Assembly (NCBI GenBank): GCA_017434885.1
Contig: JAFSGE010000045.1
Location: forward strand, 1-64,000
Direction of reading: 5' to 3'
Length of the DNA stretch: 64,000 nucleotides
DNA from: Lachnospiraceae bacterium
Lineage (GTDB): Bacteria > Bacillota > Clostridia > Lachnospirales > Lachnospiraceae
Shown: piece after piece, positions 1-64,000 of the stretch
How positions within the stretch are numbered: position 1 is the first letter of the stretch
Layout: each line of letters starts with the position of its first letter
Made by a program: the position numbers and the translations under genes
The notes under the pieces: generated by a model
Databases searched by the model: none
The model's input: the letters and a program-made list of their open reading frames with translations, nothing else
Told to the model about the DNA's origin: nothing

Positions 1-2
1 GA

Positions 3-854
3 ATCATCATTGAACGTGTCACAGGTCACCGTGTAAAAAACCTGATTATTGAATCCCAGAAATCCCTTAAGGGAATCAATGTGGACAAACGGGGCATCCG
101 TATGGACCTTTACTCCATGGAGAAGGACATGTCAAAGGAAAACTGTCTGCTCAGAAGCTACGACATTGAACCCAATAATTATTACGAAAAAGACTTACCC
201 AGAAGAAACCGGTATTACCAGTCCCTGATGGATACCAAGCTGCTTCCCTCAGGCGCCGGTTATGAAAAGCTGCCGGATGTGACCACCATATGGATATTAC
301 CCTATGACCCTTTTGGGGATGACCGGATGCTTTATACCGTCAGAAACGTAGTGGCAGAGAATGAAAAACTGGTATATAATGATGGTGTCCGCAAGATATT
401 CCTTTATACCAAAGGAACGAAAGGCGGCAGTCCCAAACTAAAAAATTTACTTAACTATATGGAAAATACACGGAAGGAAAATGCCGTGGATGAGGAGTTA
501 CAGCAGATACAGAACATTGTGGATGAAGTAAAGTGTAGTGATGAAGAGAGGACACGCTATATGAAGGTATATGGAGTGATTGATTACGAAAAACGTGACA
601 GCTATGAAGCCGGACATGCTGCCGGACATGCCGAAGGTCACACTGCCGGACGTGCTATCGGCGAAGTTGAGGGTCATGAGAAAAAACTGATAGAACAGGT
701 CTGTCGGAAAATCACAAAGGGAAAAGAAGTGGCGCAGATAGCTGATGAACTGGAAGAGGATGAAAGTATCATTCAAAAGATTTATGATGTTGCGATTGCC
801 TTCGCACCTGACTTTGATGCTACCAAGATATATCATATACTGCACACCAAATAA
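3..854 (+). CDS. Rpn family PD-(D/E)XK nuclease / putative transposase, 5'-truncated by window edge
   Basis: The frame is open from base 3, so the gene begins before the window; the GTG at 81 is internal. The readable part contains ERVTGHRVKN and later GINVDKRGIRMDLYSME, the pattern of the Rpn/COG3464 family (PD-(D/E)XK recombination-promoting nuclease, often labelled transposase). The upstream nuclease residues are off-window. Residues near 600-670 bp form a short-period Gly/His repeat (AGHAAGHAEGHTAGRA) typical of the variable C-terminal tail of this family. The last ~70 residues look helical and HTH-like (EVAQIADELEEDESIIQKIY). Family members are usually multicopy and may act in DNA cleavage or recombination; the biological role is inferred. 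No operon link to tig: a 160-bp gap with its own promoter follows. Confidence 0.75.
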   Translation: MIIERVTGHRVKNLIIESQKSLKGINVDKRGIRMDLYSMEKDMSKENCLLRSYDIEPNNYYEKDLPRRNRYYQSLMDTKLLPSGAGYEKLPDVTTIWILPYDPFGDDRMLYTVRNVVAENEKLVYNDGVRKIFLYTKGTKGGSPKLKNLLNYMENTRKENAVDEELQQIQNIVDEVKCSDEERTRYMKVYGVIDYEKRDSYEAGHAAGHAEGHTAGRAIGEVEGHEKKLIEQVCRKITKGKEVAQIADELEEDESIIQKIYDVAIAFAPDFDATKIYHILHTK

Positions 855-911
855 AATACGCTGAACATAAGACCTCTGACAAAGAGCACAGCAATTCAAG
901 TACAAAAAACG

Positions 912-941
912 CTGGCAATTTCTGCAATCTTATGCTATAAT
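912..941 (+). promoter_or_regulatory. Extended -10 promoter upstream of tig
   Basis: TGC-TATAAT at 933-941 is a perfect -10 with the extended TG. The -35 region (around 912-918, TGGCAAT) is weak, as is common with extended -10 promoters. It lies about 70 bp before the tig start. Confidence 0.6.
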
Positions 942-1016
942 CGTAAAATGACTGTGAGTATGCAAAAATGTAAGCAGTAATAACATTAAAGATATATTTA
1001 AGGAGGATGTACCAGA

Positions 1017-2303
1017 ATGAGCGTACAGGTAGAAAAATTAGAAAAGAACATGGCGAAACTTACTATCGAAGTTTCCGCAGAAGAATTAGAAAAAGCCATT
1101 GAGGATGCTTACCAGAAAAACAAAAATAAAATCAGCGTTCCCGGTTTCAGAAAGGGTAAAGTACCCCGTCAGATGATTGAAAGAATGTACGGAAAGGAAA
1201 TCTTTTACGAAGATGCTGCAAATGCTCTCATTCCCGGTGCATACGAAAAAGCACTTGATGAATGTGAAGAAGATATCGTTTCTTCACCTTCCATCGATGT
1301 AGTTCAGATTGAAGCAGGCAAGCCTTTTATTTTCACAGCAGAGGTTGCCCTTAAGCCTGAAGTAAAGCTTGGTAAGTACAAAGGCGTTAAGGTAGAAAAA
1401 GCAGACATCACTGTAACAGATGAAGAAGTAGATGCTGAAATTAACAGAGAAAGAGAAAACAATGCGAGAAATATCGAAGTAACTGACAGAGCTGTAAAAG
1501 ACGGTGATATGACAGTAATCGATTTCGAAGGATTTGTAGATGAAGTTGCATTTGAAGGCGGTAAGGGAGAAAATTATCCTCTTACAATCGGTTCCGGCGC
1601 ATTTATTCCCGGATTCGAGGAGCAGCTGGTAGGTGCTGAAATCGGCAAAGAAGTTGAAGTAAACGTAACCTTCCCCGAAGATTACCATGCAGAAGACTTA
1701 AAGGGTAAAGCCGCAGTATTCAAATGTACCGTAAAAGAAATTAAAGAGAAAGAGCTTCCTGCACTTGATGATGAATTTGCAGCAGAAGTTTCCGAATTTG
1801 ATACTCTTGCAGAATACAAAGCAGATGTAAAGGGTAAACTTGAAGAAAAGAAAGCAAAAGAAGCAAAAGACGCCAAGGAAGCTGCCGTAATCGAAGCAAT
1901 CGTTAAGGATTCAGAAATGGAAATTCCCGAAGCTATGCTTGAAACACAGCAGAGACAGATGGTAGACGAGTTTGCACAGAGAATTCAGATGCAGGGTCTT
2001 TCCATGGAACAGTACTTCCAGTTCACAGGTGCTACTTATGAGCAGATGATTGAACAGGTTAAGCCTCAGGCTGAAAAGAGAATCCAGTCAAGACTGGTAC
2101 TTGAAGCAATCGTTAAGGCTGAAAATATTGTAGCTACCGACGAAGATTACGAAGAAGAATTAAAGGTAATGGCTGAAGCATATCAGATGGAAGTAGAAAA
2201 GGTAAAAGAACTTCTTCCCGAAAAGAGTGCTGAGCAGATTAAGAAAGATATCGCTGTAAGAAAAGCAGCAGAATTTGCAGTAGAAAACGCAAAAGAAAAA
2301 TAA
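1017..2303 (+). CDS. tig: Trigger factor, ribosome-associated chaperone and peptidyl-prolyl isomerase
   Basis: The 428-residue length is normal for trigger factor. The N-terminal ribosome-binding domain carries the signature VPGFRKGKVPRQMIE (about residues 41-55). The FKBP-type isomerase domain follows (about 150-235, with GDMTVIDFEGFVDEVAFEGG and IPGFEEQLVG). A helical, Lys/Glu-rich C-terminal chaperone domain completes it. The protein docks beside the ribosomal exit tunnel and shields nascent chains. The start is set by AGGAGG at 1001-1006, 10 bases ahead of the ATG. It is the first gene of the tig-clpP-clpX-lon group, an order widespread in bacteria, but a terminator separates it from clpP. 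Confidence 0.97.
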   Translation: MSVQVEKLEKNMAKLTIEVSAEELEKAIEDAYQKNKNKISVPGFRKGKVPRQMIERMYGKEIFYEDAANALIPGAYEKALDECEEDIVSSPSIDVVQIEAGKPFIFTAEVALKPEVKLGKYKGVKVEKADITVTDEEVDAEINRERENNARNIEVTDRAVKDGDMTVIDFEGFVDEVAFEGGKGENYPLTIGSGAFIPGFEEQLVGAEIGKEVEVNVTFPEDYHAEDLKGKAAVFKCTVKEIKEKELPALDDEFAAEVSEFDTLAEYKADVKGKLEEKKAKEAKDAKEAAVIEAIVKDSEMEIPEAMLETQQRQMVDEFAQRIQMQGLSMEQYFQFTGATYEQMIEQVKPQAEKRIQSRLVLEAIVKAENIVATDEDYEEELKVMAEAYQMEVEKVKELLPEKSAEQIKKDIAVRKAAEFAVENAKEK

Positions 2304-2347
2304 GTATAAAGAAACATTAATTTTCTATTAATAAAGCAGTAAATTGA

Positions 2348-2376
2348 TTGCAAACAAAGCACCCATGAATTATGAT
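2348..2376 (+). promoter_or_regulatory. Probable clpP promoter overlapping the tig terminator
   Basis: TTGCAA (2348-2353), a 17-bp spacer and TATGAT (2371-2376). The -10 box sits in the hairpin of the tig terminator. No CtsR-type tandem heptad was recognised here. Confidence 0.45.
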
Positions 2377-2406
2377 AAAAAAGGTTATAATTCATGGGAG
2401 TTTTTT
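2362..2406 (+). terminator. Intrinsic terminator after tig
   Basis: A perfect 12-bp stem, CCCATGAATTAT (2362-2373) with ATAATTCATGGG (2387-2398), is followed by AGTTTTTT. Confidence 0.85.
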
Positions 2407-2432
2407 GCACAATATAGAAAGGTGGATATATT

Positions 2433-3020
2433 ATGGCAATGATACCTTATGTCATAGAGCAGACAAGTCGCGGAGAACGTTCTTACGATATTTATTCCAG
2501 ACTTTTAAAAGAGAGAATTATTTTCCTTGGAGAGGAAGTAAACGAGACAACAGCAAGTCTTGTTGTGGCACAGATGCTGTTTTTGGAAGCGGAAGACCCT
2601 GAAAAGGATATTCATTTTTATATTAACAGTCCCGGCGGAAGTGTGACTGCAGGTATGGCAATTTATGATACCATGCAGTATATCAAGTGTGATGTATCCA
2701 CATACTGTATGGGTATGGCGGCAAGTATGGGCGCTTTCCTTCTTGCAGGCGGAACCAAGGGTAAGAGACTGGCTCTTCCCAATGCTGAAATTATGATTCA
2801 TCAGCCTCTTGGCGGTGCTCAGGGACAGGCAACCGAAATTGAAATTGCAGCAAGACATATTTTGCAGACCAAGGCAAAATTAAACAGAATGCTTGCAGAA
2901 AATACAGGCAAGGATATTGAAGTAATTGCAGCAGATACCGAAAGAGATAACTGGATGAGCGCAGAAGAAGCAAAAGCTTACGGTCTGATTGACAGAGTGG
3001 TAGGTAAGCGAGGCGAATAA
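2433..3020 (+). CDS. clpP: ATP-dependent Clp protease proteolytic subunit
   Basis: The 195-residue protein is the serine peptidase that forms the double-ring ClpP chamber and pairs with the ClpX made from the next gene. The catalytic triad is visible: Ser98 in GMAASMGAF, His123 in MIHQPLGG, and Asp172 in TERDNWMS. The oxyanion/strand motif [16 protein letters not shown] is intact. The start ATG is preceded by AAAGGTGG at a normal distance. clpX begins 62 bp downstream, so the two are probably co-transcribed. The protease degrades SsrA-tagged, misfolded and regulatory proteins in the cytoplasm. Confidence 0.98.
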
Positions 3021-3082
3021 GCGATTGAGTTGTTTGTGCGGTCATTTTGTGTGCAATAAAGTAAATGACGTAGAGGTGGGAA

Positions 3083-4336
3083 ATGGCAGGAAAAAATTCT
3101 GACAACATCAGATGCTCCTTTTGTAATAAAAAGCAGGACCAGGTTCGTAAAATGATTGCCGGTCCGGCAGGAGTTTATATTTGCGATGAATGTGTAGAAA
3201 TCTGTGCAGATATCGTCGAGGAAGAAATTGAAGAAATGCAGGACGAAGAGGAACTGGAAATCAATCTGCTTAAGCCGGTTGAAATCAAGAATTTTTTGGA
3301 TGATTATGTAATCGGTCAGGATGAGGCCAAGAAGGTACTCGCAGTTTCTGTATACAATCATTATAAGAGAGTAATGGCGCCCAAAGGGATGGATGAAGTG
3401 GAACTCCAGAAGAGTAACATTATCATGATCGGACCTACCGGTTCCGGTAAGACCTACTTAGCGCAGACTCTGGCAAAGATTATCAATGTGCCGTTTGCGA
3501 TTGCAGATGCGACCACACTGACAGAGGCCGGTTACGTGGGTGAGGATGTGGAGAACATTCTTTTGAAGCTTATTCAGGCAGCTGATTACGACGTGGAAAG
3601 AGCACAGCTCGGCATTATTTATATTGATGAAATTGATAAAATTACCAAGAAGAGTGAAAATGTATCTATTACCAGAGACGTTTCCGGTGAAGGCGTGCAG
3701 CAGGCACTTCTTAAAATTATTGAAGGAACTGTGGCAAGTGTACCTCCTCAGGGAGGCAGAAAGCATCCTCATCAGGAACTGATTCAGGTAGATACTACCA
3801 ATATTCTGTTTATTTGCAGCGGTGCATTTGACGGACTTGAAAAAATTGTTGAGAACAGATTGAACCGTAATTCCATCGGTTTTGATGCAGAGATTGCAAC
3901 CAAAGAGAATAAGGAAATCAGTGCGCTTCTTAAAGAAGTGACACCGCAGGATTTGGTGAAGTTCGGTCTGATTCCTGAATTTGTAGGTCGTGTGCCTATT
4001 AATGTATCTTTGCAGGGACTGGATGAAGAAGCACTTATCCGTATTTTGAAGGAGCCTAAGAGTGCACTGATAAAGCAGTACCAAAAGCTGTTTGACTTGG
4101 ACGGAGTGATTCTTACGTTTGAAGATGAAGCGGTGGAAGCGATTGCAAAGCAGGCTTTTGAGAGAAAGACAGGTGCAAGAGGACTTCGTTCCATCATGGA
4201 AAAAGTCATGATGGATATTATGTATCAGATACCTTCTGATGAAACAATTAAAGAATGTGTCATTACCAAGGGCGCAGTGGAAGGTACCAGCGAACCTTTG
4301 CTGATACATCATGAATCTATGCGCAAAGCGAGATAA
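3083..4336 (+). CDS. clpX: ClpX, AAA+ unfoldase of the ClpXP protease
   Basis: The 417-residue protein has the ClpX hallmark: an N-terminal zinc-binding domain CSFCNKKQ...ICDECVEIC (four Cys, about residues 11-36), then an AAA+ module. Walker A is GPTGSGKT (about 116-123), Walker [11 protein letters not shown], and sensor 2 lies in the [15 protein letters not shown] helix. It unfolds tagged substrates and threads them into ClpP. GAGGTGGG sits just before the ATG. A GC-rich terminator follows directly, separating it from lon. Length and all motifs are normal. Confidence 0.98.
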
Positions 4337-4340
4337 TAAG

Positions 4341-4372
4341 ACGCCGCCTTTATTTGGCGGCGTTTGTGTTTT
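4341..4372 (+). terminator. Intrinsic terminator between clpX and lon
   Basis: ACGCCGCC (4341-4348) pairs with GGCGGCGT (4356-4363) across a 7-nt loop; TTGTGTTTT follows. It may only partly separate clpX from lon, because no lon promoter is seen between the hairpin and the lon RBS. Confidence 0.75.
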
Positions 4373-4383
4373 GGAGAAGAACT

Positions 4384-6756
4384 ATGAGTGAAAACAACAG
4401 TGTTGAAAACAATAAATTAATGCCGGCAGTTGCCCTTCGCGGGATGACCGTACTGCCCGGTGCCATTATTCATTTTGATTTAAACCGCCAAAAATCCATT
4501 ACTGCTATCGAACAGGCAATGATGGCGGGAGGCAGAATTTTTTTGGTGACACAGAGAGATATGGAGGAGAAAAATCCTTCTTATGAACAGCTGTATCACA
4601 TGGGAACCGTTGCGGTAATTAAGCAGATTACCAAGTTGCCGAACCATGTCATCAGAGTGCTTGTGGAAGGTGTTGTGCGTGCCCGTTTCCTTGGCTCTGC
4701 GGATGAAAATAACGGATTTATTCTTGCTCAGGTGTGTGAAGTTACGAAGGATGAGGAATTTGATTATTCTTTCAGTGAAGAAGAACGTAAAGTGGAAGAA
4801 CAGGCAATGCTCAGACAGCTTAAGGAGTATTTTGCCCAGTATGCCTCTTTTTATCCGAAAATGGGGCAAAACGCGGTGAAGCGTTATGCGGACATTCAGG
4901 AGATTGGCAGTCTTATCGACCAGATTACCACCAATATGCCATGGGATTACACACAAAAGCAAAAAGTTCTTGAGAGTGTGCCTTTGCAGGAGCGGTATGA
5001 GGTGATTTGCAGCATTTTGGTTAATGATATTGAAGTTGCCAGAATTAAAACTGACCTTGCACAGAAAATTAAGGGAAAAGTAGAGAAGAATCAAAAAGAA
5101 TATCTGCTCAGAGAACAGCTTCACTACATAAAAGAAGAACTGGGAGAAGGCGGACCTTATTCCGATGCAGACCAGTTTGAAAAGGCAGTGGAAGAACTGC
5201 AGGCGAAGGATGAAGTAAAAGAAAAAATCAGAAAAGAGATTGCGCGTTTTAAGCGTTTATCCCCCAATAGCTCAGAAAGCTCCGTGGAGAGAGCTTACAT
5301 AGAGACACTTTTGGAACTTCCGTGGGATGTGGCTTCACAGGATAATGAAAGCATGAAACGGGCAGAGGAGGTTCTTGACAGGGAGCATTACGGACTTGAG
5401 AAAGTAAAAGAGCGCATTTTGGAATTTCTGGCAGTACGCTGTCTGACCAAGAAAGGCGACAGCCCGATACTTTGCCTTGTGGGACCTCCCGGAACCGGTA
5501 AAACATCAATTGCCAGAAGCGTTGCTGAGGCATTAAACAAAAAATATGTACGAATCTGCCTTGGCGGCGTGCGTGATGAGGCAGAAATCAGAGGACACCG
5601 CAAGACTTATGTAGGTGCCATGCCGGGGCGTATTGTTGCAGGAATCAGGCAGGCAGGGGTTAAAAATCCTCTGATGCTTTTGGATGAAATTGACAAAGTG
5701 AGCAATGACTATAAAGGGGACACCTTCTCTGCACTTTTGGAAGTGCTTGACAGTGAGCAGAATGTGAGGTTCAGAGACCATTATGTGGAAGTGCCTATTG
5801 ATTTATCGGAGGTACTTTTCATTGCTACGGCAAACACCACCCAAACCATACCAAGGCCCCTTCTTGACCGTATGGAAGTGATAGAGGTCAACAGCTACAC
5901 GGAAAATGAAAAGTTTCATATTGCGAAGGAACATTTGCTGTTAAAGCAGCTTCAGAAGAACGGTCTTACCGGGAAAATGCTGACCATCAGAGACAGTGCG
6001 CTGAAGAATATTATCACATATTACACCAAGGAAGCCGGTGTGCGTAATTTAGAGCGTAAAATCGGAGATATTTGCCGGAAAGCCGCAAGGGAAATTTTGC
6101 AGGCAAAAGAAGAGGGGGCGGAGATTCCCAAAATCAGTGTGACCTCTTCCAATTTGGAAAAATACCTTGGCAAGAAGAAATATTCTCTCGATAAGGCAAA
6201 CAAAAAGCCGGAGATTGGAATCGTGCGTGGACTTGCATGGACCAGTGTGGGTGGTGATACATTGCAGATAGAAGTAAACCGTATGCCCGGTAAGGGAGAA
6301 ATTGAACTGACGGGGCAAATGGGCGATGTAATGAAAGAATCTGCAATGATTGCCATGAGTTATGTGCGTTCGATTGGAAGTGAATATGGTATCAAACAGG
6401 AAGTGTTTAAGGAAAATGATTTTCATATCCATATTCCGGAAGGCGCCGTTCCCAAAGACGGTCCCAGTGCAGGTATTACCATGGCAACAGCATTATTTTC
6501 CGCTGTAACACAAAAAGCAGTGCGCAGCGATATTGCAATGACCGGCGAAGTGACCTTAAGAGGCCGTGCCCTTCCTATCGGTGGTTTGAAGGAAAAGATT
6601 TTGGCTGCCAAAATGGCGGGAATCAAAGAAGTGCTTGTACCGGTAGAGAATAAAAAAGATATTGAAGAGATATCGGAGGAAATCAAAGACGGACTTGTTA
6701 TTACTTATGTAAAAGATATGAAAGAAGTGCTTTCTCATGCCTTGACAGAAAAGTAA
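4384..6756 (+). CDS. lon: Lon ATP-dependent serine protease
   Basis: A LonA protease of 790 residues counted from ATG 4384. An in-frame TTG at 4354 lies inside the terminator hairpin and lacks an RBS, while GGAGAAG (4373-4379) fits the ATG. The N-terminal substrate-binding domain starts [15 protein letters not shown]. Walker A is GPPGTGKT (367-374) and Walker [13 protein letters not shown]. The proteolytic dyad is Ser695 in [10 protein letters not shown] and the Lys of GGLKEK (about 738). Lon degrades damaged and regulatory proteins in the cytoplasm. It follows clpPX, and the group is a general protein quality-control cluster. engB starts 64 bp later. Confidence 0.98.
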
Positions 6757-6820
6757 GCATGTTTGCAAAGTGACTGTGGCAGGAGGGGAATATCTGCCAT
6801 GGTGATGAGGTGATAAAAAT

Positions 6821-7429
6821 ATGATTATTAAAAATGTAAATCTGGAAACAGTATGTGGTATTACCAGTAAGCTACCCGACAATCCTTATATGGAATTTGC
6901 TTTTGCGGGAAAAAGTAACGTGGGGAAATCTTCCCTGATTAATGGGCTTATGAACCGTAAGGCACTGGCAAGAACCAGTGCACAGCCCGGAAAAACACAG
7001 ACAATTAATTTTTACAATATCAATGATGCCCTTTATTTTGTGGATTTACCCGGTTACGGCTATGCAAAAGCGAATGAAGAGGTAAAGGCGAAATGGGGAA
7101 AAATGATTGAAAATTATCTCCATAAATCAAAACAGCTTAAAGCGGTATTTTTGCTGATTGACATCCGCCATGAGCCTTCGGGAAACGACAGACTGATGTA
7201 TGACTGGATTTTAAAGCAGGGATTCCAGCCAATTATTATAGCAACTAAGCTTGATAAGATTAACAGAAGTCAGGTGCAGAAGCATGTTAAAATGATTCGG
7301 GAAGGATTGAAAGTAAAGTCGGGAACCATTGTTATTCCGTATTCTGCGCAGACCAAGCAGGGAAGAGATGAAATTTATGAGCTGATTGATTCTTATTTAG
7401 AGGATGAGGCGGAAAAAACGGAAGTTTAG
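6821..7429 (+). CDS. engB: Ribosome biogenesis GTP-binding protein EngB/YsxC
   Basis: The 202-residue TRAFAC-class GTPase shows G1 GKSNVGKSSL, switch-region T in RTSAQPGKTQTINFY, G3 DLPGYGYA, and G4 TKLDK. It is essential for late 50S assembly in Bacillus and Escherichia coli. The lon-engB adjacency is conserved in many Firmicutes. The ATG at 6821 is preceded by GAGGTG. A stronger Shine-Dalgarno, AGGAGGGG (6781-6788), lies further upstream and would instead serve a 4-codon reading frame at 6799-6813. The stop codon overlaps an alternative GTG of the next gene. Confidence 0.97.
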   Translation: MIIKNVNLETVCGITSKLPDNPYMEFAFAGKSNVGKSSLINGLMNRKALARTSAQPGKTQTINFYNINDALYFVDLPGYGYAKANEEVKAKWGKMIENYLHKSKQLKAVFLLIDIRHEPSGNDRLMYDWILKQGFQPIIIATKLDKINRSQVQKHVKMIREGLKVKSGTIVIPYSAQTKQGRDEIYELIDSYLEDEAEKTEV

Positions 7430-7449
7430 TGTGGAAAGAAAGTGGGAAT

Positions 7450-8661
7450 ATGAAACAGGGACAAGTAAAAACATATTTGAAGGTTTTTGTGAATCTGGGA
7501 ATTATGCTTGCGCTGATTCTGGGATGTATTTTTATATTGCCGAGAGTGATTGTGTATTTCATGCCGTTTGTGATTGGATGGATAATTGCCATGATTGCAA
7601 GTCCTCTCGTGAGATTTTTTGAAAAGTCACTAAAGATAAAAAGAAAAGCAGGTTCTGCATTTGTAATTATTGCGGTAATTGCGCTTGTAATTTTGGTGGG
7701 ATATTTTGCCGGTTCGTGGATAGTAGAGCAGATAGTTCATTTTTCTGATGATATTCCTGTTTTGCTGGAATCCATAAAGAGTGAGCTTGCCGAAGTGGGG
7801 CAGAAGCTTTCCGGTGCATATGCATACCTGCCAAAGGAAGTGCAGAATACGCTGAGTAGTCTGGCAGGAGGGGTTCAGGAATACGCAGGAGGATTTATGG
7901 AAAGCGCCGGTGAACCTACATTGGAAGCGTTGGGCCGGTTTGCCCAAAGTCTGCCCAATATTCTGATTGCAACGATTATGAGCCTTTTATTTGCGTATTT
8001 TTATGTTGCGGACAGGGATTATGTGCGTAATTTGGCATCGAAGCTGTTGCCTATGGCAATTATCGAACGGTTTGACATGATAAAGAGAAGCTTCTCCAGA
8101 GCAGTAGGCGGCTATTTTAAGGCGCAGTTCAAAATTGAAGTTTGGATGTATTTGCTTTTGGCAATCGGTTTCACCATTTTGGATGTAAACTATGCGTTTA
8201 TTATTGCAATCGGTGTGGCGATTCTCGATTTACTTCCTTTTTTCGGAACGGGAACCGTGTTGCTTCCCTGGGCAGCAATCAAATTTTTAAGCGGTAATTA
8301 TACTGTATTTATCGGTTTGCTGATTATCTGGGGCGTGGGACAGCTTGCGAGACAGATTATTCAGCCTAAGATTGTGGGGGATTCTGTGGGGCTTGCGCCG
8401 ATACCCACCATAGTTCTTTTGTATGTAGGATATAAGGCGGCCGGAGTTATCGGTATGATTATTGCTGTTCCTATCGGAATTATTGTGGTGAATATGTATG
8501 AAGAAGGTGTATTTGATACTACCATTAACAGCTTGAAAGTACTTTATGCGGGAATCAGTAATTTCCGTCATCTGACAGAGGAAGACATGTTGGAAGTGGA
8601 AAAATACAGACAAGCAGAGGAAAGAAGAAGTGAAGAACGCAGAAACAGAAAAGAAAAATAA
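7450..8661 (+). CDS. ytvI: AI-2E/PerM family membrane protein, probable sporulation protein YtvI
   Basis: The 403-residue polytopic membrane protein belongs to the AI-2E transporter/PerM family. Hydrophobic segments occur at about residues 11-30, 35-55, 68-90, 175-195, 240-280 and 300-365. The motif YTVFIGLLIIWGVGQLARQIIQPKIVG matches the conserved family region QxxQPxIxG. ATG 7450 is preferred over the GTG at 7429, which overlaps the engB stop and has no RBS. Bacillus YtvI is expressed in sporulation and its transport role is unproven. The C-terminus is a charged Glu/Arg tail. Function here is assigned at family level only. Confidence 0.8.
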   Translation: MKQGQVKTYLKVFVNLGIMLALILGCIFILPRVIVYFMPFVIGWIIAMIASPLVRFFEKSLKIKRKAGSAFVIIAVIALVILVGYFAGSWIVEQIVHFSDDIPVLLESIKSELAEVGQKLSGAYAYLPKEVQNTLSSLAGGVQEYAGGFMESAGEPTLEALGRFAQSLPNILIATIMSLLFAYFYVADRDYVRNLASKLLPMAIIERFDMIKRSFSRAVGGYFKAQFKIEVWMYLLLAIGFTILDVNYAFIIAIGVAILDLLPFFGTGTVLLPWAAIKFLSGNYTVFIGLLIIWGVGQLARQIIQPKIVGDSVGLAPIPTIVLLYVGYKAAGVIGMIIAVPIGIIVVNMYEEGVFDTTINSLKVLYAGISNFRHLTEEDMLEVEKYRQAEERRSEERRNRKEK

Positions 8662-8672
8662 GTTTAAAAAAG

Positions 8673-8698
8673 AAAAAAGCCTTAATTGCTTAAGGCTT
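8673..8698 (-). terminator. Terminator of the diguanylate cyclase gene (also faces ytvI)
   Basis: AAGCCTTAA (8677-8685) pairs with TTAAGGCTT (8690-8698) around a TTGC loop. Read on the minus strand the hairpin is followed by TTTTTTCTTTTTT. The stem overlaps the stop codon of the minus-strand gene. Confidence 0.75.
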
Positions 8699-9742
8699 CA
8701 TTTCGGGAGTAACTACGATATTTTTACCGCAACGTTTGCCGTAGTACATTCGTTTGTCGGCAAGTCGGATTAATTCGTTGATATCTTTTGATTCACAGGT
8801 GTGGCTCATTCCGAAGGTCATGGTGACATTCAGGTTATGCCGCTGATAGGTAAATGTTGTTGCGGCAATCGCTTCTCTGATTTGTTCAATCAGCTTGATG
8901 CCGTCAGGCATCTTGTAGAAGGGAAGCATGATAACAAATTCTTCACCACCCCAACGGCAAATGGTGATATCCTCTTTACAATGGGAAGTCATAATTCCGG
9001 CGATGCCGGACAAGATAATGTCACCGCAATCGTGTCCGTAAGTATCATTAATGTGTTTGAAATTATCAATATCACACAGGACAATAATAATTGGAATATG
9101 CCCCACAATAAGTTCTTTGTACGTGGTAAGAAGATGGGTTCTGGTCCAAAGCTTTGTCAGGGTATCGTGATTTACCATATCCTGCAACATGGTATTGTTT
9201 TCGGTCAGTGTCTGCTGGGTATGAACCGCAGATACTTTGGAAATAAAAGCGGCATAAACCATCAGTGTAAAAGTTGCCGCACTGTTAAACAGGTAAAAGA
9301 AAGAAGTATAATTATCAATACCTGCGTAAGCCGGTTCATTATGTAAGGTATATATCTTAAGTGTAAAGAAAACAATTATTTCCATCAGGGAAAACAGATA
9401 AGGAACAAATTTATTTTTGAAAGGGCAGAAATATACTACGGAGGCTAAGGCTATTAAGTAAAGCGGAAAGCCGAAATTCCAGCCCAGATAATACGTACTG
9501 ACTATAACGTAAAAACAGATTTCGAAGTGTACCAGAACAACGGTTGCCCGGTAATGGTTCAGCTTTGGAAGACGATAAACTGCCGCATAAAAGCATACAC
9601 TGAAAATATTGTAAATAATCAGTGGCTTAAAGGCGAGACCTGCGAATATGCAAACAAACACAATATGGGCAAGGAACGCCAAAAGAATTATCTTGCCGTA
9701 AACTTGCTGAATGCTGTTTTTTGAGTTATAGTTATCTTGCAT
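8690..9742 (-). CDS. Membrane-bound diguanylate cyclase (GGDEF domain)
   Basis: The 350-residue protein has about six N-terminal hydrophobic segments (residues 15-180) and a C-terminal GGDEF domain (about 190-345). The active-site signature is RWGGEEF, a functional variant of GGDEF, preceded by DIDNFKHINDTYGHDCGD. It should make cyclic di-GMP from two GTP at the membrane. No RxxD inhibitory I-site is seen at the usual place before GGEEF. AGGAGGA lies 6-7 bases before the ATG. It is transcribed convergently with ytvI and divergently from the dehydrogenase gene. The N-terminal sensor is not a named domain I can recognise. Confidence 0.9.
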   Translation of the reverse strand: MQDNYNSKNSIQQVYGKIILLAFLAHIVFVCIFAGLAFKPLIIYNIFSVCFYAAVYRLPKLNHYRATVVLVHFEICFYVIVSTYYLGWNFGFPLYLIALASVVYFCPFKNKFVPYLFSLMEIIVFFTLKIYTLHNEPAYAGIDNYTSFFYLFNSAATFTLMVYAAFISKVSAVHTQQTLTENNTMLQDMVNHDTLTKLWTRTHLLTTYKELIVGHIPIIIVLCDIDNFKHINDTYGHDCGDIILSGIAGIMTSHCKEDITICRWGGEEFVIMLPFYKMPDGIKLIEQIREAIAATTFTYQRHNLNVTMTFGMSHTCESKDINELIRLADKRMYYGKRCGKNIVVTPEMKP

Positions 9743-9780
9743 AGGTGTCCTCCTGACAGTGGTACTTAATACCTATTATC

Positions 9781-9809
9781 AGTATACAATTTATAATAAG
9801 AAATGTAAA
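9781..9809 (-). promoter_or_regulatory. Promoter of the diguanylate cyclase gene
   Basis: On the minus strand TTTACA (9809-9804), a 17-bp spacer and TATACT (9786-9781) lie about 40 bp before the ATG. Confidence 0.55.
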
Positions 9810-9834
9810 CAAATTTTAATAAAGGATGAGAAAA

Positions 9835-10821
9835 ATGAAGGTTACAGTTTATAATTGCAGGGAATTTGATGAAAAAGCCATGTTTTTACAGTATGGAAAG
9901 GAACTTGGCATTGAACTGGTTCTTTGTCCGGATGCACCGGATAAAGAAAATGCGGTACTGGCAAAAGGCAGTGAGTGTATTGATATTATTACCTCAAAAA
10001 TGTCTGCGGAATTATTGGAAGTGTTTGCTTCTTACGGCGTAAAGTATGTGACGACAAGAACCATCGGCTATGACCATATTGATGTGGAAGCAGCAAAGAA
10101 ACTGGGAATAACGGTTGCCAATGCACCTTACGGTCCCTGCGGTGTGGCTGACTATGCGGTGATGCTGATTCTTATGACAATTAGAAAAATGAAACGTATT
10201 ATGGAGCGGACGAATATTCAGGATTATACCCTGAAAGGAATTCAGGGAAGAGAACTGAAGGATTTGACAGTGGGTATTATCGGAACGGGACGAATCGGAA
10301 GAACAGTGCTGAAGGATTTGTCCGGCTTCGGATGTAAGCTGATTGCTTATGACATCTATGAGAGCGAGGAAGTAAAGGAAAGCGGAGTGCCGTATGTGAC
10401 TTTGGAAGAAATGTGGCAGCAGGCAGATGTGATTTCTCTGCATGCGCCGCTTACAGATGATAATTTCCATCTGATAGACGCAGAAGCTATTTCAAAAATG
10501 AAGGACGGTGTCATGATTGTGAACACTGCAAGGGGCGGACTTATTGATTCACAGGCGTTAATTGAAGGAATTGAGTCCGGCAAAATTGGCGGAGCAGGTC
10601 TTGATGTTGTGGAAAATGAGTTTGGTTTGTATTATTATGACCATAAATCTGATATACTATCTAACAGGGAACTTGCGATTTTCAAGAGTTTTCCCAATGT
10701 AACGGTAAGTCATCATATGGCATTTTATACCGATGAATGTGTGAAAACCGTAGTGAGAGATTCTCTGCTTGGCTGTAAATGCTATGTGGAAGGAAAAGAA
10801 AATCCTTGGGTTTGTGCCTGA
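9835..10821 (+). CDS. D-isomer specific 2-hydroxyacid dehydrogenase, D-lactate dehydrogenase-like
   Basis: A 328-residue D-2-hydroxyacid dehydrogenase. The Rossmann NAD motif is VGIIGTGRIGRTV. The catalytic Arg lies in NTARGGLIDSQ, the Glu in AGLDVVENE, and the His in SHHMAFYTDE. The segment EFGLYYYDH before the catalytic His is characteristic of the D-lactate dehydrogenase (LdhA/VanH) branch, so reduction of pyruvate to D-lactate is the best guess, but related 2-oxo acids are possible. ATG 9835 is chosen over ATG 9826 because the AGGATGAG Shine-Dalgarno overlaps the latter. It stands alone, 36 bp before truA. Confidence 0.88.
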   Translation: MKVTVYNCREFDEKAMFLQYGKELGIELVLCPDAPDKENAVLAKGSECIDIITSKMSAELLEVFASYGVKYVTTRTIGYDHIDVEAAKKLGITVANAPYGPCGVADYAVMLILMTIRKMKRIMERTNIQDYTLKGIQGRELKDLTVGIIGTGRIGRTVLKDLSGFGCKLIAYDIYESEEVKESGVPYVTLEEMWQQADVISLHAPLTDDNFHLIDAEAISKMKDGVMIVNTARGGLIDSQALIEGIESGKIGGAGLDVVENEFGLYYYDHKSDILSNRELAIFKSFPNVTVSHHMAFYTDECVKTVVRDSLLGCKCYVEGKENPWVCA

Positions 10822-10857
10822 TAAAGGATAAAATAAGTTGAGGGTGGTTTTGCCGGG

Positions 10858-11628
10858 ATGATGCGCAATTTCAAAGTGATTCTGCAATATGAAGGAACCC
10901 GTTATCAGGGATGGCAGAAGCAGGAAAGTACAGATAATACCATACAGGGAAAATTGGAAAAACTTCTTTCAAAGATGGCAGATGCCAAGGTGGAAGTTCA
11001 AGGGTCCGGCAGAACCGATGCGGGTGTTCATGCAGCAGGACAGGTGGCTAACTTTCATGTAAACACCACGAAAACGCCCTCGGAGATTATGGAATATATG
11101 AATACCTATCTTCCGGAGGATATTGCAGTTATTGACATTGAAGAGATGCCTGAACGTTTCCACAGCCGGTTAAACGCAAAGGGAAAGACCTATTGTTATC
11201 GGGTGTTAAATACAGATGTGCCGCACGTGTTTGACAGAAGATATGTACATGTGATAAAAGAAAAGCTGGACGTTGAAGCAATGCAAAAGGCGGCGGCTTA
11301 TCTGGAAGGTACTTATGATTTCAGGGCGTTTACGTCCAATAAACGAAGCAAAAAGTCTACGGTCAGAACCATAGACCGTATTTTGATAGAAAAAACAATA
11401 TCTCCGATGTTCCCGGAAGATAAGCGGGATGAAATATTATTTACTTACAGCGGAAACGGATTTTTGTACCATATGGTACGTATCCTGACAGGGACACTTT
11501 TGGAAGTCGGATTGCATAAGAGGAAACCTGAAGATATGGCAGAAATTTTAAGCTCCGGTTTGCGTGAAAATGCCGGAGAACTGGTGCCTGCCAAGGGACT
11601 TACTTTAATGGAGGTTCGTTATTTTTGA
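10858..11628 (+). CDS. truA: tRNA pseudouridine(38-40) synthase
   Basis: The 256-residue enzyme is of normal length for TruA. The catalytic Asp54 lies in the invariant GSGRTDAGVHA. Other family blocks are YEGTRYQGWQ near the N-terminus, RNKSKKSTV-like FTSNKRSKKSTVRT, and the C-terminal FLYHMVRILTGTLLEVG. It converts uridines 38-40 of the tRNA anticodon arm to pseudouridine. Two ATG codons (10858, 10861) are both possible; GAGGGTGG upstream fits either. Its stop overlaps the TTG start of the next gene by 4 bases, suggesting translational coupling. Confidence 0.97.
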   Translation: MMRNFKVILQYEGTRYQGWQKQESTDNTIQGKLEKLLSKMADAKVEVQGSGRTDAGVHAAGQVANFHVNTTKTPSEIMEYMNTYLPEDIAVIDIEEMPERFHSRLNAKGKTYCYRVLNTDVPHVFDRRYVHVIKEKLDVEAMQKAAAYLEGTYDFRAFTSNKRSKKSTVRTIDRILIEKTISPMFPEDKRDEILFTYSGNGFLYHMVRILTGTLLEVGLHKRKPEDMAEILSSGLRENAGELVPAKGLTLMEVRYF

Positions 11629-12098
11629 AAAAATCACGTAAATGGCTCCGTGTGATTTTTTTCCTATATTTGTTGCTTGTCATCAGATTGATTATTTTTA
11701 AATATCCATTTTACAGACTGGAAGAGATTGCTTCTTCGTGGGAAAAAGGTGTGATATTGGAAGGCTTGGACACTGCCAATTTCACATTGTTTAAGACAAT
11801 CCGTATGTATATTGATTATGCGTATAAACTAAACAGCTTTGAAAATTTGGTGGGAAACGTGATAGTGTTTGTTCCTTTCGGATTTTTGTTACCGTATGTA
11901 CTTACGTGGGGAAGAAATTTTTTTGTAATGCTTCTGAATGCATTTGTTTTTGTGCTGGGAATTGAAGTATTTCAGCTTTTCAGTGCGTTTGGTGCGTTTG
12001 ATGTGGATGATATATTACTGAATTGTGTAGGCACTGTTTTGGGATATTTTATATTTTTAATATGGGAAAATATTGGCAAGGAGAAAAAATATGATTAA
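11625..12098 (+). CDS. VanZ-like family membrane protein
   Basis: A 157-residue membrane protein with hydrophobic segments at about residues 9-27, 78-95, 100-122 and 128-147. The arrangement NLVGNVIVFVPFGFLLP followed by GIEVFQLFSAFGAFDVDDILLNCVGTVLGY is the VanZ-like signature. VanZ gives low-level teicoplanin resistance in enterococci, but most homologues have no proven role. The start is TTG, overlapping the truA stop in TTGA, and is supported by GGAGG about 10 bases upstream. It overlaps the next gene by 8 bases. Confidence 0.85.
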   Translation: MKKSRKWLRVIFFLYLLLVIRLIIFKYPFYRLEEIASSWEKGVILEGLDTANFTLFKTIRMYIDYAYKLNSFENLVGNVIVFVPFGFLLPYVLTWGRNFFVMLLNAFVFVLGIEVFQLFSAFGAFDVDDILLNCVGTVLGYFIFLIWENIGKEKKYD

Positions 12099-12684
12099 TT
12101 ATTTTAAGAAAATGAAGACAAATGATTTGATATCCTCATTGATTTTTGTGGTAATCGGTCTGGTATTGCTTATCTGGCCCGGCACTTCCACGCAGGTAGT
12201 CTGCATGGTACTTGGCGGAGTGTTGCTTGCTTACGGCGTGATTCAGATAGTGATGTATTTATTCGCCAAAGAAAAGACATTGTATCACCAGGGAATGTTG
12301 ATTCTTGGGATTATTCTTTCCGTAATCGGCGCATGGATTTTGCTGAAGCCGGAGATGATAATTGCGGCTGTGCCGGTAATTATGGGGATTATTATTGTAA
12401 TGCATGGCGTACATAATATTGTACAGGGATTGCAGCTTAAGGGAATGGACTACGAAAAATGGTGGATTGCATTTGCGCTCGGAATTGTTACGGTGGCGCT
12501 GGGCAGTATTTTGATTTACAATCCTTTTAGTGTAGTAAATACAGTGGTGAGGGTGATTGGAGCGTTTCTGATTTATGATGGTATCTCCAGAATCTGGATT
12601 GTATCGAGAGTGTCCAAATCCAAAAAGCTGAAAGAGAAAATTGTGGACGCTGAGGCTGTGATTGTGGATGATGTCGAAGAGTAA
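12091..12684 (+). CDS. DUF308 (HdeD-like) membrane protein
   Basis: The 197-residue protein has six predicted membrane segments in three pairs (about residues 12-50, 65-110, 125-165), with the DUF308 repeat pattern LVLLIWPGTSTQVVCMVLGGVLLAYG. It resembles HdeD-type acid-stress membrane proteins, but the function in Firmicutes is unknown. ATG 12091 follows AAGGAG at 12079-12083. The longer in-frame start at 12073 would precede that RBS. The 8-base overlap with the VanZ-like gene indicates co-translation. The C-terminal tail is cytoplasmic and acidic (DAEAVIVDDVEE). Confidence 0.8.
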   Translation: MINYFKKMKTNDLISSLIFVVIGLVLLIWPGTSTQVVCMVLGGVLLAYGVIQIVMYLFAKEKTLYHQGMLILGIILSVIGAWILLKPEMIIAAVPVIMGIIIVMHGVHNIVQGLQLKGMDYEKWWIAFALGIVTVALGSILIYNPFSVVNTVVRVIGAFLIYDGISRIWIVSRVSKSKKLKEKIVDAEAVIVDDVEE

Positions 12685-12727
12685 GATAAAACAGTTGCAG
12701 TATCCGGATGCAGACAGTAATGGTGTG

Positions 12728-12756
12728 TTGACTGGGATATTCTTTTCAGGTAAAAT
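12728..12756 (+). promoter_or_regulatory. Sigma-A promoter for the 174-residue hypothetical gene
   Basis: TTGACT (12728-12733), a 17-bp spacer and TAAAAT (12751-12756), about 35 bp before the start codon. Confidence 0.65.
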
Positions 12757-12790
12757 ATAAATGGATATGTGAAAATTAGGAGGTACAGAT

Positions 12791-13315
12791 ATGCGAATCG
12801 GAGCATTAAGCTACAGTCCGTATATTTATAATACTAATTACATAAGTGCAAACAGCATGGGTAAGGTGGCACCGATAGAGGACGACCTTACTGCAGGCGG
12901 TGTTGACTATTCATCGCTGACAGATGATTCTCTCAATGAAAATCCTTTGCAAAAGGGTGAAACTTCAAATTTTGCGGATGTTCTTGCCATGCAGTTCCAT
13001 ATGGCACAGATGAATGCGTCCAGACTGATTAAGCCTGCAGAGGAAATGGGACAGACGGCTGCGCAGGATGAACGCAGAGAACAGAGTATGGGAGTGCAGG
13101 AAGTGACGCCTGAGCCTTCACAGAAGGCAGAGAGTGTCACAGATTTATTGAGGGATGCAGATGCAGCTGAACTGTTGCAGAATTTGGCAACAGACGGCGC
13201 AGATGATGTTTTGCAGGTGAGTCAGACCGGTGAAGCATCATCTATGCAGATGGAGAGAAATTTATTTGCCATGCAGCGCGCCGCAGAGGCTTATCGCGTA
13301 CAGATGATAGCTTAG
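12791..13315 (+). CDS. Hypothetical protein, 174 residues
   Basis: I do not recognise this protein. It is preceded by a perfect AGGAGG and its own promoter, so the gene is well supported. There is no signal peptide or membrane segment. The first 45 residues are polar with several Tyr and Asn. A middle part is Gln/Glu/Ala-rich (about 60-120), and the end is helical and amphipathic: MERNLFAMQRAAEAYRVQMIA. Such a C-terminal helix recalls export-type or coiled-coil ends of flagellum-associated proteins, but that is only an impression. The next gene starts 19 bp later and may share the transcript. Confidence 0.7.
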   Translation: MRIGALSYSPYIYNTNYISANSMGKVAPIEDDLTAGGVDYSSLTDDSLNENPLQKGETSNFADVLAMQFHMAQMNASRLIKPAEEMGQTAAQDERREQSMGVQEVTPEPSQKAESVTDLLRDADAAELLQNLATDGADDVLQVSQTGEASSMQMERNLFAMQRAAEAYRVQMIA

Positions 13316-13334
13316 TAAAGGAATAGAAAATAAT

Positions 13335-14225
13335 ATGGCAGTATATGAATTAAAAAATGATGTGATTGCTATTTTGGTCGACAGTCACGGAGCAGAACTG
13401 AAATCTCTCAAAAAATTAAGTACAGGAACGGAATATATGTGGTGCGCAGATGCCAAGTACTGGGGAAGAACATCACCTGTACTGTTTCCTTTTGTGGGGG
13501 GACTGAATAACAAAGAATACAGAACCAAAGGAAAAACTTATCCCATGAGTCAGCATGGCTTTGCGCGGGATATGGAATTCTCGTTTATTGGGGAAGGAAA
13601 ATCCGAAGAAGGATTTCCCGAAATCTGGTTTGAACTGAAGTCGGATGAGGAGACCATGCAGAAATATCCATATGAATTTGTGTTAAAGCTGGGATATCGT
13701 CTGGATGCGAATAAAGTAGAAGTGCTTTGGCAGGTGGAAAATCCGGCAGAAGAAGAGATGCCCTTTTCTATCGGCGGACATCCTGCATTTAACTGTCCCA
13801 TTGAAGAGGGAACAAAGCAGTGTGATTACTTTGTAGATTTCGGTGATGTGGATGAAGTGGTCAGCAGCAGAATCGGTGAAAACGGTCTGGTAAACGGTTG
13901 TATGGACGTGTACGGATTAAATGACGGAAAACTTGCAATTACAGAGAATCTGTTTGACCATGATGCACTTGTGATTGAAGAAGATCAGACTCATTATGTG
14001 GCCCTTTGCAGAAAGGATGGAACGCCTTATTTGCAGATAAATATGGAAGCGCCGTTGTTTGGAGTGTGGTCACCTCCGGGAAAGCAGGCACCGTTTGTCT
14101 GTCTGGAGCCGTGGTACGGCAGATGTGACAGCGAATATTTTGACGGAGAACTTGCAGAACGCGAGTGGGAAAATATCCTTCAAGGTGGGGAAGTATGGAG
14201 CGCTTCTTATACAATTGAGGTTTAA
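13335..14225 (+). CDS. Aldose 1-epimerase family protein (LacX-like)
   Basis: The 296-residue protein is a galactose-mutarotase-fold protein of the LacX/YeaD type. Visible features are SPVLFPFVGGLNNKEYRTKGKTYPMSQHGFARD (His of the substrate pocket in the second half), SIGGHPAFNCP with the second conserved His, and the late VCLEPWYGRCD with the catalytic-type Glu. Such enzymes interconvert sugar anomers, but the substrate is not evident. It follows the hypothetical gene by 19 bp and ends at a strong hairpin. Confidence 0.85.
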   Translation: MAVYELKNDVIAILVDSHGAELKSLKKLSTGTEYMWCADAKYWGRTSPVLFPFVGGLNNKEYRTKGKTYPMSQHGFARDMEFSFIGEGKSEEGFPEIWFELKSDEETMQKYPYEFVLKLGYRLDANKVEVLWQVENPAEEEMPFSIGGHPAFNCPIEEGTKQCDYFVDFGDVDEVVSSRIGENGLVNGCMDVYGLNDGKLAITENLFDHDALVIEEDQTHYVALCRKDGTPYLQINMEAPLFGVWSPPGKQAPFVCLEPWYGRCDSEYFDGELAEREWENILQGGEVWSASYTIEV

Positions 14226-14245
14226 GGAATAGGTAATTATGAATA

Positions 14246-14292
14246 AAAAAATGTCTGTGATGGCAGAGGTCCGCGATTACAGACATTTTTTA
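14246..14292. terminator. Terminator after the aldose epimerase gene
   Basis: AAAAAATGTCTGT (14246-14258) pairs with ACAGACATTTTTT (14279-14291). The A-run and T-run make it look active in both directions. Confidence 0.75.
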
Positions 14293-14402
14293 TAGGTTGC
14301 AACAGAGTCCGTATTATTGGACAGAATATATAGTATTCTCTATTTAGAAACAAACAAAAGAAAGTCGGAAACGATATTTTTTTAAAACAGGAGGGTACTA
14401 TT

Positions 14403-14777
14403 ATGAGAATTTCAAGAAATTTGCCGCTTACTATTTTATTTACCGTGATGATGATAGTAATTATTGCATTCTGTGTTACGGAAACGGTTATCAGCCAGAG
14501 CAACGAAGCAAGATGCATGGAAGAGAAGTACTATGATGAGTTAGAAGCTGATTACCTTGCGGAGATAAAGCTGATTCTTACAAGCGAAGGTTATCGGAAC
14601 AGTGGCGTAACCATGACCAGAGTGACGGAAGCGGACGGTATGAGAAGCTATACGGTAAATATTCATCACAAGCTGATTGATAAACTTTCAACAGATGAAC
14701 AGGAGCAGTTGGAGGAAATGCTTGGGGAAATTCCTTTTCCTGACACATCCTGCTCTTTCTGCCACAAATTTCTATAA
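14403..14777 (+). CDS. Hypothetical protein with N-terminal membrane anchor
   Basis: The 124-residue protein is not recognised. It has one N-terminal hydrophobic segment (about residues 9-28) with no lipobox, then a soluble extracytoplasmic part of about 95 residues rich in Glu. The C-terminus is short and Cys-containing (SCSFCHKFL). AGGAGGG precedes the ATG. It is transcribed alone between a terminator and the promoter of the next gene. The N-terminus is compatible with an uncleaved anchor. Confidence 0.65.
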   Translation: MRISRNLPLTILFTVMMIVIIAFCVTETVISQSNEARCMEEKYYDELEADYLAEIKLILTSEGYRNSGVTMTRVTEADGMRSYTVNIHHKLIDKLSTDEQEQLEEMLGEIPFPDTSCSFCHKFL

Positions 14778-14796
14778 GAGGATTTGAAAAAGCCGA

Positions 14797-14825
14797 ATGA
14801 CAAGTGCGGGCAGAGATATTATAAT
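14797..14825 (+). promoter_or_regulatory. Sigma-A promoter for the DUF1653 gene
   Basis: ATGACA (14797-14802), a 17-bp spacer and a perfect TATAAT (14820-14825), about 32 bp before the start codon. Confidence 0.65.
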
Positions 14826-14857
14826 AGTAACAACAGTTTAAAGGAGAGTATGATAAT

Positions 14858-15424
14858 ATGAGAAATATTCCTACCCCACAGCAGGTATACAGGCATTTTA
14901 AAGGGAGTCTGTACCAGATTGTAACATTGGCAGAGCATTCCGAGTCAGGCGAGATGCTTGTGGTATATCAGGCGATGTATGGTGAATTCAAAGTATACGC
15001 AAGACCTCTTTCCATGTTCATGGAAAAGGTGGATAAAAATAAATATCCTGATGCGGAGCAAGAATATCGCTTTGAACCGGTAGATGTGAAGAGTATTAGC
15101 CCTACAATGCAGGCTGCAACAGAGATGCAGGAACAAGGCGAGGCTTTGAAGATACAAACAGATGCTCCGGCAGTACAAGCGGATTTTGATGGGGAGGAAG
15201 TTATCCTAGACCCGCTGGTGCTTGAATTTCTGGATGCAGATACCTATGAGCAGCGTCTCAATATTCTTGCAGCACTTCACCATCGGATTACAGATGACAT
15301 GATTAATACCATGGCTATTGCAATCGATGTGGAAGTGGAAGAGGGAGATATCGAGCAGAGGTACGAGGATCTTAAGAATTGTCTCCTTTTATATGATAAG
15401 TTTGAGTGTAACAGAATGCGTTAA
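14858..15424 (+). CDS. DUF1653 domain protein
   Basis: The 188-residue protein starts with a DUF1653 domain of about 70 residues: PQQVYRHFKGSLYQIVTLAE, then HSESGEMLVVYQAMYG and RPLSMFMEKVD. The domain resembles a small beta-barrel of unknown function. The C-terminal 80 residues are an added helical region (LEFLDADTYEQRLNILAALH), seen in clostridial members. AAAGGAGAG precedes the ATG. The gene lies 80 bp before the 5'-nucleotidase gene. Confidence 0.8.
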   Translation: MRNIPTPQQVYRHFKGSLYQIVTLAEHSESGEMLVVYQAMYGEFKVYARPLSMFMEKVDKNKYPDAEQEYRFEPVDVKSISPTMQAATEMQEQGEALKIQTDAPAVQADFDGEEVILDPLVLEFLDADTYEQRLNILAALHHRITDDMINTMAIAIDVEVEEGDIEQRYEDLKNCLLLYDKFECNRMR

Positions 15425-15504
15425 TGACAGGCAGATATACTTTCGTTTCGCGGCTTTCTTTTGTTTCGGATTTTTAGCATTACTTTGCGAAGCAGGAGGT
15501 ATAT

Positions 15505-16434
15505 ATGGCATATTGTTTGGAAAACAGACTGGTAATTGGTGTCTCGTCCAGAGCACTTTTTGACCTGACTGTAGAAAATGAAATTTTTAAATCACAGGGT
15601 GTGGAGGCATACTGCCGTTATCAGATAGAGCATGAAAAAGATTTGCTCGCTCCGGGGAATGGTTTCCGGTTAATTAAATCGCTTCTTGCAATTAATGAAC
15701 TTCCGGGACAGGAGGGACGGGTAGAGGTGATTATTATGTCACATAACAGTCCGGATACCTCACTTCGAGTGTTCAATGCCATTGCCCATTACGGACTAAA
15801 TATTTCCCGTGCGGTTTTGGCAAGCGGCGCATCGCTGACACCTTACTTGCAGGCGTTTCAGACGGATTTATATCTGTCTGCAGATGAAGCGGACGTACAG
15901 TCAGCTATTGATTGCGGGATTGCCGCAGGTATTATTTGTGATGATTCCCTTCAGACGTATAATGAGAACAGCGAAGTATCTCAGATTCGCATTGCGTTTG
16001 ACGGAGATGCGGTGCTTTTTTCTGATGAATCAGAACAAATTTATCAGGAAAGAGGATTGGAAGCCTTTGAAGAGAATGAAAGGAATCTTGCAAATCATCC
16101 TATGGAAGCAGGACCTTTTGCGAAATTTCTAAAGACACTTTCCGATATACAAAAGGAATTTCCGGTTCAGCAGGCTCCTATCAGAACGGCGCTTGTTACG
16201 GCAAGGAGTGCACCTGCACATGAACGGGTAATCAGGACATTGCGTGCATGGAATGTACGAATTGACGAGGCTTTTTTTCTCGGAGGAATTACCAAGAGAG
16301 ATGTGCTTAAGGCGTTTGGTGCACATATTTTCTTTGATGATCAGGCAGTACATACGAAGAGTGCGTCGGAGGTGGTTCCGGCGGCCAGAGTACCTTACAG
16401 ACAGCGCGGTGTGGGGGAAGGTGCTGACCCATAA
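15505..16434 (+). CDS. 5'-nucleotidase, cytosolic NT5C1-like family
   Basis: The 309-residue protein matches the 5'-nucleotidase family that includes eukaryotic cytosolic 5'-nucleotidase I. Recognisable parts are LVIGVSSRALFDLTVEN, VEVIIMSHNSPDTSLRVFNAI, IAFDGDAVLFSDESE (haloacid-dehalogenase-like DGD), and FFLGGITKRDVLKAFGAHIFFDDQ. It should dephosphorylate nucleoside monophosphates in the cytoplasm. AGGAGG precedes the ATG. The following gene starts 16 bp after the stop, so the two are probably co-transcribed. Confidence 0.85.
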   Translation: MAYCLENRLVIGVSSRALFDLTVENEIFKSQGVEAYCRYQIEHEKDLLAPGNGFRLIKSLLAINELPGQEGRVEVIIMSHNSPDTSLRVFNAIAHYGLNISRAVLASGASLTPYLQAFQTDLYLSADEADVQSAIDCGIAAGIICDDSLQTYNENSEVSQIRIAFDGDAVLFSDESEQIYQERGLEAFEENERNLANHPMEAGPFAKFLKTLSDIQKEFPVQQAPIRTALVTARSAPAHERVIRTLRAWNVRIDEAFFLGGITKRDVLKAFGAHIFFDDQAVHTKSASEVVPAARVPYRQRGVGEGADP

Positions 16435-16449
16435 ATGAGGAAGTAAAAT

Positions 16450-18183
16450 ATGAAATACAACAATATTACAGAGGGACGGTTTGAAAGCCGTCCCAATCGA
16501 TTTATTGCATATGTGAATATAAACGGAAGACGGGAGAAGGTTCACGTAAAGAATACGGGGCGTTGCCGTGAGCTTTTGACTGACAACGCAACTGTCTATT
16601 TGGAAAAAAGTGACAATGAAGCCCGCAGTACGGCATATGACCTTGTGGCGGTAAAAAAGGGAGAGAGAATCATCAATATGGATTCCCAGGCACCCAATAA
16701 AGCAATAGGTGAATGGTTGTATACAGGTGAATTGTTTCCCAAAATAAAAGAAGTAAAGGCAGAAAAGACTTATGGCAATTCCCGTTTTGATTTTTATGTG
16801 GAGACGGAGGAACGAAAAATATTCATTGAGGTAAAAGGAGTCACTTTGGAGAAAGACGGTGTGGTATTGTTTCCCGATGCACCGTCAGAACGTGCTGTTA
16901 AACATGTATATGAACTGGCAGAGGCTGTGAAAGCCGGATATGATGCGTATATTATTCTGGTGGTACAAATGCAGGATGTAGAGTATTTTGTACCTAATGC
17001 CGAAATGCAGCCGGAGTTTGCAAAGGCGCTTTATGATGCAAGAGAAGCAGGAGTTAAAGTGCTTGCCTATGATTGTGAAGTGACACCGCAAACGATGAAT
17101 ATCAGAAAGCCGGTTACGGTGAAGCTTTCTTTGCTGGATGAAATAGAAAAGCCGCTACTTTCATGGTACGACAGCGGGCATCGGATTTTGCCGTGGAGGG
17201 AAGAACCAACGCCTTATCATGTGTGGGTGTCCGAGATTATGTTGCAGCAGACCAGAGTGGAAGCGGTAAAGCCTTATTATGACAGGTTTATGACAGCACT
17301 TCCCGATGTGGCATCACTTGCGGCTGCGCAGGAAGAAGTGCTTTTGAAGTTGTGGGAAGGACTTGGCTATTACAACAGAGTGCGTAATTTGAACAAAGCA
17401 GCACAGATTGTAATGAAAGAGTATGAAGGCGTTATGCCGGATACTTATGAAAAATTATTAAAGCTCCCGGGTATCGGCAGTTATACGGCAGGTGCCATTG
17501 CTTCCATTGCATACGGAAAGAAGGTGCCGGCGGTTGACGGAAACGTTCTTCGTGTACTGGCGAGACTCAGATGCGATGAGCGGGATATTATGCAGCAACA
17601 GGTAAAAAAGCAGGTGGAGGAAGATCTTTTTGCAGCAATGGGAGATGAGCGTCCCGGTGACTTTAATCAGGCGCTGATGGAGCTTGGCGCTACGGTTTGT
17701 GTTCCAAACGGGACGCCAAAGTGCAATCAGTGTCCATGGGAGGGTCTTTGCCTTGCGCATAAGGAAGGAAGGGAAATTGAATTCCCGGTAAAAACCGCCA
17801 AAAAGAAAAGAACGATAGAAGAAAAAACGATACTGTTAATTCGGGATGAAAATAAAGTCGCTCTGCAAAAAAGACCCTCAAAGGGACTTCTTGCGGGAAT
17901 GTATGAGTTCCCGTGGATGGAGGGTAAAATGACAGAAGCGGAAGTGCTTGCCCGGTTGAAGGAAGTGGGATTATCAGTGCTTCATATTAAACCGGTGGGC
18001 GAGAGTAAGCATATATTTACCCATAAAGAGTGGCACATGACGGGATACGCTGTCAGGGTGGATGAGCTTTCAGGGGCAAAAGGGGCTGAAAATTACCTTT
18101 ATGCAGAAAGATGCGAAGCCCGTGAGAGATATCCGATTCCTTCTGCGTACGCATATTATTTAAAAACCTTCATGAATTTTTAA
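16450..18183 (+). CDS. SfsA-MutY fusion: SfsA-type nuclease joined to A/G-specific adenine glycosylase
   Basis: One 577-residue frame holds two complete proteins. Residues 1 to about 226 match SfsA (start PNRFIAYVNINGRREKVHVK; nuclease-like GNSRFDFY and FIEVKGVTL). Residues about 227-577 match MutY: catalytic Glu262 in SEIMLQQT, HhH motif LPGIGSYTAG (339-348), catalytic Asp363 in VDGNVLRVL, four iron-sulfur Cys (417, 425, 428, 434), and a NUDIX-like C-terminal domain from about 450 that reads the 8-oxoguanine strand. MutY removes adenine opposite 8-oxoG. SfsA's physiological role is uncertain; nuclease activity has been reported. No stop or frameshift is seen at the join, and the linker is only a few residues. 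Confidence 0.92.
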   Translation: MKYNNITEGRFESRPNRFIAYVNINGRREKVHVKNTGRCRELLTDNATVYLEKSDNEARSTAYDLVAVKKGERIINMDSQAPNKAIGEWLYTGELFPKIKEVKAEKTYGNSRFDFYVETEERKIFIEVKGVTLEKDGVVLFPDAPSERAVKHVYELAEAVKAGYDAYIILVVQMQDVEYFVPNAEMQPEFAKALYDAREAGVKVLAYDCEVTPQTMNIRKPVTVKLSLLDEIEKPLLSWYDSGHRILPWREEPTPYHVWVSEIMLQQTRVEAVKPYYDRFMTALPDVASLAAAQEEVLLKLWEGLGYYNRVRNLNKAAQIVMKEYEGVMPDTYEKLLKLPGIGSYTAGAIASIAYGKKVPAVDGNVLRVLARLRCDERDIMQQQVKKQVEEDLFAAMGDERPGDFNQALMELGATVCVPNGTPKCNQCPWEGLCLAHKEGREIEFPVKTAKKKRTIEEKTILLIRDENKVALQKRPSKGLLAGMYEFPWMEGKMTEAEVLARLKEVGLSVLHIKPVGESKHIFTHKEWHMTGYAVRVDELSGAKGAENYLYAERCEARERYPIPSAYAYYLKTFMNF

Positions 18184-18215
18184 GTTTTTGCAGAGTAGGC
18201 AAATGAAATGTTCTA

Positions 18216-18224
18216 TGGTATACT
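18216..18224 (+). promoter_or_regulatory. Extended -10 promoter before the glycosyltransferase gene
   Basis: TGG-TATACT (18216-18224); no good -35 is seen. It lies about 54 bp before the ATG. Confidence 0.45.
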
Positions 18225-18277
18225 GTATCGTGGTAAAGCGATAACAATATCAGATTACAATAGAATGGAGTGTTAAT

Positions 18278-19303
18278 ATGAAGTTACTTAGTTTTGCAGT
18301 GCCCTGTTATAACTCGGCTGCATATATGGAGAAATGTATTGATTCTCTTTTAATAGGCGGAGAAGATGTGGAGATTCTGGTTGTAAATGATGGCTCCACG
18401 GATGAGACTGCTGAAATTGCGGACAGATACGCAGCCCAGTATCCCACCATTGTTAAAGCTATTCATAAAGAAAACGGTGGTCATGGTTCTGCAGTGAATG
18501 CAGGAATTGCCAATGCATCAGGCTTGTACTTTAAGGTGGTTGACAGTGACGACTGGGTAAAAGAAGAGGCTTATATGAAGATTCTGGACACCCTGCGTTA
18601 CTTAACCGGTGGTGAAAAAGTGCTTGATATGTTAATCAGCAACTTTGTATATGAGAAGGTGGGAGAGAACAGACATAAGGTTATGCATTACCGTCATATC
18701 CTTCCCAAAGATGAAATGTTCACCTGGCCTGATATCCGTCATTTTTATAAGGGACATTATATTTTGATGCATTCGGTTATTTTTAGGACCAAGTTGCTTA
18801 GAGAATGCGGAATTAAATTGCCGGAGCATACATTCTACGTGGATAATCTCTATGTGTTTGAACCCTTGCCCTATGTAAAGAACATGTATTATTTGGATGT
18901 AAACTTCTATCGTTATTACATAGGAAGAGCTGATCAGTCGGTTAACGAACAAATTATGATTGGAAGAATTGACCAGCAGATTAAAGTGAACAAAATCATG
19001 ATTGATTACATGGTAGAAAATAAGGCAGTTATATCTTCCAGCAGAAAGCTTGAGCAGTATATGCTCAGTTATCTTGATATTATTACCACAGTGTCTTCTA
19101 TTTTGCTGATTCGCTCCGAAACAGAAGAAAATCTGGAAAAGAAAAAAGAACTTTGGGATTATCTCAAGAAAAAAGACTGGATTCTTTACAGAAAACTCAG
19201 ATTCGGTCTTCTCGGTCAGTGTACGAATCTTCCGGGAAAAGGCGGAAGAAAGATTTCTGTGGAAGGATATAAGATTTGCCGCAGATTCTTTAATTTCAAC
19301 TGA
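18278..19303 (+). CDS. Family 2 glycosyltransferase
   Basis: The 341-residue GT-A fold glycosyltransferase has the GT2 start LLSFAVPCYNSAAYMEKCIDSL, nucleotide-binding VNDGSTDETAEI, the DxD motif as VDSDDW, and an acceptor-side region NLYVFEPLPYV. No membrane segment is seen. It may transfer a sugar to a cell-wall or capsule polymer, but the donor and acceptor are unknown. It stands alone with its own promoter and ends at a bidirectional terminator facing the PAP2 gene. Confidence 0.9.
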   Translation: MKLLSFAVPCYNSAAYMEKCIDSLLIGGEDVEILVVNDGSTDETAEIADRYAAQYPTIVKAIHKENGGHGSAVNAGIANASGLYFKVVDSDDWVKEEAYMKILDTLRYLTGGEKVLDMLISNFVYEKVGENRHKVMHYRHILPKDEMFTWPDIRHFYKGHYILMHSVIFRTKLLRECGIKLPEHTFYVDNLYVFEPLPYVKNMYYLDVNFYRYYIGRADQSVNEQIMIGRIDQQIKVNKIMIDYMVENKAVISSSRKLEQYMLSYLDIITTVSSILLIRSETEENLEKKKELWDYLKKKDWILYRKLRFGLLGQCTNLPGKGGRKISVEGYKICRRFFNFN

Positions 19304-19337
19304 TAAAGAACTAAAAAGGGGCGGAATGCTCTGTTAG

Positions 19338-19395
19338 AAAAAGCTGTTGCCGCAAGGTTTTAAAATCTTGAAACCTTTAGGACAACAGCTTTTTT
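19338..19395. terminator. Bidirectional terminator between converging genes
   Basis: AAAAAGCTGTTG (19338-19349) pairs with CAACAGCTTTTTT (19383-19395). A nested stem AAGGTTT/AAACCTT (19354-19360, 19371-19377) fills the loop. Confidence 0.8.
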
Positions 19396-19419
19396 ATTGA
19401 AATATAGTGTGGTAAAGTA

Positions 19420-20100
19420 TTATACCTGGCGAAAACGTCTGCGTCTGTGGCGGTAATATTTGTGATACTGATATACGCTTACAATGTCGAAAGAATATAC
19501 CACCAAATACATAACAGCTGCCATAATAAATGCAGTTATTACATCGAACGCGGAATGCTGCTTCAAAAATACCGTAGATAAAATAATGGATATACAAAGA
19601 ATTAGTGAAGCAATATGTACGGGCTTATTTTTACGCAGTTTCTGATTTTTCACAATTGCCAAATGTGCACCGATGGAATTATACACGTGAATGCTGGGCC
19701 ACAAATTAGTGGGAGTATCAGCAGCGTATATGATTTTGACTAGGTCGGTAAATATATTGTCTCTGGGCATTATGTAAGGCCGCAGGTGATGTCCGTTGGG
19801 CCAAAGGGTTGATATTGCCAGAAAAATAGTCATTCCCGTAAAGAGGAAGGTACAGGTTCTGTAGTAATCCTGCTTATTTTTGAAAAGAAGGTATACTACC
19901 ACGCAGGTCACATAAACAAACCACAGATAATAAGGAATGATGAAGTATTCGCAGAAAGGAATCACATCATCGAGTTTTACGTGGATAAGCCGTGACGGAC
20001 GTACTACTGTTTTTTCCAGATAAGCAAACCATGCCAAATAAAAGGCAAGGTAAGCAAACGCCGGAATACCGTGCTTATACTTTTTGATAAAATTTTTCAT
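19420..20100 (-). CDS. PAP2-superfamily phosphatase, membrane-bound
   Basis: The 226-residue protein has about six membrane segments and the PAP2 catalytic pieces: RPYIMPRD-like first block, WPSIHVYNS (PSxH block), and KQHSAFDV (HxxxD block). It resembles the PAP2/inositolphosphotransferase branch. It probably hydrolyses or transfers a lipid phosphate at the outer membrane face. Start CAT at 20100 is chosen because GGGGAG sits 6 bases upstream and earlier in-frame starts would overlap the preceding gene. It lies 49 bp downstream of a lipid kinase gene. The two could act on the same lipid-phosphate pool. Confidence 0.85.
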   Translation of the reverse strand: MKNFIKKYKHGIPAFAYLAFYLAWFAYLEKTVVRPSRLIHVKLDDVIPFCEYFIIPYYLWFVYVTCVVVYLLFKNKQDYYRTCTFLFTGMTIFLAISTLWPNGHHLRPYIMPRDNIFTDLVKIIYAADTPTNLWPSIHVYNSIGAHLAIVKNQKLRKNKPVHIASLILCISIILSTVFLKQHSAFDVITAFIMAAVMYLVVYSFDIVSVYQYHKYYRHRRRRFRQV

Positions 20101-20149
20101 AATTTCTCCCCGAAGCATTTGCATGCTTTTTTCATAACAAATCAATTCG

Positions 20150-21124
20150 CTATAATAATATTTGTAATTTTTCTCTTTCGCAGGTAAGTGTAATGGCATC
20201 TGTTTTTGCAGACACTTCTCCGTCGGTATGAACCCAAAGGGGAACAGAGGTCTTTAACGTCAGTTTGGAAGCAGAATATCTGTCAACACCCTTAAACATA
20301 TAATGCTTTCCTTTAAAAGCAGTCGGAAGAGCAAAAAGAATCAAGAGTTTAGGGATGTTGCCAACAACACAAACATCCATAAGACCATCATGACAGTCTG
20401 CGCCGGGACAGAATTGGAAGCCTCCTCCTTCAAACTGGTGAATCATTCCTGCCACAAACAAAAAGCGCGGCAGATGAATTTGTTGTGAGTCATCAATTGT
20501 GATATCACAGGTGACTTTTTTGGCAGCGATAAGCTGCTTTAATGCAATACCGAGATAAGTAAGCTTTCCAAGTCCGATTTTGTTCATTGTATTCTTAAAT
20601 TTGGAAGATAATGCCTCTTCGCACACGGCAGCGTCAAAACCGATTCCGCAACTGACGCCGAAATAGCGCTTGCTTAAGATGGATTCAGTGTGCTTTCTGG
20701 ACAGTTCATTCGAAAGGTGCTCAAAGGTAACGCATCCGATGTCCATTTTCGTTGGTTTCTTGCATTCCAAAATGCGGGTAAGGATAACAACGGGATCCTT
20801 GGAAGTATATAGGTCTCTTGCCATATCGTTACTGGAGCCTGTGGGAATATAACCGAGAAGAACCCGGTCGTAATCAGTAATTCCCTGTAATGCTTCATTG
20901 AAAGTACCGTCGCCACCTAAAATAATTATTTTTAACGGGTTTTCGGCGGTTGTACCTTTAGAAGAGGCAGACAAATCGCGGATAATGCGAATGACATGTC
21001 CGGCTTTTTCGGAAAAATGTACTTCATATGAAACTGCTTTTTCTTTTAATACAGGCTCAAGTACGGCCCATATTTTTGCGCCTCGTCCCGACTTGGAAGC
21101 CGGATTTACAATAATATGGTACAT
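20150..21124 (-). CDS. Diacylglycerol kinase family (YegS/DgkB-like) lipid kinase
   Basis: The 324-residue protein begins MYHIIVNPASKSGRG and contains the nucleotide-binding GGDGTFNEALQG and GTSNDMARDL blocks of the DAGK catalytic family. The C-terminal beta-rich domain includes GGGFQFCPGADCHDGLMDV, also typical. It should phosphorylate diacylglycerol or a related lipid, on the cytoplasmic membrane face. AAGGAT precedes the ATG. It is the first gene of a two-gene minus-strand unit with the PAP2 phosphatase. Confidence 0.9.
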   Translation of the reverse strand: MYHIIVNPASKSGRGAKIWAVLEPVLKEKAVSYEVHFSEKAGHVIRIIRDLSASSKGTTAENPLKIIILGGDGTFNEALQGITDYDRVLLGYIPTGSSNDMARDLYTSKDPVVILTRILECKKPTKMDIGCVTFEHLSNELSRKHTESILSKRYFGVSCGIGFDAAVCEEALSSKFKNTMNKIGLGKLTYLGIALKQLIAAKKVTCDITIDDSQQIHLPRFLFVAGMIHQFEGGGFQFCPGADCHDGLMDVCVVGNIPKLLILFALPTAFKGKHYMFKGVDRYSASKLTLKTSVPLWVHTDGEVSAKTDAITLTCEREKLQILL

Positions 21125-21230
21125 AAATAATCATCCTTAAAACAAATCTTTTCCTATTTTAACAGCATTTATCGGGATAGTAAAGAAGCTTTTTGGGTGT
21201 TTAGTGAATTTTAAGAAATGTGCTCAGTGC

Positions 21231-21259
21231 TTGCCACCTCAAAATCTGTGTGATATAAT
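21231..21259 (+). promoter_or_regulatory. glyA promoter, followed by a small palindrome
   Basis: TTGCCA (21231-21236), a 17-bp spacer and perfect TATAAT (21254-21259). A perfect inverted repeat, CGCACTAAAGTGCG (21280-21293), lies in the 5' leader about 15 bp after the expected start site and could be an operator or leader hairpin. Confidence 0.8.
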
Positions 21260-21331
21260 AACTAGGATTGTTTTGGTAACGCACTAAAGTGCGAAAAAGT
21301 ATGAATGAGAAAGACTTAAGGAGGAGAAACA

Positions 21332-22570
21332 ATGTATTCACTTGACGAAGTAAGAAACGTAGACCCGGAAGTGGCACAGGCGATTGTGGATGAGCAGGAA
21401 AGACAGAACAGCCACATTGAGCTGATTGCATCTGAAAACTGGGTAAGCAAAGCTGTTATGGCAGCTATGGGAAGCCCCCTTACAAACAAATATGCAGAAG
21501 GATATCCGGGTAAGCGCTATTACGGCGGATGTCAGTGCGTTGATGTAATAGAAAATCTTGCTATTGAAAGAGCAAAAGAATTGTTTGGTTGTGATTATGC
21601 AAATGTACAGCCCCACTCAGGAGCACAGGCAAACCTTGCAGTACAGTTTGCAGTATGTAACCCCGGTGATACCATTATGGGTATGAATCTTGATCACGGC
21701 GGACATTTAACACACGGAAGCCCGGTGAATATTTCCGGTAAATATTTTAATATTGTGCCTTACGGTGTAAATGACGACGGTTTTATTGATTATGATGAAC
21801 TTCGCAGAATTGCACTTGACTGCAAGCCCAAAATGATTATTGCAGGTGCATCTGCATATGCAAGAACCATTGATTTTAAGAAGTTCCGTGAAGTTGCCGA
21901 TGAAGTGGGCGCAGTACTTATGGTAGATATGGCTCACATTGCAGGTCTTGTTGCAGCAGGACTTCATCCCAGTCCGATTCCTTATGCAGATGTGGTAACT
22001 ACTACGACTCATAAGACATTAAGAGGACCCAGAGGCGGTCTGATTCTGGCAAATCAGGAAGCTGCAGATAAGTTCAACTTTAATAAGGCTATTTTCCCCG
22101 GTATCCAGGGAGGTCCTTTGATGCATGTAATCGCAGCTAAGGCGGTTTGCTTTAAGGAAGCGTTATCCGACGAATTTAAGGCATACCAGAAGGGTATCGT
22201 TGATAATGCACAGGCTCTTTGCAAGGGATTACAGGATAGAGGTATCAAGATTGTATCCGACGGTACAGACAATCATCTGATGCTGGTAGATTTGACTACA
22301 TATGATTTGACAGGTAAGGCAGTAGAAAAGCTTCTTGATGAAGCACACATTACTGCAAATAAGAACACCATTCCCAATGATCCTAAGTCTCCTTTTGTAA
22401 CAAGCGGTATTCGTCTGGGAACACCTGCTGTTACATCCAGAGGTATGAACACAGAAGATATGGATCAGATTGCAGAAGCAATCGCTATGGTTGTTAAAGG
22501 CGGAGAAGAGAAAGTTGCAGAGGCGAGAGCAATTGTTCAGAAGCTGACAGATAAGTATCCTTTAGCTTAA
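21332..22570 (+). CDS. glyA: Serine hydroxymethyltransferase
   Basis: The 412-residue PLP enzyme converts serine and tetrahydrofolate to glycine and 5,10-methylene-THF. The PLP lysine is Lys228 in [13 protein letters not shown]. Other family blocks are [15 protein letters not shown], the [11 protein letters not shown] substrate loop and [15 protein letters not shown]-like [22 protein letters not shown] precedes the ATG. The gene is monocistronic, between its own promoter and terminator. Methylene-THF feeds ThyA, whose gene lies 29 kb away. Confidence 0.98.
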
Positions 22571-22620
22571 TGAAAAAGGAAAATGGGTGACAAATAACCT
22601 GAAATAAAGCAGAAATAAGA

Positions 22621-22655
22621 AACCGGAAGTCACGTATCTGACTTCCGGTTTTTCG
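22621..22655 (+). terminator. glyA terminator
   Basis: AACCGGAAGTCA (22621-22632) pairs perfectly with TGACTTCCGGTT (22639-22650), then TTTTTC. Confidence 0.88.
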
Positions 22656-22670
22656 TCCAATAAGACGGCT

Positions 22671-22701
22671 CGAAAAGCGTGGTGTCGCTTGGCTTTTTTC
22701 G
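22671..22701. terminator. Possible terminator of the LUD gene
   Basis: CGAAAAGC...GCTTTTTTCG with an inner AAGCG/CGCTT pairing (22675-22679, 22686-22690). It lies just past the stop of the minus-strand LUD gene. The stem is imperfect. Confidence 0.4.
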
Positions 22702-22719
22702 CAATTTAAGAGAGTGCTT

Positions 22720-23355
22720 TTAATAACCTAATTCTTCTCCTACAAGGAATACTTTGATTCTTCCGGGCTGTGAACTCCTTCTGGTAACAACGATTTGGCT
22801 GCAGATACAGTCAGGTGAAAAACAGTCGCCGCATCTTCCGGTGTGGAAGCATGGGGTGTTTCTGTTAAGCCTTTTGGTGTTGGCAGGGGAAGCGATATCC
22901 CGTACTCTGTGATAGCCGGCTTCTACATTAGAAACTAATTTATTCATGCCGGCAACAATGATTACATTCTTGGGACCGTGAATCAGACATGCAACGCGGT
23001 TTCCGTTGCCGTCGATATTGATCAGTTCGCCGTCCATGGTAATGGCATTGGTGCTCATCAGGTAGTAATCAGCCATAACCGTCTTTGCAAAAATTTCTCT
23101 GCTTTCTTCGGGGGTCTTAGCGGTCATGCGGTCGATGAGAGTGTACTTATCGTTCTGAATGGCATTCATCAGACCACTTTCATTTACTGACATACTTCCT
23201 CCCCAGCTGATAACGGAGCCTTCCTCCATCATATCTGTAATTGCTTTGACACAGGAAGCACTGTCTTCAAAATAGTATCCTTCCATGTTGCGCTTTTGTA
23301 AGTTTTTGATAATGGTTTCTGCCGCAGTAGCAAAAGCCTGCTTTTTCGGTGTCAT
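22720..23355 (-). CDS. LUD (lactate utilisation/DUF162) domain protein
   Basis: The 211-residue protein has a LUD fold similar to LutC/YkgG: SVISWGGSMSVNESGLM, the motif IDGNGNRVACLIHGPKNVIIVAGMNKLV, and the Cys-rich end CFHTGRCGDCFSPDCICSQIVVTRR. This short stand-alone type is common in Clostridia; its substrate is not established. Start CAT at 23355 is preceded by AGGAGGG; the longer in-frame start at 23391 lies upstream of that RBS. No LutA/LutB partners are nearby, so a lactate pathway role is not supported by context. Confidence 0.85.
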   Translation of the reverse strand: MTPKKQAFATAAETIIKNLQKRNMEGYYFEDSASCVKAITDMMEEGSVISWGGSMSVNESGLMNAIQNDKYTLIDRMTAKTPEESREIFAKTVMADYYLMSTNAITMDGELINIDGNGNRVACLIHGPKNVIIVAGMNKLVSNVEAGYHRVRDIASPANTKRLNRNTPCFHTGRCGDCFSPDCICSQIVVTRRSSQPGRIKVFLVGEELGY

Positions 23356-23583
23356 ATGTAACCCTCCTAAAAATAATCTTCCTATACACAAGTTTACTAC
23401 ATTTACTGAAAAAAGAACAGCATCATATCAGGGGAAATGCAAGATTATAAAAAAGTATGTTCCGGTTAGTAAAAATAAATGGTGTAAATTGTTGGAAAAT
23501 TTTGAATATTTTAGAAAATTAATTGATAAAAAGTGGAAAAAAGTAGAAAAATGAAAAAATAAAATATTTTTTGAAAAAATGTG

Positions 23584-23612
23584 TTGACAAATCAGAAACT
23601 CTCATATATACT
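23584..23612 (+). promoter_or_regulatory. Strong promoter of the intergenic RNA candidate
   Basis: A consensus TTGACA (23584-23589), a 17-bp spacer and TATACT (23607-23612). No plausible coding sequence starts for the next ~540 bp. Confidence 0.8.
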
Positions 23613-23618
23613 AAAGTT

Positions 23619-24030
23619 ACAAAAACAAATTCACATAGATAAATCTTAGAGAAAGGAAGGTACGGACCCTCGGAAATGTAAGATGAGTTGTTTCTACATT
23701 TTATAAATAGCTGATTTGCTTAATCGAGGTTGGGTGATGTCAGTAAAAATAAAAAGTAGTAAATGACAAAGATGTGGACAGTAGCTTTAAAGTACAAAAG
23801 AGATAAGTACAAAAGAAGCGAATATCATTCGTATCCTATCAAAAGAAAAAGTAACGAAGCACATAAGAGATTAACCGTTACAGTACTATTAGTACAAGAG
23901 AAGAAAGAGAGAAATACGAAAGAAAAAGACAACTGAATATTAAAAATACTAAAAAGAGAGGTAGAACCATTGGATAGTATAGTTTAGAAGCGGGTGTTGA
24001 TCAGAGAGATTGATGCCCGCTTACCCTTTG
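23619..24030 (+). ncRNA. Candidate structured noncoding RNA, unidentified
   Basis: This gene-free stretch follows a consensus promoter and ends at a 15-bp hairpin (23988-24002 with 24008-24022, several G-U pairs, 5-nt loop). Internal stems seen by eye: CCTCG/CGAGG (23668-23672, 23725-23729) enclosing AAATGTA/TACATTT (23674-23680, 23695-23701); CGAAT/ATTCG (23819-23831); GTAACG/CGTTAC (23851-23856, 23876-23881); and GTACT/AGTAC (23883-23895). The region is purine-rich and has no RBS-led open frame. The 3' hairpin lacks a long T-run, so the end is uncertain. It matches neither tmRNA, SRP RNA nor RNase P landmarks. It could be a free RNA or a long leader of the GH3 gene. The remaining gap, 24031-24154, shows nothing definite; the 230 bp before the promoter likewise. 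Confidence 0.5.
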
Positions 24031-24154
24031 TGTAATGGCTCTGTTCGGAAAAAAGATGATAAAATGATACGATTCATGTAGAAATTATGAAATAAATAAT
24101 GTATGATAAGATAGATAAAAAATAAATATGAGTTTTATAGGAGGAAAGCCGCTT

Positions 24155-25507
24155 ATGGCGAACAAAACCAGAGACGAAATAGAGGAAGAAATTGATGAGG
24201 AATATGACGAGGAAACGATACGTCGTGAATTCAGACACAAGAGGCGCATCAGGAATCAGATTATTACTTATGCTGTTACGGCAATTTTCCTGATAGGAAT
24301 TGCAGTAGGTGTTTTTTTAGGCGCAAAGTCAGTTTTGACATCCGTTAGTGACAAGAAACATGCAGAGGAACTGCAGGCGCAGCTTGACGAATTACAGAAG
24401 GAAGAAGAACCTGTTGTAATTGAAGCACCGGAAACAACGCCGGAGCCGGTAGAAGAGAAAAGCTATTTGGATGAAATTGTAGATTCCTGCATTGCAGAGA
24501 TGCCGTTAGAGGATAAAGTAAAAGGATTGTTCATTATTACGCCTGAGGCGCTTACGGGAACGGATATTGTGGTAAGAGCCGGTGACACTACCAAGGAAAA
24601 GATTAGCGAACATGCGGTAGGAGGCTTGATTTACTTTAAGCAGAATATGAAAGACTCTGCGCAACTTACGGAGATGCTTTCCAATACCGTATCTTACAGC
24701 AAATATCCTATGTTTTTGGCAGTAGATGAGGAAGGCGGAAGCGTAAGCCGTGTGGCAGAAGCAAAGCTTGCAGATAACGTAGGAACCATGAAAGAAATCG
24801 GAGCAACACAGGATACGGCAAAGGCACAGGAAGCCGGAGCGACAATCGGGAACTATTTGACGGGATTTGGGTTTAACCTTAATTTTGCACCTGTGGCAGA
24901 TGTTGCAATGGAAGGAAACGAAACCATTGGTGACCGTTCATTTGGTAATAATGCAGGCGAAGTGGCAACCATGGTTGCGGCCAGTGTGGACGGTATGCAG
25001 TCGAGCGGTATGAATGTCTGTGTAAAGCATTTTCCCGGACTTGCCAGCAGTGAAGAAGATACCCATGACGGAATGGCAAGTACAGAGAAAACGTTGGAAG
25101 ACTTTGAGACAACAGACTTTTTGGCATTCCAGGCAGGAATTGATGCCGGAACAGAGTTTGTGATGGTGAGCCATTTGTCCGTACCCAATATTACAGGGGA
25201 TAATACTCCCAGCTCTCTTTCAGAAAAGATGATTACGGAAGTGCTTCGCGGTCAGCTTGGCTTTGAAGGAATTGTAATTACAGATGCCATGAACATGGCG
25301 GCAATTACAGACTATTACGGTTCCGATGAAGCGGCTGTTAAAGCCTTGCAGGCAGGTGCTGATATGATTTTAATGCCGGAAGACTTTGAGGCAGCATATA
25401 ACGGCATTATAGAAGCAGTGAATAACGGTACGTTGTCAGAAGAGAGAATTAATGAATCCCTTCGCAGAGTTTACAGAGTTAAGTATAAAGATAAGGTGGA
25501 AGAGTAA
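24155..25507 (+). CDS. Membrane-anchored glycoside hydrolase family 3 (beta-N-acetylhexosaminidase type)
   Basis: The 450-residue protein has a charged cytoplasmic N-terminus, one membrane anchor (about residues 32-55), a short coiled-coil and Pro/Glu linker, then a GH3 N-terminal TIM barrel from about 110. Barrel motifs are FLAVDEEGGSVSRV, GDRSFG, KHFPGL with the downstream DTHDG, and the catalytic-nucleophile motif VITDAMNM (Asp377). It probably trims N-acetylglucosamine from cell-wall material outside the membrane, but substrate specificity is inferred. ATG 24155 follows AGGAGG at 24139-24144; the earlier ATG 24128 lies before that RBS. Confidence 0.88.
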   Translation: MANKTRDEIEEEIDEEYDEETIRREFRHKRRIRNQIITYAVTAIFLIGIAVGVFLGAKSVLTSVSDKKHAEELQAQLDELQKEEEPVVIEAPETTPEPVEEKSYLDEIVDSCIAEMPLEDKVKGLFIITPEALTGTDIVVRAGDTTKEKISEHAVGGLIYFKQNMKDSAQLTEMLSNTVSYSKYPMFLAVDEEGGSVSRVAEAKLADNVGTMKEIGATQDTAKAQEAGATIGNYLTGFGFNLNFAPVADVAMEGNETIGDRSFGNNAGEVATMVAASVDGMQSSGMNVCVKHFPGLASSEEDTHDGMASTEKTLEDFETTDFLAFQAGIDAGTEFVMVSHLSVPNITGDNTPSSLSEKMITEVLRGQLGFEGIVITDAMNMAAITDYYGSDEAAVKALQAGADMILMPEDFEAAYNGIIEAVNNGTLSEERINESLRRVYRVKYKDKVEE

Positions 25508-25607
25508 GCGCTTGCAAAAAAAACAGCTGCGATAGATATAATGGAGATTTGTTATACCGATAAAAAAGTAACAAAATAAAAATTTTCAAAAAAGTTCAAA
25601 TTTTTTG

Positions 25608-25636
25608 TTGACAAGAAACAATTTATAAGGTATAGT
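25608..25636 (+). promoter_or_regulatory. Promoter of tRNA-Gly
   Basis: Consensus TTGACA (25608-25613), a 17-bp spacer and TATAGT (25631-25636), about 33 bp before the tRNA. Confidence 0.85.
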
Positions 25637-25669
25637 ATTACTTGTCCGTGAGGTACGGATGAGTGATAT

Positions 25670-25742
25670 GCGCGAGTGGCTCAGTTGGTGGAGCACGACC
25701 TTGCCAAGGTCGGGGCCGCGGGTTCGAGTCCCGTCTCGCGCT
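25670..25742 (+). tRNA. tRNA-Gly (anticodon GCC)
   Basis: A complete 73-nt cloverleaf. Acceptor GCGCGAG pairs with CTCGCGC; D stem GCTC/GAGC; anticodon arm CGACC-TTGCCAA-GGTCG with GCC in the loop; T arm GCGGG-TTCGAGT-CCCGT. The discriminator is T, and the CCA end is not encoded. It has its own promoter and a strong terminator 9 bases downstream. Confidence 0.97.
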
Positions 25743-25750
25743 CTATAGTT

Positions 25751-25788
25751 CAAACAAAAAGACAGTCGTTGACTGTCTTTTTTGTTTG
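25751..25788 (+). terminator. tRNA-Gly terminator
   Basis: CAAAC...AAAGACAGTC-GTT-GACTGTCTTT...GTTTG: a perfect GACAGTC/GACTGTC core extended by A/T pairs, with a T6 run. Its central part is copy 1 of the 33-bp direct repeat. Confidence 0.85.
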
Positions 25789-25789
25789 A
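25757..25789 (+). repeat. 33-bp direct repeat, copy 1 (tRNA side)
   Basis: Identical over 33 bases to 26570-26602; the copies start 813 bp apart and bracket the two small genes. The repeat contains the terminator hairpin GACAGTCGTTGACTGTC. Confidence 0.9.
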
Positions 25790-25790
25790 A

Positions 25791-25890
25791 ACGAGCCCCG
25801 CCGGGGCTCGAAGGTTCGAGGTCTCCGCTCCGCTCCGGTCGGCGCAAAGCTGAGGTCCCCCGGACCTCATGCGCCGTCTCGCGCTCGTAG
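25791..25890. repeat. GC-rich palindromic block with an interrupted tRNA 3'-end copy
   Basis: About 100 bp far richer in GC than its surroundings. It starts with CGAGCCCC-GCC-GGGGCTCG (25792-25810) and contains TGAGGTCC-CCC-GGACCTCA (25851-25869) closed by GGCGC/GCGCC. It also repeats tRNA-Gly pieces: GGTTCGAG at 25813-25820 and CCGTCTCGCGCTC at 25874-25886, the latter identical to 25731-25743 at the tRNA 3' end. No coding frame with an RBS lies here. Confidence 0.7.
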
Positions 25891-25997
25891 AAAATAGCGC
25901 AAATGTTAGTGTCTGGGATGTTCTTTTGAATTATGGTTTCTTTGGCTATGTCAAGCTACAATTTACCGTCTTTGAAGTAGTGGCTAAGAAGGTATCC

Positions 25998-26213
25998 TTA
26001 TGGATGCTTTTCTTTGATATTGTTTGCAACATAATTCTCTAACATTATTAAAATTATTTCAACAAGATGAGGAGTTCCGACTGCGAGTTGTAATGCCATT
26101 TGTTCTGTAAAATGTTCGTTTTTGGAACTGTTTTTTAGTGTCTGGGTAACAGATTGTAATCGCCTTAACTGTTTGTCGGTTAATATAAAAGTGCATTCTA
26201 TGGTGTTTTTCAT
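25998..26213 (-). CDS. Small hypothetical protein in the tRNA-adjacent segment
   Basis: The 71-residue product is not recognised. It has no membrane segment and reads as a small, mostly helical cytoplasmic protein (start MKNTIECTFILTDKQLRRLQ, end VANNIKEKHP). The gene is supported by CGGAGGA 7 bases before the ATG. It is divergent from the small helix-turn-helix gene, sharing a 98-bp control region with two inverted repeats. That pairing recalls two-gene regulator or toxin-antitoxin modules, but nothing in the sequence identifies a toxin. Confidence 0.55.
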   Translation of the reverse strand: MKNTIECTFILTDKQLRRLQSVTQTLKNSSKNEHFTEQMALQLAVGTPHLVEIILIMLENYVANNIKEKHP

Positions 26214-26245
26214 AAATTTCCTCCGATTTTCATATTAATATAATA

Positions 26246-26301
26246 GCCGAATGTTCGGCAATATTCAATGCGAAATATCTCAAATACAATGATGTTTGAG
26301 A
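26246..26301. promoter_or_regulatory. Two inverted repeats between the divergent small genes
   Basis: GCCGAATGTTCGGC (26246-26259) is a perfect palindrome with a 2-base centre. TCTCAAA (26278-26284) and TTTGAGA (26295-26301) form a second one. Both are plausible operators for the helix-turn-helix protein encoded next to them. Confidence 0.5.
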
Positions 26302-26311
26302 GGTGCAAAGT

Positions 26312-26515
26312 ATGTTTAGTTATGAACCGTTGTGGGAAACAATGAAAGAAAAGGGAATAACTCAATATAGATTGATTAACGAATTTCATTTTTCGACCGG
26401 AACATTGGATGCGTTAAGAAAGAATCAGAGCATCACGATGAATACTTTGGATACTTTGTGTCAAATTTTGGATTGTGAACCGAATGATATTGTGAAAATA
26501 ATTAAGGGAAAATAA
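26312..26515 (+). CDS. Small XRE/Cro-type helix-turn-helix regulator
   Basis: The 67-residue protein is almost entirely one Cro/C1-like HTH domain: WETMKEKGITQYRLINEF, HFSTGTLDALRKN, and LDTLCQILDCEPNDIVKI, the pattern of the YozG/COG3655 group. ATG 26312 follows GAGGTG with 6 bases between; an earlier in-frame GTG (26303) lies within that RBS. It probably represses itself and the divergent gene through the palindromes between them. The gene ends 54 bp before copy 2 of the 33-bp repeat, which gives it a terminator. Confidence 0.8.
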   Translation: MFSYEPLWETMKEKGITQYRLINEFHFSTGTLDALRKNQSITMNTLDTLCQILDCEPNDIVKIIKGK

Positions 26516-26569
26516 TTAGAGAATGAAAATCTTGAAATGTTTCGATGCGGAATTGACAGAAGAGATACT

Positions 26570-26602
26570 AAAAGACAGTCGTTGACTGTCTTTTTTGTTT
26601 GA
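26570..26602 (+). repeat. 33-bp direct repeat, copy 2; also terminator of the HTH gene
   Basis: Identical to 25757-25789. Contains the hairpin AAAGACAGTC/GACTGTCTTT followed by T-rich sequence. Confidence 0.9.
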
Positions 26603-26605
26603 CGA

Positions 26606-26634
26606 TTGCCGAATGTAAAAAAAAGTGGTACTAT
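26606..26634 (+). promoter_or_regulatory. Promoter of the first hybrid kinase gene
   Basis: TTGCCG (26606-26611), a 17-bp spacer and TACTAT (26629-26634), about 40 bp before the ATG. It starts immediately after repeat copy 2. Confidence 0.5.
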
Positions 26635-26673
26635 CAAAAAGGAGACCTTTATTGAGAAAAAGGAGTCTGGCTT

Positions 26674-29538
26674 ATGGACGAAAAAATAAAACCTGACTAT
26701 ATGGAAATATGTGTGAAAGTAGCAAAAATCTTTTTTAGCATTGCGGCGGGATTGGCACTTTCATTTTTGGTAATTGCAAGCATGATTTTCCCGGATGAAC
26801 GTGATACGGTGAGTTCGGAATGTCGAGTGTTTGAGAACCGATGGGAACAACTTCTGCCGGACGGAGAAAAAACTCCGATAGAAGTACCGGGGAAAATTGC
26901 GGCAGAATGGGGAGAGGTGGTAACGCTTGTAACAACGCTCCCTGATGGAATCAGAAATGGTCAGAATTTGTGCTTCCGTACTATTTGGCAGGATGTTGAT
27001 ATTTTTGTTGACGGCGAGCATAGAATTCATTACAATACAGAAAGTTCCAGACCCTTTGGACTAAACAGCGCCATGCGGTACATATTTCTGGAAATTGGTG
27101 AGCAGGATGCCGGTAAGGAAGTGGTATATCAGTTTTCCAGTATGTCTAAATATGCCGGTGACATGAGAGAAATTTACATCGGTGACAGAACCAGTATCTG
27201 GATGCAGCTTTTGCACGAATCCGGAATGAAAGCGATTATATCGTTTTTCCTGTTAATCTTAAGTCTGTTTTGCATTATAACATGCATTATTTTGCGTTTT
27301 GTATACAAGAAAAACCTGTCTCTGGTTTATCTGGCGTGGACATTGTTTTTCTGTGCACTTTGGATGGTTTCGGAGACGCCGTTCAGGCAACTGTTATTTA
27401 AAAATGTTTCAGTGTTGACCAATGCGACGTACTGGAGCCTGATGCTGATTCCGTTTCCGCTTATTCTGTATATCAATGATATTCAGCAGAAGCGGTATCA
27501 GAAAATATATATGGTATCTTTTGCCTATTCATCTTTGATGCTTGTAATAGGAACTTTTTTGCAGGTATTTGATATTGTGCAATTTGTGGAACAGGTAAAA
27601 TTTATCCATATCGGAACCGGGTATGCCATGATATCACTGATTGTGACAATTACTATTGATATGATAAAGAAGCGTGCCGGTGATTACCTTGCGGTAGGAA
27701 TCGGTGTTTACGGTATGCTTGTTACGGCAGTGATTGAAATTGTTCTTTACTGGACGGATGCAATTCTTTCCCTTGGCGCCATTTTGGGAATGGGACTTTT
27801 GTTCCTGCTGATTATGGCAATTGTCAAGACCGGACAGGATTTGTTCCGCTCGGAAAGAAAGCAGCAACAGGCGATTATGGCAAAGGAAGCGCAGTCGAAG
27901 TTTCTTGCAAATATGTCTCATGAAATTCGTACTCCTATCAATGCGGTTATTGGTATGAATGAGATGATTCTGCGTGAGAATGAAAATAAAGATATTCAGG
28001 AGTATGCAGAAAATATCGGCCGTGCAAGTAAGCTGCTGCTTGATTTGGTAAATGAAGTACTGGATTTTTCAAAAATCGAATCCGGTCAGCTGGAACTGAT
28101 AGAAGATGTTTATGACCTGTCATCAGTGATTAAGGATGAACTTCTGCTTTTGAAGACCAGAATCGGAGATAAGCCTATAGCTGTTAAAGTCAATATTGAC
28201 CACAAACTGCCCACACGTTATATGGGAGATGAACTGAGGCTGAAACAGATATTGACCAATTTGTTGTCAAATGCAGCAAAATATACGAAAGAGGGAACGA
28301 TTTCTGTCAGCGTATTTTTTCAGTGGATTAATGCAGAGAAAATTAATCTTTGTTTTTCAATAGCAGATACCGGTATGGGGATCAAAGAGGAAGATATAAT
28401 ATCTCTGTTTGATGGATTTAAACGTCTTGAACTGAGTAAGAACCGTAATATTGAAGGGACAGGACTTGGGCTGAATATTACAAAACAACTTGTGGAACTG
28501 ATGCAGGGAAGTATTGCGGTAAAGAGCGAGTACGGAAAAGGCTCCACGTTTACCATCTTTATTCCGCAGAAGGTAGTAGATAAGCGTCCTATCGGTGATG
28601 GCGATGCGGTGAAGAATATCGGAAAAGAACCGGAGAAACCGGAAGGAAGTAAATTTACAGCGCCGAATGCAAAGATTCTTGCGGTGGATGATAATTCCAT
28701 GAATTTATCGGTAATCAAAGGATTGTTGAAGCGAACGCAGGTGAAGCTTGATTTGGCAAAGAGCGGAAGGGAATGTATTGAACTTTCCAAGCAGAAAACT
28801 TATGATATGATTTTGATGGATCATATGATGCCCGAACTTGACGGTGTGGAAACATTGAAACTGATACGGGAAGACGGTCACAATCCCAATTGTAATACTA
28901 TTGTAATTGCGCTGACTGCCAATGCTATCGCAGGAAGTCGGGAAATGTATTTAGAGTATGGCTTTAATGATTATTTTGCAAAGCCGATACAGGCAGGTAA
29001 ACTGGAAGAACTGCTTATGACATATCTCCCCAAAGAAGTAATCACAAAGGGAGAGGAACATGCACAGACAGAGCCTGAAAAGCAGGAAGATATAAAAACA
29101 GAAGCGATGGAAACGAAAGCCGGTGAGGTAAAGCCGGAAAAGGAAAAAACGGAAGAAACAAAAAAAGCAGAAAGCGGGGATGACAGAATGCAGCAATCAA
29201 TGGATGAATTATTATATGTAGATCATGAAGTGGGACTTTCCTATTGCATGGATTCTGAAGAATTTTATCAGGAAGTGAAGGAAGCGTTTGTAGAGCAATG
29301 CGAAGAATATCTGCCGGAGCTTGATAAGTGCTTTGCTGATAAGGATTGGAAGCAGTATGGGGTAATTACCCATGCACTTAAAAATAATGCGTTGAATATC
29401 GGCGCAACAAATTTCTCAAAAGTATCACTTGAGCATGAAACTGCGGGAAAAGAAGGAAATGCAGCCTTTATAGAAGCAGAATATTCCGGTTACATGGCAG
29501 CGTTGAAAGCGTTGATGGAAAAGGCAAAGGACAATTAG
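26674..29538 (+). CDS. Hybrid sensor histidine kinase with receiver and Hpt domains (7TM-type sensor)
   Basis: The 954-residue protein is a self-contained phosphorelay. A first membrane segment (about 18-38) precedes an extracellular beta-rich domain (about 45-175), then about seven membrane segments (185-395), like 7TMR-DISM sensors. HisKA carries His416 in NMSHEIRTPINA. The ATPase domain has NLLSNAAKYT and GTGLGLNIT. The receiver has Asp716 in MDHMMPELDG. After a Glu/Lys-rich linker, the Hpt domain has His900 in THALKNNALNIG. The ligand is unknown; the extracellular fold could bind a sugar or peptide. It is separated from the che operon by a strong terminator. Confidence 0.92.
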   Translation: MDEKIKPDYMEICVKVAKIFFSIAAGLALSFLVIASMIFPDERDTVSSECRVFENRWEQLLPDGEKTPIEVPGKIAAEWGEVVTLVTTLPDGIRNGQNLCFRTIWQDVDIFVDGEHRIHYNTESSRPFGLNSAMRYIFLEIGEQDAGKEVVYQFSSMSKYAGDMREIYIGDRTSIWMQLLHESGMKAIISFFLLILSLFCIITCIILRFVYKKNLSLVYLAWTLFFCALWMVSETPFRQLLFKNVSVLTNATYWSLMLIPFPLILYINDIQQKRYQKIYMVSFAYSSLMLVIGTFLQVFDIVQFVEQVKFIHIGTGYAMISLIVTITIDMIKKRAGDYLAVGIGVYGMLVTAVIEIVLYWTDAILSLGAILGMGLLFLLIMAIVKTGQDLFRSERKQQQAIMAKEAQSKFLANMSHEIRTPINAVIGMNEMILRENENKDIQEYAENIGRASKLLLDLVNEVLDFSKIESGQLELIEDVYDLSSVIKDELLLLKTRIGDKPIAVKVNIDHKLPTRYMGDELRLKQILTNLLSNAAKYTKEGTISVSVFFQWINAEKINLCFSIADTGMGIKEEDIISLFDGFKRLELSKNRNIEGTGLGLNITKQLVELMQGSIAVKSEYGKGSTFTIFIPQKVVDKRPIGDGDAVKNIGKEPEKPEGSKFTAPNAKILAVDDNSMNLSVIKGLLKRTQVKLDLAKSGRECIELSKQKTYDMILMDHMMPELDGVETLKLIREDGHNPNCNTIVIALTANAIAGSREMYLEYGFNDYFAKPIQAGKLEELLMTYLPKEVITKGEEHAQTEPEKQEDIKTEAMETKAGEVKPEKEKTEETKKAESGDDRMQQSMDELLYVDHEVGLSYCMDSEEFYQEVKEAFVEQCEEYLPELDKCFADKDWKQYGVITHALKNNALNIGATNFSKVSLEHETAGKEGNAAFIEAEYSGYMAALKALMEKAKDN

Positions 29539-29566
29539 GAAGTCTGCATATATTTGAAATGACAGG

Positions 29567-29614
29567 AAAACCGATATTTATAGCACGAAATTTGCTGTAA
29601 ATATTGGTTTTTTT
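29567..29614 (+). terminator. Terminator after the first hybrid kinase
   Basis: A 19-bp stem (29567-29585 with 29593-29611, two G-U pairs) with a 7-nt loop and a T7 run. Confidence 0.88.
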
Positions 29615-29675
29615 ATTTATTGACAGAAAAAATAGTAACAAAACCCGAAAAAATTCAAAAATACTATGGAATATT

Positions 29676-29695
29676 TAGTACATTTGTACTATAAT
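29676..29695 (+). promoter_or_regulatory. Palindrome overlapping a -10 box before the che operon
   Basis: TAGTACATTTGTACTA (29676-29691) is a perfect inverted repeat. It overlaps TATAAT at 29690-29695, about 28 bp before the kinase start. No good -35 is evident, so an activator or another sigma factor may be involved. Confidence 0.45.
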
Positions 29696-29722
29696 TTTAG
29701 TATCGGTGTTTTGGAGGAAATT

Positions 29723-31189
29723 ATGGAACAAAGCAGCTTATTTCAATTTTCTATAGATAATGCATTGGAAATTATTCTTATATTTGATGCTGACGGAACG
29801 ATTATGTATGCGAATCAGTCGGCGGAGAGTCAGCTTAGCTATCAAAGCCGGTTGCAGGGTCTTTCTATTATGGATATTGTGCCGGGCGTTTTTCAGGAGC
29901 AGGCAGGGTTGCTTCGCTTCATGGGAAAATCTGACGGAACTTTCCAGAACATTATGCTTTACCGCGGAAATAAGACCTGTTTCCCGGCAAAGGGTAAGGT
30001 GATTACATATCCGGCATTGTACAACGGAAGAAAAGTATATCTTTGTACCGCAACAAACATAACAGCAGAAAACTTTTTGGAGAAAAAGGCAGAACAGGCT
30101 GACCAGGAAGTTGAAGATGCACTGAAGGTTAAAACCGAATTTGTGGCGAATGTTACCCATGAACTGCGAACTCCGGTAAACGGAATTCTCGGTAATACGC
30201 AGGAGCTTATCAGCAAAGAAACAGAGCCGAGCAAATTATTCCTCCTTCATCTGGTGGAGCGCGGATGCAGGGATATGCATGCACTGATTAACAATATTTT
30301 GGACTTCTCCAAGTTAGAGGCCGGTAAATTTGTTTTGGAACCCCGTGAATTTACTTTCCGCGAGATGATAGAATATGTGAAAGGAAATCACAGTAACCGG
30401 ATTATCGAAAAAGGACTGAATTTTTCAGTGACGATTTCACCGGAAATTCCGGAGCGGATTATCGGGGATGAACTGAGAATTGTACAGATTTTAAACAATC
30501 TGATATCCAACGCTTACAAGTTTACCAGCGTGGGTGAAATTCATGTGGAAGCGGTAAAAACCGCACAGTCAGGAAACAAGATAGAGTTATTTTTTATTGT
30601 AATTGACACCGGTATCGGAATTGCCAAGGAAAATCAGGAAAAATTATTTAAAAGTTTTTCGCAGGTAGATGCTTCCATTTCCCGAAAATATGGCGGCACC
30701 GGCTTGGGACTGAATATCTGTAAGCAGCTCGTAGAGCTGATGGGCGGCAGTATCCATGTAGAGAGTGACATCGGTAAGGGAACTATTTTCTCATTCCATA
30801 TCTGGGTGGAGCTTCCCGGTGAAACTGAGGCGGCAGCAGGAACCGATGCACAGGATGAAAAACAGCAGACGCAGATGTTTGAAGTGGGAGACAGAATTCT
30901 TCTTGAGAAGCTGCAGAAGCTGACAGGAAATGAAACTACTGAAAAAATCTGGAAATACGGCGAAGCTGAAAATAAAAAAGAAATCGAAAAGAAAATGTCA
31001 AAGCTGGTTCTCAGTGTGGAAATGGAAAACTGGGAAAAGGCAGAGATGTTTACAGAAGCAATTAAGCAATTGACGGAAGAAGCACCACGAGAAGTAAAGA
31101 GTGCAGCACTTCGTATGAAGATGGCAGTGCAAAAAAGTGATTACGAAAAGTCCATGGCAGCTTATGAAAAGTTACAGGAATTGTTGTAA
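29723..31189 (+). CDS. PAS-domain histidine kinase, first gene of the che operon
   Basis: The 488-residue soluble protein has no membrane segment. A PAS domain (about 5-110, FSIDNALEIILIFDADGTIMYAN) precedes HisKA with His146 in NVTHELRTPVNG, then the ATPase domain with NLISNAYKFT, DTGIGIA and GTGLGLNIC. It has no receiver. The last ~100 residues are an added helical domain (from VGDRILLEKLQ) also seen at the end of the 38.7-kb kinase. ATG 29723 is chosen for GGAGG 8 bases upstream. The next gene, a receiver protein, starts 18 bp later and is the natural phosphorylation partner. Confidence 0.9.
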   Translation: MEQSSLFQFSIDNALEIILIFDADGTIMYANQSAESQLSYQSRLQGLSIMDIVPGVFQEQAGLLRFMGKSDGTFQNIMLYRGNKTCFPAKGKVITYPALYNGRKVYLCTATNITAENFLEKKAEQADQEVEDALKVKTEFVANVTHELRTPVNGILGNTQELISKETEPSKLFLLHLVERGCRDMHALINNILDFSKLEAGKFVLEPREFTFREMIEYVKGNHSNRIIEKGLNFSVTISPEIPERIIGDELRIVQILNNLISNAYKFTSVGEIHVEAVKTAQSGNKIELFFIVIDTGIGIAKENQEKLFKSFSQVDASISRKYGGTGLGLNICKQLVELMGGSIHVESDIGKGTIFSFHIWVELPGETEAAAGTDAQDEKQQTQMFEVGDRILLEKLQKLTGNETTEKIWKYGEAENKKEIEKKMSKLVLSVEMENWEKAEMFTEAIKQLTEEAPREVKSAALRMKMAVQKSDYEKSMAAYEKLQELL

Positions 31190-31207
31190 AGATAGTGGAG
31201 GAATCGT

Positions 31208-32284
31208 ATGGCAACAGCGGCAGCAGCGAGAAGGGATATTCCACGTATTTTGATTGTGGATGACGTGGAAGCCAACCGGTTTATTTTAAAAGATGTAATA
31301 GCAGATATGGGATATTGCCCCATTCTTGCAGAAAACGGAATACAGGCACTTAAAATGATACAGCATATCAAACCTCAACTTATCGTTTTGGATATTGCGA
31401 TGCCTGAGATGGATGGATATGAGGTTTGTTCCAAATTAAAGGAAGACCCTTTGACTAAGGATATTCCGATTATCTTTATATCTGCGTATGATGACCCCAA
31501 TGACATTGTAAAAGGTTTTACATATGGGGGAGAAGATTATATTACCAAGCCTTTTATCCCTGAGGTGGTAAAAGCCAGAGTCGGCATGCATCTAAAATTA
31601 TATGAGGCAAATAAGGATATATTGGAAATGAACCGTCAGCTGCAGGTATCTGTTAATGAACAGTTGAAACAGATAGAAGCAGAAAGAAGAAGTGTTTTGT
31701 ATGCATTGATTCGCGTGGCAAGGGAGCATGCCTGCTATGATGATGAGCATATGGAGAAGGTTAGTTATAATTGCCGTAAACTGGCAGAAGCGATGCAGCT
31801 TTCGTCCATGTACGGACATTTGATTTCAGATAATTATGTGGATACCATTGAACTGGCAGCACCTCTTTGTGATTTGGGAAATATGGCGATTCCCACAGAT
31901 ATTCTGCAAAAACAGGGTAAGCTTGACCCGGAAGAAAAAGAGGTTATGTATACACATACCACAATAGGCGCCCAAATTTTAGAGGATGTCGGCGCTGCGG
32001 GTAATAATAATGCATTTATACAAATGGCGATTGATATTGCACATTATCACCATGAGAGCTGGGACGGAAGCGGTTACCCGGAAGGAATCAAAAATGATGA
32101 GATTCCTCTTGCGGCACAGATTGTATCGGTAGCAAGTGACTATAGTGCTTTGACTGAGGATCGTACCTATCGTAAAGCTTATTCCCAGGAGCAGGCGATA
32201 GAAATTATGGAGTTGGTGGCAGGAAAGAAGTATAATCCTGACATTTTCTGGATTATGAAAAAGATAGTCCGTCAGCTTCACTAA
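31208..32284 (+). CDS. Response regulator with a degenerate HD-GYP output domain
   Basis: The 358-residue protein has an N-terminal receiver: acidic pair DD near residue 16, phosphoacceptor Asp in VLDIAMPEMDG, and Lys in ITKPFIP. A coiled linker leads to an HD-GYP-like domain. HTTIGA, HHESWDGSGYPEG and the DRTYRKAY region are kept. The first metal-site motif, normally HDIGK, reads CDLGN, and the later DxxDAL reads SDYSAL, so key ligands are lost. It probably does not hydrolyse cyclic di-GMP but could bind it or a partner. It lies between the PAS kinase and CheR. Confidence 0.88.
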   Translation: MATAAAARRDIPRILIVDDVEANRFILKDVIADMGYCPILAENGIQALKMIQHIKPQLIVLDIAMPEMDGYEVCSKLKEDPLTKDIPIIFISAYDDPNDIVKGFTYGGEDYITKPFIPEVVKARVGMHLKLYEANKDILEMNRQLQVSVNEQLKQIEAERRSVLYALIRVAREHACYDDEHMEKVSYNCRKLAEAMQLSSMYGHLISDNYVDTIELAAPLCDLGNMAIPTDILQKQGKLDPEEKEVMYTHTTIGAQILEDVGAAGNNNAFIQMAIDIAHYHHESWDGSGYPEGIKNDEIPLAAQIVSVASDYSALTEDRTYRKAYSQEQAIEIMELVAGKKYNPDIFWIMKKIVRQLH

Positions 32285-32299
32285 CGGGACGGTAACAGA

Positions 32300-33103
32300 A
32301 TGACACAGGAAGAATTTTTGCGGATTTACCGCTTTATCAAAAGCCGGTACGGAATTGATTTGGACCATAAAAAGGAAATCGTTCAGGGGAGAATGGAAAA
32401 TTATCTTCACAGAGCGGGATTTCATGATTATAACGAGTATATGAATGCCGTGGAACGTGATGTGACGGGACGGCTTGAGAAGGAACTGGTAAATATCTTA
32501 ACTACAAATCATACCTTCTTTATGAGAGAGTTTGAGCATTTTGATTTCATGAAGCAGGAAGTACTTCCGTATCTTCGCAGAAAAGAAGAGCGTTCTAAGG
32601 ATTTGTGTATCTGGTGCGGTGCATCTTCCACCGGGCAGGAGCCGTATATGTTGGCAATGCTGCTCCACGATTTTTTCGGACTTGAGCATGAAATGTGGGA
32701 TACCAAGGTGCTTGCTACGGACATTTCCACAGAGGCGCTTAGTCAGGCGATAGCGGGAATCTATAAGCGGGAGCAGATAGAAAGTTTGCCGGATGTGTGG
32801 AAACGACGGTATTTACATGCCACAGGAGACGGAGAACATTATGAAATCGCAAAGGAAATTAAAGATCAGGTGTTGTTTAGGCAGTTTAATCTGATGGATA
32901 CCTTTCCTTTTAAGCGCAAAATGCATGTAGTGTTTCTGCGCAATGTGATGATTTACTTTGATAAACAGACGAAACAGGAAATTATGCAGAAAGTATATGA
33001 TGTGATGGAGCCGGGGGGATATTTATTTATCGGCAGAACAGAAACGATTGACAGAAGTGCAGTACCGTTTCAGTTAATACAGCCATCCATCTTTCGCAAA
33101 TAA
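32300..33103 (+). CDS. cheR: CheR chemoreceptor glutamate methyltransferase
   Basis: The 267-residue protein has the helical N-terminal CheR domain (YRFIKSRYGIDLDHKKEIV) and the SAM-binding methyltransferase domain. Visible motifs are TTNHTFFMRE, WCGASSTGQEPYMLAMLL (SAM-binding loop), ATDISTEAL and VVFLRNVMIYFD. It methylates glutamates on methyl-accepting chemotaxis proteins, probably including the MCP made from the same operon. It works against CheB, the next gene. The intergenic distance to cheB is 18 bp. Confidence 0.96.
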   Translation: MTQEEFLRIYRFIKSRYGIDLDHKKEIVQGRMENYLHRAGFHDYNEYMNAVERDVTGRLEKELVNILTTNHTFFMREFEHFDFMKQEVLPYLRRKEERSKDLCIWCGASSTGQEPYMLAMLLHDFFGLEHEMWDTKVLATDISTEALSQAIAGIYKREQIESLPDVWKRRYLHATGDGEHYEIAKEIKDQVLFRQFNLMDTFPFKRKMHVVFLRNVMIYFDKQTKQEIMQKVYDVMEPGGYLFIGRTETIDRSAVPFQLIQPSIFRK

Positions 33104-33121
33104 ATAAGAGGAGAAATGACT

Positions 33122-34150
33122 ATGCGTCAAATACGGGTATTGGTAGTGGAAGACTCGATGCTGTTTCGGGAACTTCTGGTACAGAATTTGAATGCTGACC
33201 CTGCAATTACTGTGGTGGGAACAGCAAGAGACCCCTTTGAAGCAAGAGATGCTATTTTGAAGTATAAGCCGGATGTTATGACATTGGATGTGGAGCTTCC
33301 CAAGATGGACGGTATTGAGTTCCTACGGAAGCTGATGCCGCAGTATCCGCTTCCGGTGGTGGTAATCAGTTCTTTGAGTGAAAGGGTATTTGATGCGCTC
33401 AATGCCGGAGCGGTGGACTTTGTGGCAAAACCCACAGGCGTAGGCAGGGCACAGATGGAAGCCTTCATGAAAAAGGAACTGACGGTCAAAATCAAAGTGG
33501 CATCCGTGGCAAAAGTCAGCAGATGGAAAAAGGCACCGGCTGAAATACCGGATCATCCCTTGGCAGAAAATAACAGGGATTTGGTGGTGGCAATCGGTGC
33601 ATCCACGGGGGGAACGGAAGCAATTGCTTCGGTAATAAAGGATTTTGGCTCGGATATTCCGGGTGTGGTAATTGTACAACATATGCCGCCGGGATTTACG
33701 GAAATGTATGCAAAGAGGTTAAATGACCAATGTCAGGTCTGTGTAAAGGAAGCAAAAACCGGAGATCAGGTATTGCCGGGACAGGTGCTGATAGCACCGG
33801 GTGGAGATGCTCACATGCAACTGACCAAGATAAACGGAATTTATCAGGTGGTAATCAAAAAAGGACCGAAAGTCAACGGACACTGTCCATCCGTTGATGT
33901 GTTGTTTGAATCGGTGGCAACCGTTGCAGGTAACAAAGCGGTCGGAATTATTTTAACCGGAATGGGAGGAGATGGTGCAAAGGGGCTTCTTGCCATGAGA
34001 AAAGCAGGTGCAAGAACAATCGGACAGGATGAATCCACTTGTGTCGTATACGGTATGCCAAAAGTGGCATATGATTTAGGAGCAGTGGAATATCAGGAAA
34101 AATTGCCGGATATTGCCAGAAGAACTTATTCATTAGTTGGCAAAATGTAA
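33122..34150 (+). CDS. cheB: CheB protein-glutamate methylesterase/glutaminase
   Basis: The 342-residue protein has an N-terminal receiver (phosphoacceptor in MTLDVELPKMDGIEFL, Lys in FVAKPTG) and a C-terminal methylesterase domain: catalytic Ser in IGASTGGTEAI, His in QHMPPGFT, and Asp in GMGGDGAKGL. Phosphorylated by CheA, it demethylates or deamidates chemoreceptors. ATG 33122 is used because GAGGAG (33108-33113) is too close to the ATG at 33116. All catalytic residues are present. Confidence 0.97.
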   Translation: MRQIRVLVVEDSMLFRELLVQNLNADPAITVVGTARDPFEARDAILKYKPDVMTLDVELPKMDGIEFLRKLMPQYPLPVVVISSLSERVFDALNAGAVDFVAKPTGVGRAQMEAFMKKELTVKIKVASVAKVSRWKKAPAEIPDHPLAENNRDLVVAIGASTGGTEAIASVIKDFGSDIPGVVIVQHMPPGFTEMYAKRLNDQCQVCVKEAKTGDQVLPGQVLIAPGGDAHMQLTKINGIYQVVIKKGPKVNGHCPSVDVLFESVATVAGNKAVGIILTGMGGDGAKGLLAMRKAGARTIGQDESTCVVYGMPKVAYDLGAVEYQEKLPDIARRTYSLVGKM

Positions 34151-34170
34151 GAGGCGGAAAGGGTAAACTT

Positions 34171-34563
34171 ATGAGAATTTTATTAGCAGAAGATGATTTT
34201 GTAACAAGAAAGTTTATGTTGGGATTTTTGTCTAAATACGGTGAATGTGATGTGACCGTAGACGGAATGGAAGCGGTGGACGCTTTTATGATGGCGCTTG
34301 AGGATGACGACCCTTATGATTTGGTTTGTCTTGATATTATGATGCCGGTTATGGACGGTTATCAGGCGCTTATGGGAATCCGTAATCTGGAAAAAGAGCG
34401 TAACATTCCCAAAGAAAAGGCTGCAAAGGTTATTATGACAACAGCTTTGAATGACGAAAAGAATGTGAAAATGGCATTTGAGCTTGGCTGTACGGTTTAT
34501 TCCGGTAAACCCATTGACCAGGACAAATTTGAACAGGTACTGAAGAAATTCGGACTGGTATAG
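34171..34563 (+). CDS. CheY-like single-domain response regulator
   Basis: The 130-residue protein is a bare receiver domain. Acidic residues EDD (about 7-9), phosphoacceptor Asp in VCLDIMMPVMDGYQAL, Thr in IMTTALND and Lys in SGKPID are all in place. Placed between cheB and cheA, it is the likely diffusible output of CheA. The insertion RNLEKERNIPKEKAAKV differs from classical flagellar-motor CheY, so another target is possible. It could therefore serve a non-motor output. Confidence 0.9.
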   Translation: MRILLAEDDFVTRKFMLGFLSKYGECDVTVDGMEAVDAFMMALEDDDPYDLVCLDIMMPVMDGYQALMGIRNLEKERNIPKEKAAKVIMTTALNDEKNVKMAFELGCTVYSGKPIDQDKFEQVLKKFGLV

Positions 34564-34576
34564 AAAGGAGTAGTAA

Positions 34577-36751
34577 ATGTCAGCAGAGTTTAATACACAG
34601 GGTATGCTTGATATATACCTGTTTGAAAACGGACAGCTGCTTGAGAGGCTTCAGGAAATCGTATTGGAACAGAAGGATGACGATTGCTTTGATGATGACA
34701 GTATTAATGAAATCTTCAGAGCCATGCATACCATAAAGGGTTCCTCCGGTGTGATGATGTTCGATGAAATAACAAGAATATCCCATAAGCTGGAAGATGT
34801 ATTCTTTTATTTGAGAGAATCAAAACCCGATAATGTTCCCCATTTGGAATTGGTTGAGCATGTTCTTCAGGTAGTTGACTTTATTTCCAGTGAAATGATT
34901 AAAATTCAGGAAGGCGGGCAGCCTGACGGAGATGCAAGTGATTATGTGACTGCTCTTGATCAGTTTTTGGATAAGATTAAGAACGGCAAGGGTGAAAAGG
35001 GCAAAGAGATTAAGGAAAATGTGCACGTGGAGCCGGAGCAGTTTTATATTGCACCTATGGCTACAAGCGCAAGTCATTTTTATAAAATTTACTTAACCTT
35101 CCACCCGGATGTACAGCTTGCCAATGTACATGCTTATAAAACGGTTTATGCGTTGAAAGAAATGGCAGAGGATTTACTTCACTATCCGGAAGACATTATT
35201 TCTGACGAATCAACGGCGGAAGAGATTCTGGAGAACGGATTTAAAATTCTTTTGCAGGCACAGTGCAGTGAGCAAGATTTGCGCGGTGTTATTCAGGAAG
35301 GCTATGAACTGAAAAAAGTAGATATTTATGAATGTACTGCCAAGGAATTCCAACAGGGATTTGACAGCATCGGTTCTGAAATCAGAATTGATTTGGAATC
35401 CAGTGTGGAAGAGATAGAGTCAAAAACAGATGGCGGCGGCATGATGTTTATTGCTCCCGATGTTTCTGTGGAAGCACCTAAGGAAGCAGAGAAAAAAGCT
35501 ATTGCCCCCGGTGATTTCGTTATTGAGTCCAAGGAACCCGGTAAAGGAAAGAAGCTGGTGAAGGATAAGCCTAAGAAAATGGAAAAGGCAGCCCTTATCA
35601 GCGTGGATGTCCACAAGATGGACATGCTCATGGATTTAATCGGTGAACTTGTAATTGCAGAATCCGTGGTACTTCAGAATCAGGATTTGAAGGTACCGGG
35701 CTTAAGGCTTGATAATTTCAATAAAGCGGCAGGTCAGATGACCAAAATATCCACGGATTTGCAGAACGTGATTATGAGTATGAGAATGATGCCTCTTACC
35801 AATACGTTCCAGAAGATGAACCGTATTGTGTTTGACGTTTCCCGTAAGCTCGGTAAAGAGATTGAATTTGAGATGGTAGGCGAGCACACGGAAGTGGACA
35901 AGAACATCATTGAACATATTTCCGACCCTATGATGCATCTGGTAAGAAATTCCGTAGACCACGGTATTGAGATGCCCGATGAGCGTGCGGCAGCAGGCAA
36001 AACAGAAAAGGGTAAGGTTACCTTATCTGCCAAGACAGAGTCCGGTAAGGTTTGGATTACCGTACAGGATAACGGAAAGGGATTAAACCGTCAGAAGATT
36101 CTTGCAAAAGCGAGAAAGCAGGGATTGCTTGATCCTTACAAAATGGATAACGATTACACAGATAAAGAAGTATATCAGTTCATCACACTGCCAGGATTTT
36201 CCACCAATGAGAAGGTGACGGAATATTCCGGAAGAGGCGTAGGTATGGATGTAGTAGTATCTAATTTACAATCCATAGGCGGAAGTCTTGAAATTGAAAG
36301 TACGCCGGGTAAGGGTAGCCAGATGATTATGAAGATTCCTCTTACCCTTGCCATTATCGATGGTATCGTTATGGAAGTAGGTAAGTCTTCCTTCGTAATC
36401 GAAACCGGTGTGGTAAAAGAGTTTATCGGAATGCGCAGTGATATGATGCAGAGTGATCCGGATGGCTCGGAATTTGTAATGATCCGTGGTGAGTGTTATC
36501 CTGTGCTTCGCATCGGCGAGTGGTATCAACTGAATGACTATAAGTCAGATCTTGATAACGGAATGCTGGTATTGATAGAGGTAGAGAAGAAAATGATTTG
36601 TCTGTTTGTAGACCGTTTGGTAGGAAAACAGGAAATCGTGGTAAAACCCATTCCCGATTATATCAAGAAAGTAAAGGGACTATCAGGATGTACGCAGTTA
36701 GGTGACGGCAGTATCGCATTGATTCTCGATGCGGCCGGATTGATTGAATAA
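34577..36751 (+). CDS. cheA: CheA chemotaxis histidine kinase
   Basis: The 724-residue protein shows the five CheA domains. P1/Hpt carries His51 in AMHTIKGSSGVM. A P2-like region spans about 160-290. The P3 dimerisation helices include SVDVHKMDMLMDLIGELVIA. The P4 kinase domain has LVRNSVDHGIEMPDER, DNGKGLN and GRGVGMDVV. The P5 CheW-like domain is at the C-terminus. It phosphorylates its own His51 and passes phosphate to CheB and CheY. AAAGGAG precedes the ATG, and the gene follows the receiver gene by 13 bp. Confidence 0.97.
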   Translation: MSAEFNTQGMLDIYLFENGQLLERLQEIVLEQKDDDCFDDDSINEIFRAMHTIKGSSGVMMFDEITRISHKLEDVFFYLRESKPDNVPHLELVEHVLQVVDFISSEMIKIQEGGQPDGDASDYVTALDQFLDKIKNGKGEKGKEIKENVHVEPEQFYIAPMATSASHFYKIYLTFHPDVQLANVHAYKTVYALKEMAEDLLHYPEDIISDESTAEEILENGFKILLQAQCSEQDLRGVIQEGYELKKVDIYECTAKEFQQGFDSIGSEIRIDLESSVEEIESKTDGGGMMFIAPDVSVEAPKEAEKKAIAPGDFVIESKEPGKGKKLVKDKPKKMEKAALISVDVHKMDMLMDLIGELVIAESVVLQNQDLKVPGLRLDNFNKAAGQMTKISTDLQNVIMSMRMMPLTNTFQKMNRIVFDVSRKLGKEIEFEMVGEHTEVDKNIIEHISDPMMHLVRNSVDHGIEMPDERAAAGKTEKGKVTLSAKTESGKVWITVQDNGKGLNRQKILAKARKQGLLDPYKMDNDYTDKEVYQFITLPGFSTNEKVTEYSGRGVGMDVVVSNLQSIGGSLEIESTPGKGSQMIMKIPLTLAIIDGIVMEVGKSSFVIETGVVKEFIGMRSDMMQSDPDGSEFVMIRGECYPVLRIGEWYQLNDYKSDLDNGMLVLIEVEKKMICLFVDRLVGKQEIVVKPIPDYIKKVKGLSGCTQLGDGSIALILDAAGLIE

Positions 36752-36776
36752 ATAAGAGAAAGGGAGAAAGGTGCAT

Positions 36777-37286
36777 ATGAGTGAGTTCGAAACACAAACA
36801 CAATTAGACAAATATGTAACCTTCAAATCGGGAAACGAATATTTCGGTCTGAAAATTGAGTATGTAAACGAAATTATTGTTTATCAGGAAATTACCGAGA
36901 TTCCCGAAAGTGAAGATTACATCAAAGGACTGATTAACCTTCGAGGAAAAATCATTCCCGTAATTGACGTTAGAATCCGATTTAAGCAGGAACCGATTGA
37001 ATATAATGACAGAACCTGCATTATTGTAATTAACGTAAAAGATACCGTGGTTGGCCTGATTGTAGAGAAAATCGCAGAGGTTGTTGAGATTAAGCAGGAT
37101 GATATTCTGCCGCCTCCTTCCGCAACAATCGGACATGAAGAAAAGACACAGAACAAATATGTGTACGGTATCGGCAAAGTAGGTGAAAACGTAAAATTAC
37201 TGCTTGACCCTGACAGATTGTTAAAGGATGAGGAACTGAATCTGCTCGACCAGGCAACGGAAGAGAATGAGGAAGAAGGAGAATAA
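36777..37286 (+). CDS. cheW: CheW coupling protein
   Basis: The 169-residue protein has one CheW domain: [22 protein letters not shown], the conserved [21 protein letters not shown], and [14 protein letters not shown]. It links the MCP to CheA in the signalling array. The acidic C-terminal tail ([10 protein letters not shown]) is not part of the domain. ATG 36777 is chosen over the in-frame GTG 36771, which overlaps the Shine-Dalgarno. The MCP gene follows after 5 bp. Confidence 0.96.
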
Positions 37287-37291
37287 TCACT

Positions 37292-38650
37292 ATGAAAAAT
37301 ATGAAAATGCATACAAAACTTACAATCGGTTACATTATTTTGAGTATCCTGCTTGTGATTTCCATTTATACCGGTTATACATCAGCGGCAAATATTATGG
37401 CCCTTGATCCTTCGGAACAGGGAAGATATTTGAGTAACTATGCAACATTTACGGCAATTCTCTTTATTGTAATGTCACTTATAACAGGGGGCATTGCGAT
37501 TACATTAACTAAATTAATCCGTTCTTCTTTTGCCAAGCTTACAAAAGCAGCTGATGAGATGGCAGCCGGCAAAGTGGATGTAAAGCTTGAAAAAGACAAC
37601 AATGATGAATTTGGTATGTTGATGGATGATTTCCAAAAGGTTATTGATGGCACCCGTTATCAGGCACAGATTGCGCAGGAAGTTGCAACCGGAAATTTGA
37701 TGGTGGATGTCCGCCCCAGATCTGATGAGGATGTTATGGGTCAGGCACTTAAGACAATGGTGGTAAATAATCAGCACACACTTGGAAATATCAAGGATGC
37801 GGCTTATCAGGTAACAACCAGCTCTTCCCAGGTTGCAAGTGCAAGTGAAGCGTTGGCACAGGGGTCCACTGAGCAGGCAAGTGCTATTGAGCAGATTACA
37901 GCATCTATTGATGATATTGCTGAAAAGACCAAACAGAATGCTTCTCAGGCAAATGAAGCAGCAAATCTGGTAGGAAAAGCAATTCTCGATGTAAAGAAGG
38001 GCAATGAGGAAATGCGCGAAATGGTAGTTGCTATGCAGGATATCAATAAGGCATCCGAAAGCATCTCCAAGATTATCAAAGTGATTGATGATATTGCGTT
38101 CCAGACCAATATTCTTGCATTGAATGCGGCAGTGGAAGCAGCAAGAGCCGGCGAAGCAGGAAAAGGCTTTGCAGTAGTAGCGGAAGAAGTAAGAAACTTA
38201 GCGGCAAAGAGTGCTTCTGCAGCTGCTGAAACTGCGGAACTGATTGAAGATTCCATTCAGAAGGTGGGCGTTGGTTCCAAGATTGCAAATGATACAGCAG
38301 CAGCTTTGGAAGAAATTAACGAAGTGGTTAAGCAGAGTGAAGGCATTATCAATGAAATCGCAGAAGCATCCAATTATCAGGCAACAGCCATTACACAGAT
38401 TGATCAGGCGATTGCACAGGTATCACAGGTTGTACAGACAAACTCTGCAACCAGCCAGGAATGTGCGGCGGCAAGTATCGAATTGTCCAATCAGGCAAGC
38501 CGTATGCGTGAGATGCTTGCAGTATACAAGTTGAATAATAACTCTTACGGTTCTATGGACATGGGAGATAGCATGGGCCACCGTTACAGCAGTACATCCG
38601 ACAGAAATGAACAGATTATTTCTTTGAAGGATGGTTTTGGAAAGTATTAA
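37292..38650 (+). CDS. Methyl-accepting chemotaxis protein with minimal extracellular part
   Basis: The 452-residue receptor has two membrane segments (about 11-31 and 50-72) separated by only about 18 residues, so there is almost no extracellular sensor. A HAMP domain (about 73-125) is followed by a long signalling coiled coil. The hairpin tip reads [21 protein letters not shown] and [10 protein letters not shown], the conserved CheA/CheW-binding tip. It may sense membrane or cytoplasmic cues, or receive signals from the neighbouring kinases. It is the last gene of the eight-gene run and is followed by a terminator. Confidence 0.95.
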
Positions 38651-38663
38651 TGTAGTATAAAAT

Positions 38664-38709
38664 ATACCGGCACCAGGAGCGTTGCGGTGTCGGTATGTTT
38701 GCATTTTTT
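38664..38709 (+). terminator. Terminator after the MCP gene
   Basis: ATACCGGCACC (38664-38674) pairs with GGTGTCGGTAT (38686-38696, one G-U). A T6 run ends at 38709. It overlaps the space before the next kinase start, so it may attenuate read-through. Confidence 0.75.
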
Positions 38710-38727
38710 CGCCGGGAGGATTTTAAC

Positions 38728-41448
38728 GTGGGAAAATTCACCTACATGGGTAGTCAAAAAATAATTGAACGCTTTGTTATGGTTTTTTTCAGCGTATATG
38801 CAGCGACCATGATGATTATAACCGAGAAATACATCGGATTTGCTATTATGACAGGTTTGGTGATTTGTTGGTTGCTGAATACAAGTAAGTACAGGACTTT
38901 TGAATTCAGAGCTGTGGTTACTTCCGTTGTCATGCAGTTAAGTGTGGTTTTGTACGGAATGCAGCTTGAGAGCATATCTCCGGTGCTTTCAGTCTTTATT
39001 GTGTTTACGCTGGTGCTTGGGCTGTATGGAATGGAGACGATTATCGGACTTTCCGTGATATCGTCCGTGATTCTTTTTTGCTATCATGCGTGGGTTGTCC
39101 GCAGTATTCCGCTTGGCAATATAACGCAGGTTATGAATTTGATTTCGCAGATTGTAAACCTTCTGATTGTGCAGTATGTGGTCTATATCTGGACAAAGAG
39201 AAACAGAGAAGGCAGCGAACAGCTGATGGAGACAATTGAGGAATTGCAGGAAGTAGAGCGGACTAAGGATGATTTTGTGGCAAATGTCAGTCATGAAATC
39301 AGAACGCCCATTAATACCATATGCGGTATGAGTGACCTGATTATGAGACAGGATTTGCCTTATGAAACCAAAGAGAATGTTCTGAGTATCCAGATGGCAA
39401 GTGAAAACCTGATGGCGGTAGTCAGTGATATTCTTGATTTTTCCGAATTGCAGGCTGAGCAGATTGAACTGGAGGAGGAAGCATATCATATTACAACCAC
39501 GATAAATGATGTGGTAAATCATACACTGGCACGCAGGGGAGATAAAAAAATAGAAATTATTGTGGATTGCGACGCAAATATCCCTTCAGTACTTTTGGGA
39601 GATGAAAAGAAGCTCCGCAGAGTAATTATAAAATTGGTGGACAATGCCATTAAATTTACGGATGAAGGATTTGTGAGTATTGCAGTCAGTGCCCGTAAGG
39701 AAAGCTACGGAGTGAATTTGTCCGTTTCGGTAAAAGACAGCGGTATCGGTATATCGGAAGAAGGACTTGAAAAGGTATTTACCAGCTTTAGTCAGATAAA
39801 TACAAGCAGCAACCGTCAGGAAGGCGGTCTTGGTCTGGGCCTTGCAATCTCCAATGCACTGGTTCAGAAGATGGGCGGAGCAATTACGGTAAACAGTAAA
39901 CCCGGTAAAGGGACTACGGTACAGTTTGTTGTGCCGCAGAAGGTACTGGAAGAGATTCCTGTTGCGGTTGTTAATCAAAAAGAAAATATTAATGCGGCAG
40001 TCTATATTGATATGGAGCAGTTTGATATGGTTGCCATTCGTGACGAGTATATAAAGGCAGTTACCCACATTATGGAGCAGCTTAAGGTGGATTATCTTGC
40101 CTGCCGTAATCTGGCAGAACTGCAGAGAAGAGAGAAGAAAGAGAACTTCTCACATGTATTTATAAATATGACCGGATATCGTCAGAATCCATCCTATTTT
40201 GAAGAACTGGCGAAGAAAACAAAAGTGATAATTATTATGGATCACAAGGATGAGAAGGAGATTAAATCTCAGGAATTTATAAAGATATACAAGCCATTAT
40301 ATGTATTGAAAATTACGTCTGTATTAAACGGATTACAGGATAAAAGCAGAGAAGAATATCAAAGCGGTAATGAGAAATTTACAACCCAGGATGCTCATGT
40401 ACTCGTGGTGGATGACAACAGAATGAATCTGCGCGTAGTCAAAGAGATGCTTAAGATTTATAACATTAAGGTGACAACTGCAATCAGCGGTAAAGATGCA
40501 TTGGAGAAGATTATTTCAGAGGATTATGATTTTGTGTTCATGGATCATATGATGCCGGAAATGGACGGCGTGGAAACCTTCCACCGCATCAGAAACAATG
40601 TGGGAGCTTATTATAAGAAGGTTCCGATTGTTGCGCTGACGGCAAATGCGGTTGCCGGTGCAAGGGAAATGATGCTAAAAGAAGGCTTTAACGATTTCCT
40701 TGCAAAACCCATTGAGCGTTCTGTTTTGGAGAGAGTATTAAAGAGAAATCTTCCGCCAAACAAAATTATCTATGAAGATTATGAGGAAGAGACAGAAGCT
40801 GTTATTGAAGAAAAAGATGAATTTGTAATTGAAGGACTTGATGTGCAGCAGGGCATTGTTTACTGTAACGGAAAAGAGCAGTATATTAAGATTTTACAGG
40901 GGTATTGCGAAGACTGGAATGATGCCGGTGCTACAACGCAGGAAGCGTTTGAAAAAGAGGATTGGAAGAATTATACCATAGCCGTACACGGTTTAAAGAG
41001 TGCCATGAGAAGTATCGGTGCACTTGCTGTTTCAGAAAAAGCCAGAAAGCTGGAAATGGCAGGAAAAGAAGACAGGATAGATTATATTCTCGAACATCAC
41101 AGAGAATTAATGAAAGCATACGAAGAATTGTTTGCACAATTGAGAAAAAATGAATTGCTTTGTCCCGGTGGCAGTGTGCAGAAACAGCGAAATAAGAAAC
41201 ACAGTGATTTGCCGGAACTGGAAGAAGAAGTGTTAGACTGTAAGATTGCAGAAATGGAAGAAGCGATGTATGCGTGGAATGGAGAGCTTCTGATGGAGAT
41301 TATCGGTGAATTAAAGAAGTACCAATATGGCGATTATGTGCTGTCAGAGGTTTTAGCACCGGTAGAGCGTAAGGTGGAAATGTCCGATTATATGTCGGCG
41401 GTAGAAACTGTGAAACGTTGGAAGGACGGTTTGACCGATAAGGAGTAA
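38728..41448 (+). CDS. Membrane hybrid histidine kinase with receivers, Hpt and an extra C-terminal domain
   Basis: The 906-residue protein starts at GTG 38728 behind GGGAGGA; the upstream in-frame ATG (38695) lies inside the terminator. About six membrane segments (15-165) have no large loops. HisKA has His189 in NVSHEIRTPINT and the ATPase domain DNAIKFTDEG and GLGLGLAIS. A degenerate receiver-like region follows (about 425-540, no phosphoacceptor Asp seen), then a true receiver with Asp606 in MDHMMPEMDG and an Hpt with His754 in VHGLKSAMRSIG. The final ~80 residues resemble the C-terminus of the PAS kinase. The input signal is unknown. The next gene begins 6 bp later. Confidence 0.9.
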   Translation: MGKFTYMGSQKIIERFVMVFFSVYAATMMIITEKYIGFAIMTGLVICWLLNTSKYRTFEFRAVVTSVVMQLSVVLYGMQLESISPVLSVFIVFTLVLGLYGMETIIGLSVISSVILFCYHAWVVRSIPLGNITQVMNLISQIVNLLIVQYVVYIWTKRNREGSEQLMETIEELQEVERTKDDFVANVSHEIRTPINTICGMSDLIMRQDLPYETKENVLSIQMASENLMAVVSDILDFSELQAEQIELEEEAYHITTTINDVVNHTLARRGDKKIEIIVDCDANIPSVLLGDEKKLRRVIIKLVDNAIKFTDEGFVSIAVSARKESYGVNLSVSVKDSGIGISEEGLEKVFTSFSQINTSSNRQEGGLGLGLAISNALVQKMGGAITVNSKPGKGTTVQFVVPQKVLEEIPVAVVNQKENINAAVYIDMEQFDMVAIRDEYIKAVTHIMEQLKVDYLACRNLAELQRREKKENFSHVFINMTGYRQNPSYFEELAKKTKVIIIMDHKDEKEIKSQEFIKIYKPLYVLKITSVLNGLQDKSREEYQSGNEKFTTQDAHVLVVDDNRMNLRVVKEMLKIYNIKVTTAISGKDALEKIISEDYDFVFMDHMMPEMDGVETFHRIRNNVGAYYKKVPIVALTANAVAGAREMMLKEGFNDFLAKPIERSVLERVLKRNLPPNKIIYEDYEEETEAVIEEKDEFVIEGLDVQQGIVYCNGKEQYIKILQGYCEDWNDAGATTQEAFEKEDWKNYTIAVHGLKSAMRSIGALAVSEKARKLEMAGKEDRIDYILEHHRELMKAYEELFAQLRKNELLCPGGSVQKQRNKKHSDLPELEEEVLDCKIAEMEEAMYAWNGELLMEIIGELKKYQYGDYVLSEVLAPVERKVEMSDYMSAVETVKRWKDGLTDKE

Positions 41449-41454
41449 TGGCGG

Positions 41455-44136
41455 ATGTGGAAAAAATTATTTCAAAAAATATATGGAGAGGACTGTGAAC
41501 TGCGGGAGAGAACTTTCCGCACGATTGTCATAGTCGGATGTATTGCAACTATTTTGGCAATTACTGAAATTTTTATCGTGATGCAATTACATCCTTTGCT
41601 TGTATCAGCTTTGTTGTGCCTGCTTTTGGGAATGGGCGTAAGCATGTTTGTCATTTTTAAATATCGTAAATATAATTTGGCGTCATCGCTTTTGGGAATC
41701 GGAATTGTAGGGATTGTGATGCCTATTCTGTTTTGCTTAAGCGGAGCGGTCGACAGTGGGTCGTCAGTATGGCTTGCATTGGGAATGATATACCTTTTTC
41801 TTATGTTTAGCGGGAAAAAGCTTGCATGCTATTTGATTTTTAGTATTGTGATGTATGGTGCTACATACGGGATTACTTACTTTTATCCAGGTCTTGTCGT
41901 TCCTATGAGGTCCAGAGCAGCAGCTTATGTGGATTCTCTGTTTTCCGTGATTGTGGTGGGAATTATCAGTGGCTTGATTATTAAGGCAAATATGATTGTG
42001 TTTGAAAAGGAACATAAGCTGAATGTTGAGCAGAATGAAGAACTGGAAAGAAGCAGAGATGCAAAAAATGTGTTCTTTGCCAACATGAGTCATGAAATCA
42101 GAACACCGATTAATGCTATTATTGGTCTGAACGAAATGATTATGCGACTGAATCAGGAAGGGGAGACTCTGGAATATGCGAAGGATATCGAGGTTGCCAG
42201 TAAAATGCTTTTAAGTCAGGTGAATGATATTCTTGATTTGTCTCAGCTTGAAATGCAGAAAATGAAACTGGTGCCGATAGAATATCAGACAAAGCGGATG
42301 TTCAGGGATTTGTCTGATATGGTGCGTATGCAGGCAGAAAAGAAGGGGCTTGCTTTGCATATGGATATAGACAGAAATCTTCCCTCGGTTCTTTACGGTG
42401 ATGAAAAACGGTTAAAACAGGTTTTATTGAATCTGCTTGATAATGCGGTGAAATATACTGCGGAAGGTTCTGTATCACTGTCGGTACAGTTTGATAAGGT
42501 GAGTGAAAATGAAATTAGTCTGAAGGCGGCTGTAGTAGATACCGGGATTGGTATCCGAAAAGAAGATATCGGACATATTTATGAATCCTTTAACCGTCTG
42601 GACGAAAAGAAAAATAAGCGAATTATCGGAAGCGGACTTGGGCTTTCCATTACGAAACAGTTGGTGGATTTGCTTGGCGGAGAAATTACCATTGACAGTA
42701 TTTATACAAAAGGGAGTATATTTACTGTGATTGTTAAGCAAAAGATAATCAATGAAACACCGATAGGTAATGTGATGTTTGCACAGGAAGAACGTGCGAG
42801 TGGTGAAACTTATAAACCTTTATTTGAAGCACCGGAAGCGAGAATTCTGATTGTAGATGATAACAGAATGAATTCCATGGTGGCAAGTAAACTGTTATCC
42901 TATACCAAGATGCAGGTCGACGTGGCAGGAAGCGGAACAGAATGCCTTGAGATGACAAAGAAGAAATACTATCACGTGATTCTGATGGATTCCATGATGC
43001 CGGATATGGACGGGGAAGAAACCATGAAGGCATTGCAGATACAGGAAAACGGTTTGTGCAGGGAGTCAGCAGTCATTGTAATTACGGGAAATACTAAGGC
43101 CGGTGCCAGAGGAGAATATCTGGAACAGGGATTTGACGGTTACGTGGAAAAACCGATTCAGGGAAGATTATTGGAAGAAGAAATAATGCAATTCCTGCCC
43201 GGGGATATTATTGAAGTGAGCGAAACAAAGGATAAAGCTGATAGTGATATGGGGCAGATGCAAAGGCTGACCGGTAAAAAGCGTAAAAAGATTTATGTGA
43301 CTTCTGATTGTGCATGTGATATTCCGGCAGATTTACTGGAAGAGTACGATATCAGAATGATGTATCTGTATATTAAAACACCGCATGGTCGGTTTGCCGA
43401 TACCAGGGAAATTGATATAGACAGTTTGTCCCGGTATGTCGAAGAAGAAAGCAGTACAGCTTATGCAGACAGCGTGACGGTGGAAGAATATGAGCAGTTC
43501 TTTGCGGAAACACTGGCGCAGGCAGATAGTGTGATTCATATCTCACTGGCCTCCCGTTCAGGAAAGAGTTACAGTATTGCACAGACGGCAGCCAAGAACT
43601 TTGACCATGTGCATATTATAGACTCCGGACAGATTTCCGGTGGACAGGGTCTGATTACACTTTGTGCGGCAAAGATGGCAAAAGAGGGTGCAAACGTAAA
43701 AGAAATCTGTGAGAAGCTGGAGAGAAAATTGGAGCATATTAATACAAGAGTAATAATGCCGGGTGCAGATATCTTCTACCAGAACGGAAGGGCAAGGAAG
43801 ATAACGGCTAAAGCGTGTCAGATATTCAGCTTACATCCTTATATGATGATGCATCAAAAGAAAGCAATTTTAGTAGCACTCTTCGGAGGAAGCTTAGAGC
43901 ATGCATGGAGGCAGGCAATTGCATGGACATTTAGGCGAAAACGTAAAATTGATTCGGGAATAGTTTTTATTTCTCATGTGGGATGCAGTGTGAAACAGCA
44001 GGAGTGGATACGCAGGGAAATTTTGAAACGCGTGCCGTTTGAGCAGGTGATTATACAGAAAACATCTTTCACAAATGCATGTAATGTGGGGCAAAAAGCA
44101 ATCGGAATTGCTTATTTTACAAAAGAAAAACAATAA
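41455..44136 (+). CDS. Hybrid histidine kinase fused to a C-terminal DegV domain
   Basis: The 893-residue protein has about six membrane segments (20-180), HisKA with His213 in NMSHEIRTPINA, an ATPase domain (NLLDNAVKYTAEG, GSGLGLSIT), and a receiver with Asp512 in LMDSMMPDMDG and Lys567 in VEKPIQ. Residues about 611-889 form a DegV fold: KKIYVTSDCACDIPADLLEE, HISLASRSGKSYSIAQTAA, HIIDSGQISGGQGLI. DegV/FakB proteins bind fatty acids. The usual TSxPS lipid-head motif is replaced (YADSVTVEEY), so ligand binding may differ. No Hpt is present. It is tightly coupled to the previous kinase gene (6 bp) and ends at a strong terminator, so the fusion is not an assembly join at an operon end. Confidence 0.9.
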   Translation: MWKKLFQKIYGEDCELRERTFRTIVIVGCIATILAITEIFIVMQLHPLLVSALLCLLLGMGVSMFVIFKYRKYNLASSLLGIGIVGIVMPILFCLSGAVDSGSSVWLALGMIYLFLMFSGKKLACYLIFSIVMYGATYGITYFYPGLVVPMRSRAAAYVDSLFSVIVVGIISGLIIKANMIVFEKEHKLNVEQNEELERSRDAKNVFFANMSHEIRTPINAIIGLNEMIMRLNQEGETLEYAKDIEVASKMLLSQVNDILDLSQLEMQKMKLVPIEYQTKRMFRDLSDMVRMQAEKKGLALHMDIDRNLPSVLYGDEKRLKQVLLNLLDNAVKYTAEGSVSLSVQFDKVSENEISLKAAVVDTGIGIRKEDIGHIYESFNRLDEKKNKRIIGSGLGLSITKQLVDLLGGEITIDSIYTKGSIFTVIVKQKIINETPIGNVMFAQEERASGETYKPLFEAPEARILIVDDNRMNSMVASKLLSYTKMQVDVAGSGTECLEMTKKKYYHVILMDSMMPDMDGEETMKALQIQENGLCRESAVIVITGNTKAGARGEYLEQGFDGYVEKPIQGRLLEEEIMQFLPGDIIEVSETKDKADSDMGQMQRLTGKKRKKIYVTSDCACDIPADLLEEYDIRMMYLYIKTPHGRFADTREIDIDSLSRYVEEESSTAYADSVTVEEYEQFFAETLAQADSVIHISLASRSGKSYSIAQTAAKNFDHVHIIDSGQISGGQGLITLCAAKMAKEGANVKEICEKLERKLEHINTRVIMPGADIFYQNGRARKITAKACQIFSLHPYMMMHQKKAILVALFGGSLEHAWRQAIAWTFRRKRKIDSGIVFISHVGCSVKQQEWIRREILKRVPFEQVIIQKTSFTNACNVGQKAIGIAYFTKEKQ

Positions 44137-44140
44137 TTTC

Positions 44141-44177
44141 AGAAGAAATCTTGAGAAATCAAGATTTCTTCTTTTTG
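44141..44177 (+). terminator. Terminator after the kinase-DegV gene
   Basis: A perfect 14-bp stem, AGAAGAAATCTTGA with TCAAGATTTCTTCT, capped by a GAAA tetraloop and followed by TTTTT. Confidence 0.92.
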
Positions 44178-44191
44178 ATTTGAGATAAATG

Positions 44192-44200
44192 TGGTATACT
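44192..44200 (+). promoter_or_regulatory. Extended -10 promoter for the Cys/His-repeat protein
   Basis: TGG-TATACT (44192-44200), about 52 bp before the ATG. The -35 is weak. Confidence 0.45.
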
Positions 44201-44251
44201 TTTTGTGTTAGACTACATAATATAAAAATTACGTAACAGACGGAGAATGAT

Positions 44252-45436
44252 ATGAATACGCTGATGAAAGTTTTGACAACAGTTTTGGGCGTACTGGCAG
44301 TAATTGCCTGTGTGGCGACAATCGGTATTATCGGGTATTCCATGAGTGACGGTAATACAGAGAAGGATGCTGTGAAGGAGACGGACAAAAAGGTGGAAAA
44401 GGTTGCGGCGAAGGATGCGGTGACACAGCAAGAAGAAAAACAGGATGTCATCGTGGTGGCACCTTCAGGACAGCAGCCCACACCGCTTGTGGCACCAAAT
44501 GCTGCAAACAGTACGACAGACCCCGACCATATACATGATTATGAAGAAGAAATTGAACAGAAGGCAACCTGTTATCAGGCAGGGCGTTTGAGATATCACT
44601 GTGATTGCGGTGACAGTTATTTTGTTGATATTTCCTCGACCGGACATGTGGAAGATGCCTGGGTGGTGCAGAAAGAAGCCACTAAGGAGCATGACGGACT
44701 TAAGGTGAAGAAATGTATTTACTGCGATGAAGTGGTAGCACAGGAGATTATTCCTTACGAGGGCGATGAAACGGATGCACCTGAGGAGAAGCATTATCAC
44801 CAGTATACTCCCAGAGTAGAGAGGGAACCCAGCTGTGTACTTGCAGGACTTCGTAAATACAGTTGTGTATGCGGAAGCTTTTACACAGAGAAGATATCAG
44901 CACTTGGTCATGTTGCATCCGACTGGACAATTGCAGCAGCACCAACAACTACTACACTCGGCACAGAGCAGAGAACCTGTAACGTGTGTGGCGTAGTGCT
45001 TGATTCCAGACCGGTGAATACCGTATCAGCTACACCGGCAGCATCCGGCTCGGCATCACCGACGGCAACAACATCCGGGAATACAACGGCGACGGCAACA
45101 CCTGCAGGCACGACAGCATCGGCAACGCCTACAGCAGCACAAGGCGGAAACCCGTCGGCATCACCTGATGCCAGTGCCACGCCGGCGAACACATTGCATG
45201 CCCATAGCTATACATCCTATGTACTAAAGGAGCCAACATGTGCCGAAAAGGGAATACGTTCCTTTGTTTGTACCTGTGGCAGCAGCTATGCGGAACTGAT
45301 AGATGTGGATCCGAACAATCATAGTTTCCAGGCGGTGATTACGGCACCTACCAAAAATTCCAGTGGATTTACCACTTACACCTGCGTATGGTGTGCTTAC
45401 AGCTACGTAGACAATTATGTATCAGCTACCGGCTGA
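44252..45436 (+). CDS. Membrane-anchored protein with three Cys/His repeats
   Basis: The 394-residue protein has an N-terminal anchor (residues 7-29, no lipobox) and then three repeats (about 93-170, 181-256, 316-391). Each repeat shows HxHxY, a single Cys, then GxRxYxCxCGxSY, and ends in most cases with CxxC. They look like small zinc-ribbon-type units. A Ser/Thr/Ala/Pro-rich linker (257-315) separates repeats 2 and 3, and an acidic, low-complexity stretch lies after the anchor. Similar repeats occur in surface proteins of gut Clostridia, but no function is known to me. It has its own promoter and sits between the kinase cluster and the Ca-ATPase gene. Confidence 0.75.
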   Translation: MNTLMKVLTTVLGVLAVIACVATIGIIGYSMSDGNTEKDAVKETDKKVEKVAAKDAVTQQEEKQDVIVVAPSGQQPTPLVAPNAANSTTDPDHIHDYEEEIEQKATCYQAGRLRYHCDCGDSYFVDISSTGHVEDAWVVQKEATKEHDGLKVKKCIYCDEVVAQEIIPYEGDETDAPEEKHYHQYTPRVEREPSCVLAGLRKYSCVCGSFYTEKISALGHVASDWTIAAAPTTTTLGTEQRTCNVCGVVLDSRPVNTVSATPAASGSASPTATTSGNTTATATPAGTTASATPTAAQGGNPSASPDASATPANTLHAHSYTSYVLKEPTCAEKGIRSFVCTCGSSYAELIDVDPNNHSFQAVITAPTKNSSGFTTYTCVWCAYSYVDNYVSATG

Positions 45437-45475
45437 TAAAGGAGGGCAATGCTTTCCTAATCACATGAGATGAAT

Positions 45476-45523
45476 AATTCCTCTTGTCCATGCATATAAA
45501 TCATAGGACAGGAGGAATTTTTT
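45476..45523 (+). promoter_or_regulatory. Terminator-like hairpin that contains the RBS of the Ca-ATPase gene
   Basis: AATTCCTCTTGTCC (45476-45489) pairs along 14 bp (one G-U) with GGACAGGAGGAATT (45506-45519). AGGAGG lies within the 3' arm. Six T residues (45518-45523) run directly into the ATG at 45524. It can act as a terminator or block ribosome access. Confidence 0.8.
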
Positions 45524-48253
45524 ATGTATAGCACAAAAAATATAGTACAGACAGAGCAGCTTTTGAAGACAAGCTTTGAAAGCGGACTTTCAAAGCAGGA
45601 AGTAGAAACAAGAAGACAGACTTATGGAGAAAATCACTTAAAGGAGCAAAAAGATGCGGGAATTGTGGGAATGTTTTTGAAACAATTAAATGACCCGTTG
45701 ATTTACATATTGATGGTGGCGATTGCTATTTCCCTTTTTCTGAAAGAACAGGGGGAGGCGATTATCATTGCAGCAGTGATTCTGCTCAATGCAACGGTGG
45801 GGGTTGTGCAGGAAGGAAAAGCAAAAAAAGCCATTGAATCGTTGAAAAAGCTGACAAGCCCCAAGGCTCTTGTCAGACGCGAGGGCAGGGAAACGGAAAT
45901 TTCCAGTGACGAGCTGGTTCCCGGTGATGTGGTCTTTTTGGAGGCAGGAAGGCAGGTACCGGCTGATATCAGACTTGTGGAGACAGTGAACTTAAAGTTG
46001 GATGAATCAGCACTTACGGGAGAGTCCGTTCCGTCAGAAAAAAGTACAGACCCATTACCGGAGGGAGAACACGGTATCGGTGACTGCCGCAATATGGCAT
46101 TTATGACTACAACAGTGACTTACGGAAGAGGCGCCGGTATTGTGACAGCAACAGGTATGGAAACCCAGATTGGAAAAATTGCCGGAATGATAGAAAAGGG
46201 AGGCGGAGAAATGACACCGCTTCAAAAGAGACTGGCAGATTTGGGAAAAGTTCTCAGTATGGCGGCGGTTATTATTTGTCTGTTTTTGTTTCTGGTAGCG
46301 GTTTTGCAGCACAGAGACATCGGCGATATGCTTCTTACTGCGATTTCCCTTGCTGTTGCGGCGGTGCCGGAGGGATTGCCGGCGGTGGTAACCATTGTGC
46401 TTGCCCTTAGTGTGTCGCGTATGGTGAAGGTTAATACCATCGTAAGAAAGCTTCCATCTGTGGAAACATTGGGCGCGGTAAATGTGGTCTGCTCGGACAA
46501 GACGGGAACGCTGACGCAGAACAGAATGACGGTAAAAGAATGCTTTGCGGAAGGAAGAAAAATTTCTGTTGATTATTTGGATAAAGATAGACATTCTTAT
46601 TTTTTAAAAGCATGTGTTCTTTGCAATGACGCAATAATCGGAAGGGAGCGTTTAGGTGACCCTACGGAACTGGCGCTTCTTGATTTCGCATATTTATACG
46701 GATATGAGAAGGAACCTTTGGAAAAAGAATGTCCAAGATGTGACGAAAGAGCATTTGAGTCGGAGCGAAAGAGAATGACTACGGTGCATGAGGAGGGCGG
46801 CGGTAAGGTTGCATTCTGTAAGGGTGCGGCAGATGAAATGATTTCCCTTTGCCAGAGCATGTGGTCGGAAGGACGGGAGGTACCTTTTCCGGCAGGAGAA
46901 AAGAGGAAAGCCAAAGCAGCAATTGAAGAAATGGCAGGACATGCGCTCCGTGTACTTGCATTGGCGATGAAGAAAAAAGGAAATCTGACGGATGAAAAGA
47001 ATCTGATTTTTCTGGGACTTGTGGGAATGATTGACCCGCCGAGGGAAGAGGCAGCCGGGGCTGTTTCCTGCTTTAAGCATGCTTATGTAGATACCGTGAT
47101 GATTACCGGAGATCATGTGGACACTGCATTTGCGATCGCACAGCAATTGGGGATTGCCTGTAAAAAGGAGGAATGTCTTACAGGGATAGAACTGGATGCT
47201 CTGCCGGAGGAGGAGTTTATTCAGAAGGTTGAAAGCATAAGAGTTTATGCAAGGGTATCACCTGAGCATAAGGTGCGTATTGTGGAAGCACTTAAGGCAA
47301 AAGGAAAAGTGGTCGCCATGACAGGGGATGGTATCAATGATGCCCCATCCTTAAAAGCAGCCGATGTGGGAATTGCTATGGGACGGGGCGGTACGGATGT
47401 GGCGAGAAATGCAGCAGATCTTGTACTGGTGGATGATAATTTTGCTACCATAGAAAAAGCCATGCGGGAAGGCAGAGGGATTTATGAGAATATCAGGAAA
47501 ACGATTCTATTTTTGTTGTCTTCAAATTTTGGAGAAATTCTCACGATGCTTGCGGCGGTTCTAGCCGGCTTTCCCGCGCCGCTTAAGGCAAGTCATATTC
47601 TGTGGGTGAATCTGATTACGGATTCCCTGCCGGCACTGTCGCTTGGCGTGGACAAAAATGACGGAGATGCGTTGATGCGGGAACGTCCGAGAAAGAGCAA
47701 TGAGAGTATGTTTTCGTCAGGCGGACTTACCTGCATGCTTTGCTATGGGGTGGTAATCGGCATTATCAGTCTGCTTGCATTTCTTACCGTACCCTATGAG
47801 ATGCTGCTTGCGAAAGGACTTCCGGTCAGTCTGGCTAATATAGAGAAAGTATTGGAGATGGAAGAGGTGCTTTGCCGTGCACAGACCCATGCATTTACGG
47901 TGCTTGGCATGAGTCAGCTTCTTCATGCTATCGGCATGCGGGATGTGAATAAATCAGTGTTTCGGATGAAGCTGTTTGAAAACAGTACGATGATTTTTGC
48001 AACGGTTGCGGGTATTTTTCTGCAAGTGCTTGTGACGGAAATTCCTTATTTCGTATCCTTGTTTAAAACCAGCAGGCTTGCGGTGGAGGAATGGATGCGG
48101 TTATTCCTGTTGTCGGCCACACCTCTTGTGATTCATGAACTTATGGTTTTACAGGATTTTCTGCAAAAGCGAAGCAGCATGCATTTAAAAGAGGCGCAGG
48201 AATGCCAGGATAAGCAAAAGCAATGCGCCCAGCAGGGAGAGGTTACAGGATAA
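45524..48253 (+). CDS. P2-type ATPase, probable Ca2+ exporter
   Basis: The 909-residue protein has the SERCA/PMCA-like order of domains. The N-terminal cation-ATPase domain is followed by membrane segments M1-M4 with PEGLPAVVT (ion-binding M4). The phosphorylation site is Asp325 in CSDKTGTLTQN. The nucleotide domain contains FCKGAADEMI, the hinge MTGDGINDAPSLKAADVGIAM, and M5-M10 with NFGEILTM and WVNLITDSLPALSLGVD. Ca2+ extrusion is the likely role; Mn2+ or other ions are possible. The C-terminus is a Gln/Lys-rich tail overlapping the convergent ytaF gene. Confidence 0.93.
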   Translation: MYSTKNIVQTEQLLKTSFESGLSKQEVETRRQTYGENHLKEQKDAGIVGMFLKQLNDPLIYILMVAIAISLFLKEQGEAIIIAAVILLNATVGVVQEGKAKKAIESLKKLTSPKALVRREGRETEISSDELVPGDVVFLEAGRQVPADIRLVETVNLKLDESALTGESVPSEKSTDPLPEGEHGIGDCRNMAFMTTTVTYGRGAGIVTATGMETQIGKIAGMIEKGGGEMTPLQKRLADLGKVLSMAAVIICLFLFLVAVLQHRDIGDMLLTAISLAVAAVPEGLPAVVTIVLALSVSRMVKVNTIVRKLPSVETLGAVNVVCSDKTGTLTQNRMTVKECFAEGRKISVDYLDKDRHSYFLKACVLCNDAIIGRERLGDPTELALLDFAYLYGYEKEPLEKECPRCDERAFESERKRMTTVHEEGGGKVAFCKGAADEMISLCQSMWSEGREVPFPAGEKRKAKAAIEEMAGHALRVLALAMKKKGNLTDEKNLIFLGLVGMIDPPREEAAGAVSCFKHAYVDTVMITGDHVDTAFAIAQQLGIACKKEECLTGIELDALPEEEFIQKVESIRVYARVSPEHKVRIVEALKAKGKVVAMTGDGINDAPSLKAADVGIAMGRGGTDVARNAADLVLVDDNFATIEKAMREGRGIYENIRKTILFLLSSNFGEILTMLAAVLAGFPAPLKASHILWVNLITDSLPALSLGVDKNDGDALMRERPRKSNESMFSSGGLTCMLCYGVVIGIISLLAFLTVPYEMLLAKGLPVSLANIEKVLEMEEVLCRAQTHAFTVLGMSQLLHAIGMRDVNKSVFRMKLFENSTMIFATVAGIFLQVLVTEIPYFVSLFKTSRLAVEEWMRLFLLSATPLVIHELMVLQDFLQKRSSMHLKEAQECQDKQKQCAQQGEVTG

Positions 48254-48772
48254 GTGCTGCAACAGCAGACGACCGCACAGCATTCCGGTAAAGAGCGCGC
48301 ACAGATGAATCAGGGAAGTAAGGAAAAACAGGCTAAAGACCGGCAAGGGAGGAGGCGCAGTGCTAAGACCGGCAGAGATGCTGTCTGCAGAAAGCAACAG
48401 GGAAAGGAAAAATGCTTCTTTGGGAGAAAGTACGGGAATGTCCTCCCGGTTTACCGCTTCGGAAATATGTGCGGTGGTGAACCGGAGTGGATGGCGCAGT
48501 CTTTCAGGAAGTGCATCATAAAGTTTGTAAAGAGCAAGAGAGAACAGAAGAAGAAAAGAGAGAACTTTCATCAGGGAAAGAGGAAGAAGGCTGATAAAGA
48601 TTTGTCCGGCAAAAAGAGAAAGGGTAAAGGTAAAACCTGACACACAGGAAATGATAAGAATTGAGAGTAAAGGTACTCTGACTTTTTGGGAAGTATAAGA
48701 CAATCCGGCAGTGAAAGTATCGATGGAAAGGATAGTGGCAAGCAGCAAAAAAGCGGTAAGGGAAATTGTCAT
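48185..48772 (-). CDS. ytaF: YtaF/MntP-like sporulation membrane protein
   Basis: The 195-residue protein has about six membrane segments and a duplicated pattern: LLATILSIDTFTAGLSY in the first half and FLSLLLSADSISAGLSTA in the second, each with an Asp-containing MntP-like motif. In Bacillus ytaF is a sporulation gene of unknown role; MntP exports Mn2+. GGGAG precedes the ATG. Its last ~22 codons overlap the end of the convergent Ca-ATPase gene by 69 bp. It is divergent from the metallo-hydrolase gene across 142 bp. Confidence 0.85.
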   Translation of the reverse strand: MTISLTAFLLLATILSIDTFTAGLSYTSQKVRVPLLSILIISCVSGFTFTLSLFAGQIFISLLPLSLMKVLSFLLLFSLALYKLYDALPERLRHPLRFTTAHISEAVNREDIPVLSPKEAFFLSLLLSADSISAGLSTAPPPLPVFSLFFLTSLIHLCALFTGMLCGRLLLQHLSCNLSLLGALLLLILAFLRLF

Positions 48773-48792
48773 GGTAAGTCTCCCTGATTCAT

Positions 48793-48822
48793 TTGCTATA
48801 TCTTATTCGGATATGTTATAAT
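48793..48822 (+). promoter_or_regulatory. Promoter of the metallo-hydrolase gene
   Basis: TTGCTA (48793-48798), an 18-bp spacer and TATAAT (48817-48822) with an extended TGT. Confidence 0.65.
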
Positions 48823-48914
48823 TTGACTATATAATAAAGAAAATTGTCAAAAAATTAATACAATTGTCGCAGGGTGTTGTTTTTGACAGGAATTTGCAGG
48901 TAGGAGGGATAGGT

Positions 48915-50510
48915 ATGAAACTGGTTTTTATTGGGGCTGCCCATGAAGTAACAGGCAGTTGTCATTATATTAATGCTTGCGGGAAACATATTCTGGTTGA
49001 TTATGGTATGGAGCAGGGCGTAAATGTATTTGAAAATGCATCTCTTCCGGTGGCGGAGTCCATGATTGACTATGTATTTCTGACTCATGCCCATGTGGAC
49101 CATTCCGGTATGCTGCCTCTTCTTGCAGCCAGAGGATTTCAGGGAAGAATTTTTGCCACGGAGGCAACTACGGATTTGTGCAGTATTATGCTCCGTGACT
49201 GTGCCCACATTCAGATGCAGGAAGCAGAATGGAAAAACCGTAAGGCTAAAAGAAGCAGTACAGTAGCACCTCATGAGCCGCTTTTTAACATGGAAGACGC
49301 GGACAATGCGGTAAGAAGAATGGTGCCTTGTCCCTATGATGAGAAGATAGAAATTTGCGAAGGTATTCAAATCCGTTTTACGGATATCGGACATTTGCTT
49401 GGTTCTGCAAGTATTGAAGTGTGGCTGACGGAAGAAGGCACGACCAAAAAGATAGTCTTTTCCGGTGATATCGGTAACAAGGACCAGCCTCTTCTTCGTG
49501 ACCCGGCAAAGACTGCCAAGGCCGATTATGTGGTAATGGAATCTACTTACGGCGACAGGTTGCACAGTGCAGAGAAACCCGATTATATCGGAGAATTGAC
49601 CGAGATTTTGCAGGAAACCTTTGACAGAGGCGGTAACGTGGTCATTCCCTCTTTTGCGGTGGGAAGAACCCAGGAAATGTTGTATTTTATCCGAAAAATA
49701 AAAGAAGATAAGCTGATAAAGAGACATGCAGATTTTCCTGTATATGTGGATAGCCCACTTGCTGTGGAAGCAACCGGTATTTTCCACAAAAATGAAATCG
49801 GCTGTTTTGATGAGGAAGCTATGGAACTGGTGAGAAAGGGAATTAATCCCATTTCGTTTCCGGGACTGAGGCTTTCCATTACCAGCGATGAATCCAAGGC
49901 AATTAATTTTGAGAATACACCGAAAGTAATTATTTCGGCATCAGGTATGTGTGATGCGGGACGAATCAGACATCATTTGAAACATAATCTGTGGAGACAG
50001 GAGTGTACCGTACTGTTTGTGGGATATCAGTCGGTAGGTACTTTGGGCCGGATTCTGGTGGAAGGTGTTGATGAGGTGAAGCTGTTCGGTGAGCCTATTG
50101 AAGTGCGTGCTTCTATCAGAACTTTGTCAGGGCTTTCCGGTCATGCAGACAAGAATGGTCTGATAGAATGGGTGGAAGGTTTTGAAGAAAAGCCACGCAA
50201 GGTATTTGTGGTACACGGAGAGGATAATGTGTGTAAGTCCTTTGCGGAGTGTCTGCAGGTAGAGCATGGTATCAAAGCCTATGCGCCTTACAGCGGAACG
50301 GAATTTAATCTGATTACAGGAAAACTTGAATATGAGGCTCTGCCTATTCCTGTTAAGAAGAAAGCCAAGGTTGTCTCTGATGTATACAACAGATTGCTTG
50401 CGGCAGGACAGAGACTGCTTGCGGTTATCCGCAAAAATGAGGGCGGTGCCAATAAGGATCTGGCGAAGTTTGCAGACCAGATTAATTCCCTGTGTGATAA
50501 ATGGGACTAA
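48915..50510 (+). CDS. MBL-fold beta-CASP RNA metallo-hydrolase
   Basis: The 531-residue protein has the beta-lactamase core (MKLVFIGAAHEVTGSCHY, metal motif THAHVDHSG, ILVDYGMEQG) followed by a beta-CASP insert (AVGRTQEMLYFIR, VYVDSPLAVEATGI) and the C-terminal IISASGMCDAGRIRHHLKHNL and LSGHADKNGL. The family, related to CPSF-73 and RNase J, cleaves RNA. AGGAGGG precedes ATG 48915; the in-frame ATG at 48864 has no RBS. A final ~60-residue basic helical tail is present. Exact RNA substrate is unknown. Confidence 0.92.
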   Translation: MKLVFIGAAHEVTGSCHYINACGKHILVDYGMEQGVNVFENASLPVAESMIDYVFLTHAHVDHSGMLPLLAARGFQGRIFATEATTDLCSIMLRDCAHIQMQEAEWKNRKAKRSSTVAPHEPLFNMEDADNAVRRMVPCPYDEKIEICEGIQIRFTDIGHLLGSASIEVWLTEEGTTKKIVFSGDIGNKDQPLLRDPAKTAKADYVVMESTYGDRLHSAEKPDYIGELTEILQETFDRGGNVVIPSFAVGRTQEMLYFIRKIKEDKLIKRHADFPVYVDSPLAVEATGIFHKNEIGCFDEEAMELVRKGINPISFPGLRLSITSDESKAINFENTPKVIISASGMCDAGRIRHHLKHNLWRQECTVLFVGYQSVGTLGRILVEGVDEVKLFGEPIEVRASIRTLSGLSGHADKNGLIEWVEGFEEKPRKVFVVHGEDNVCKSFAECLQVEHGIKAYAPYSGTEFNLITGKLEYEALPIPVKKKAKVVSDVYNRLLAAGQRLLAVIRKNEGGANKDLAKFADQINSLCDKWD

Positions 50511-50512
50511 AA

Positions 50513-50598
50513 CATGAAAAGTAATTCTGGGACGGCATAATACGCCGTCAAGAATTACTAAGTTTCATGTATGAAGAATGTCACTTGTGGCATTCTTC
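50513..50598 (+). promoter_or_regulatory. Two consecutive hairpins in the leader before thyA
   Basis: Hairpin 1 is a nested palindrome: CATGAAA/TTTCATG, AGTAATTCT/AGAATTACT and GACGGC/GCCGTC (50513-50569). Hairpin 2 is GAAGAATG/CATTCTTC (50573-50580, 50591-50598). No T-run follows, so they do not look like simple terminators. They may end the metallo-hydrolase mRNA or regulate thyA. Confidence 0.6.
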
Positions 50599-50625
50599 CA
50601 AATGCAAGAAAGGAATAGAAATACT

Positions 50626-51474
50626 ATGAGTATGGCAGATAAAATCTTTATCGATATGTGTAAAGATATTCTTACAAACGGAACCAGTACAGAGGGGGAA
50701 AAGGTAAGACCCAAATGGGAGGACGGAACCCCGGCGTATACCATTAAAAAATTTGGTGTGGTAAACCGTTATGACTTATCCAAAGAGTTTCCGCTTCTGA
50801 CGCTCAGAAGAACGGCACTTAAAAGTGCTACCGATGAAATACTCTGGATCTGGCAGCAGAAGTCCAACAATATCAATGACCTGCACAGTCATATCTGGGA
50901 TGAGTGGGCAGACCCCGACGGTTCCATCGGTAAGGCTTACGGATATCAGCTTGGTGTAAAGCATCAGTATAAAGAAGGTATGATGGATCAGGTAGACAGG
51001 GTAATTTATGACTTGAAGAACAATCCTTTCAGCCGCAGAATCATGACCAATATTTATGTACATCAGGATTTGCATGAGATGAACCTGTACCCCTGTGCTT
51101 ACAGCATGACCTTTAACGTGACCCAGAAAAAGGGAGAGGATAAGCTGACTTTAAATGCGGTTTTAAACCAGCGTTCTCAGGACGTGCTTGCGGCAAATAA
51201 CTGGAATGTAGCACAGTATGCGGTACTTGTACATATGCTTGCCCAGGTGTGTGATATGAAGGTGGGAGAGTTGGTACATGTGATTGCGGATGCCCATATT
51301 TATGACAGGCATGTGCCGATTATTGAGGAACTGATTCAAAGACCCTGTTATGATGCACCGACATTCTGGATTAATCCGGAAATTAAAGATTTTTATCAGT
51401 TTACCAGAAATGACGTGAAGGTGGAAAATTACGTGACCGGTGAGCAGATTTTTAATATACCGATTGCAATCTGA
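50626..51474 (+). CDS. thyA: Thymidylate synthase
   Basis: The 282-residue ThyA methylates dUMP with methylene-THF, giving dTMP and dihydrofolate. The catalytic nucleophile is Cys157 in LYPCAYSMTF; Ala follows where His is common. The dUMP-phosphate Arg pair is in NPFSRRIMTNIY, and QRSQDVLAANNWN gives the conserved Asp/Asn block. ATG 50626 follows AAGGAA by 11 bases; longer frames start inside hairpin 2. folA begins 72 bp downstream, so the dihydrofolate made here is reduced by its neighbour. Confidence 0.96.
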   Translation: MSMADKIFIDMCKDILTNGTSTEGEKVRPKWEDGTPAYTIKKFGVVNRYDLSKEFPLLTLRRTALKSATDEILWIWQQKSNNINDLHSHIWDEWADPDGSIGKAYGYQLGVKHQYKEGMMDQVDRVIYDLKNNPFSRRIMTNIYVHQDLHEMNLYPCAYSMTFNVTQKKGEDKLTLNAVLNQRSQDVLAANNWNVAQYAVLVHMLAQVCDMKVGELVHVIADAHIYDRHVPIIEELIQRPCYDAPTFWINPEIKDFYQFTRNDVKVENYVTGEQIFNIPIAI

Positions 51475-51491
51475 GAGGGCAACAAAGTTGC

Positions 51492-51508
51492 CATCTGCGA
51501 AGCAGATG
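51492..51508 (+). other. Small hairpin between thyA and folA
   Basis: CATCTGC-GAA-GCAGATG (51492-51508) is a perfect 7-bp stem. Only a weak TAATTTT follows, so termination is doubtful; mRNA processing or stability is possible. Confidence 0.5.
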
Positions 51509-51546
51509 TAATTTTGAGTTTAAGGAGTCTAAGGAGAAAAGGAAAC

Positions 51547-52035
51547 ATGAATGTAATTGTAGCAGTAGATGAAAACTGGGCCATTGGAAATAAGAATGAA
51601 CTGCTTGTGCGTATCCCGGCAGACCACAAATTTTTCAGGGAAGAAACTACGGGAAAAGTAGTTGTTCTTGGAAGAAAGACGTTGGAGACGTTTCCCCAGG
51701 GAATGCCCCTTAAGAACAGAACTAACATTATTATGTCAACCAATCCTGATTATAAGGTCAAGGATGCCATAGTGGTTCACAGTGTGGAGGAGCTTCTTGA
51801 AGAACTGAAAAAATATAATGATGAGGACATTTATATCATTGGCGGTGACAGTGTGTACAAGCAGATGATTCCCTATTGTAATGTGGCTCATGTGACCAAA
51901 ATTGACCATGCGTATGAAGCAGATGCATATTTCCCAAATCTGGATGAGATGCCGGAGTGGGAGATTACGGCAGACAGTGATGAGCAGGTTTATTTTGACC
52001 TTACCTATCATTTTTTGAAATATGAGAAAAAATAA
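51547..52035 (+). CDS. folA: Dihydrofolate reductase
   Basis: The 162-residue enzyme begins MNVIVAVDENWAIGNKNELL, the DHFR N-terminal signature with the conserved Trp and active-site acid region. The NADPH-binding VVLGRKTLETFP and the Gly-Gly of DIYIIGGDSVYKQMI are present. ATG 51547 follows AAGGAG. It reduces dihydrofolate to tetrahydrofolate. Placement directly after thyA completes the thymidylate cycle. Confidence 0.96.
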   Translation: MNVIVAVDENWAIGNKNELLVRIPADHKFFREETTGKVVVLGRKTLETFPQGMPLKNRTNIIMSTNPDYKVKDAIVVHSVEELLEELKKYNDEDIYIIGGDSVYKQMIPYCNVAHVTKIDHAYEADAYFPNLDEMPEWEITADSDEQVYFDLTYHFLKYEKK

Positions 52036-52048
52036 AGTCGTCAGATAG

Positions 52049-52081
52049 AAAACCCATGAGTTACAACTCGTGGGTTTTCTT
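52049..52081 (+). terminator. folA terminator
   Basis: AAAACCCATGAGTT (52049-52062) pairs with AACTCGTGGGTTTT (52065-52078, one G-U) around a short loop; T-rich sequence follows. Confidence 0.85.
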
Positions 52082-52091
52082 GTCAGTGTAT

Positions 52092-52126
52092 CTGTGATAT
52101 GATGAAGATACAAGTTGCATACAAGT
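52092..52126 (+). promoter_or_regulatory. araR promoter and candidate AraR operator
   Basis: Extended -10 TGA-TATGAT (52095-52103). Two direct copies of ATACAAGT (52108-52115 and 52119-52126) lie just downstream, 11 bp apart, where a repressor would block transcription. The TACAAGT core recurs before araA. Confidence 0.6.
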
Positions 52127-52148
52127 GTGAAAAGATGGTGGTAGGTTG

Positions 52149-53264
52149 ATGACAAATCAAAACATACAGCAAAAGCAATTAAAATATTATGGATTAATGG
52201 AAGATTTAAAGGAACAGATTTTGAAGGGAGAAATTCAGGTGGGTGACAAGTTGCCTTCTGAAAATGAGTTATCTGCCAGATATCAGGTCAGCAGACAGAC
52301 TGTGCGTAAAGCTTTATCCATTTTGGAAAATGCAGGGTATATTTATGCGGAACATGGCAGAGGTACTTTTTGCTCCGAACTGGTACATAAAAGCAGAAAC
52401 TCCAAAAATATCGCAGTGGTTACCACTTATCTTTCAGACTACATTTTTCCCAGAGTCATTGCAGGAATTGACGGGGCGCTTGCAAAGGAAGGATACAGCA
52501 TTATTCTGAAAAATACTAACAATTCCCGCAGTCAGGAAGCAAAATATCTGGAAGAACTTTTGCAGAAGGATATCGAGGGAATTATTATCGAGCCCAGTAA
52601 GAGTCAGATTTATTGCAGACACATGAATTTGTATCAAAAGCTTGAGGATTATAAAATTCCTTATGTTTTTATACAAGGTTGTTTTTCCAAAATGAGTGAT
52701 AAACCCCAGGTTTTAATGGATGACTGCAGGGGTGGATATATGATTACCAAATATCTGATTGATAATGGTCATAAGAATATAGCAGGTGTGTTTAAAGCAG
52801 ATGATATCCAGGGACAGAACAGGCATAAGGGTTATGTCATGGCTCTGCAGGAGGCCGGTATGCTTTATGACCCGGATAAAGTAATCTGGTTTCATACGGA
52901 AGACAGAAAAGTACATCCTTATCACGGTATTATGCGTCTTTTAGAACAAAAAACACAGATGGATGCGGTGGTATGTTATAACGACCAGATTGCCATGCAG
53001 GTCATGCGTGCGTTAAAGGATGCAGGACTGAAAGTACCGGAAGATATTTCTGTGACAGGCTATGACAATTCATATATGGCAATCAGTGATGAGTTCAGGC
53101 TGACTACCATTGTACATCCGCAGGAAAAGTTAGGAGAAATGGCAGCAGAACTGATTCTTGATTTATTGCATGGCGGTGAGGATTCAGTGCGGGAAAAAAA
53201 GATATTAATTGAGCCGGAGCTTGTGGAAGGCAATTCCTGTATTTGCCGCACGGAGAACAAATAA
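52149..53264 (+). CDS. araR: GntR/LacI-hybrid arabinose repressor AraR
   Basis: The 371-residue protein has a GntR-type winged helix at the N-terminus (YYGLMEDLKEQILKGEIQVG, LPSENELSARYQVSRQTVRK) joined to a LacI-type periplasmic-binding-protein domain (VVTTYLSDYIFPRVIAGID, VPEDISVTGYDN). This combination defines AraR of Firmicutes, which binds L-arabinose and releases the ara promoters. ATG 52149 is preceded by GGTGG. Its place upstream of araA-araB-araD supports the call. It probably autoregulates. Confidence 0.92.
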   Translation: MTNQNIQQKQLKYYGLMEDLKEQILKGEIQVGDKLPSENELSARYQVSRQTVRKALSILENAGYIYAEHGRGTFCSELVHKSRNSKNIAVVTTYLSDYIFPRVIAGIDGALAKEGYSIILKNTNNSRSQEAKYLEELLQKDIEGIIIEPSKSQIYCRHMNLYQKLEDYKIPYVFIQGCFSKMSDKPQVLMDDCRGGYMITKYLIDNGHKNIAGVFKADDIQGQNRHKGYVMALQEAGMLYDPDKVIWFHTEDRKVHPYHGIMRLLEQKTQMDAVVCYNDQIAMQVMRALKDAGLKVPEDISVTGYDNSYMAISDEFRLTTIVHPQEKLGEMAAELILDLLHGGEDSVREKKILIEPELVEGNSCICRTENK

Positions 53265-53278
53265 GAACAGAAAAAAAC

Positions 53279-53304
53279 AACTTGTAAGAATAAGCGTACA
53301 AGTT
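53279..53304 (+). promoter_or_regulatory. Candidate AraR operator/promoter region before araA
   Basis: AACTTGTA (53279-53286) and TACAAGTT (53297-53304) form an inverted repeat with a 10-bp centre. TTGTAA (53282-53287) with TATACC (53304-53309) is a possible promoter overlapping it (16-bp spacer). Confidence 0.55.
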
Positions 53305-53356
53305 ATACCATTTAATTACAAGATAATATGAATCGTGTAATTAGGAGGTATTTGGT

Positions 53357-54853
53357 ATGTTACAGGTAAAAAATTATAAGTTTTGGTTTTGTACAGGTTC
53401 ACAGGATTTGTACGGAGATGAATGTCTTGCAAAAGTAGCAGAGCATTCAAAAATTATTGTAGAGAAATTAAATGAATCCGGGATTCTTCCTTATGAAGTA
53501 GTGTGGAAACCCACTCTGATTACTAACGAATTAATCCGCAAAACATTTAATGAAGCAAATTTGGATGAAGAATGCGCAGGTGTGATTACATGGATGCACA
53601 CATTTTCACCTGCAAAGTCATGGATTCTGGGACTTCAGGAATTCAGAAAACCGCTTCTTCATTTACATACACAGTTTAATGAAGAAATTCCTTATGATTC
53701 GATTGATATGGATTTCATGAATGAAAACCAGTCTGCACACGGTGACCGTGAATACGGACATATTGTAAGCAGAATGCGTATCGAGCGCAAGGTAGTAGCA
53801 GGACACTGGTCAGACCCTATCGTGGTTGGAAAAATTGCGTCCTGGATGAGAACCGCAATCGGTATTGTAGAGAGCAGTCATATCCGTGTTATGCGTGTAG
53901 CTGATAATATGCGCAATGTTGCCGTTACCGAAGGTGATAAGGTAGAAGCACAGATTAAGTTTGGCTGGGAGATTGATACTTATCCCGTAAATGAAATTGC
54001 AGAAAGTGTGGATGCAGTATCTGTTTCTGATGTAAATGCTTTAGTTGAAGAATATTACAGTAAGTATGAAATTCTTTTGGAGGGAAGAGACCCGGAAGAA
54101 TTTAAGAAGCATGTGGCTGTTCAGGCACAGATTGAACTTGGTTTTGAGAGATTTTTAAAAGAAAAGAATTATCAGGCAATCGTAACACACTTTGGTGATT
54201 TGGGCTCCTTAAAGCAGCTTCCCGGTCTTGCCATTCAGAGATTAATGGAAAAGGGCTATGGCTTTGGTGCGGAAGGTGACTGGAAAGTAGCAGCTATGGT
54301 GCGTCTGATGAAGATTATGACAGCAGACGTGAAGAACGCAAAGGGTACTTCCATGCTGGAAGATTATACTTATAACCTTGTAAAAGGAAAAGAAGGTATC
54401 TTACAGGCTCATATGCTTGAAATCTGTCCTTCCATCGCGGATGGTCCTATCAGCATTAAATGTCAGCCCCTTAGCATGGGTGACAGGGAAGATCCTGCAA
54501 GACTTGTATTTACCTCTAAAGAGGGAAGCGGTGTTGCGGCATCCTTAATTGATTTAGGCAACAGATTCCGTCTGATTTTAAATGACGTTGATTGTAAAAA
54601 GGTGGAAAAGCCGATGCCGAAGCTTCCGGTTGCAACTAACTTCTGGACTCCACAGCCGGATATGTATACAGGTGCGGAAGCATGGATTCTGGCAGGCGGT
54701 GCACATCACACAGCGTTTTCTTATGACCTGACAGCAGAGCAGATGGGCGACTGGGCAGCTGCTATGGGCATTGAAGCTGTTTATATTGATAAAGATACAA
54801 AAATCCGTGACTTTAAACGTGATTTGATGTTGGGCGAAATTTTTTACAGATAA
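53357..54853 (+). CDS. araA: L-arabinose isomerase
   Basis: The 498-residue enzyme converts L-arabinose to L-ribulose. It begins with the family motif FWFCTGSQDLYGDE and shows GVITWMHTFSPAKSWI, LHLHTQFNEEIP, FGDLGSLKQLPG and the late VYTGAEAWILAGGAHHTAFS-like AEAWILAGGAHHTAFSY with the metal-site His. Length is normal. An RBS (AGGAGG) precedes the ATG. It heads the araA-araB-araD unit, with only 23 bp to araB. Confidence 0.97.
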   Translation: MLQVKNYKFWFCTGSQDLYGDECLAKVAEHSKIIVEKLNESGILPYEVVWKPTLITNELIRKTFNEANLDEECAGVITWMHTFSPAKSWILGLQEFRKPLLHLHTQFNEEIPYDSIDMDFMNENQSAHGDREYGHIVSRMRIERKVVAGHWSDPIVVGKIASWMRTAIGIVESSHIRVMRVADNMRNVAVTEGDKVEAQIKFGWEIDTYPVNEIAESVDAVSVSDVNALVEEYYSKYEILLEGRDPEEFKKHVAVQAQIELGFERFLKEKNYQAIVTHFGDLGSLKQLPGLAIQRLMEKGYGFGAEGDWKVAAMVRLMKIMTADVKNAKGTSMLEDYTYNLVKGKEGILQAHMLEICPSIADGPISIKCQPLSMGDREDPARLVFTSKEGSGVAASLIDLGNRFRLILNDVDCKKVEKPMPKLPVATNFWTPQPDMYTGAEAWILAGGAHHTAFSYDLTAEQMGDWAAAMGIEAVYIDKDTKIRDFKRDLMLGEIFYR

Positions 54854-54876
54854 AATGATAAATTGGAGGAATGGGT

Positions 54877-56469
54877 ATGGACAAAAAATTATTAATTGAG
54901 CAGGGAAAAACATCATTAGGTATTGAGTTTGGTTCTACCAGAATTAAAGCTGTTCTGATTGAAGAAGGCGGTGCGCCTCTCGCTTCCGGCAGCTATGAGT
55001 GGGAAAATCAGCTTATAAACGGTATCTGGACATATGCTCTTGATGATGTGTGGAAAGGGTTACAGGACTGCTATCAGGATTTACTTGCCGATGTAAAGAA
55101 GCAGTATGATGCAGAGATTACGCAAATCGGTTCTATCGGATTTTCTGCCATGATGCACGGATATCTTGCATTTGATAAGGAGGATAATCTTTTGGTTCCC
55201 TTCCGTACATGGAGAAATACCATCACGGAAGAAGCAGCAAGTAAGCTTACAAATGAATTTAATTATAACATTCCCCAGAGATGGAGTATTTCCCATTTAT
55301 ACCAGGCAATTCTGAATAAAGAGGCGCATGTAAAGGATGTGGCATTCTTTACTACTCTTGCAGGATATGTACACTGGAAGCTGACGGGCAAAAAAGTGCT
55401 TGGTGTGGGTGATGCATCCGGTATGTTCCCGATTGATATCAAAACCGGAAATTATGACAAGACCATGGTAGATAAATTTGATTCGCTGGTAAGCGGAGAA
55501 GGATTTGCATGGAAATTATCTGATATTCTTCCCGAGGTGCTGACTGCAGGTGAAAATGCAGGTACTCTGACCGCAGAGGGAGCAAAGCTTCTTGATGTCA
55601 GCGGAAAGCTGTGTGCAGATATTCCTGTTTGTCCTCCCGAAGGGGATGCGGGAACCGGTATGACAGCAACTAATTCCGTAGGAATCAGAACCGGTAACGT
55701 TTCTGCAGGTACTTCAGTATTTGCAATGATTGTACTGGAAAAAGAACTTTCCAAGGTTTATCCGGAAATTGACCTTGTTACTACACCGGATGGTGCACTG
55801 GTAGGTATGGTACATTGCAATAACTGTACATCTGATTTGAATGCATGGGTGAATATTTTTGACCAGTTTGCGGAAAGCATTGGTGCAAAGGTTGATAAGA
55901 ACACCTTATTCTCGGTTCTTTACAATAAGGCACTGGAAGGAGATGCTGACTGCGGCGGATTAATTTCTTACAATTATTTCTCCGGCGAACCGGTAACCGG
56001 CTTTGATGAAGGTGCTCCTTTATTTGTAAGAAAAGCAGACGATACCTTTAACCTGGCAAACTTTATGAGAGCACATTTATATTCTTCCCTGGCTGCGTTA
56101 AAAGCAGGACTTGACTTAATGTTCAAGGAAGAAGATGTAAAGGTTGATAAAATGTTCGGACACGGCGGTTTATTTAAGACCAAAGGCGTTGGTCAGAGAA
56201 TTGCGGCAGCAGCAATGAATTCTCCCGTTTCTGTTATGGAAACAGCAGGCGAAGGCGGTGCGTGGGGTATTGCCCTTCTTGCTGATTACATGAAGAATAA
56301 GGGCGATTCCGAAACATTACAGGAATATTTAGATAACAAGGTATTTGCAGGACAGAGCGGCAGCAGCATGGAGCCTGTAGCAGAAGACGTGGCAGGTTTT
56401 GATAAATTTATGAAACGCTATATGGCAGGTCTTGCCATTGAGCATGCGGCAGTTGATGCATTAAAGTAA
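54877..56469 (+). CDS. araB: FGGY-family ribulokinase
   Basis: The 530-residue protein is an FGGY sugar kinase: [15 protein letters not shown] (phosphate-1 loop), [11 protein letters not shown]-like [23 protein letters not shown], and adenosine-region [15 protein letters not shown]. Sequence alone could also suggest xylulokinase. Because it lies between araA and araD, phosphorylation of L-ribulose is the better call. ATG 54877 is used: TGGAGGA ends directly at the earlier ATG (54871). It is 25 bp upstream of araD. Confidence 0.88.
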
Positions 56470-56494
56470 GCAGTTTAAAGGAGGTATGCGGTTC

Positions 56495-57190
56495 ATGTTA
56501 GAAGAATTAAAAAGACAGGTATATGAAGCAAATATGTTGCTTCCCAAGTACGGACTTGTTACCTTTACATGGGGAAATGTAAGCGGTATTGACAGCGAAA
56601 GCGGTTTGTTTGTGATTAAACCCAGCGGTGTTGATTATGATAAACTGACTCCCGATGATATGGTTGTCATGGATTTAGACGGTAATAAAGTGGAAGGTAA
56701 GTATAAGCCTTCTTCCGATACCGCTACACATTTAGAGCTTTATAAAGCGTTTCCTGAAATCGGAGGCGTGGTACATACCCATTCATCCTACGCTACAAGC
56801 TGGGCGCAGGCGGGCAGAAGTATTCCCTGTTACGGGACAACTCATGCAGATTATATTTACGGTGAAGTTCCCTGTGTGAGATGTCTGACCAAAGAAGAAA
56901 TCGATGCGGCATATGAAGAAAATACCGGGCTTCTGATTGTGGATGAGTTCAAACGTCTGAACAAAGATCCTATGGCGGTGCCGGCAGTTCTTTGTAAAAA
57001 TCACGGTCCCTTTGCATGGGGTAAGGATGCCATGGATGCGGTGCATAATGCAGTAGTTTTGGAAGAAGTGGCTAAGATGGCTTACAGAACGGAAACCATA
57101 AATCCCAAAGTGGCTCCTGCACCGTCAGAGCTTCAGGATAAGCATTATTTCAGAAAACATGGAGCAAATGCTTATTACGGTCAAAATTAA
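56495..57190 (+). CDS. araD: L-ribulose-5-phosphate 4-epimerase
   Basis: The 231-residue class II aldolase-family enzyme shows [10 protein letters not shown], the phosphate-binding [25 protein letters not shown], and metal ligands in [14 protein letters not shown]. It epimerises L-ribulose 5-phosphate to D-xylulose 5-phosphate for the pentose phosphate pathway. ATG 56495 lies 10 bases after AAAGGAGG; the in-frame ATG at 56486 is only one base from it. The unit ends with a strong terminator. Confidence 0.95.
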
Positions 57191-57197
57191 TCATAGC

Positions 57198-57224
57198 AAG
57201 GTGCAGAATTTTTCTGCACCTTTT
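57198..57224 (+). terminator. ara operon terminator
   Basis: AAGGTGCAGAA (57198-57208) pairs with TTCTGCACCTT (57212-57222) around a T3 loop, then TT. Confidence 0.85.
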
Positions 57225-57247
57225 AAAATGTCCGGAAAGACAACCTA

Positions 57248-57276
57248 TTGACTTTTTGTGAAAAAAGGTTAATAAT
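57248..57276 (+). promoter_or_regulatory. ilvE promoter
   Basis: TTGACT (57248-57253), a 17-bp spacer and AATAAT (57271-57276), about 55 bp before the ATG. Confidence 0.6.
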
Positions 57277-57330
57277 AGTAGAGAAAATTTATTACTTTAA
57301 CAGACTAAAATACATAAGGAGCGCAAAACT

Positions 57331-58356
57331 ATGGAAAAGAAAAACATTGATTGGGCTAATCTCGGATTTGGCTATATGCAAACAGATTACCGATTCGTAT
57401 CCAATTACAAGAATGGCGCCTGGGATGACGGCATGCTTACAGAGGATGCCAATGTCGTCATTAACGAGTGTGCAGGTGTATTACAGTATGCGCAGACTGT
57501 TTTTGAAGGAATGAAGGCTTATACAACCGAAGACGGCAGAATTGTTACATTCCGCCCTGACTTAAATGCAGAGAGAATGGCGCAGAGTGCAGCACGTCTG
57601 GAAATGCCTGTATTTCCTCAGGATAAATTTGTTGAGGCAGTACTTAAGACCATTAAGGCAAACGAAGCGTATGTTCCTCCTTTCGGAAGCGGAGCAACAC
57701 TGTATGTTCGTCCCTATATGTTCGGAAGCAACCCCGTTATCGGCGTAAAGCCTGCGGAGGAATATCAGTTCCGTGTATTAACAACTCCGGTAGGACCTTA
57801 CTTTAAGGGCGGCGTAAAGCCTCTTACCATTCGTGTATGTGACTTTGACCGTGCAGCACCGAACGGAACAGGACATATCAAAGCAGGACTTAACTATGCA
57901 ATGAGTCTGCATGCCATTGTAGATGCTCATAAGCAGGGCTATGATGAAAATATGTATCTTGATGCAGCTACCAGAACCTATGTAGAAGAAACGGGTGGTG
58001 CAAACTTCCTGTTTGTTACGAAAGACGGTAAGGTAGTAACACCTAAGTCAAACAGTATTCTTCCTTCTATTACAAGACGTTCCCTGATTCAGGTTGCGCA
58101 GGAGTATCTCGGATTAGAAGCAGAAGAGAGAGAAATCCCGTTGGAAGAAGTAAAGGATATGGCAGAATGCGGTCTTTGCGGTACAGCAGCAGTTATCTCT
58201 CCTGTAGGAAAGATTGTAGACCACGGCAAGGAAATCTGTCTGCCCAGCGGTATGACTGAAATGGGACCTGTTACCAAGAAGTTATATGAGACACTGACAG
58301 GTATCCAGATGGGAACGATTAAGGCTCCCGAAGGTTGGATTGTAGAAGTAAAATAA
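57331..58356 (+). CDS. ilvE: Branched-chain amino acid aminotransferase
   Basis: The 341-residue class IV PLP aminotransferase has VFEGMKAYTTEDGRI, the PLP Lys184 in GTGHIKAGLNYA (GL where GG is usual), VEETGGANFLFV and the SILPSITRRSL region. It catalyses the last step of valine, leucine and isoleucine synthesis and the first step of their breakdown. AAGGAG precedes the ATG. It is flanked by its own promoter and terminator. Confidence 0.95.
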   Translation: MEKKNIDWANLGFGYMQTDYRFVSNYKNGAWDDGMLTEDANVVINECAGVLQYAQTVFEGMKAYTTEDGRIVTFRPDLNAERMAQSAARLEMPVFPQDKFVEAVLKTIKANEAYVPPFGSGATLYVRPYMFGSNPVIGVKPAEEYQFRVLTTPVGPYFKGGVKPLTIRVCDFDRAAPNGTGHIKAGLNYAMSLHAIVDAHKQGYDENMYLDAATRTYVEETGGANFLFVTKDGKVVTPKSNSILPSITRRSLIQVAQEYLGLEAEEREIPLEEVKDMAECGLCGTAAVISPVGKIVDHGKEICLPSGMTEMGPVTKKLYETLTGIQMGTIKAPEGWIVEVK

Positions 58357-58382
58357 TTTATTTATTTTCTTAATATTTGACA

Positions 58383-58414
58383 GAGGACACTTCCGTAAGG
58401 GAGTGTTCTTTTTT
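58383..58414 (+). terminator. ilvE terminator
   Basis: A 12-bp stem (58383-58394 with 58399-58410, three G-U pairs) with a GTAA loop, then T-rich sequence. Confidence 0.8.
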
Positions 58415-58553
58415 GCGATTTATATGGAAAAAGCTGATTTAAAAAGAGGCTGTTATCCGGAAATTGACTATAGATTAGTTTTTGGATTTGTGGTAATATA
58501 GTACTATATGGACAGTCTATGATACTTGAACAAACATAACGGAGGAATGTACC

Positions 58554-60677
58554 TTGAAGAAGTTAGAAAAATCCCCTAAAGTAAAAAAAGAAAAAACGTT
58601 GAAACCGGAAAACCTTGTCTTAAAGGAGCAAAAGCAGAAGGGAAAAAATCCGATTCCCTTTTTTAGGAGAATCCGTTTTAAACTTATCGGTTCTTTTTTG
58701 ATTCCGGTTGTGTTTATCATTATTCTTGGCCTTGTTTCTTATCAGAAAGCATCCGACCAGATTATTGCAAGTTATGAGACTTCTACCAATCAGACGATGC
58801 AGATGATGAATCAATATTTGAAATTGTCCTTTGATACGGTACAGTCCAATTACAAAGAATACATAAATGACAGTGAACTCCAAAAGTTTTTCAAAGGACT
58901 TTATGATACGGATAAAGCAGTGCACGGAGCACTTCCGGGGCAGTATATGGATGATTTGACTCATGCGGTAACTACGGATGCTCTTGTATCTAACGTGTAT
59001 TTTATCACAGATACACAGGTGCCGATTACCACTTCACAAACAAAGGAAGAAGGTCTGTTTTCTGCTTATACGGCGACAGAGCAGGGACAGATGGCACTTG
59101 TCGATACCTTTAAGTTTGTACTGGTAAGCAATCAGTGTGATATTGATGACAAATTGATGACAGACAGCAGCAAGTACGGTGCCAGACTGGTACGTTCTTA
59201 TAATGGTATTAAAGCACTTATGATTGTAGATATTAAGAGAGATGTTGTTGAAAGTACGTTATCATCTCTTGATGCAGGCGAAGGAAGTATTGTAGGATTT
59301 ATTACAGCCGATAATAAAGAGTTGTTATCATCCCTTTCTGCAGAAGTGGAAGGAAATGCTTTTGTAGGCAAGGATTATGTGGAAGCTGCTATGACCGGCG
59401 AAGAAATGAGTGGATTTTCTTATGTTGAGGGTGGCGAATATTTATTCCTGTACTCTAAGCTTGAGGGCAGAGGTGCTATGATTTGTGCCCTGATTCCGCA
59501 GGCAACCATTATCGGACAGACAGCAGATATCCAGCAGTTTTCAACTATCCTTGTTTTGGTGGCAAGTGTGATAGCAATTGCGCTTGGCTCTCTTCTTGCA
59601 AAACAGTACGGGGACGCTATTTACAGCATGATTCGTAAATTAAAGAGGGTTTCCGACGGAGATCTTACTGTAGAAGTAAAAACCAAAAGAAAAGATGAGT
59701 TTAAGCTTCTGGCAGAAGGGATTTCTGATATGGTAGCCCATATGAAGCGGCTGGTATCGGGAATCAAAGAGGTAAACGGGGAATTGGGAGTGGCTGCAAC
59801 GGGTATGGCAACAGCATCCGAAAACTTCCTTTTGACATCCAGAGATATTCAGGCGGAGATTTCCGAGATGAGTCAAGGAATGGGAAATCTGGACAATGAA
59901 TCGGAGGATTGCCTTGGAAGAATGGATTCTCTTTCAGGCAGAATTGAGAAGGTTGCAGAGAACTCCGGACAGATTAACGTACTGGCAAACGGCACGGAAC
60001 AGGCAATTGAGACCGGTATGGAATCTGTAGTACAACTGAAGGAAAGCACTCAGTCCACCACACAGATTACAGAGACCATTATTGATGCCATTGAAAAGCT
60101 GGCAGAAAAGTCAAAGTCTATCGGAACTATTATCGAAGCGATTAACGAAATTGCCGAGCAGACTACGTTACTGTCCTTGAATGCCTCCATTGAAGCAGCA
60201 AGAGCGGGAGAGGCAGGTAAGGGCTTTGCGGTTGTGGCGCAGGAAATCAGAAAATTGGCAGATGAGTCAGCGCGCTCTGCAGATAAGATTGCACAGATTG
60301 TACAGGAAATCACATTGAATACCAAGGAAGTTTCCGATGTAGCAAGAGAAGCGGAAGGAATCGTGGACAGCCAGCAAAAGGCAGTTTCCCTTACAACGGA
60401 TTCCTTTGACAAAATCGGTGCACAGATGAAAGAACTGCTTACGGCATTGAATACCATTAATGCCAATGTGACAAGTATGGAAGAGGACAGAAATACTACA
60501 CTTTCTTCCATCTCCGCCATTTCTGCAATTTCAGCGCAGTCGGCAGCAGGTTCCGCCAACGTGTACGAGACTGCGAACAAGCAGCTTGCTTCTATTGAGG
60601 AACTGGATAAGGCAGCAGATGTGCTTGAGAAGAGAGCACGAGAACTTACAGAAATTCTGGAAGGATTTACGGTTTAA
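58554..60677 (+). CDS. Methyl-accepting chemotaxis protein with large extracellular sensor
   Basis: The 707-residue receptor has a basic cytoplasmic N-terminus (about 40 residues), a first membrane segment (43-62), a large extracellular domain (63-325, Cache-like), a second membrane segment (about 328-348), HAMP, and the signalling coiled coil with tip [20 protein letters not shown] and [13 protein letters not shown]. The start is TTG, supported by GGAGGAA 7 bases upstream. It is not linked to the che operon 20 kb away, but should signal to the same CheA-CheW. The ligand is unknown. Confidence 0.92.
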
Positions 60678-60687
60678 ATATGAGGAT

Positions 60688-60717
60688 AAAAAGAAGGGCG
60701 TTAAAACCCTTCTTTTT
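60688..60717. terminator. Bidirectional terminator between MCP and thioesterase genes
   Basis: AAAAAGAAGGG (60688-60698) pairs with CCCTTCTTTTT (60707-60717). A-rich and T-rich flanks suit both strands. Confidence 0.82.
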
Positions 60718-61189
60718 GTCTTAGTTTGCGAAGTTCAATTCGTTTCAGAGCGCCTTCATAATCTCCTTTCTGAGCTTCAGAATGAATCTCAATGCCATAA
60801 GGTATTCTTTGAGGCTGTCCGTCTTCATCAAGTCCTACAAGGGAAAGGTAAGCGCGGTTAATTGCCCGGCGAAAGCCGTCTTTTTCTTCAAGGTAAGTGT
60901 CAACACGCACTTCCATGGAAGTATTTCCTACATAAGTAACATATCCTACAATAACAATCAAATCATCGAGATGCGCCGGTTCCTTAAATCTTAAATTGTC
61001 AATGGAAGCGGTAGTTACCTTAATGCCCGCATGCCGTTTGGCAACAATACCTCCCACTTCATCAATCCAGGAAACAAGCTTACCTCCGAACAATCTGTTC
61101 TCTCCATTGATATCCTCATACCGAAGCAGATGAATCTGCTCCGTCAATGATTCCTCTATCGTCTTTAACGGCCTGGTATCTTTACTCAT
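60701..61189 (-). CDS. Hotdog-fold acyl-CoA thioesterase
   Basis: The 162-residue protein matches the YciA/BFIT-type acyl-CoA thioesterase family: LFGGKLVSWIDEVGGIVAKRHAG, TTASIDNLRFKEPAHLDDL (active-site region), and VGNTSMEVRVDTYLEE. It likely hydrolyses medium- or short-chain acyl-CoA in the cytoplasm, with unknown in-vivo substrate. GGAGGC precedes the ATG. Its 5' side borders a 548-bp gene-free stretch. Confidence 0.88.
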   Translation of the reverse strand: MSKDTRPLKTIEESLTEQIHLLRYEDINGENRLFGGKLVSWIDEVGGIVAKRHAGIKVTTASIDNLRFKEPAHLDDLIVIVGYVTYVGNTSMEVRVDTYLEEKDGFRRAINRAYLSLVGLDEDGQPQRIPYGIEIHSEAQKGDYEGALKRIELRKLRQKEGF

Positions 61190-61309
61190 ATGTTTTTATG
61201 CCTCCTTCAAAAGATTTACTAAAATGTGCATATTACAATTACCATTGTGCAAAAAAACTTATTCACAACCCTTTTGTCTTAATGAATACATGCCTATCAG
61301 CTATCTGCT

Positions 61310-61444
61310 AAAAGAAGCTTGTTCGAGAGCCTTTTGCGCGATGGAGATGAGACTTATGAATCGTGGAAGCCTTTGCTGAACACGATTCATGCTTTAAAGG
61401 CTTATCGGAATGTTTCGTGCATAGGACGAGAACAACTTCTTTTA
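61310..61444. other. Candidate structured RNA with a pseudoknot or alternative hairpins
   Basis: In a region without a gene, ATGAATCGTG (61356-61365) pairs perfectly with CACGATTCAT (61381-61390). The loop holds AAGCCTTT (61367-61374), which pairs perfectly with AAAGGCTT (61396-61403) outside the stem. An outer arm, AAAAGAAGCTTGTTC (61310-61324) with GAACAACTTCTTTTA (61430-61444), is nearly complementary. The two inner helices are either an H-type pseudoknot (tight: 5-nt second crossing loop) or mutually exclusive. The element could serve either strand. The 120 bp between it and the thioesterase start shows nothing definite. Confidence 0.45.
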
Positions 61445-61504
61445 TACATATTATATGAAAAAAATTCACATTTTTATTATAAATTATTTTCATTGAAAAG
61501 CAAT

Positions 61505-61516
61505 CTGTGATATGAT
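61505..61516 (+). promoter_or_regulatory. Extended -10 promoter before the iorA leader
   Basis: CTGTGATATGAT with an extended TGA-TATGAT; the 14-base string ATCTGTGATATGAT also occurs at the araR promoter. The -35 is weak. Confidence 0.45.
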
Positions 61517-61532
61517 AGGGAATGAAAAAAAT

Positions 61533-61702
61533 GTAACAGTTCAGCCCTCGCATTCATAAAAGCGTCTGCTACGCATCCGGCGCAGCTTCGCTGCTCATCT
61601 TTTATTTCATTCGAGGGCGCTCCGCTCATAAAACACATAAACAAATGCTTTGTGTGCAAGCACCCACGCATGTGTTTATATGTTTTATGGCTGAATTGTT
61701 AC
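61533..61702 (+). promoter_or_regulatory. Three-arm palindromic leader upstream of iorA
   Basis: Outer stem GTAACAGTTCAGCC (61533-61546) with GGCTGAATTGTTAC (61689-61702), one G-U. Arm 1: CCCTCG/CGAGGG plus ATAAAAG/CTTTTAT (61545-61617), containing hairpins GCGTCTGCTACGC and GCAGCTTCGCTGC. Arm 2: a 22-bp imperfect stem (61627-61648 with 61668-61689). It starts about 10-15 nt after the predicted transcription start and ends 35 bp before iorA. No T-run follows. It may be a cis-acting leader or a dispersed palindromic element. Confidence 0.55.
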
Positions 61703-61737
61703 AAAAAATTTTTTAGGATACGAAAGGTGGATGAATC

Positions 61738-63498
61738 GTGAGTAAAGAACGTGCAGGAGAAGCAGTAGTAATGCTGGGAAATGCAGCCATTGCCAGAGGT
61801 GCCTATGAGGCAGGCGTTAAGGTGTCTGCAGCCTATCCGGGTACTCCCAGTACAGAAATCAGTGAAAATATAATTAAGTATCAGGATGATATTTATGCAG
61901 AGTGGTCACCCAACGAAAAGGTTGCTATGGAAGTGGCAGTAGGTGCATCCGTAAGTGGTGTGCGTGCCCTTGTTTCCATGAAGCATGTAGGTGTGAATGT
62001 GGCATCTGACCCGCTCTATACAGTTTCTTATTGTGGTGTAAACGGCGGACTTGTGCTTGTAGCAGCAGATGACCCGGGACTTTACAGCTCCCAGAATGAG
62101 CAGGATTCCCGTATGGTGGCAAGAGCAGCTATGGTACCTGTTATTGAACCCTCTGACAGTGAAGAGGCAAGAGTATTTATTAAGAGAGCATTTGAACTTT
62201 CCGAAGAGTATGATACTCCTATCATTTTCAGAGAGACAACCAGACTGGCACATTCCCAGGGAATTGTAAATCTGGAAGAGAGAGTAGAGCTTGAAGATAA
62301 GCCCTACGAAAAGAATATTGCAAAGAATGTTATGATGCCCGGTAACGCGATTAAGCGTCATCTGGTGGTAGAAGAACGTTTAAAAAGAATGGCAGAGGAT
62401 GCCAATACATTAGATATTAACAAAGTAGAATATAACGGAACCAAGATTGGTGTAATTACCAGCGGTATTCCTTACCAGTATGTAAAGGAAGCACTTCCTG
62501 AAGCATCAGTGCTGAAGCTTGGTTTAGTGCATCCCCTTCCGAAGAAGCTGATTGAAGAATTTGCTTCCAAGGTAGAGACTCTTTACATCGTAGAAGAATT
62601 AGAGCCTGTAATTGAAGAACAGGTAAAATCTTGGGGAATCAAGGCAATCGGTAAGGAAATCTTTACCGTACAGGGTGAATACAGCGCCAATATGCTGAAA
62701 AAAGCAATTTTAGGTGTAGATACAGCACAAGAAGCACCTGCACAGGTACCGGCAAGACCGCCTATCCTTTGTCCCGGCTGTCCTCACAGAAGTGTATACT
62801 CTGTGCTGAAAAAGCTGAAAATTCACGCAGCAGGTGATATCGGATGTTATACTTTAGGAGCAGTTGCGCCTCTTGGTGTGGTAGAAACCACGCTTTGTAT
62901 GGATGCAAGTATTTCTACCCTTCACGGTATGGAAAAGGCAAAAGGTAAGGACTATATCAAGAACTGGGTTGCGGTAATCGGTGACTCTACCTTTTTACAT
63001 ACAGGTGTCAACTCCCTGATGAATATGGTTTACAACAAGGGTACCGGAACGGTTATGATTCTTGATAACTCTACCACAGGTATGACAGGTCATCAGGATC
63101 ATGCGGCAACAGGAAAGACCTTAATGGGCGATACCACTTACATGATTAATCTTTATAACCTTTGCAAGGCAATGGGAATTGAGCATGTGTATGAAGTAGA
63201 CGCCTTTGATTTAGACGAAATTGAAAGATTGGTAAAACAGGAAACACAGAGAGAAGAGGTTTCCGTTATTATTACCAAGTCCCAGTGTGCACTTCTTAAG
63301 ACATTTGTACCTAAGGGAAAATGTGTGGTTGACCCTGAAAAGTGCAAGAAGTGCGGCATGTGTCTGGCAGCAGGATGTCCTGCTATTAAGAGAGCAGAAG
63401 ACGGAACAGCAGTAATTGATGAAACAATGTGTAACGGTTGTGGACTTTGCATGAGCAATTGTAAGTTTGGTGCCATCAGCCTGATAGAGAACAAATAA
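61738..63498 (+). CDS. iorA: Indolepyruvate ferredoxin oxidoreductase, alpha subunit
   Basis: The 586-residue protein oxidatively decarboxylates aryl pyruvates to aryl-acetyl-CoA with ferredoxin. The N-terminal pyrimidine-type domain has GVKVSAAYPGTPSTEISE. The thiamine diphosphate domain has CPGCPHRSVYSVLKKL and GDIGCYTLG, GDSTFLHTG and LDNSTTGMTGHQDH. Two 4Fe-4S motifs lie at the C-terminus: CKKCGMCLAAGCPAI and CNGCGLCMSNCKFGAI. The start is GTG, 7 bases after AAAGGTGG; a nearby ATG (61731) is out of frame. iorB begins 12 bp later. Confidence 0.96.
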   Translation: MSKERAGEAVVMLGNAAIARGAYEAGVKVSAAYPGTPSTEISENIIKYQDDIYAEWSPNEKVAMEVAVGASVSGVRALVSMKHVGVNVASDPLYTVSYCGVNGGLVLVAADDPGLYSSQNEQDSRMVARAAMVPVIEPSDSEEARVFIKRAFELSEEYDTPIIFRETTRLAHSQGIVNLEERVELEDKPYEKNIAKNVMMPGNAIKRHLVVEERLKRMAEDANTLDINKVEYNGTKIGVITSGIPYQYVKEALPEASVLKLGLVHPLPKKLIEEFASKVETLYIVEELEPVIEEQVKSWGIKAIGKEIFTVQGEYSANMLKKAILGVDTAQEAPAQVPARPPILCPGCPHRSVYSVLKKLKIHAAGDIGCYTLGAVAPLGVVETTLCMDASISTLHGMEKAKGKDYIKNWVAVIGDSTFLHTGVNSLMNMVYNKGTGTVMILDNSTTGMTGHQDHAATGKTLMGDTTYMINLYNLCKAMGIEHVYEVDAFDLDEIERLVKQETQREEVSVIITKSQCALLKTFVPKGKCVVDPEKCKKCGMCLAAGCPAIKRAEDGTAVIDETMCNGCGLCMSNCKFGAISLIENK

Positions 63499-63510
63499 GG
63501 AGGGAAAGAG

Positions 63511-64000
63511 ATGGAAACCAAGAATATTATGATTGTAGGTGTAGGTGGTCAGGGAACACTCCTTACCAGCCGTATTTTGGGCGGTATTACCAGAGCTGCA
63601 GGATATGATGTGAAAATTTCCGAGGTGCATGGCATGGCACAGCGTGGCGGAAGTGTTGTTACTTATGTACGTTACGGTGAGAAGGTGGCAGAGCCTATCG
63701 TTGAAGAAGGATGTGCAGATGTGCTGATTGCCTTTGAAAGACTGGAAGCACTTCGTTATGCGCATTTCCTTAAAAAGGATGGAGTGCTGATTGTGAACGA
63801 TATCCGTATGGACCCTATGACTGTATCTGCGGGACTGGCACAGTACCCTGAAGGAATCATTGAAACCTTAAAAGAAAAACATAATGTAATCGCGCTTGAT
63901 GCACAGAAACTTGCAAAAGAAATCGGTAACGCAAGAGTATTTAACACCATTATTGTGGGTGTGGCTGCGAAGCAGATGGACTTTGCCAAGGAAGAATGGA
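63511..64000 (+). CDS. iorB: Indolepyruvate ferredoxin oxidoreductase, beta subunit, truncated by window edge
   Basis: The frame is open from ATG 63511 (behind AAGGAGGG) to the end of the window, giving 163 codons without a stop; the family is about 190 residues. It begins METKNIMIVGVGGQGTLLTS, then EVHGMAQRGGSVVTYVRYG and ADVLIAFERLEALRY, the gamma/beta-type subunit of 2-oxoacid:ferredoxin oxidoreductases. It pairs with IorA as the catalytic dimer. The missing C-terminus lies off-window. Confidence 0.93.
   Translation, partial: METKNIMIVGVGGQGTLLTSRILGGITRAAGYDVKISEVHGMAQRGGSVVTYVRYGEKVAEPIVEEGCADVLIAFERLEALRYAHFLKKDGVLIVNDIRMDPMTVSAGLAQYPEGIIETLKEKHNVIALDAQKLAKEIGNARVFNTIIVGVAAKQMDFAKEEW

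Follow-up and report, generated by a model that had tools for sequence, protein, structure and literature searches.

FakB-type proteins of the DegV family (PF02645, TIGR00762) are known as fatty-acid carriers for phospholipid synthesis. In FakB1, according to the passages of PMC8892158, the carboxylate is contacted by a hydrogen-bond network of Thr62, Ser95, Ser171 and His270; catalysis requires Arg173, and Arg205 takes part in FakA binding and in membrane contact. Staphylococcus aureus offers a precedent for a two-component system under lipid control: SaeRS signaling is inhibited by fatty acids, and fatty acid kinase influences it by lowering their free pool (the FakAB-SaeRS passages of PMC5539427). 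One sequence-similarity study of DegV trims the domains and mentions the existence of multidomain DegV proteins (PMC12288450). The passages that name DegV in four other papers, with hemolysin III neighbors (PMC3146951), as a gene in a deleted region (PMC12688256), in a table row (PMC9912610) and in a gene list (PMC3533761), describe no DegV-kinase fusion. A fusion of a DegV/FakB domain to a kinase is not described in the open-access literature that we searched; domain-architecture databases may well show the bare architecture.

Here we analyze such a fusion, which lies in a 64,000-nucleotide stretch of DNA (the window) from a Lachnospiraceae bacterium. Like FakB, the protein has a full-length DegV domain that scores above curated cut-offs. 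Unlike FakB, this domain is joined to a kinase and a receiver, the equivalents of Lys203, Arg205 and His270 are lost in nearly all of its kinase-linked relatives, and the Arg173 position is variable. With hybrid kinases of the ArcB, BarA, TorS and EvgS type the protein shares the HisKA-HATPase_c-receiver core and the use of an HPt domain, here in a partner protein; the differences are the C-terminal DegV domain and the usual placement of the HPt on a separate partner kinase. Among the NCBIfam kinase families it comes closest to BarA, TorS and ArcB, with scores far under the cut-off of each. The resemblance to FakAB-SaeRS would be that of a two-component system answering to fatty acids, but that link runs through the free fatty-acid pool (PMC5539427, same passages), whereas here the FakB-type domain is inside the kinase.

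A kinase-receiver-DegV fusion that recurs in Clostridia

The fusion gene occupies positions 41455..44136 of the + strand and encodes 893 aa in a single ORF without interruption, exactly the frame that a first-pass annotation of this DNA had proposed. The N-terminal membrane region (41455..42060, +) has about 5-6 spans between residues 18 and 185 by a crude hydropathy scan, which is compatible with the six segments of that annotation but does not prove their number; as for an N-terminal sensor domain, Pfam returned sub-threshold matches only. There follow a HisKA domain (42064..42252, +; residues 204-266, Pfam 1.7e-16), a HATPase_c domain (42397..42741, +; residues 315-429, 3.3e-24), a receiver (42844..43182, +; residues 464-576, Response_reg 2.7e-21) and a full-length DegV domain of the FakB type (43288..44121, +; residues 612-889, 3.8e-33). 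All four matches are over the curated Pfam cut-offs, so the kinase, ATPase, receiver and complete DegV fold read from the letters alone are borne out by the domain search, and the lack of a DegV profile match that would have counted against them did not materialize. The DegV match scores 115.4 bits against a cut-off of 27 and covers positions 1-279 of the 280 in PF02645, and TIGR00762, the DegV family of NCBIfam, scores 126.4 bits against 99.7. Profile comparison also matched FakB and DegV proteins of solved structure. Among the 11 DegV matches in this genome, the one in the fusion has the lowest score; it lies in a frame of 895 aa, whereas the others are all in short frames of 283-308 aa.

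The fusion recurs widely. Queried with the DegV part, 10 of the 37 genomes in the genus, the window's own included, gave relatives at E<=1e-25, and in all 10 a close relative is in an open frame of 891-905 aa. For the family we searched 397 genomes with a 12-row DegV alignment (E<=1e-60). At least 118 places in at least 86 genomes match, and at least 67 genomes have DegV kin in a frame of 700 aa or more. In 391 genomes of the class (E<=1e-70), at least 11 matched, at least 9 of them with a frame of 700 aa or more; at least 3 with such a frame are outside the family, all of one genus, and one of these (L179) shows the usual gene module when annotated. These family and class counts are lower bounds, at most six candidates per genome having been scored, and the frames of 700 aa or more were annotated domain by domain for part of them. 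Two loci outside the family (L181, L182) have free-standing DegV matches, and the stretch read shows no kinase. Our own domain scan found 67 frames with the order HisKA, HATPase, receiver, DegV in the best 80 of 371 confirmed candidate loci, a selection that leans to close kin; these records come from Lachnospiraceae, Oscillospiraceae, other Clostridia and one MAG labeled Spirochaetaceae, and the carriers include Schaedlerella arabinosiphila (DSM 106076 in L102), Anaerotruncus colihominis, Oscillibacter and Butyrivibrio. The kinase-DegV fusion is therefore real and recurrent, as the first-pass annotation had asked of other Lachnospiraceae genomes, and the missed stop or frameshift that it had named as a refutation is contradicted by the same fusion in so many of them.

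In the MAG labeled Spirochaetaceae (L111:2696-5716), where transfer and binning error are both possible, the multi-span N terminus of the fusion is replaced by two spans and a dCache match that falls under its cut-off; a change of the outer sensor thus leaves the DegV end in place. We also considered carriage by phages or plasmids and rejected it: in the phage collection 7 records, none annotated, have DegV matches at 19-26%, and of the 656 plasmid records that match a receiver-DegV query, none covers 80% of it.

To compare residues we aligned 76 full-length fusions (the window protein, 9 others and 66 from named records), selected as having all four domains matched in one frame of more than 850 aa, so that degenerate members such as L154 fall outside. 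This set includes 6 pairs that are >95% identical as well as the same-contig duplicates L047/L035 and L081/L036, and L035 and L047 are both counted in the window's clade of 15. It excludes L070 (a 696-aa frame), L094 (DegV in two frames), and L091, L098 and L120 (a frame without HisKA, cut near a contig end). The window protein has all the residues expected of a hybrid kinase, namely the HisKA His, the N and G boxes, and the receiver Asp and Lys. These are almost invariant in the alignment: His213 of HisKA, Asn330, Asp362, Gly364, Gly394 and Gly396 of HATPase_c, and Asp468, Asp469, Asp512 and Lys566 of the receiver are kept in 76/76, and Thr544 in 75/76. The linker between the receiver and DegV is nearly constant, at 28-34 residues in the 76 rows. 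The exception to receiver conservation is the excluded kinase-DegV protein L154:4790-7378, in which the phospho-accepting Asp is a gap and DegV is retained; neither Response_reg nor HisKA scored a match there, and the aligned kinase residues remain. A DegV kept beside a damaged receiver suggests that receiver phosphorylation is not always needed, and disfavors a strict coupling of receiver and DegV.

A two-gene module with an HPt-bearing partner kinase

The fusion gene belongs to a conserved module of two kinase genes, to which the first-pass annotation made no reference. The second gene, 6 nt upstream in the window, encodes a 917-aa hybrid kinase with the order HisKA, HATPase_c, receiver, HPt (38695..41448, +), whose HPt domain (40891..41106, +; His765) is above the Pfam Hpt cut-off. 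An HPt-bearing kinase, or part of one, is directly 5' of the fusion in all 74 cases with room for it, the remaining 2 of the 76 being at contig ends. Of these 74 partners, 68 have the full domain order, 3 are partial, and 3 have the full order with a larger overlap; the partners in L080, L092 and L106 overlap the fusion by >60 nt. The gap between partner and fusion has a median of 6 nt over the 71 measured, and 25 pairs overlap. The HPt His is present in 74 of 76 full-length partners aligned, and so the fixed neighbor supplies, in sequence, the phosphotransfer domain on which a multistep phosphorelay depends. By the same scan, 7 of the 9 ordinary DegV loci of this genome were covered, and none of the 7 has another signaling domain within 1.5 kb.

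In a few rearranged loci the HPt is found elsewhere. In five variants (L151, L155, L156, L158, L180) it is in the DegV protein itself and the neighboring kinase-receiver has none, and in L153 and L157 it is in another neighboring protein; some of these assignments come from our own scan alone, and the HPt of L156 scores under the Pfam Hpt cut-off. Given that a further HPt-bearing kinase frame adjoins the pair in L151, one HPt per locus is a tendency and not a strict rule. The variants also demonstrate that DegV may precede an HPt without a kinase, or come first in a kinase protein. The latter is seen in the 1578-aa protein L180:3808-8544, where DegV is followed by HisKA, HATPase, receiver and HPt; in L152, which overlaps the L180 locus, a dCache domain was found.

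In the window the module lies at the end of a chemosensory cluster, a setting that the first-pass annotation likewise passed over. Directly before it, between positions 26674 and 38650 and all on the + strand, are a second hybrid kinase with a receiver (26674..29538; an Hpt match is below cut-off), a HisKA-HATPase_c kinase (29666..31189; a PAS match is below cut-off), a receiver-HD domain protein (31208..32284; Pfam HD_5), presumably of the HD-GYP type, CheR (32300..33103), CheB (33116..34150), a single-domain CheY-like receiver (34171..34563; named from sequence and position), CheA (34577..36751), CheW (36771..37286) and a methyl-accepting chemotaxis-type protein with HAMP and MCPsignal matches in Pfam (37292..38650). 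The same gene order is found in L040. The run from CheR to the MCP is like that of known Che clusters, but here kinase pairs are added, and of 85 loci, whose stretches differ in length, only 12 show CheA, CheW, CheB or CheR. In these 85 loci (74 fused, 11 split), the gene 5' of the partner encodes a receiver in 32, a receiver-HD protein in 13 (and in 1 more in another order), an MCP in 12, a double receiver in 3, a kinase in 1 and the DegV of a tandem module in 1; in 14 nothing was recognized within 600 nt, and 8 are at a contig end. The usual locus contains two kinases (one if split), one DegV and an HPt, and frequently a receiver or receiver-HD regulator alongside. On the 3' side, positions 44252-45436 of the window encode a protein of 394 aa in which stretches rich in His and Cys recur; it has no match in Pfam, and a relative of it is likewise 3' of the fusion in L023.

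Split loci and the origin of the fusion

Split loci have DegV as a gene of its own, following an HPt-bearing kinase of the same kind. This genome itself has one, on contig 52 (L028). In all, 11 of 13 free-standing DegV genes have such a partner, or part of it, directly 5'. The other two, L059 and L107, were removed from the split group (n=11) for the residue counts when their placement was already known. In L059:6176-8855 a kinase-receiver and DegV directly follow an HPt kinase and occupy two different frames that overlap, for which a natural split and a sequencing error are both possible; the extra free-standing DegV of L107 groups with ordinary DegV in the tree. A tandem double module, with the order HPt kinase, DegV, HPt kinase, DegV, is seen in L095:2541-10285.

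We built trees of both the DegV domains and the kinases, each by a quick search with SH-aLRT support only. With ordinary DegV as the outgroup (108 rows, four near-copies left out, long branches flagged), the DegV domains linked to kinases fall into a single clade (SH-aLRT 100). Inside it the fused domains and the rearranged variants form one clade (99), and beside this is the group of 11 free-standing DegV (87, below the tool's star). In the tree of 67 kinases from 34 chosen sources, the DegV-bearing kinases form one clade (99), and the partner kinases fall into two sister groups, one from fused loci (99) and one from split loci (91), which join at 98. These trees fit a single recruitment of DegV as the neighbor of an HPt kinase and one main event of fusion with a second kinase, a direction that depends on the outgroup.

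Ligand site and possible role of the DegV domain

To ask what the DegV domain may bind, we compared it with FakB1 at the positions named above and at Lys203, added here as the neighbor of Arg205. At Thr62, Ser95, Ser171, Arg173, Lys203, Arg205 and His270 the window protein has Ala, Gly, Asn, Arg, Leu, Gly and Asn. The docking Arg205 is thus a Gly, and the carboxylate network of Thr62, Ser95 and His270 is Ala, Gly and Asn. Around these positions the motifs fare as the first-pass annotation had described, with one exception: the TSxPS region is altered (Thr62-Ser-Gln-Pro-Ala of FakB1 to Ala-Asp-Ser-Val-Thr) and the DSxxxSxGxG region is present (DSGQISGGQG), but the SSxLSG-like region, said to remain, is kept only in part (LASRSGKSY), with Gly replacing Ser95. 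Across the family, Arg at the Arg205 position is found in 13/15 ordinary DegV, 1/76 fused and 0/11 split proteins, and Lys at the Lys203 position in 13/15, 0/76 and 0/11. The His270 position is His in 13/15 ordinary DegV and Asn in 68/76 fused and 11/11 split. The Arg173 position is Arg in 15/15 ordinary, 46/76 fused and 6/11 split, and Lys in 11 further fused and 5 further split. Ser or Thr at both the Thr62 and Ser95 positions is found in 14/15 ordinary, 45/76 fused and 11/11 split proteins, and in 0/15 of the window's clade. The Asp-Ser pair at FakB1 117/118 is retained (Asp in 72/76 and Ser in 75/76 fused).

Because the docking Lys and Arg and the His at position 270 are lost in nearly all of them, the kinase-linked DegV domains are unlikely to serve FakA. 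An ordinary fatty-acid kinase is likely present, since the genome encodes one Dak2-domain protein, in a 560-aa frame. A lipid is the putative ligand, least certainly in the window's own clade, where none of the 15 members has both carboxylate hydroxyls, which raises the possibility of a ligand other than a fatty acid. The first-pass annotation had suggested that a receiver-linked DegV would couple phosphorylation to lipid binding, or lipid sensing to signaling. The coupling half of this idea is now strongly supported by the recurrence, the fixed partner, the split and rearranged versions and the kept catalytic residues, and the lipid-binding half has been weakened by the missing FakA- and membrane-docking Lys and Arg, the missing His270 and the altered hydroxyl positions of the window's clade.

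Based on these data, we propose that a FakB-derived DegV domain, retired from fatty-acid delivery, acts in a two-kinase phosphorelay, probably as a lipid sensor, a proposal to which we give about an even chance. We infer the route of the phosphate, the ligand and the direction of control as follows. The two membrane kinases, the partner (38695-41448) and the fusion (41455-44136), would autophosphorylate and load their own receivers. Phosphate from both would converge on the HPt of the partner and pass to a nearby response regulator, either CheY-like or receiver-HD. Having given up the transfer of fatty acid to FakA, the DegV domain would be a tethered regulator, probably a lipid sensor, and its ligand state would act on the neighboring receiver or kinase and thereby on the flow of phosphate. 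More tentatively, and with the odds rather against it, a FakB-type carrier may have been recruited once as the operon partner of an HPt kinase and later fused to a second kinase, with acyl-lipid occupancy and receiver phosphorylation controlling each other; in gut Clostridia the output that they steer would be CheY-like, c-di-GMP (receiver-HD) or chemosensory. The fusion in many gut bacteria suggests a so far undescribed tie between lipid state and cell signaling. If the proposal holds, many gut Clostridia would have a candidate intracellular lipid sensor, the phosphorelay clade would add a signaling role to a fold known for carriers, and the function of a DegV group outside FakAB would become directly testable with one purified protein pair.

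Output domains usually follow a receiver. The position of DegV behind the receiver, on its near-constant linker, therefore favors an alternative in which DegV is the effector, receiver phosphorylation controls lipid capture or release at the membrane, and the relay acts on lipid traffic. The split loci, where the DegV gene comes right after the kinase, and the Ser/Thr pairs retained in 45/76 fused and 11/11 split proteins speak for it too, but with the FakA-delivery residues gone in nearly all, a captured lipid would have no known taker. Other candidate outputs (receiver, receiver-HD, MCP) adjoin many loci, and DegV can precede an HPt without a kinase or start a kinase protein. Given the lost delivery residues and the other outputs at hand, we prefer a sensor to an effector, and regard the latter as possible but improbable. 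It is unlikely, too, that DegV is a docking or dimerization scaffold for the kinase pair, with a ligand other than a fatty acid or none. The degraded carboxylate network of the window's clade and the DegV of L154, which outlasted the receiver Asp, would suit a scaffold, but the domain is kept at full length and well over the DegV cut-offs, and a scaffold need not keep the Asp-Ser pair that nearly all fusions retain.

Two further accounts fare worse than the sensor that we propose. An ordinary FakB, merely tethered and still feeding FakA, could draw on the FakA-sized Dak2-domain protein and the other DegV proteins of the genome, and the window protein does keep Arg at the Arg173 position. We consider it very improbable, the Lys203 and Arg205 equivalents being lost in nearly all fusions and Arg173 being Arg in only 46/76, with the Dak2 gene and the fusion on different contigs. 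That an assembly error, a missed stop or a frameshift joined two neighboring genes might be argued from the existence of split loci, and from L059, where the DegV frame differs from that of the preceding kinase-receiver, but we give it practically no credence. The 11 split DegV genes follow an HPt-bearing kinase, or part of one, and not a kinase-receiver without HPt. A frameshift or mis-assembly as the origin of the fusion is ruled out by recurrence, with the continuous frame in 10/37 genus genomes and in many other species and full-length identity falling to 34% among the 76 aligned fusions.
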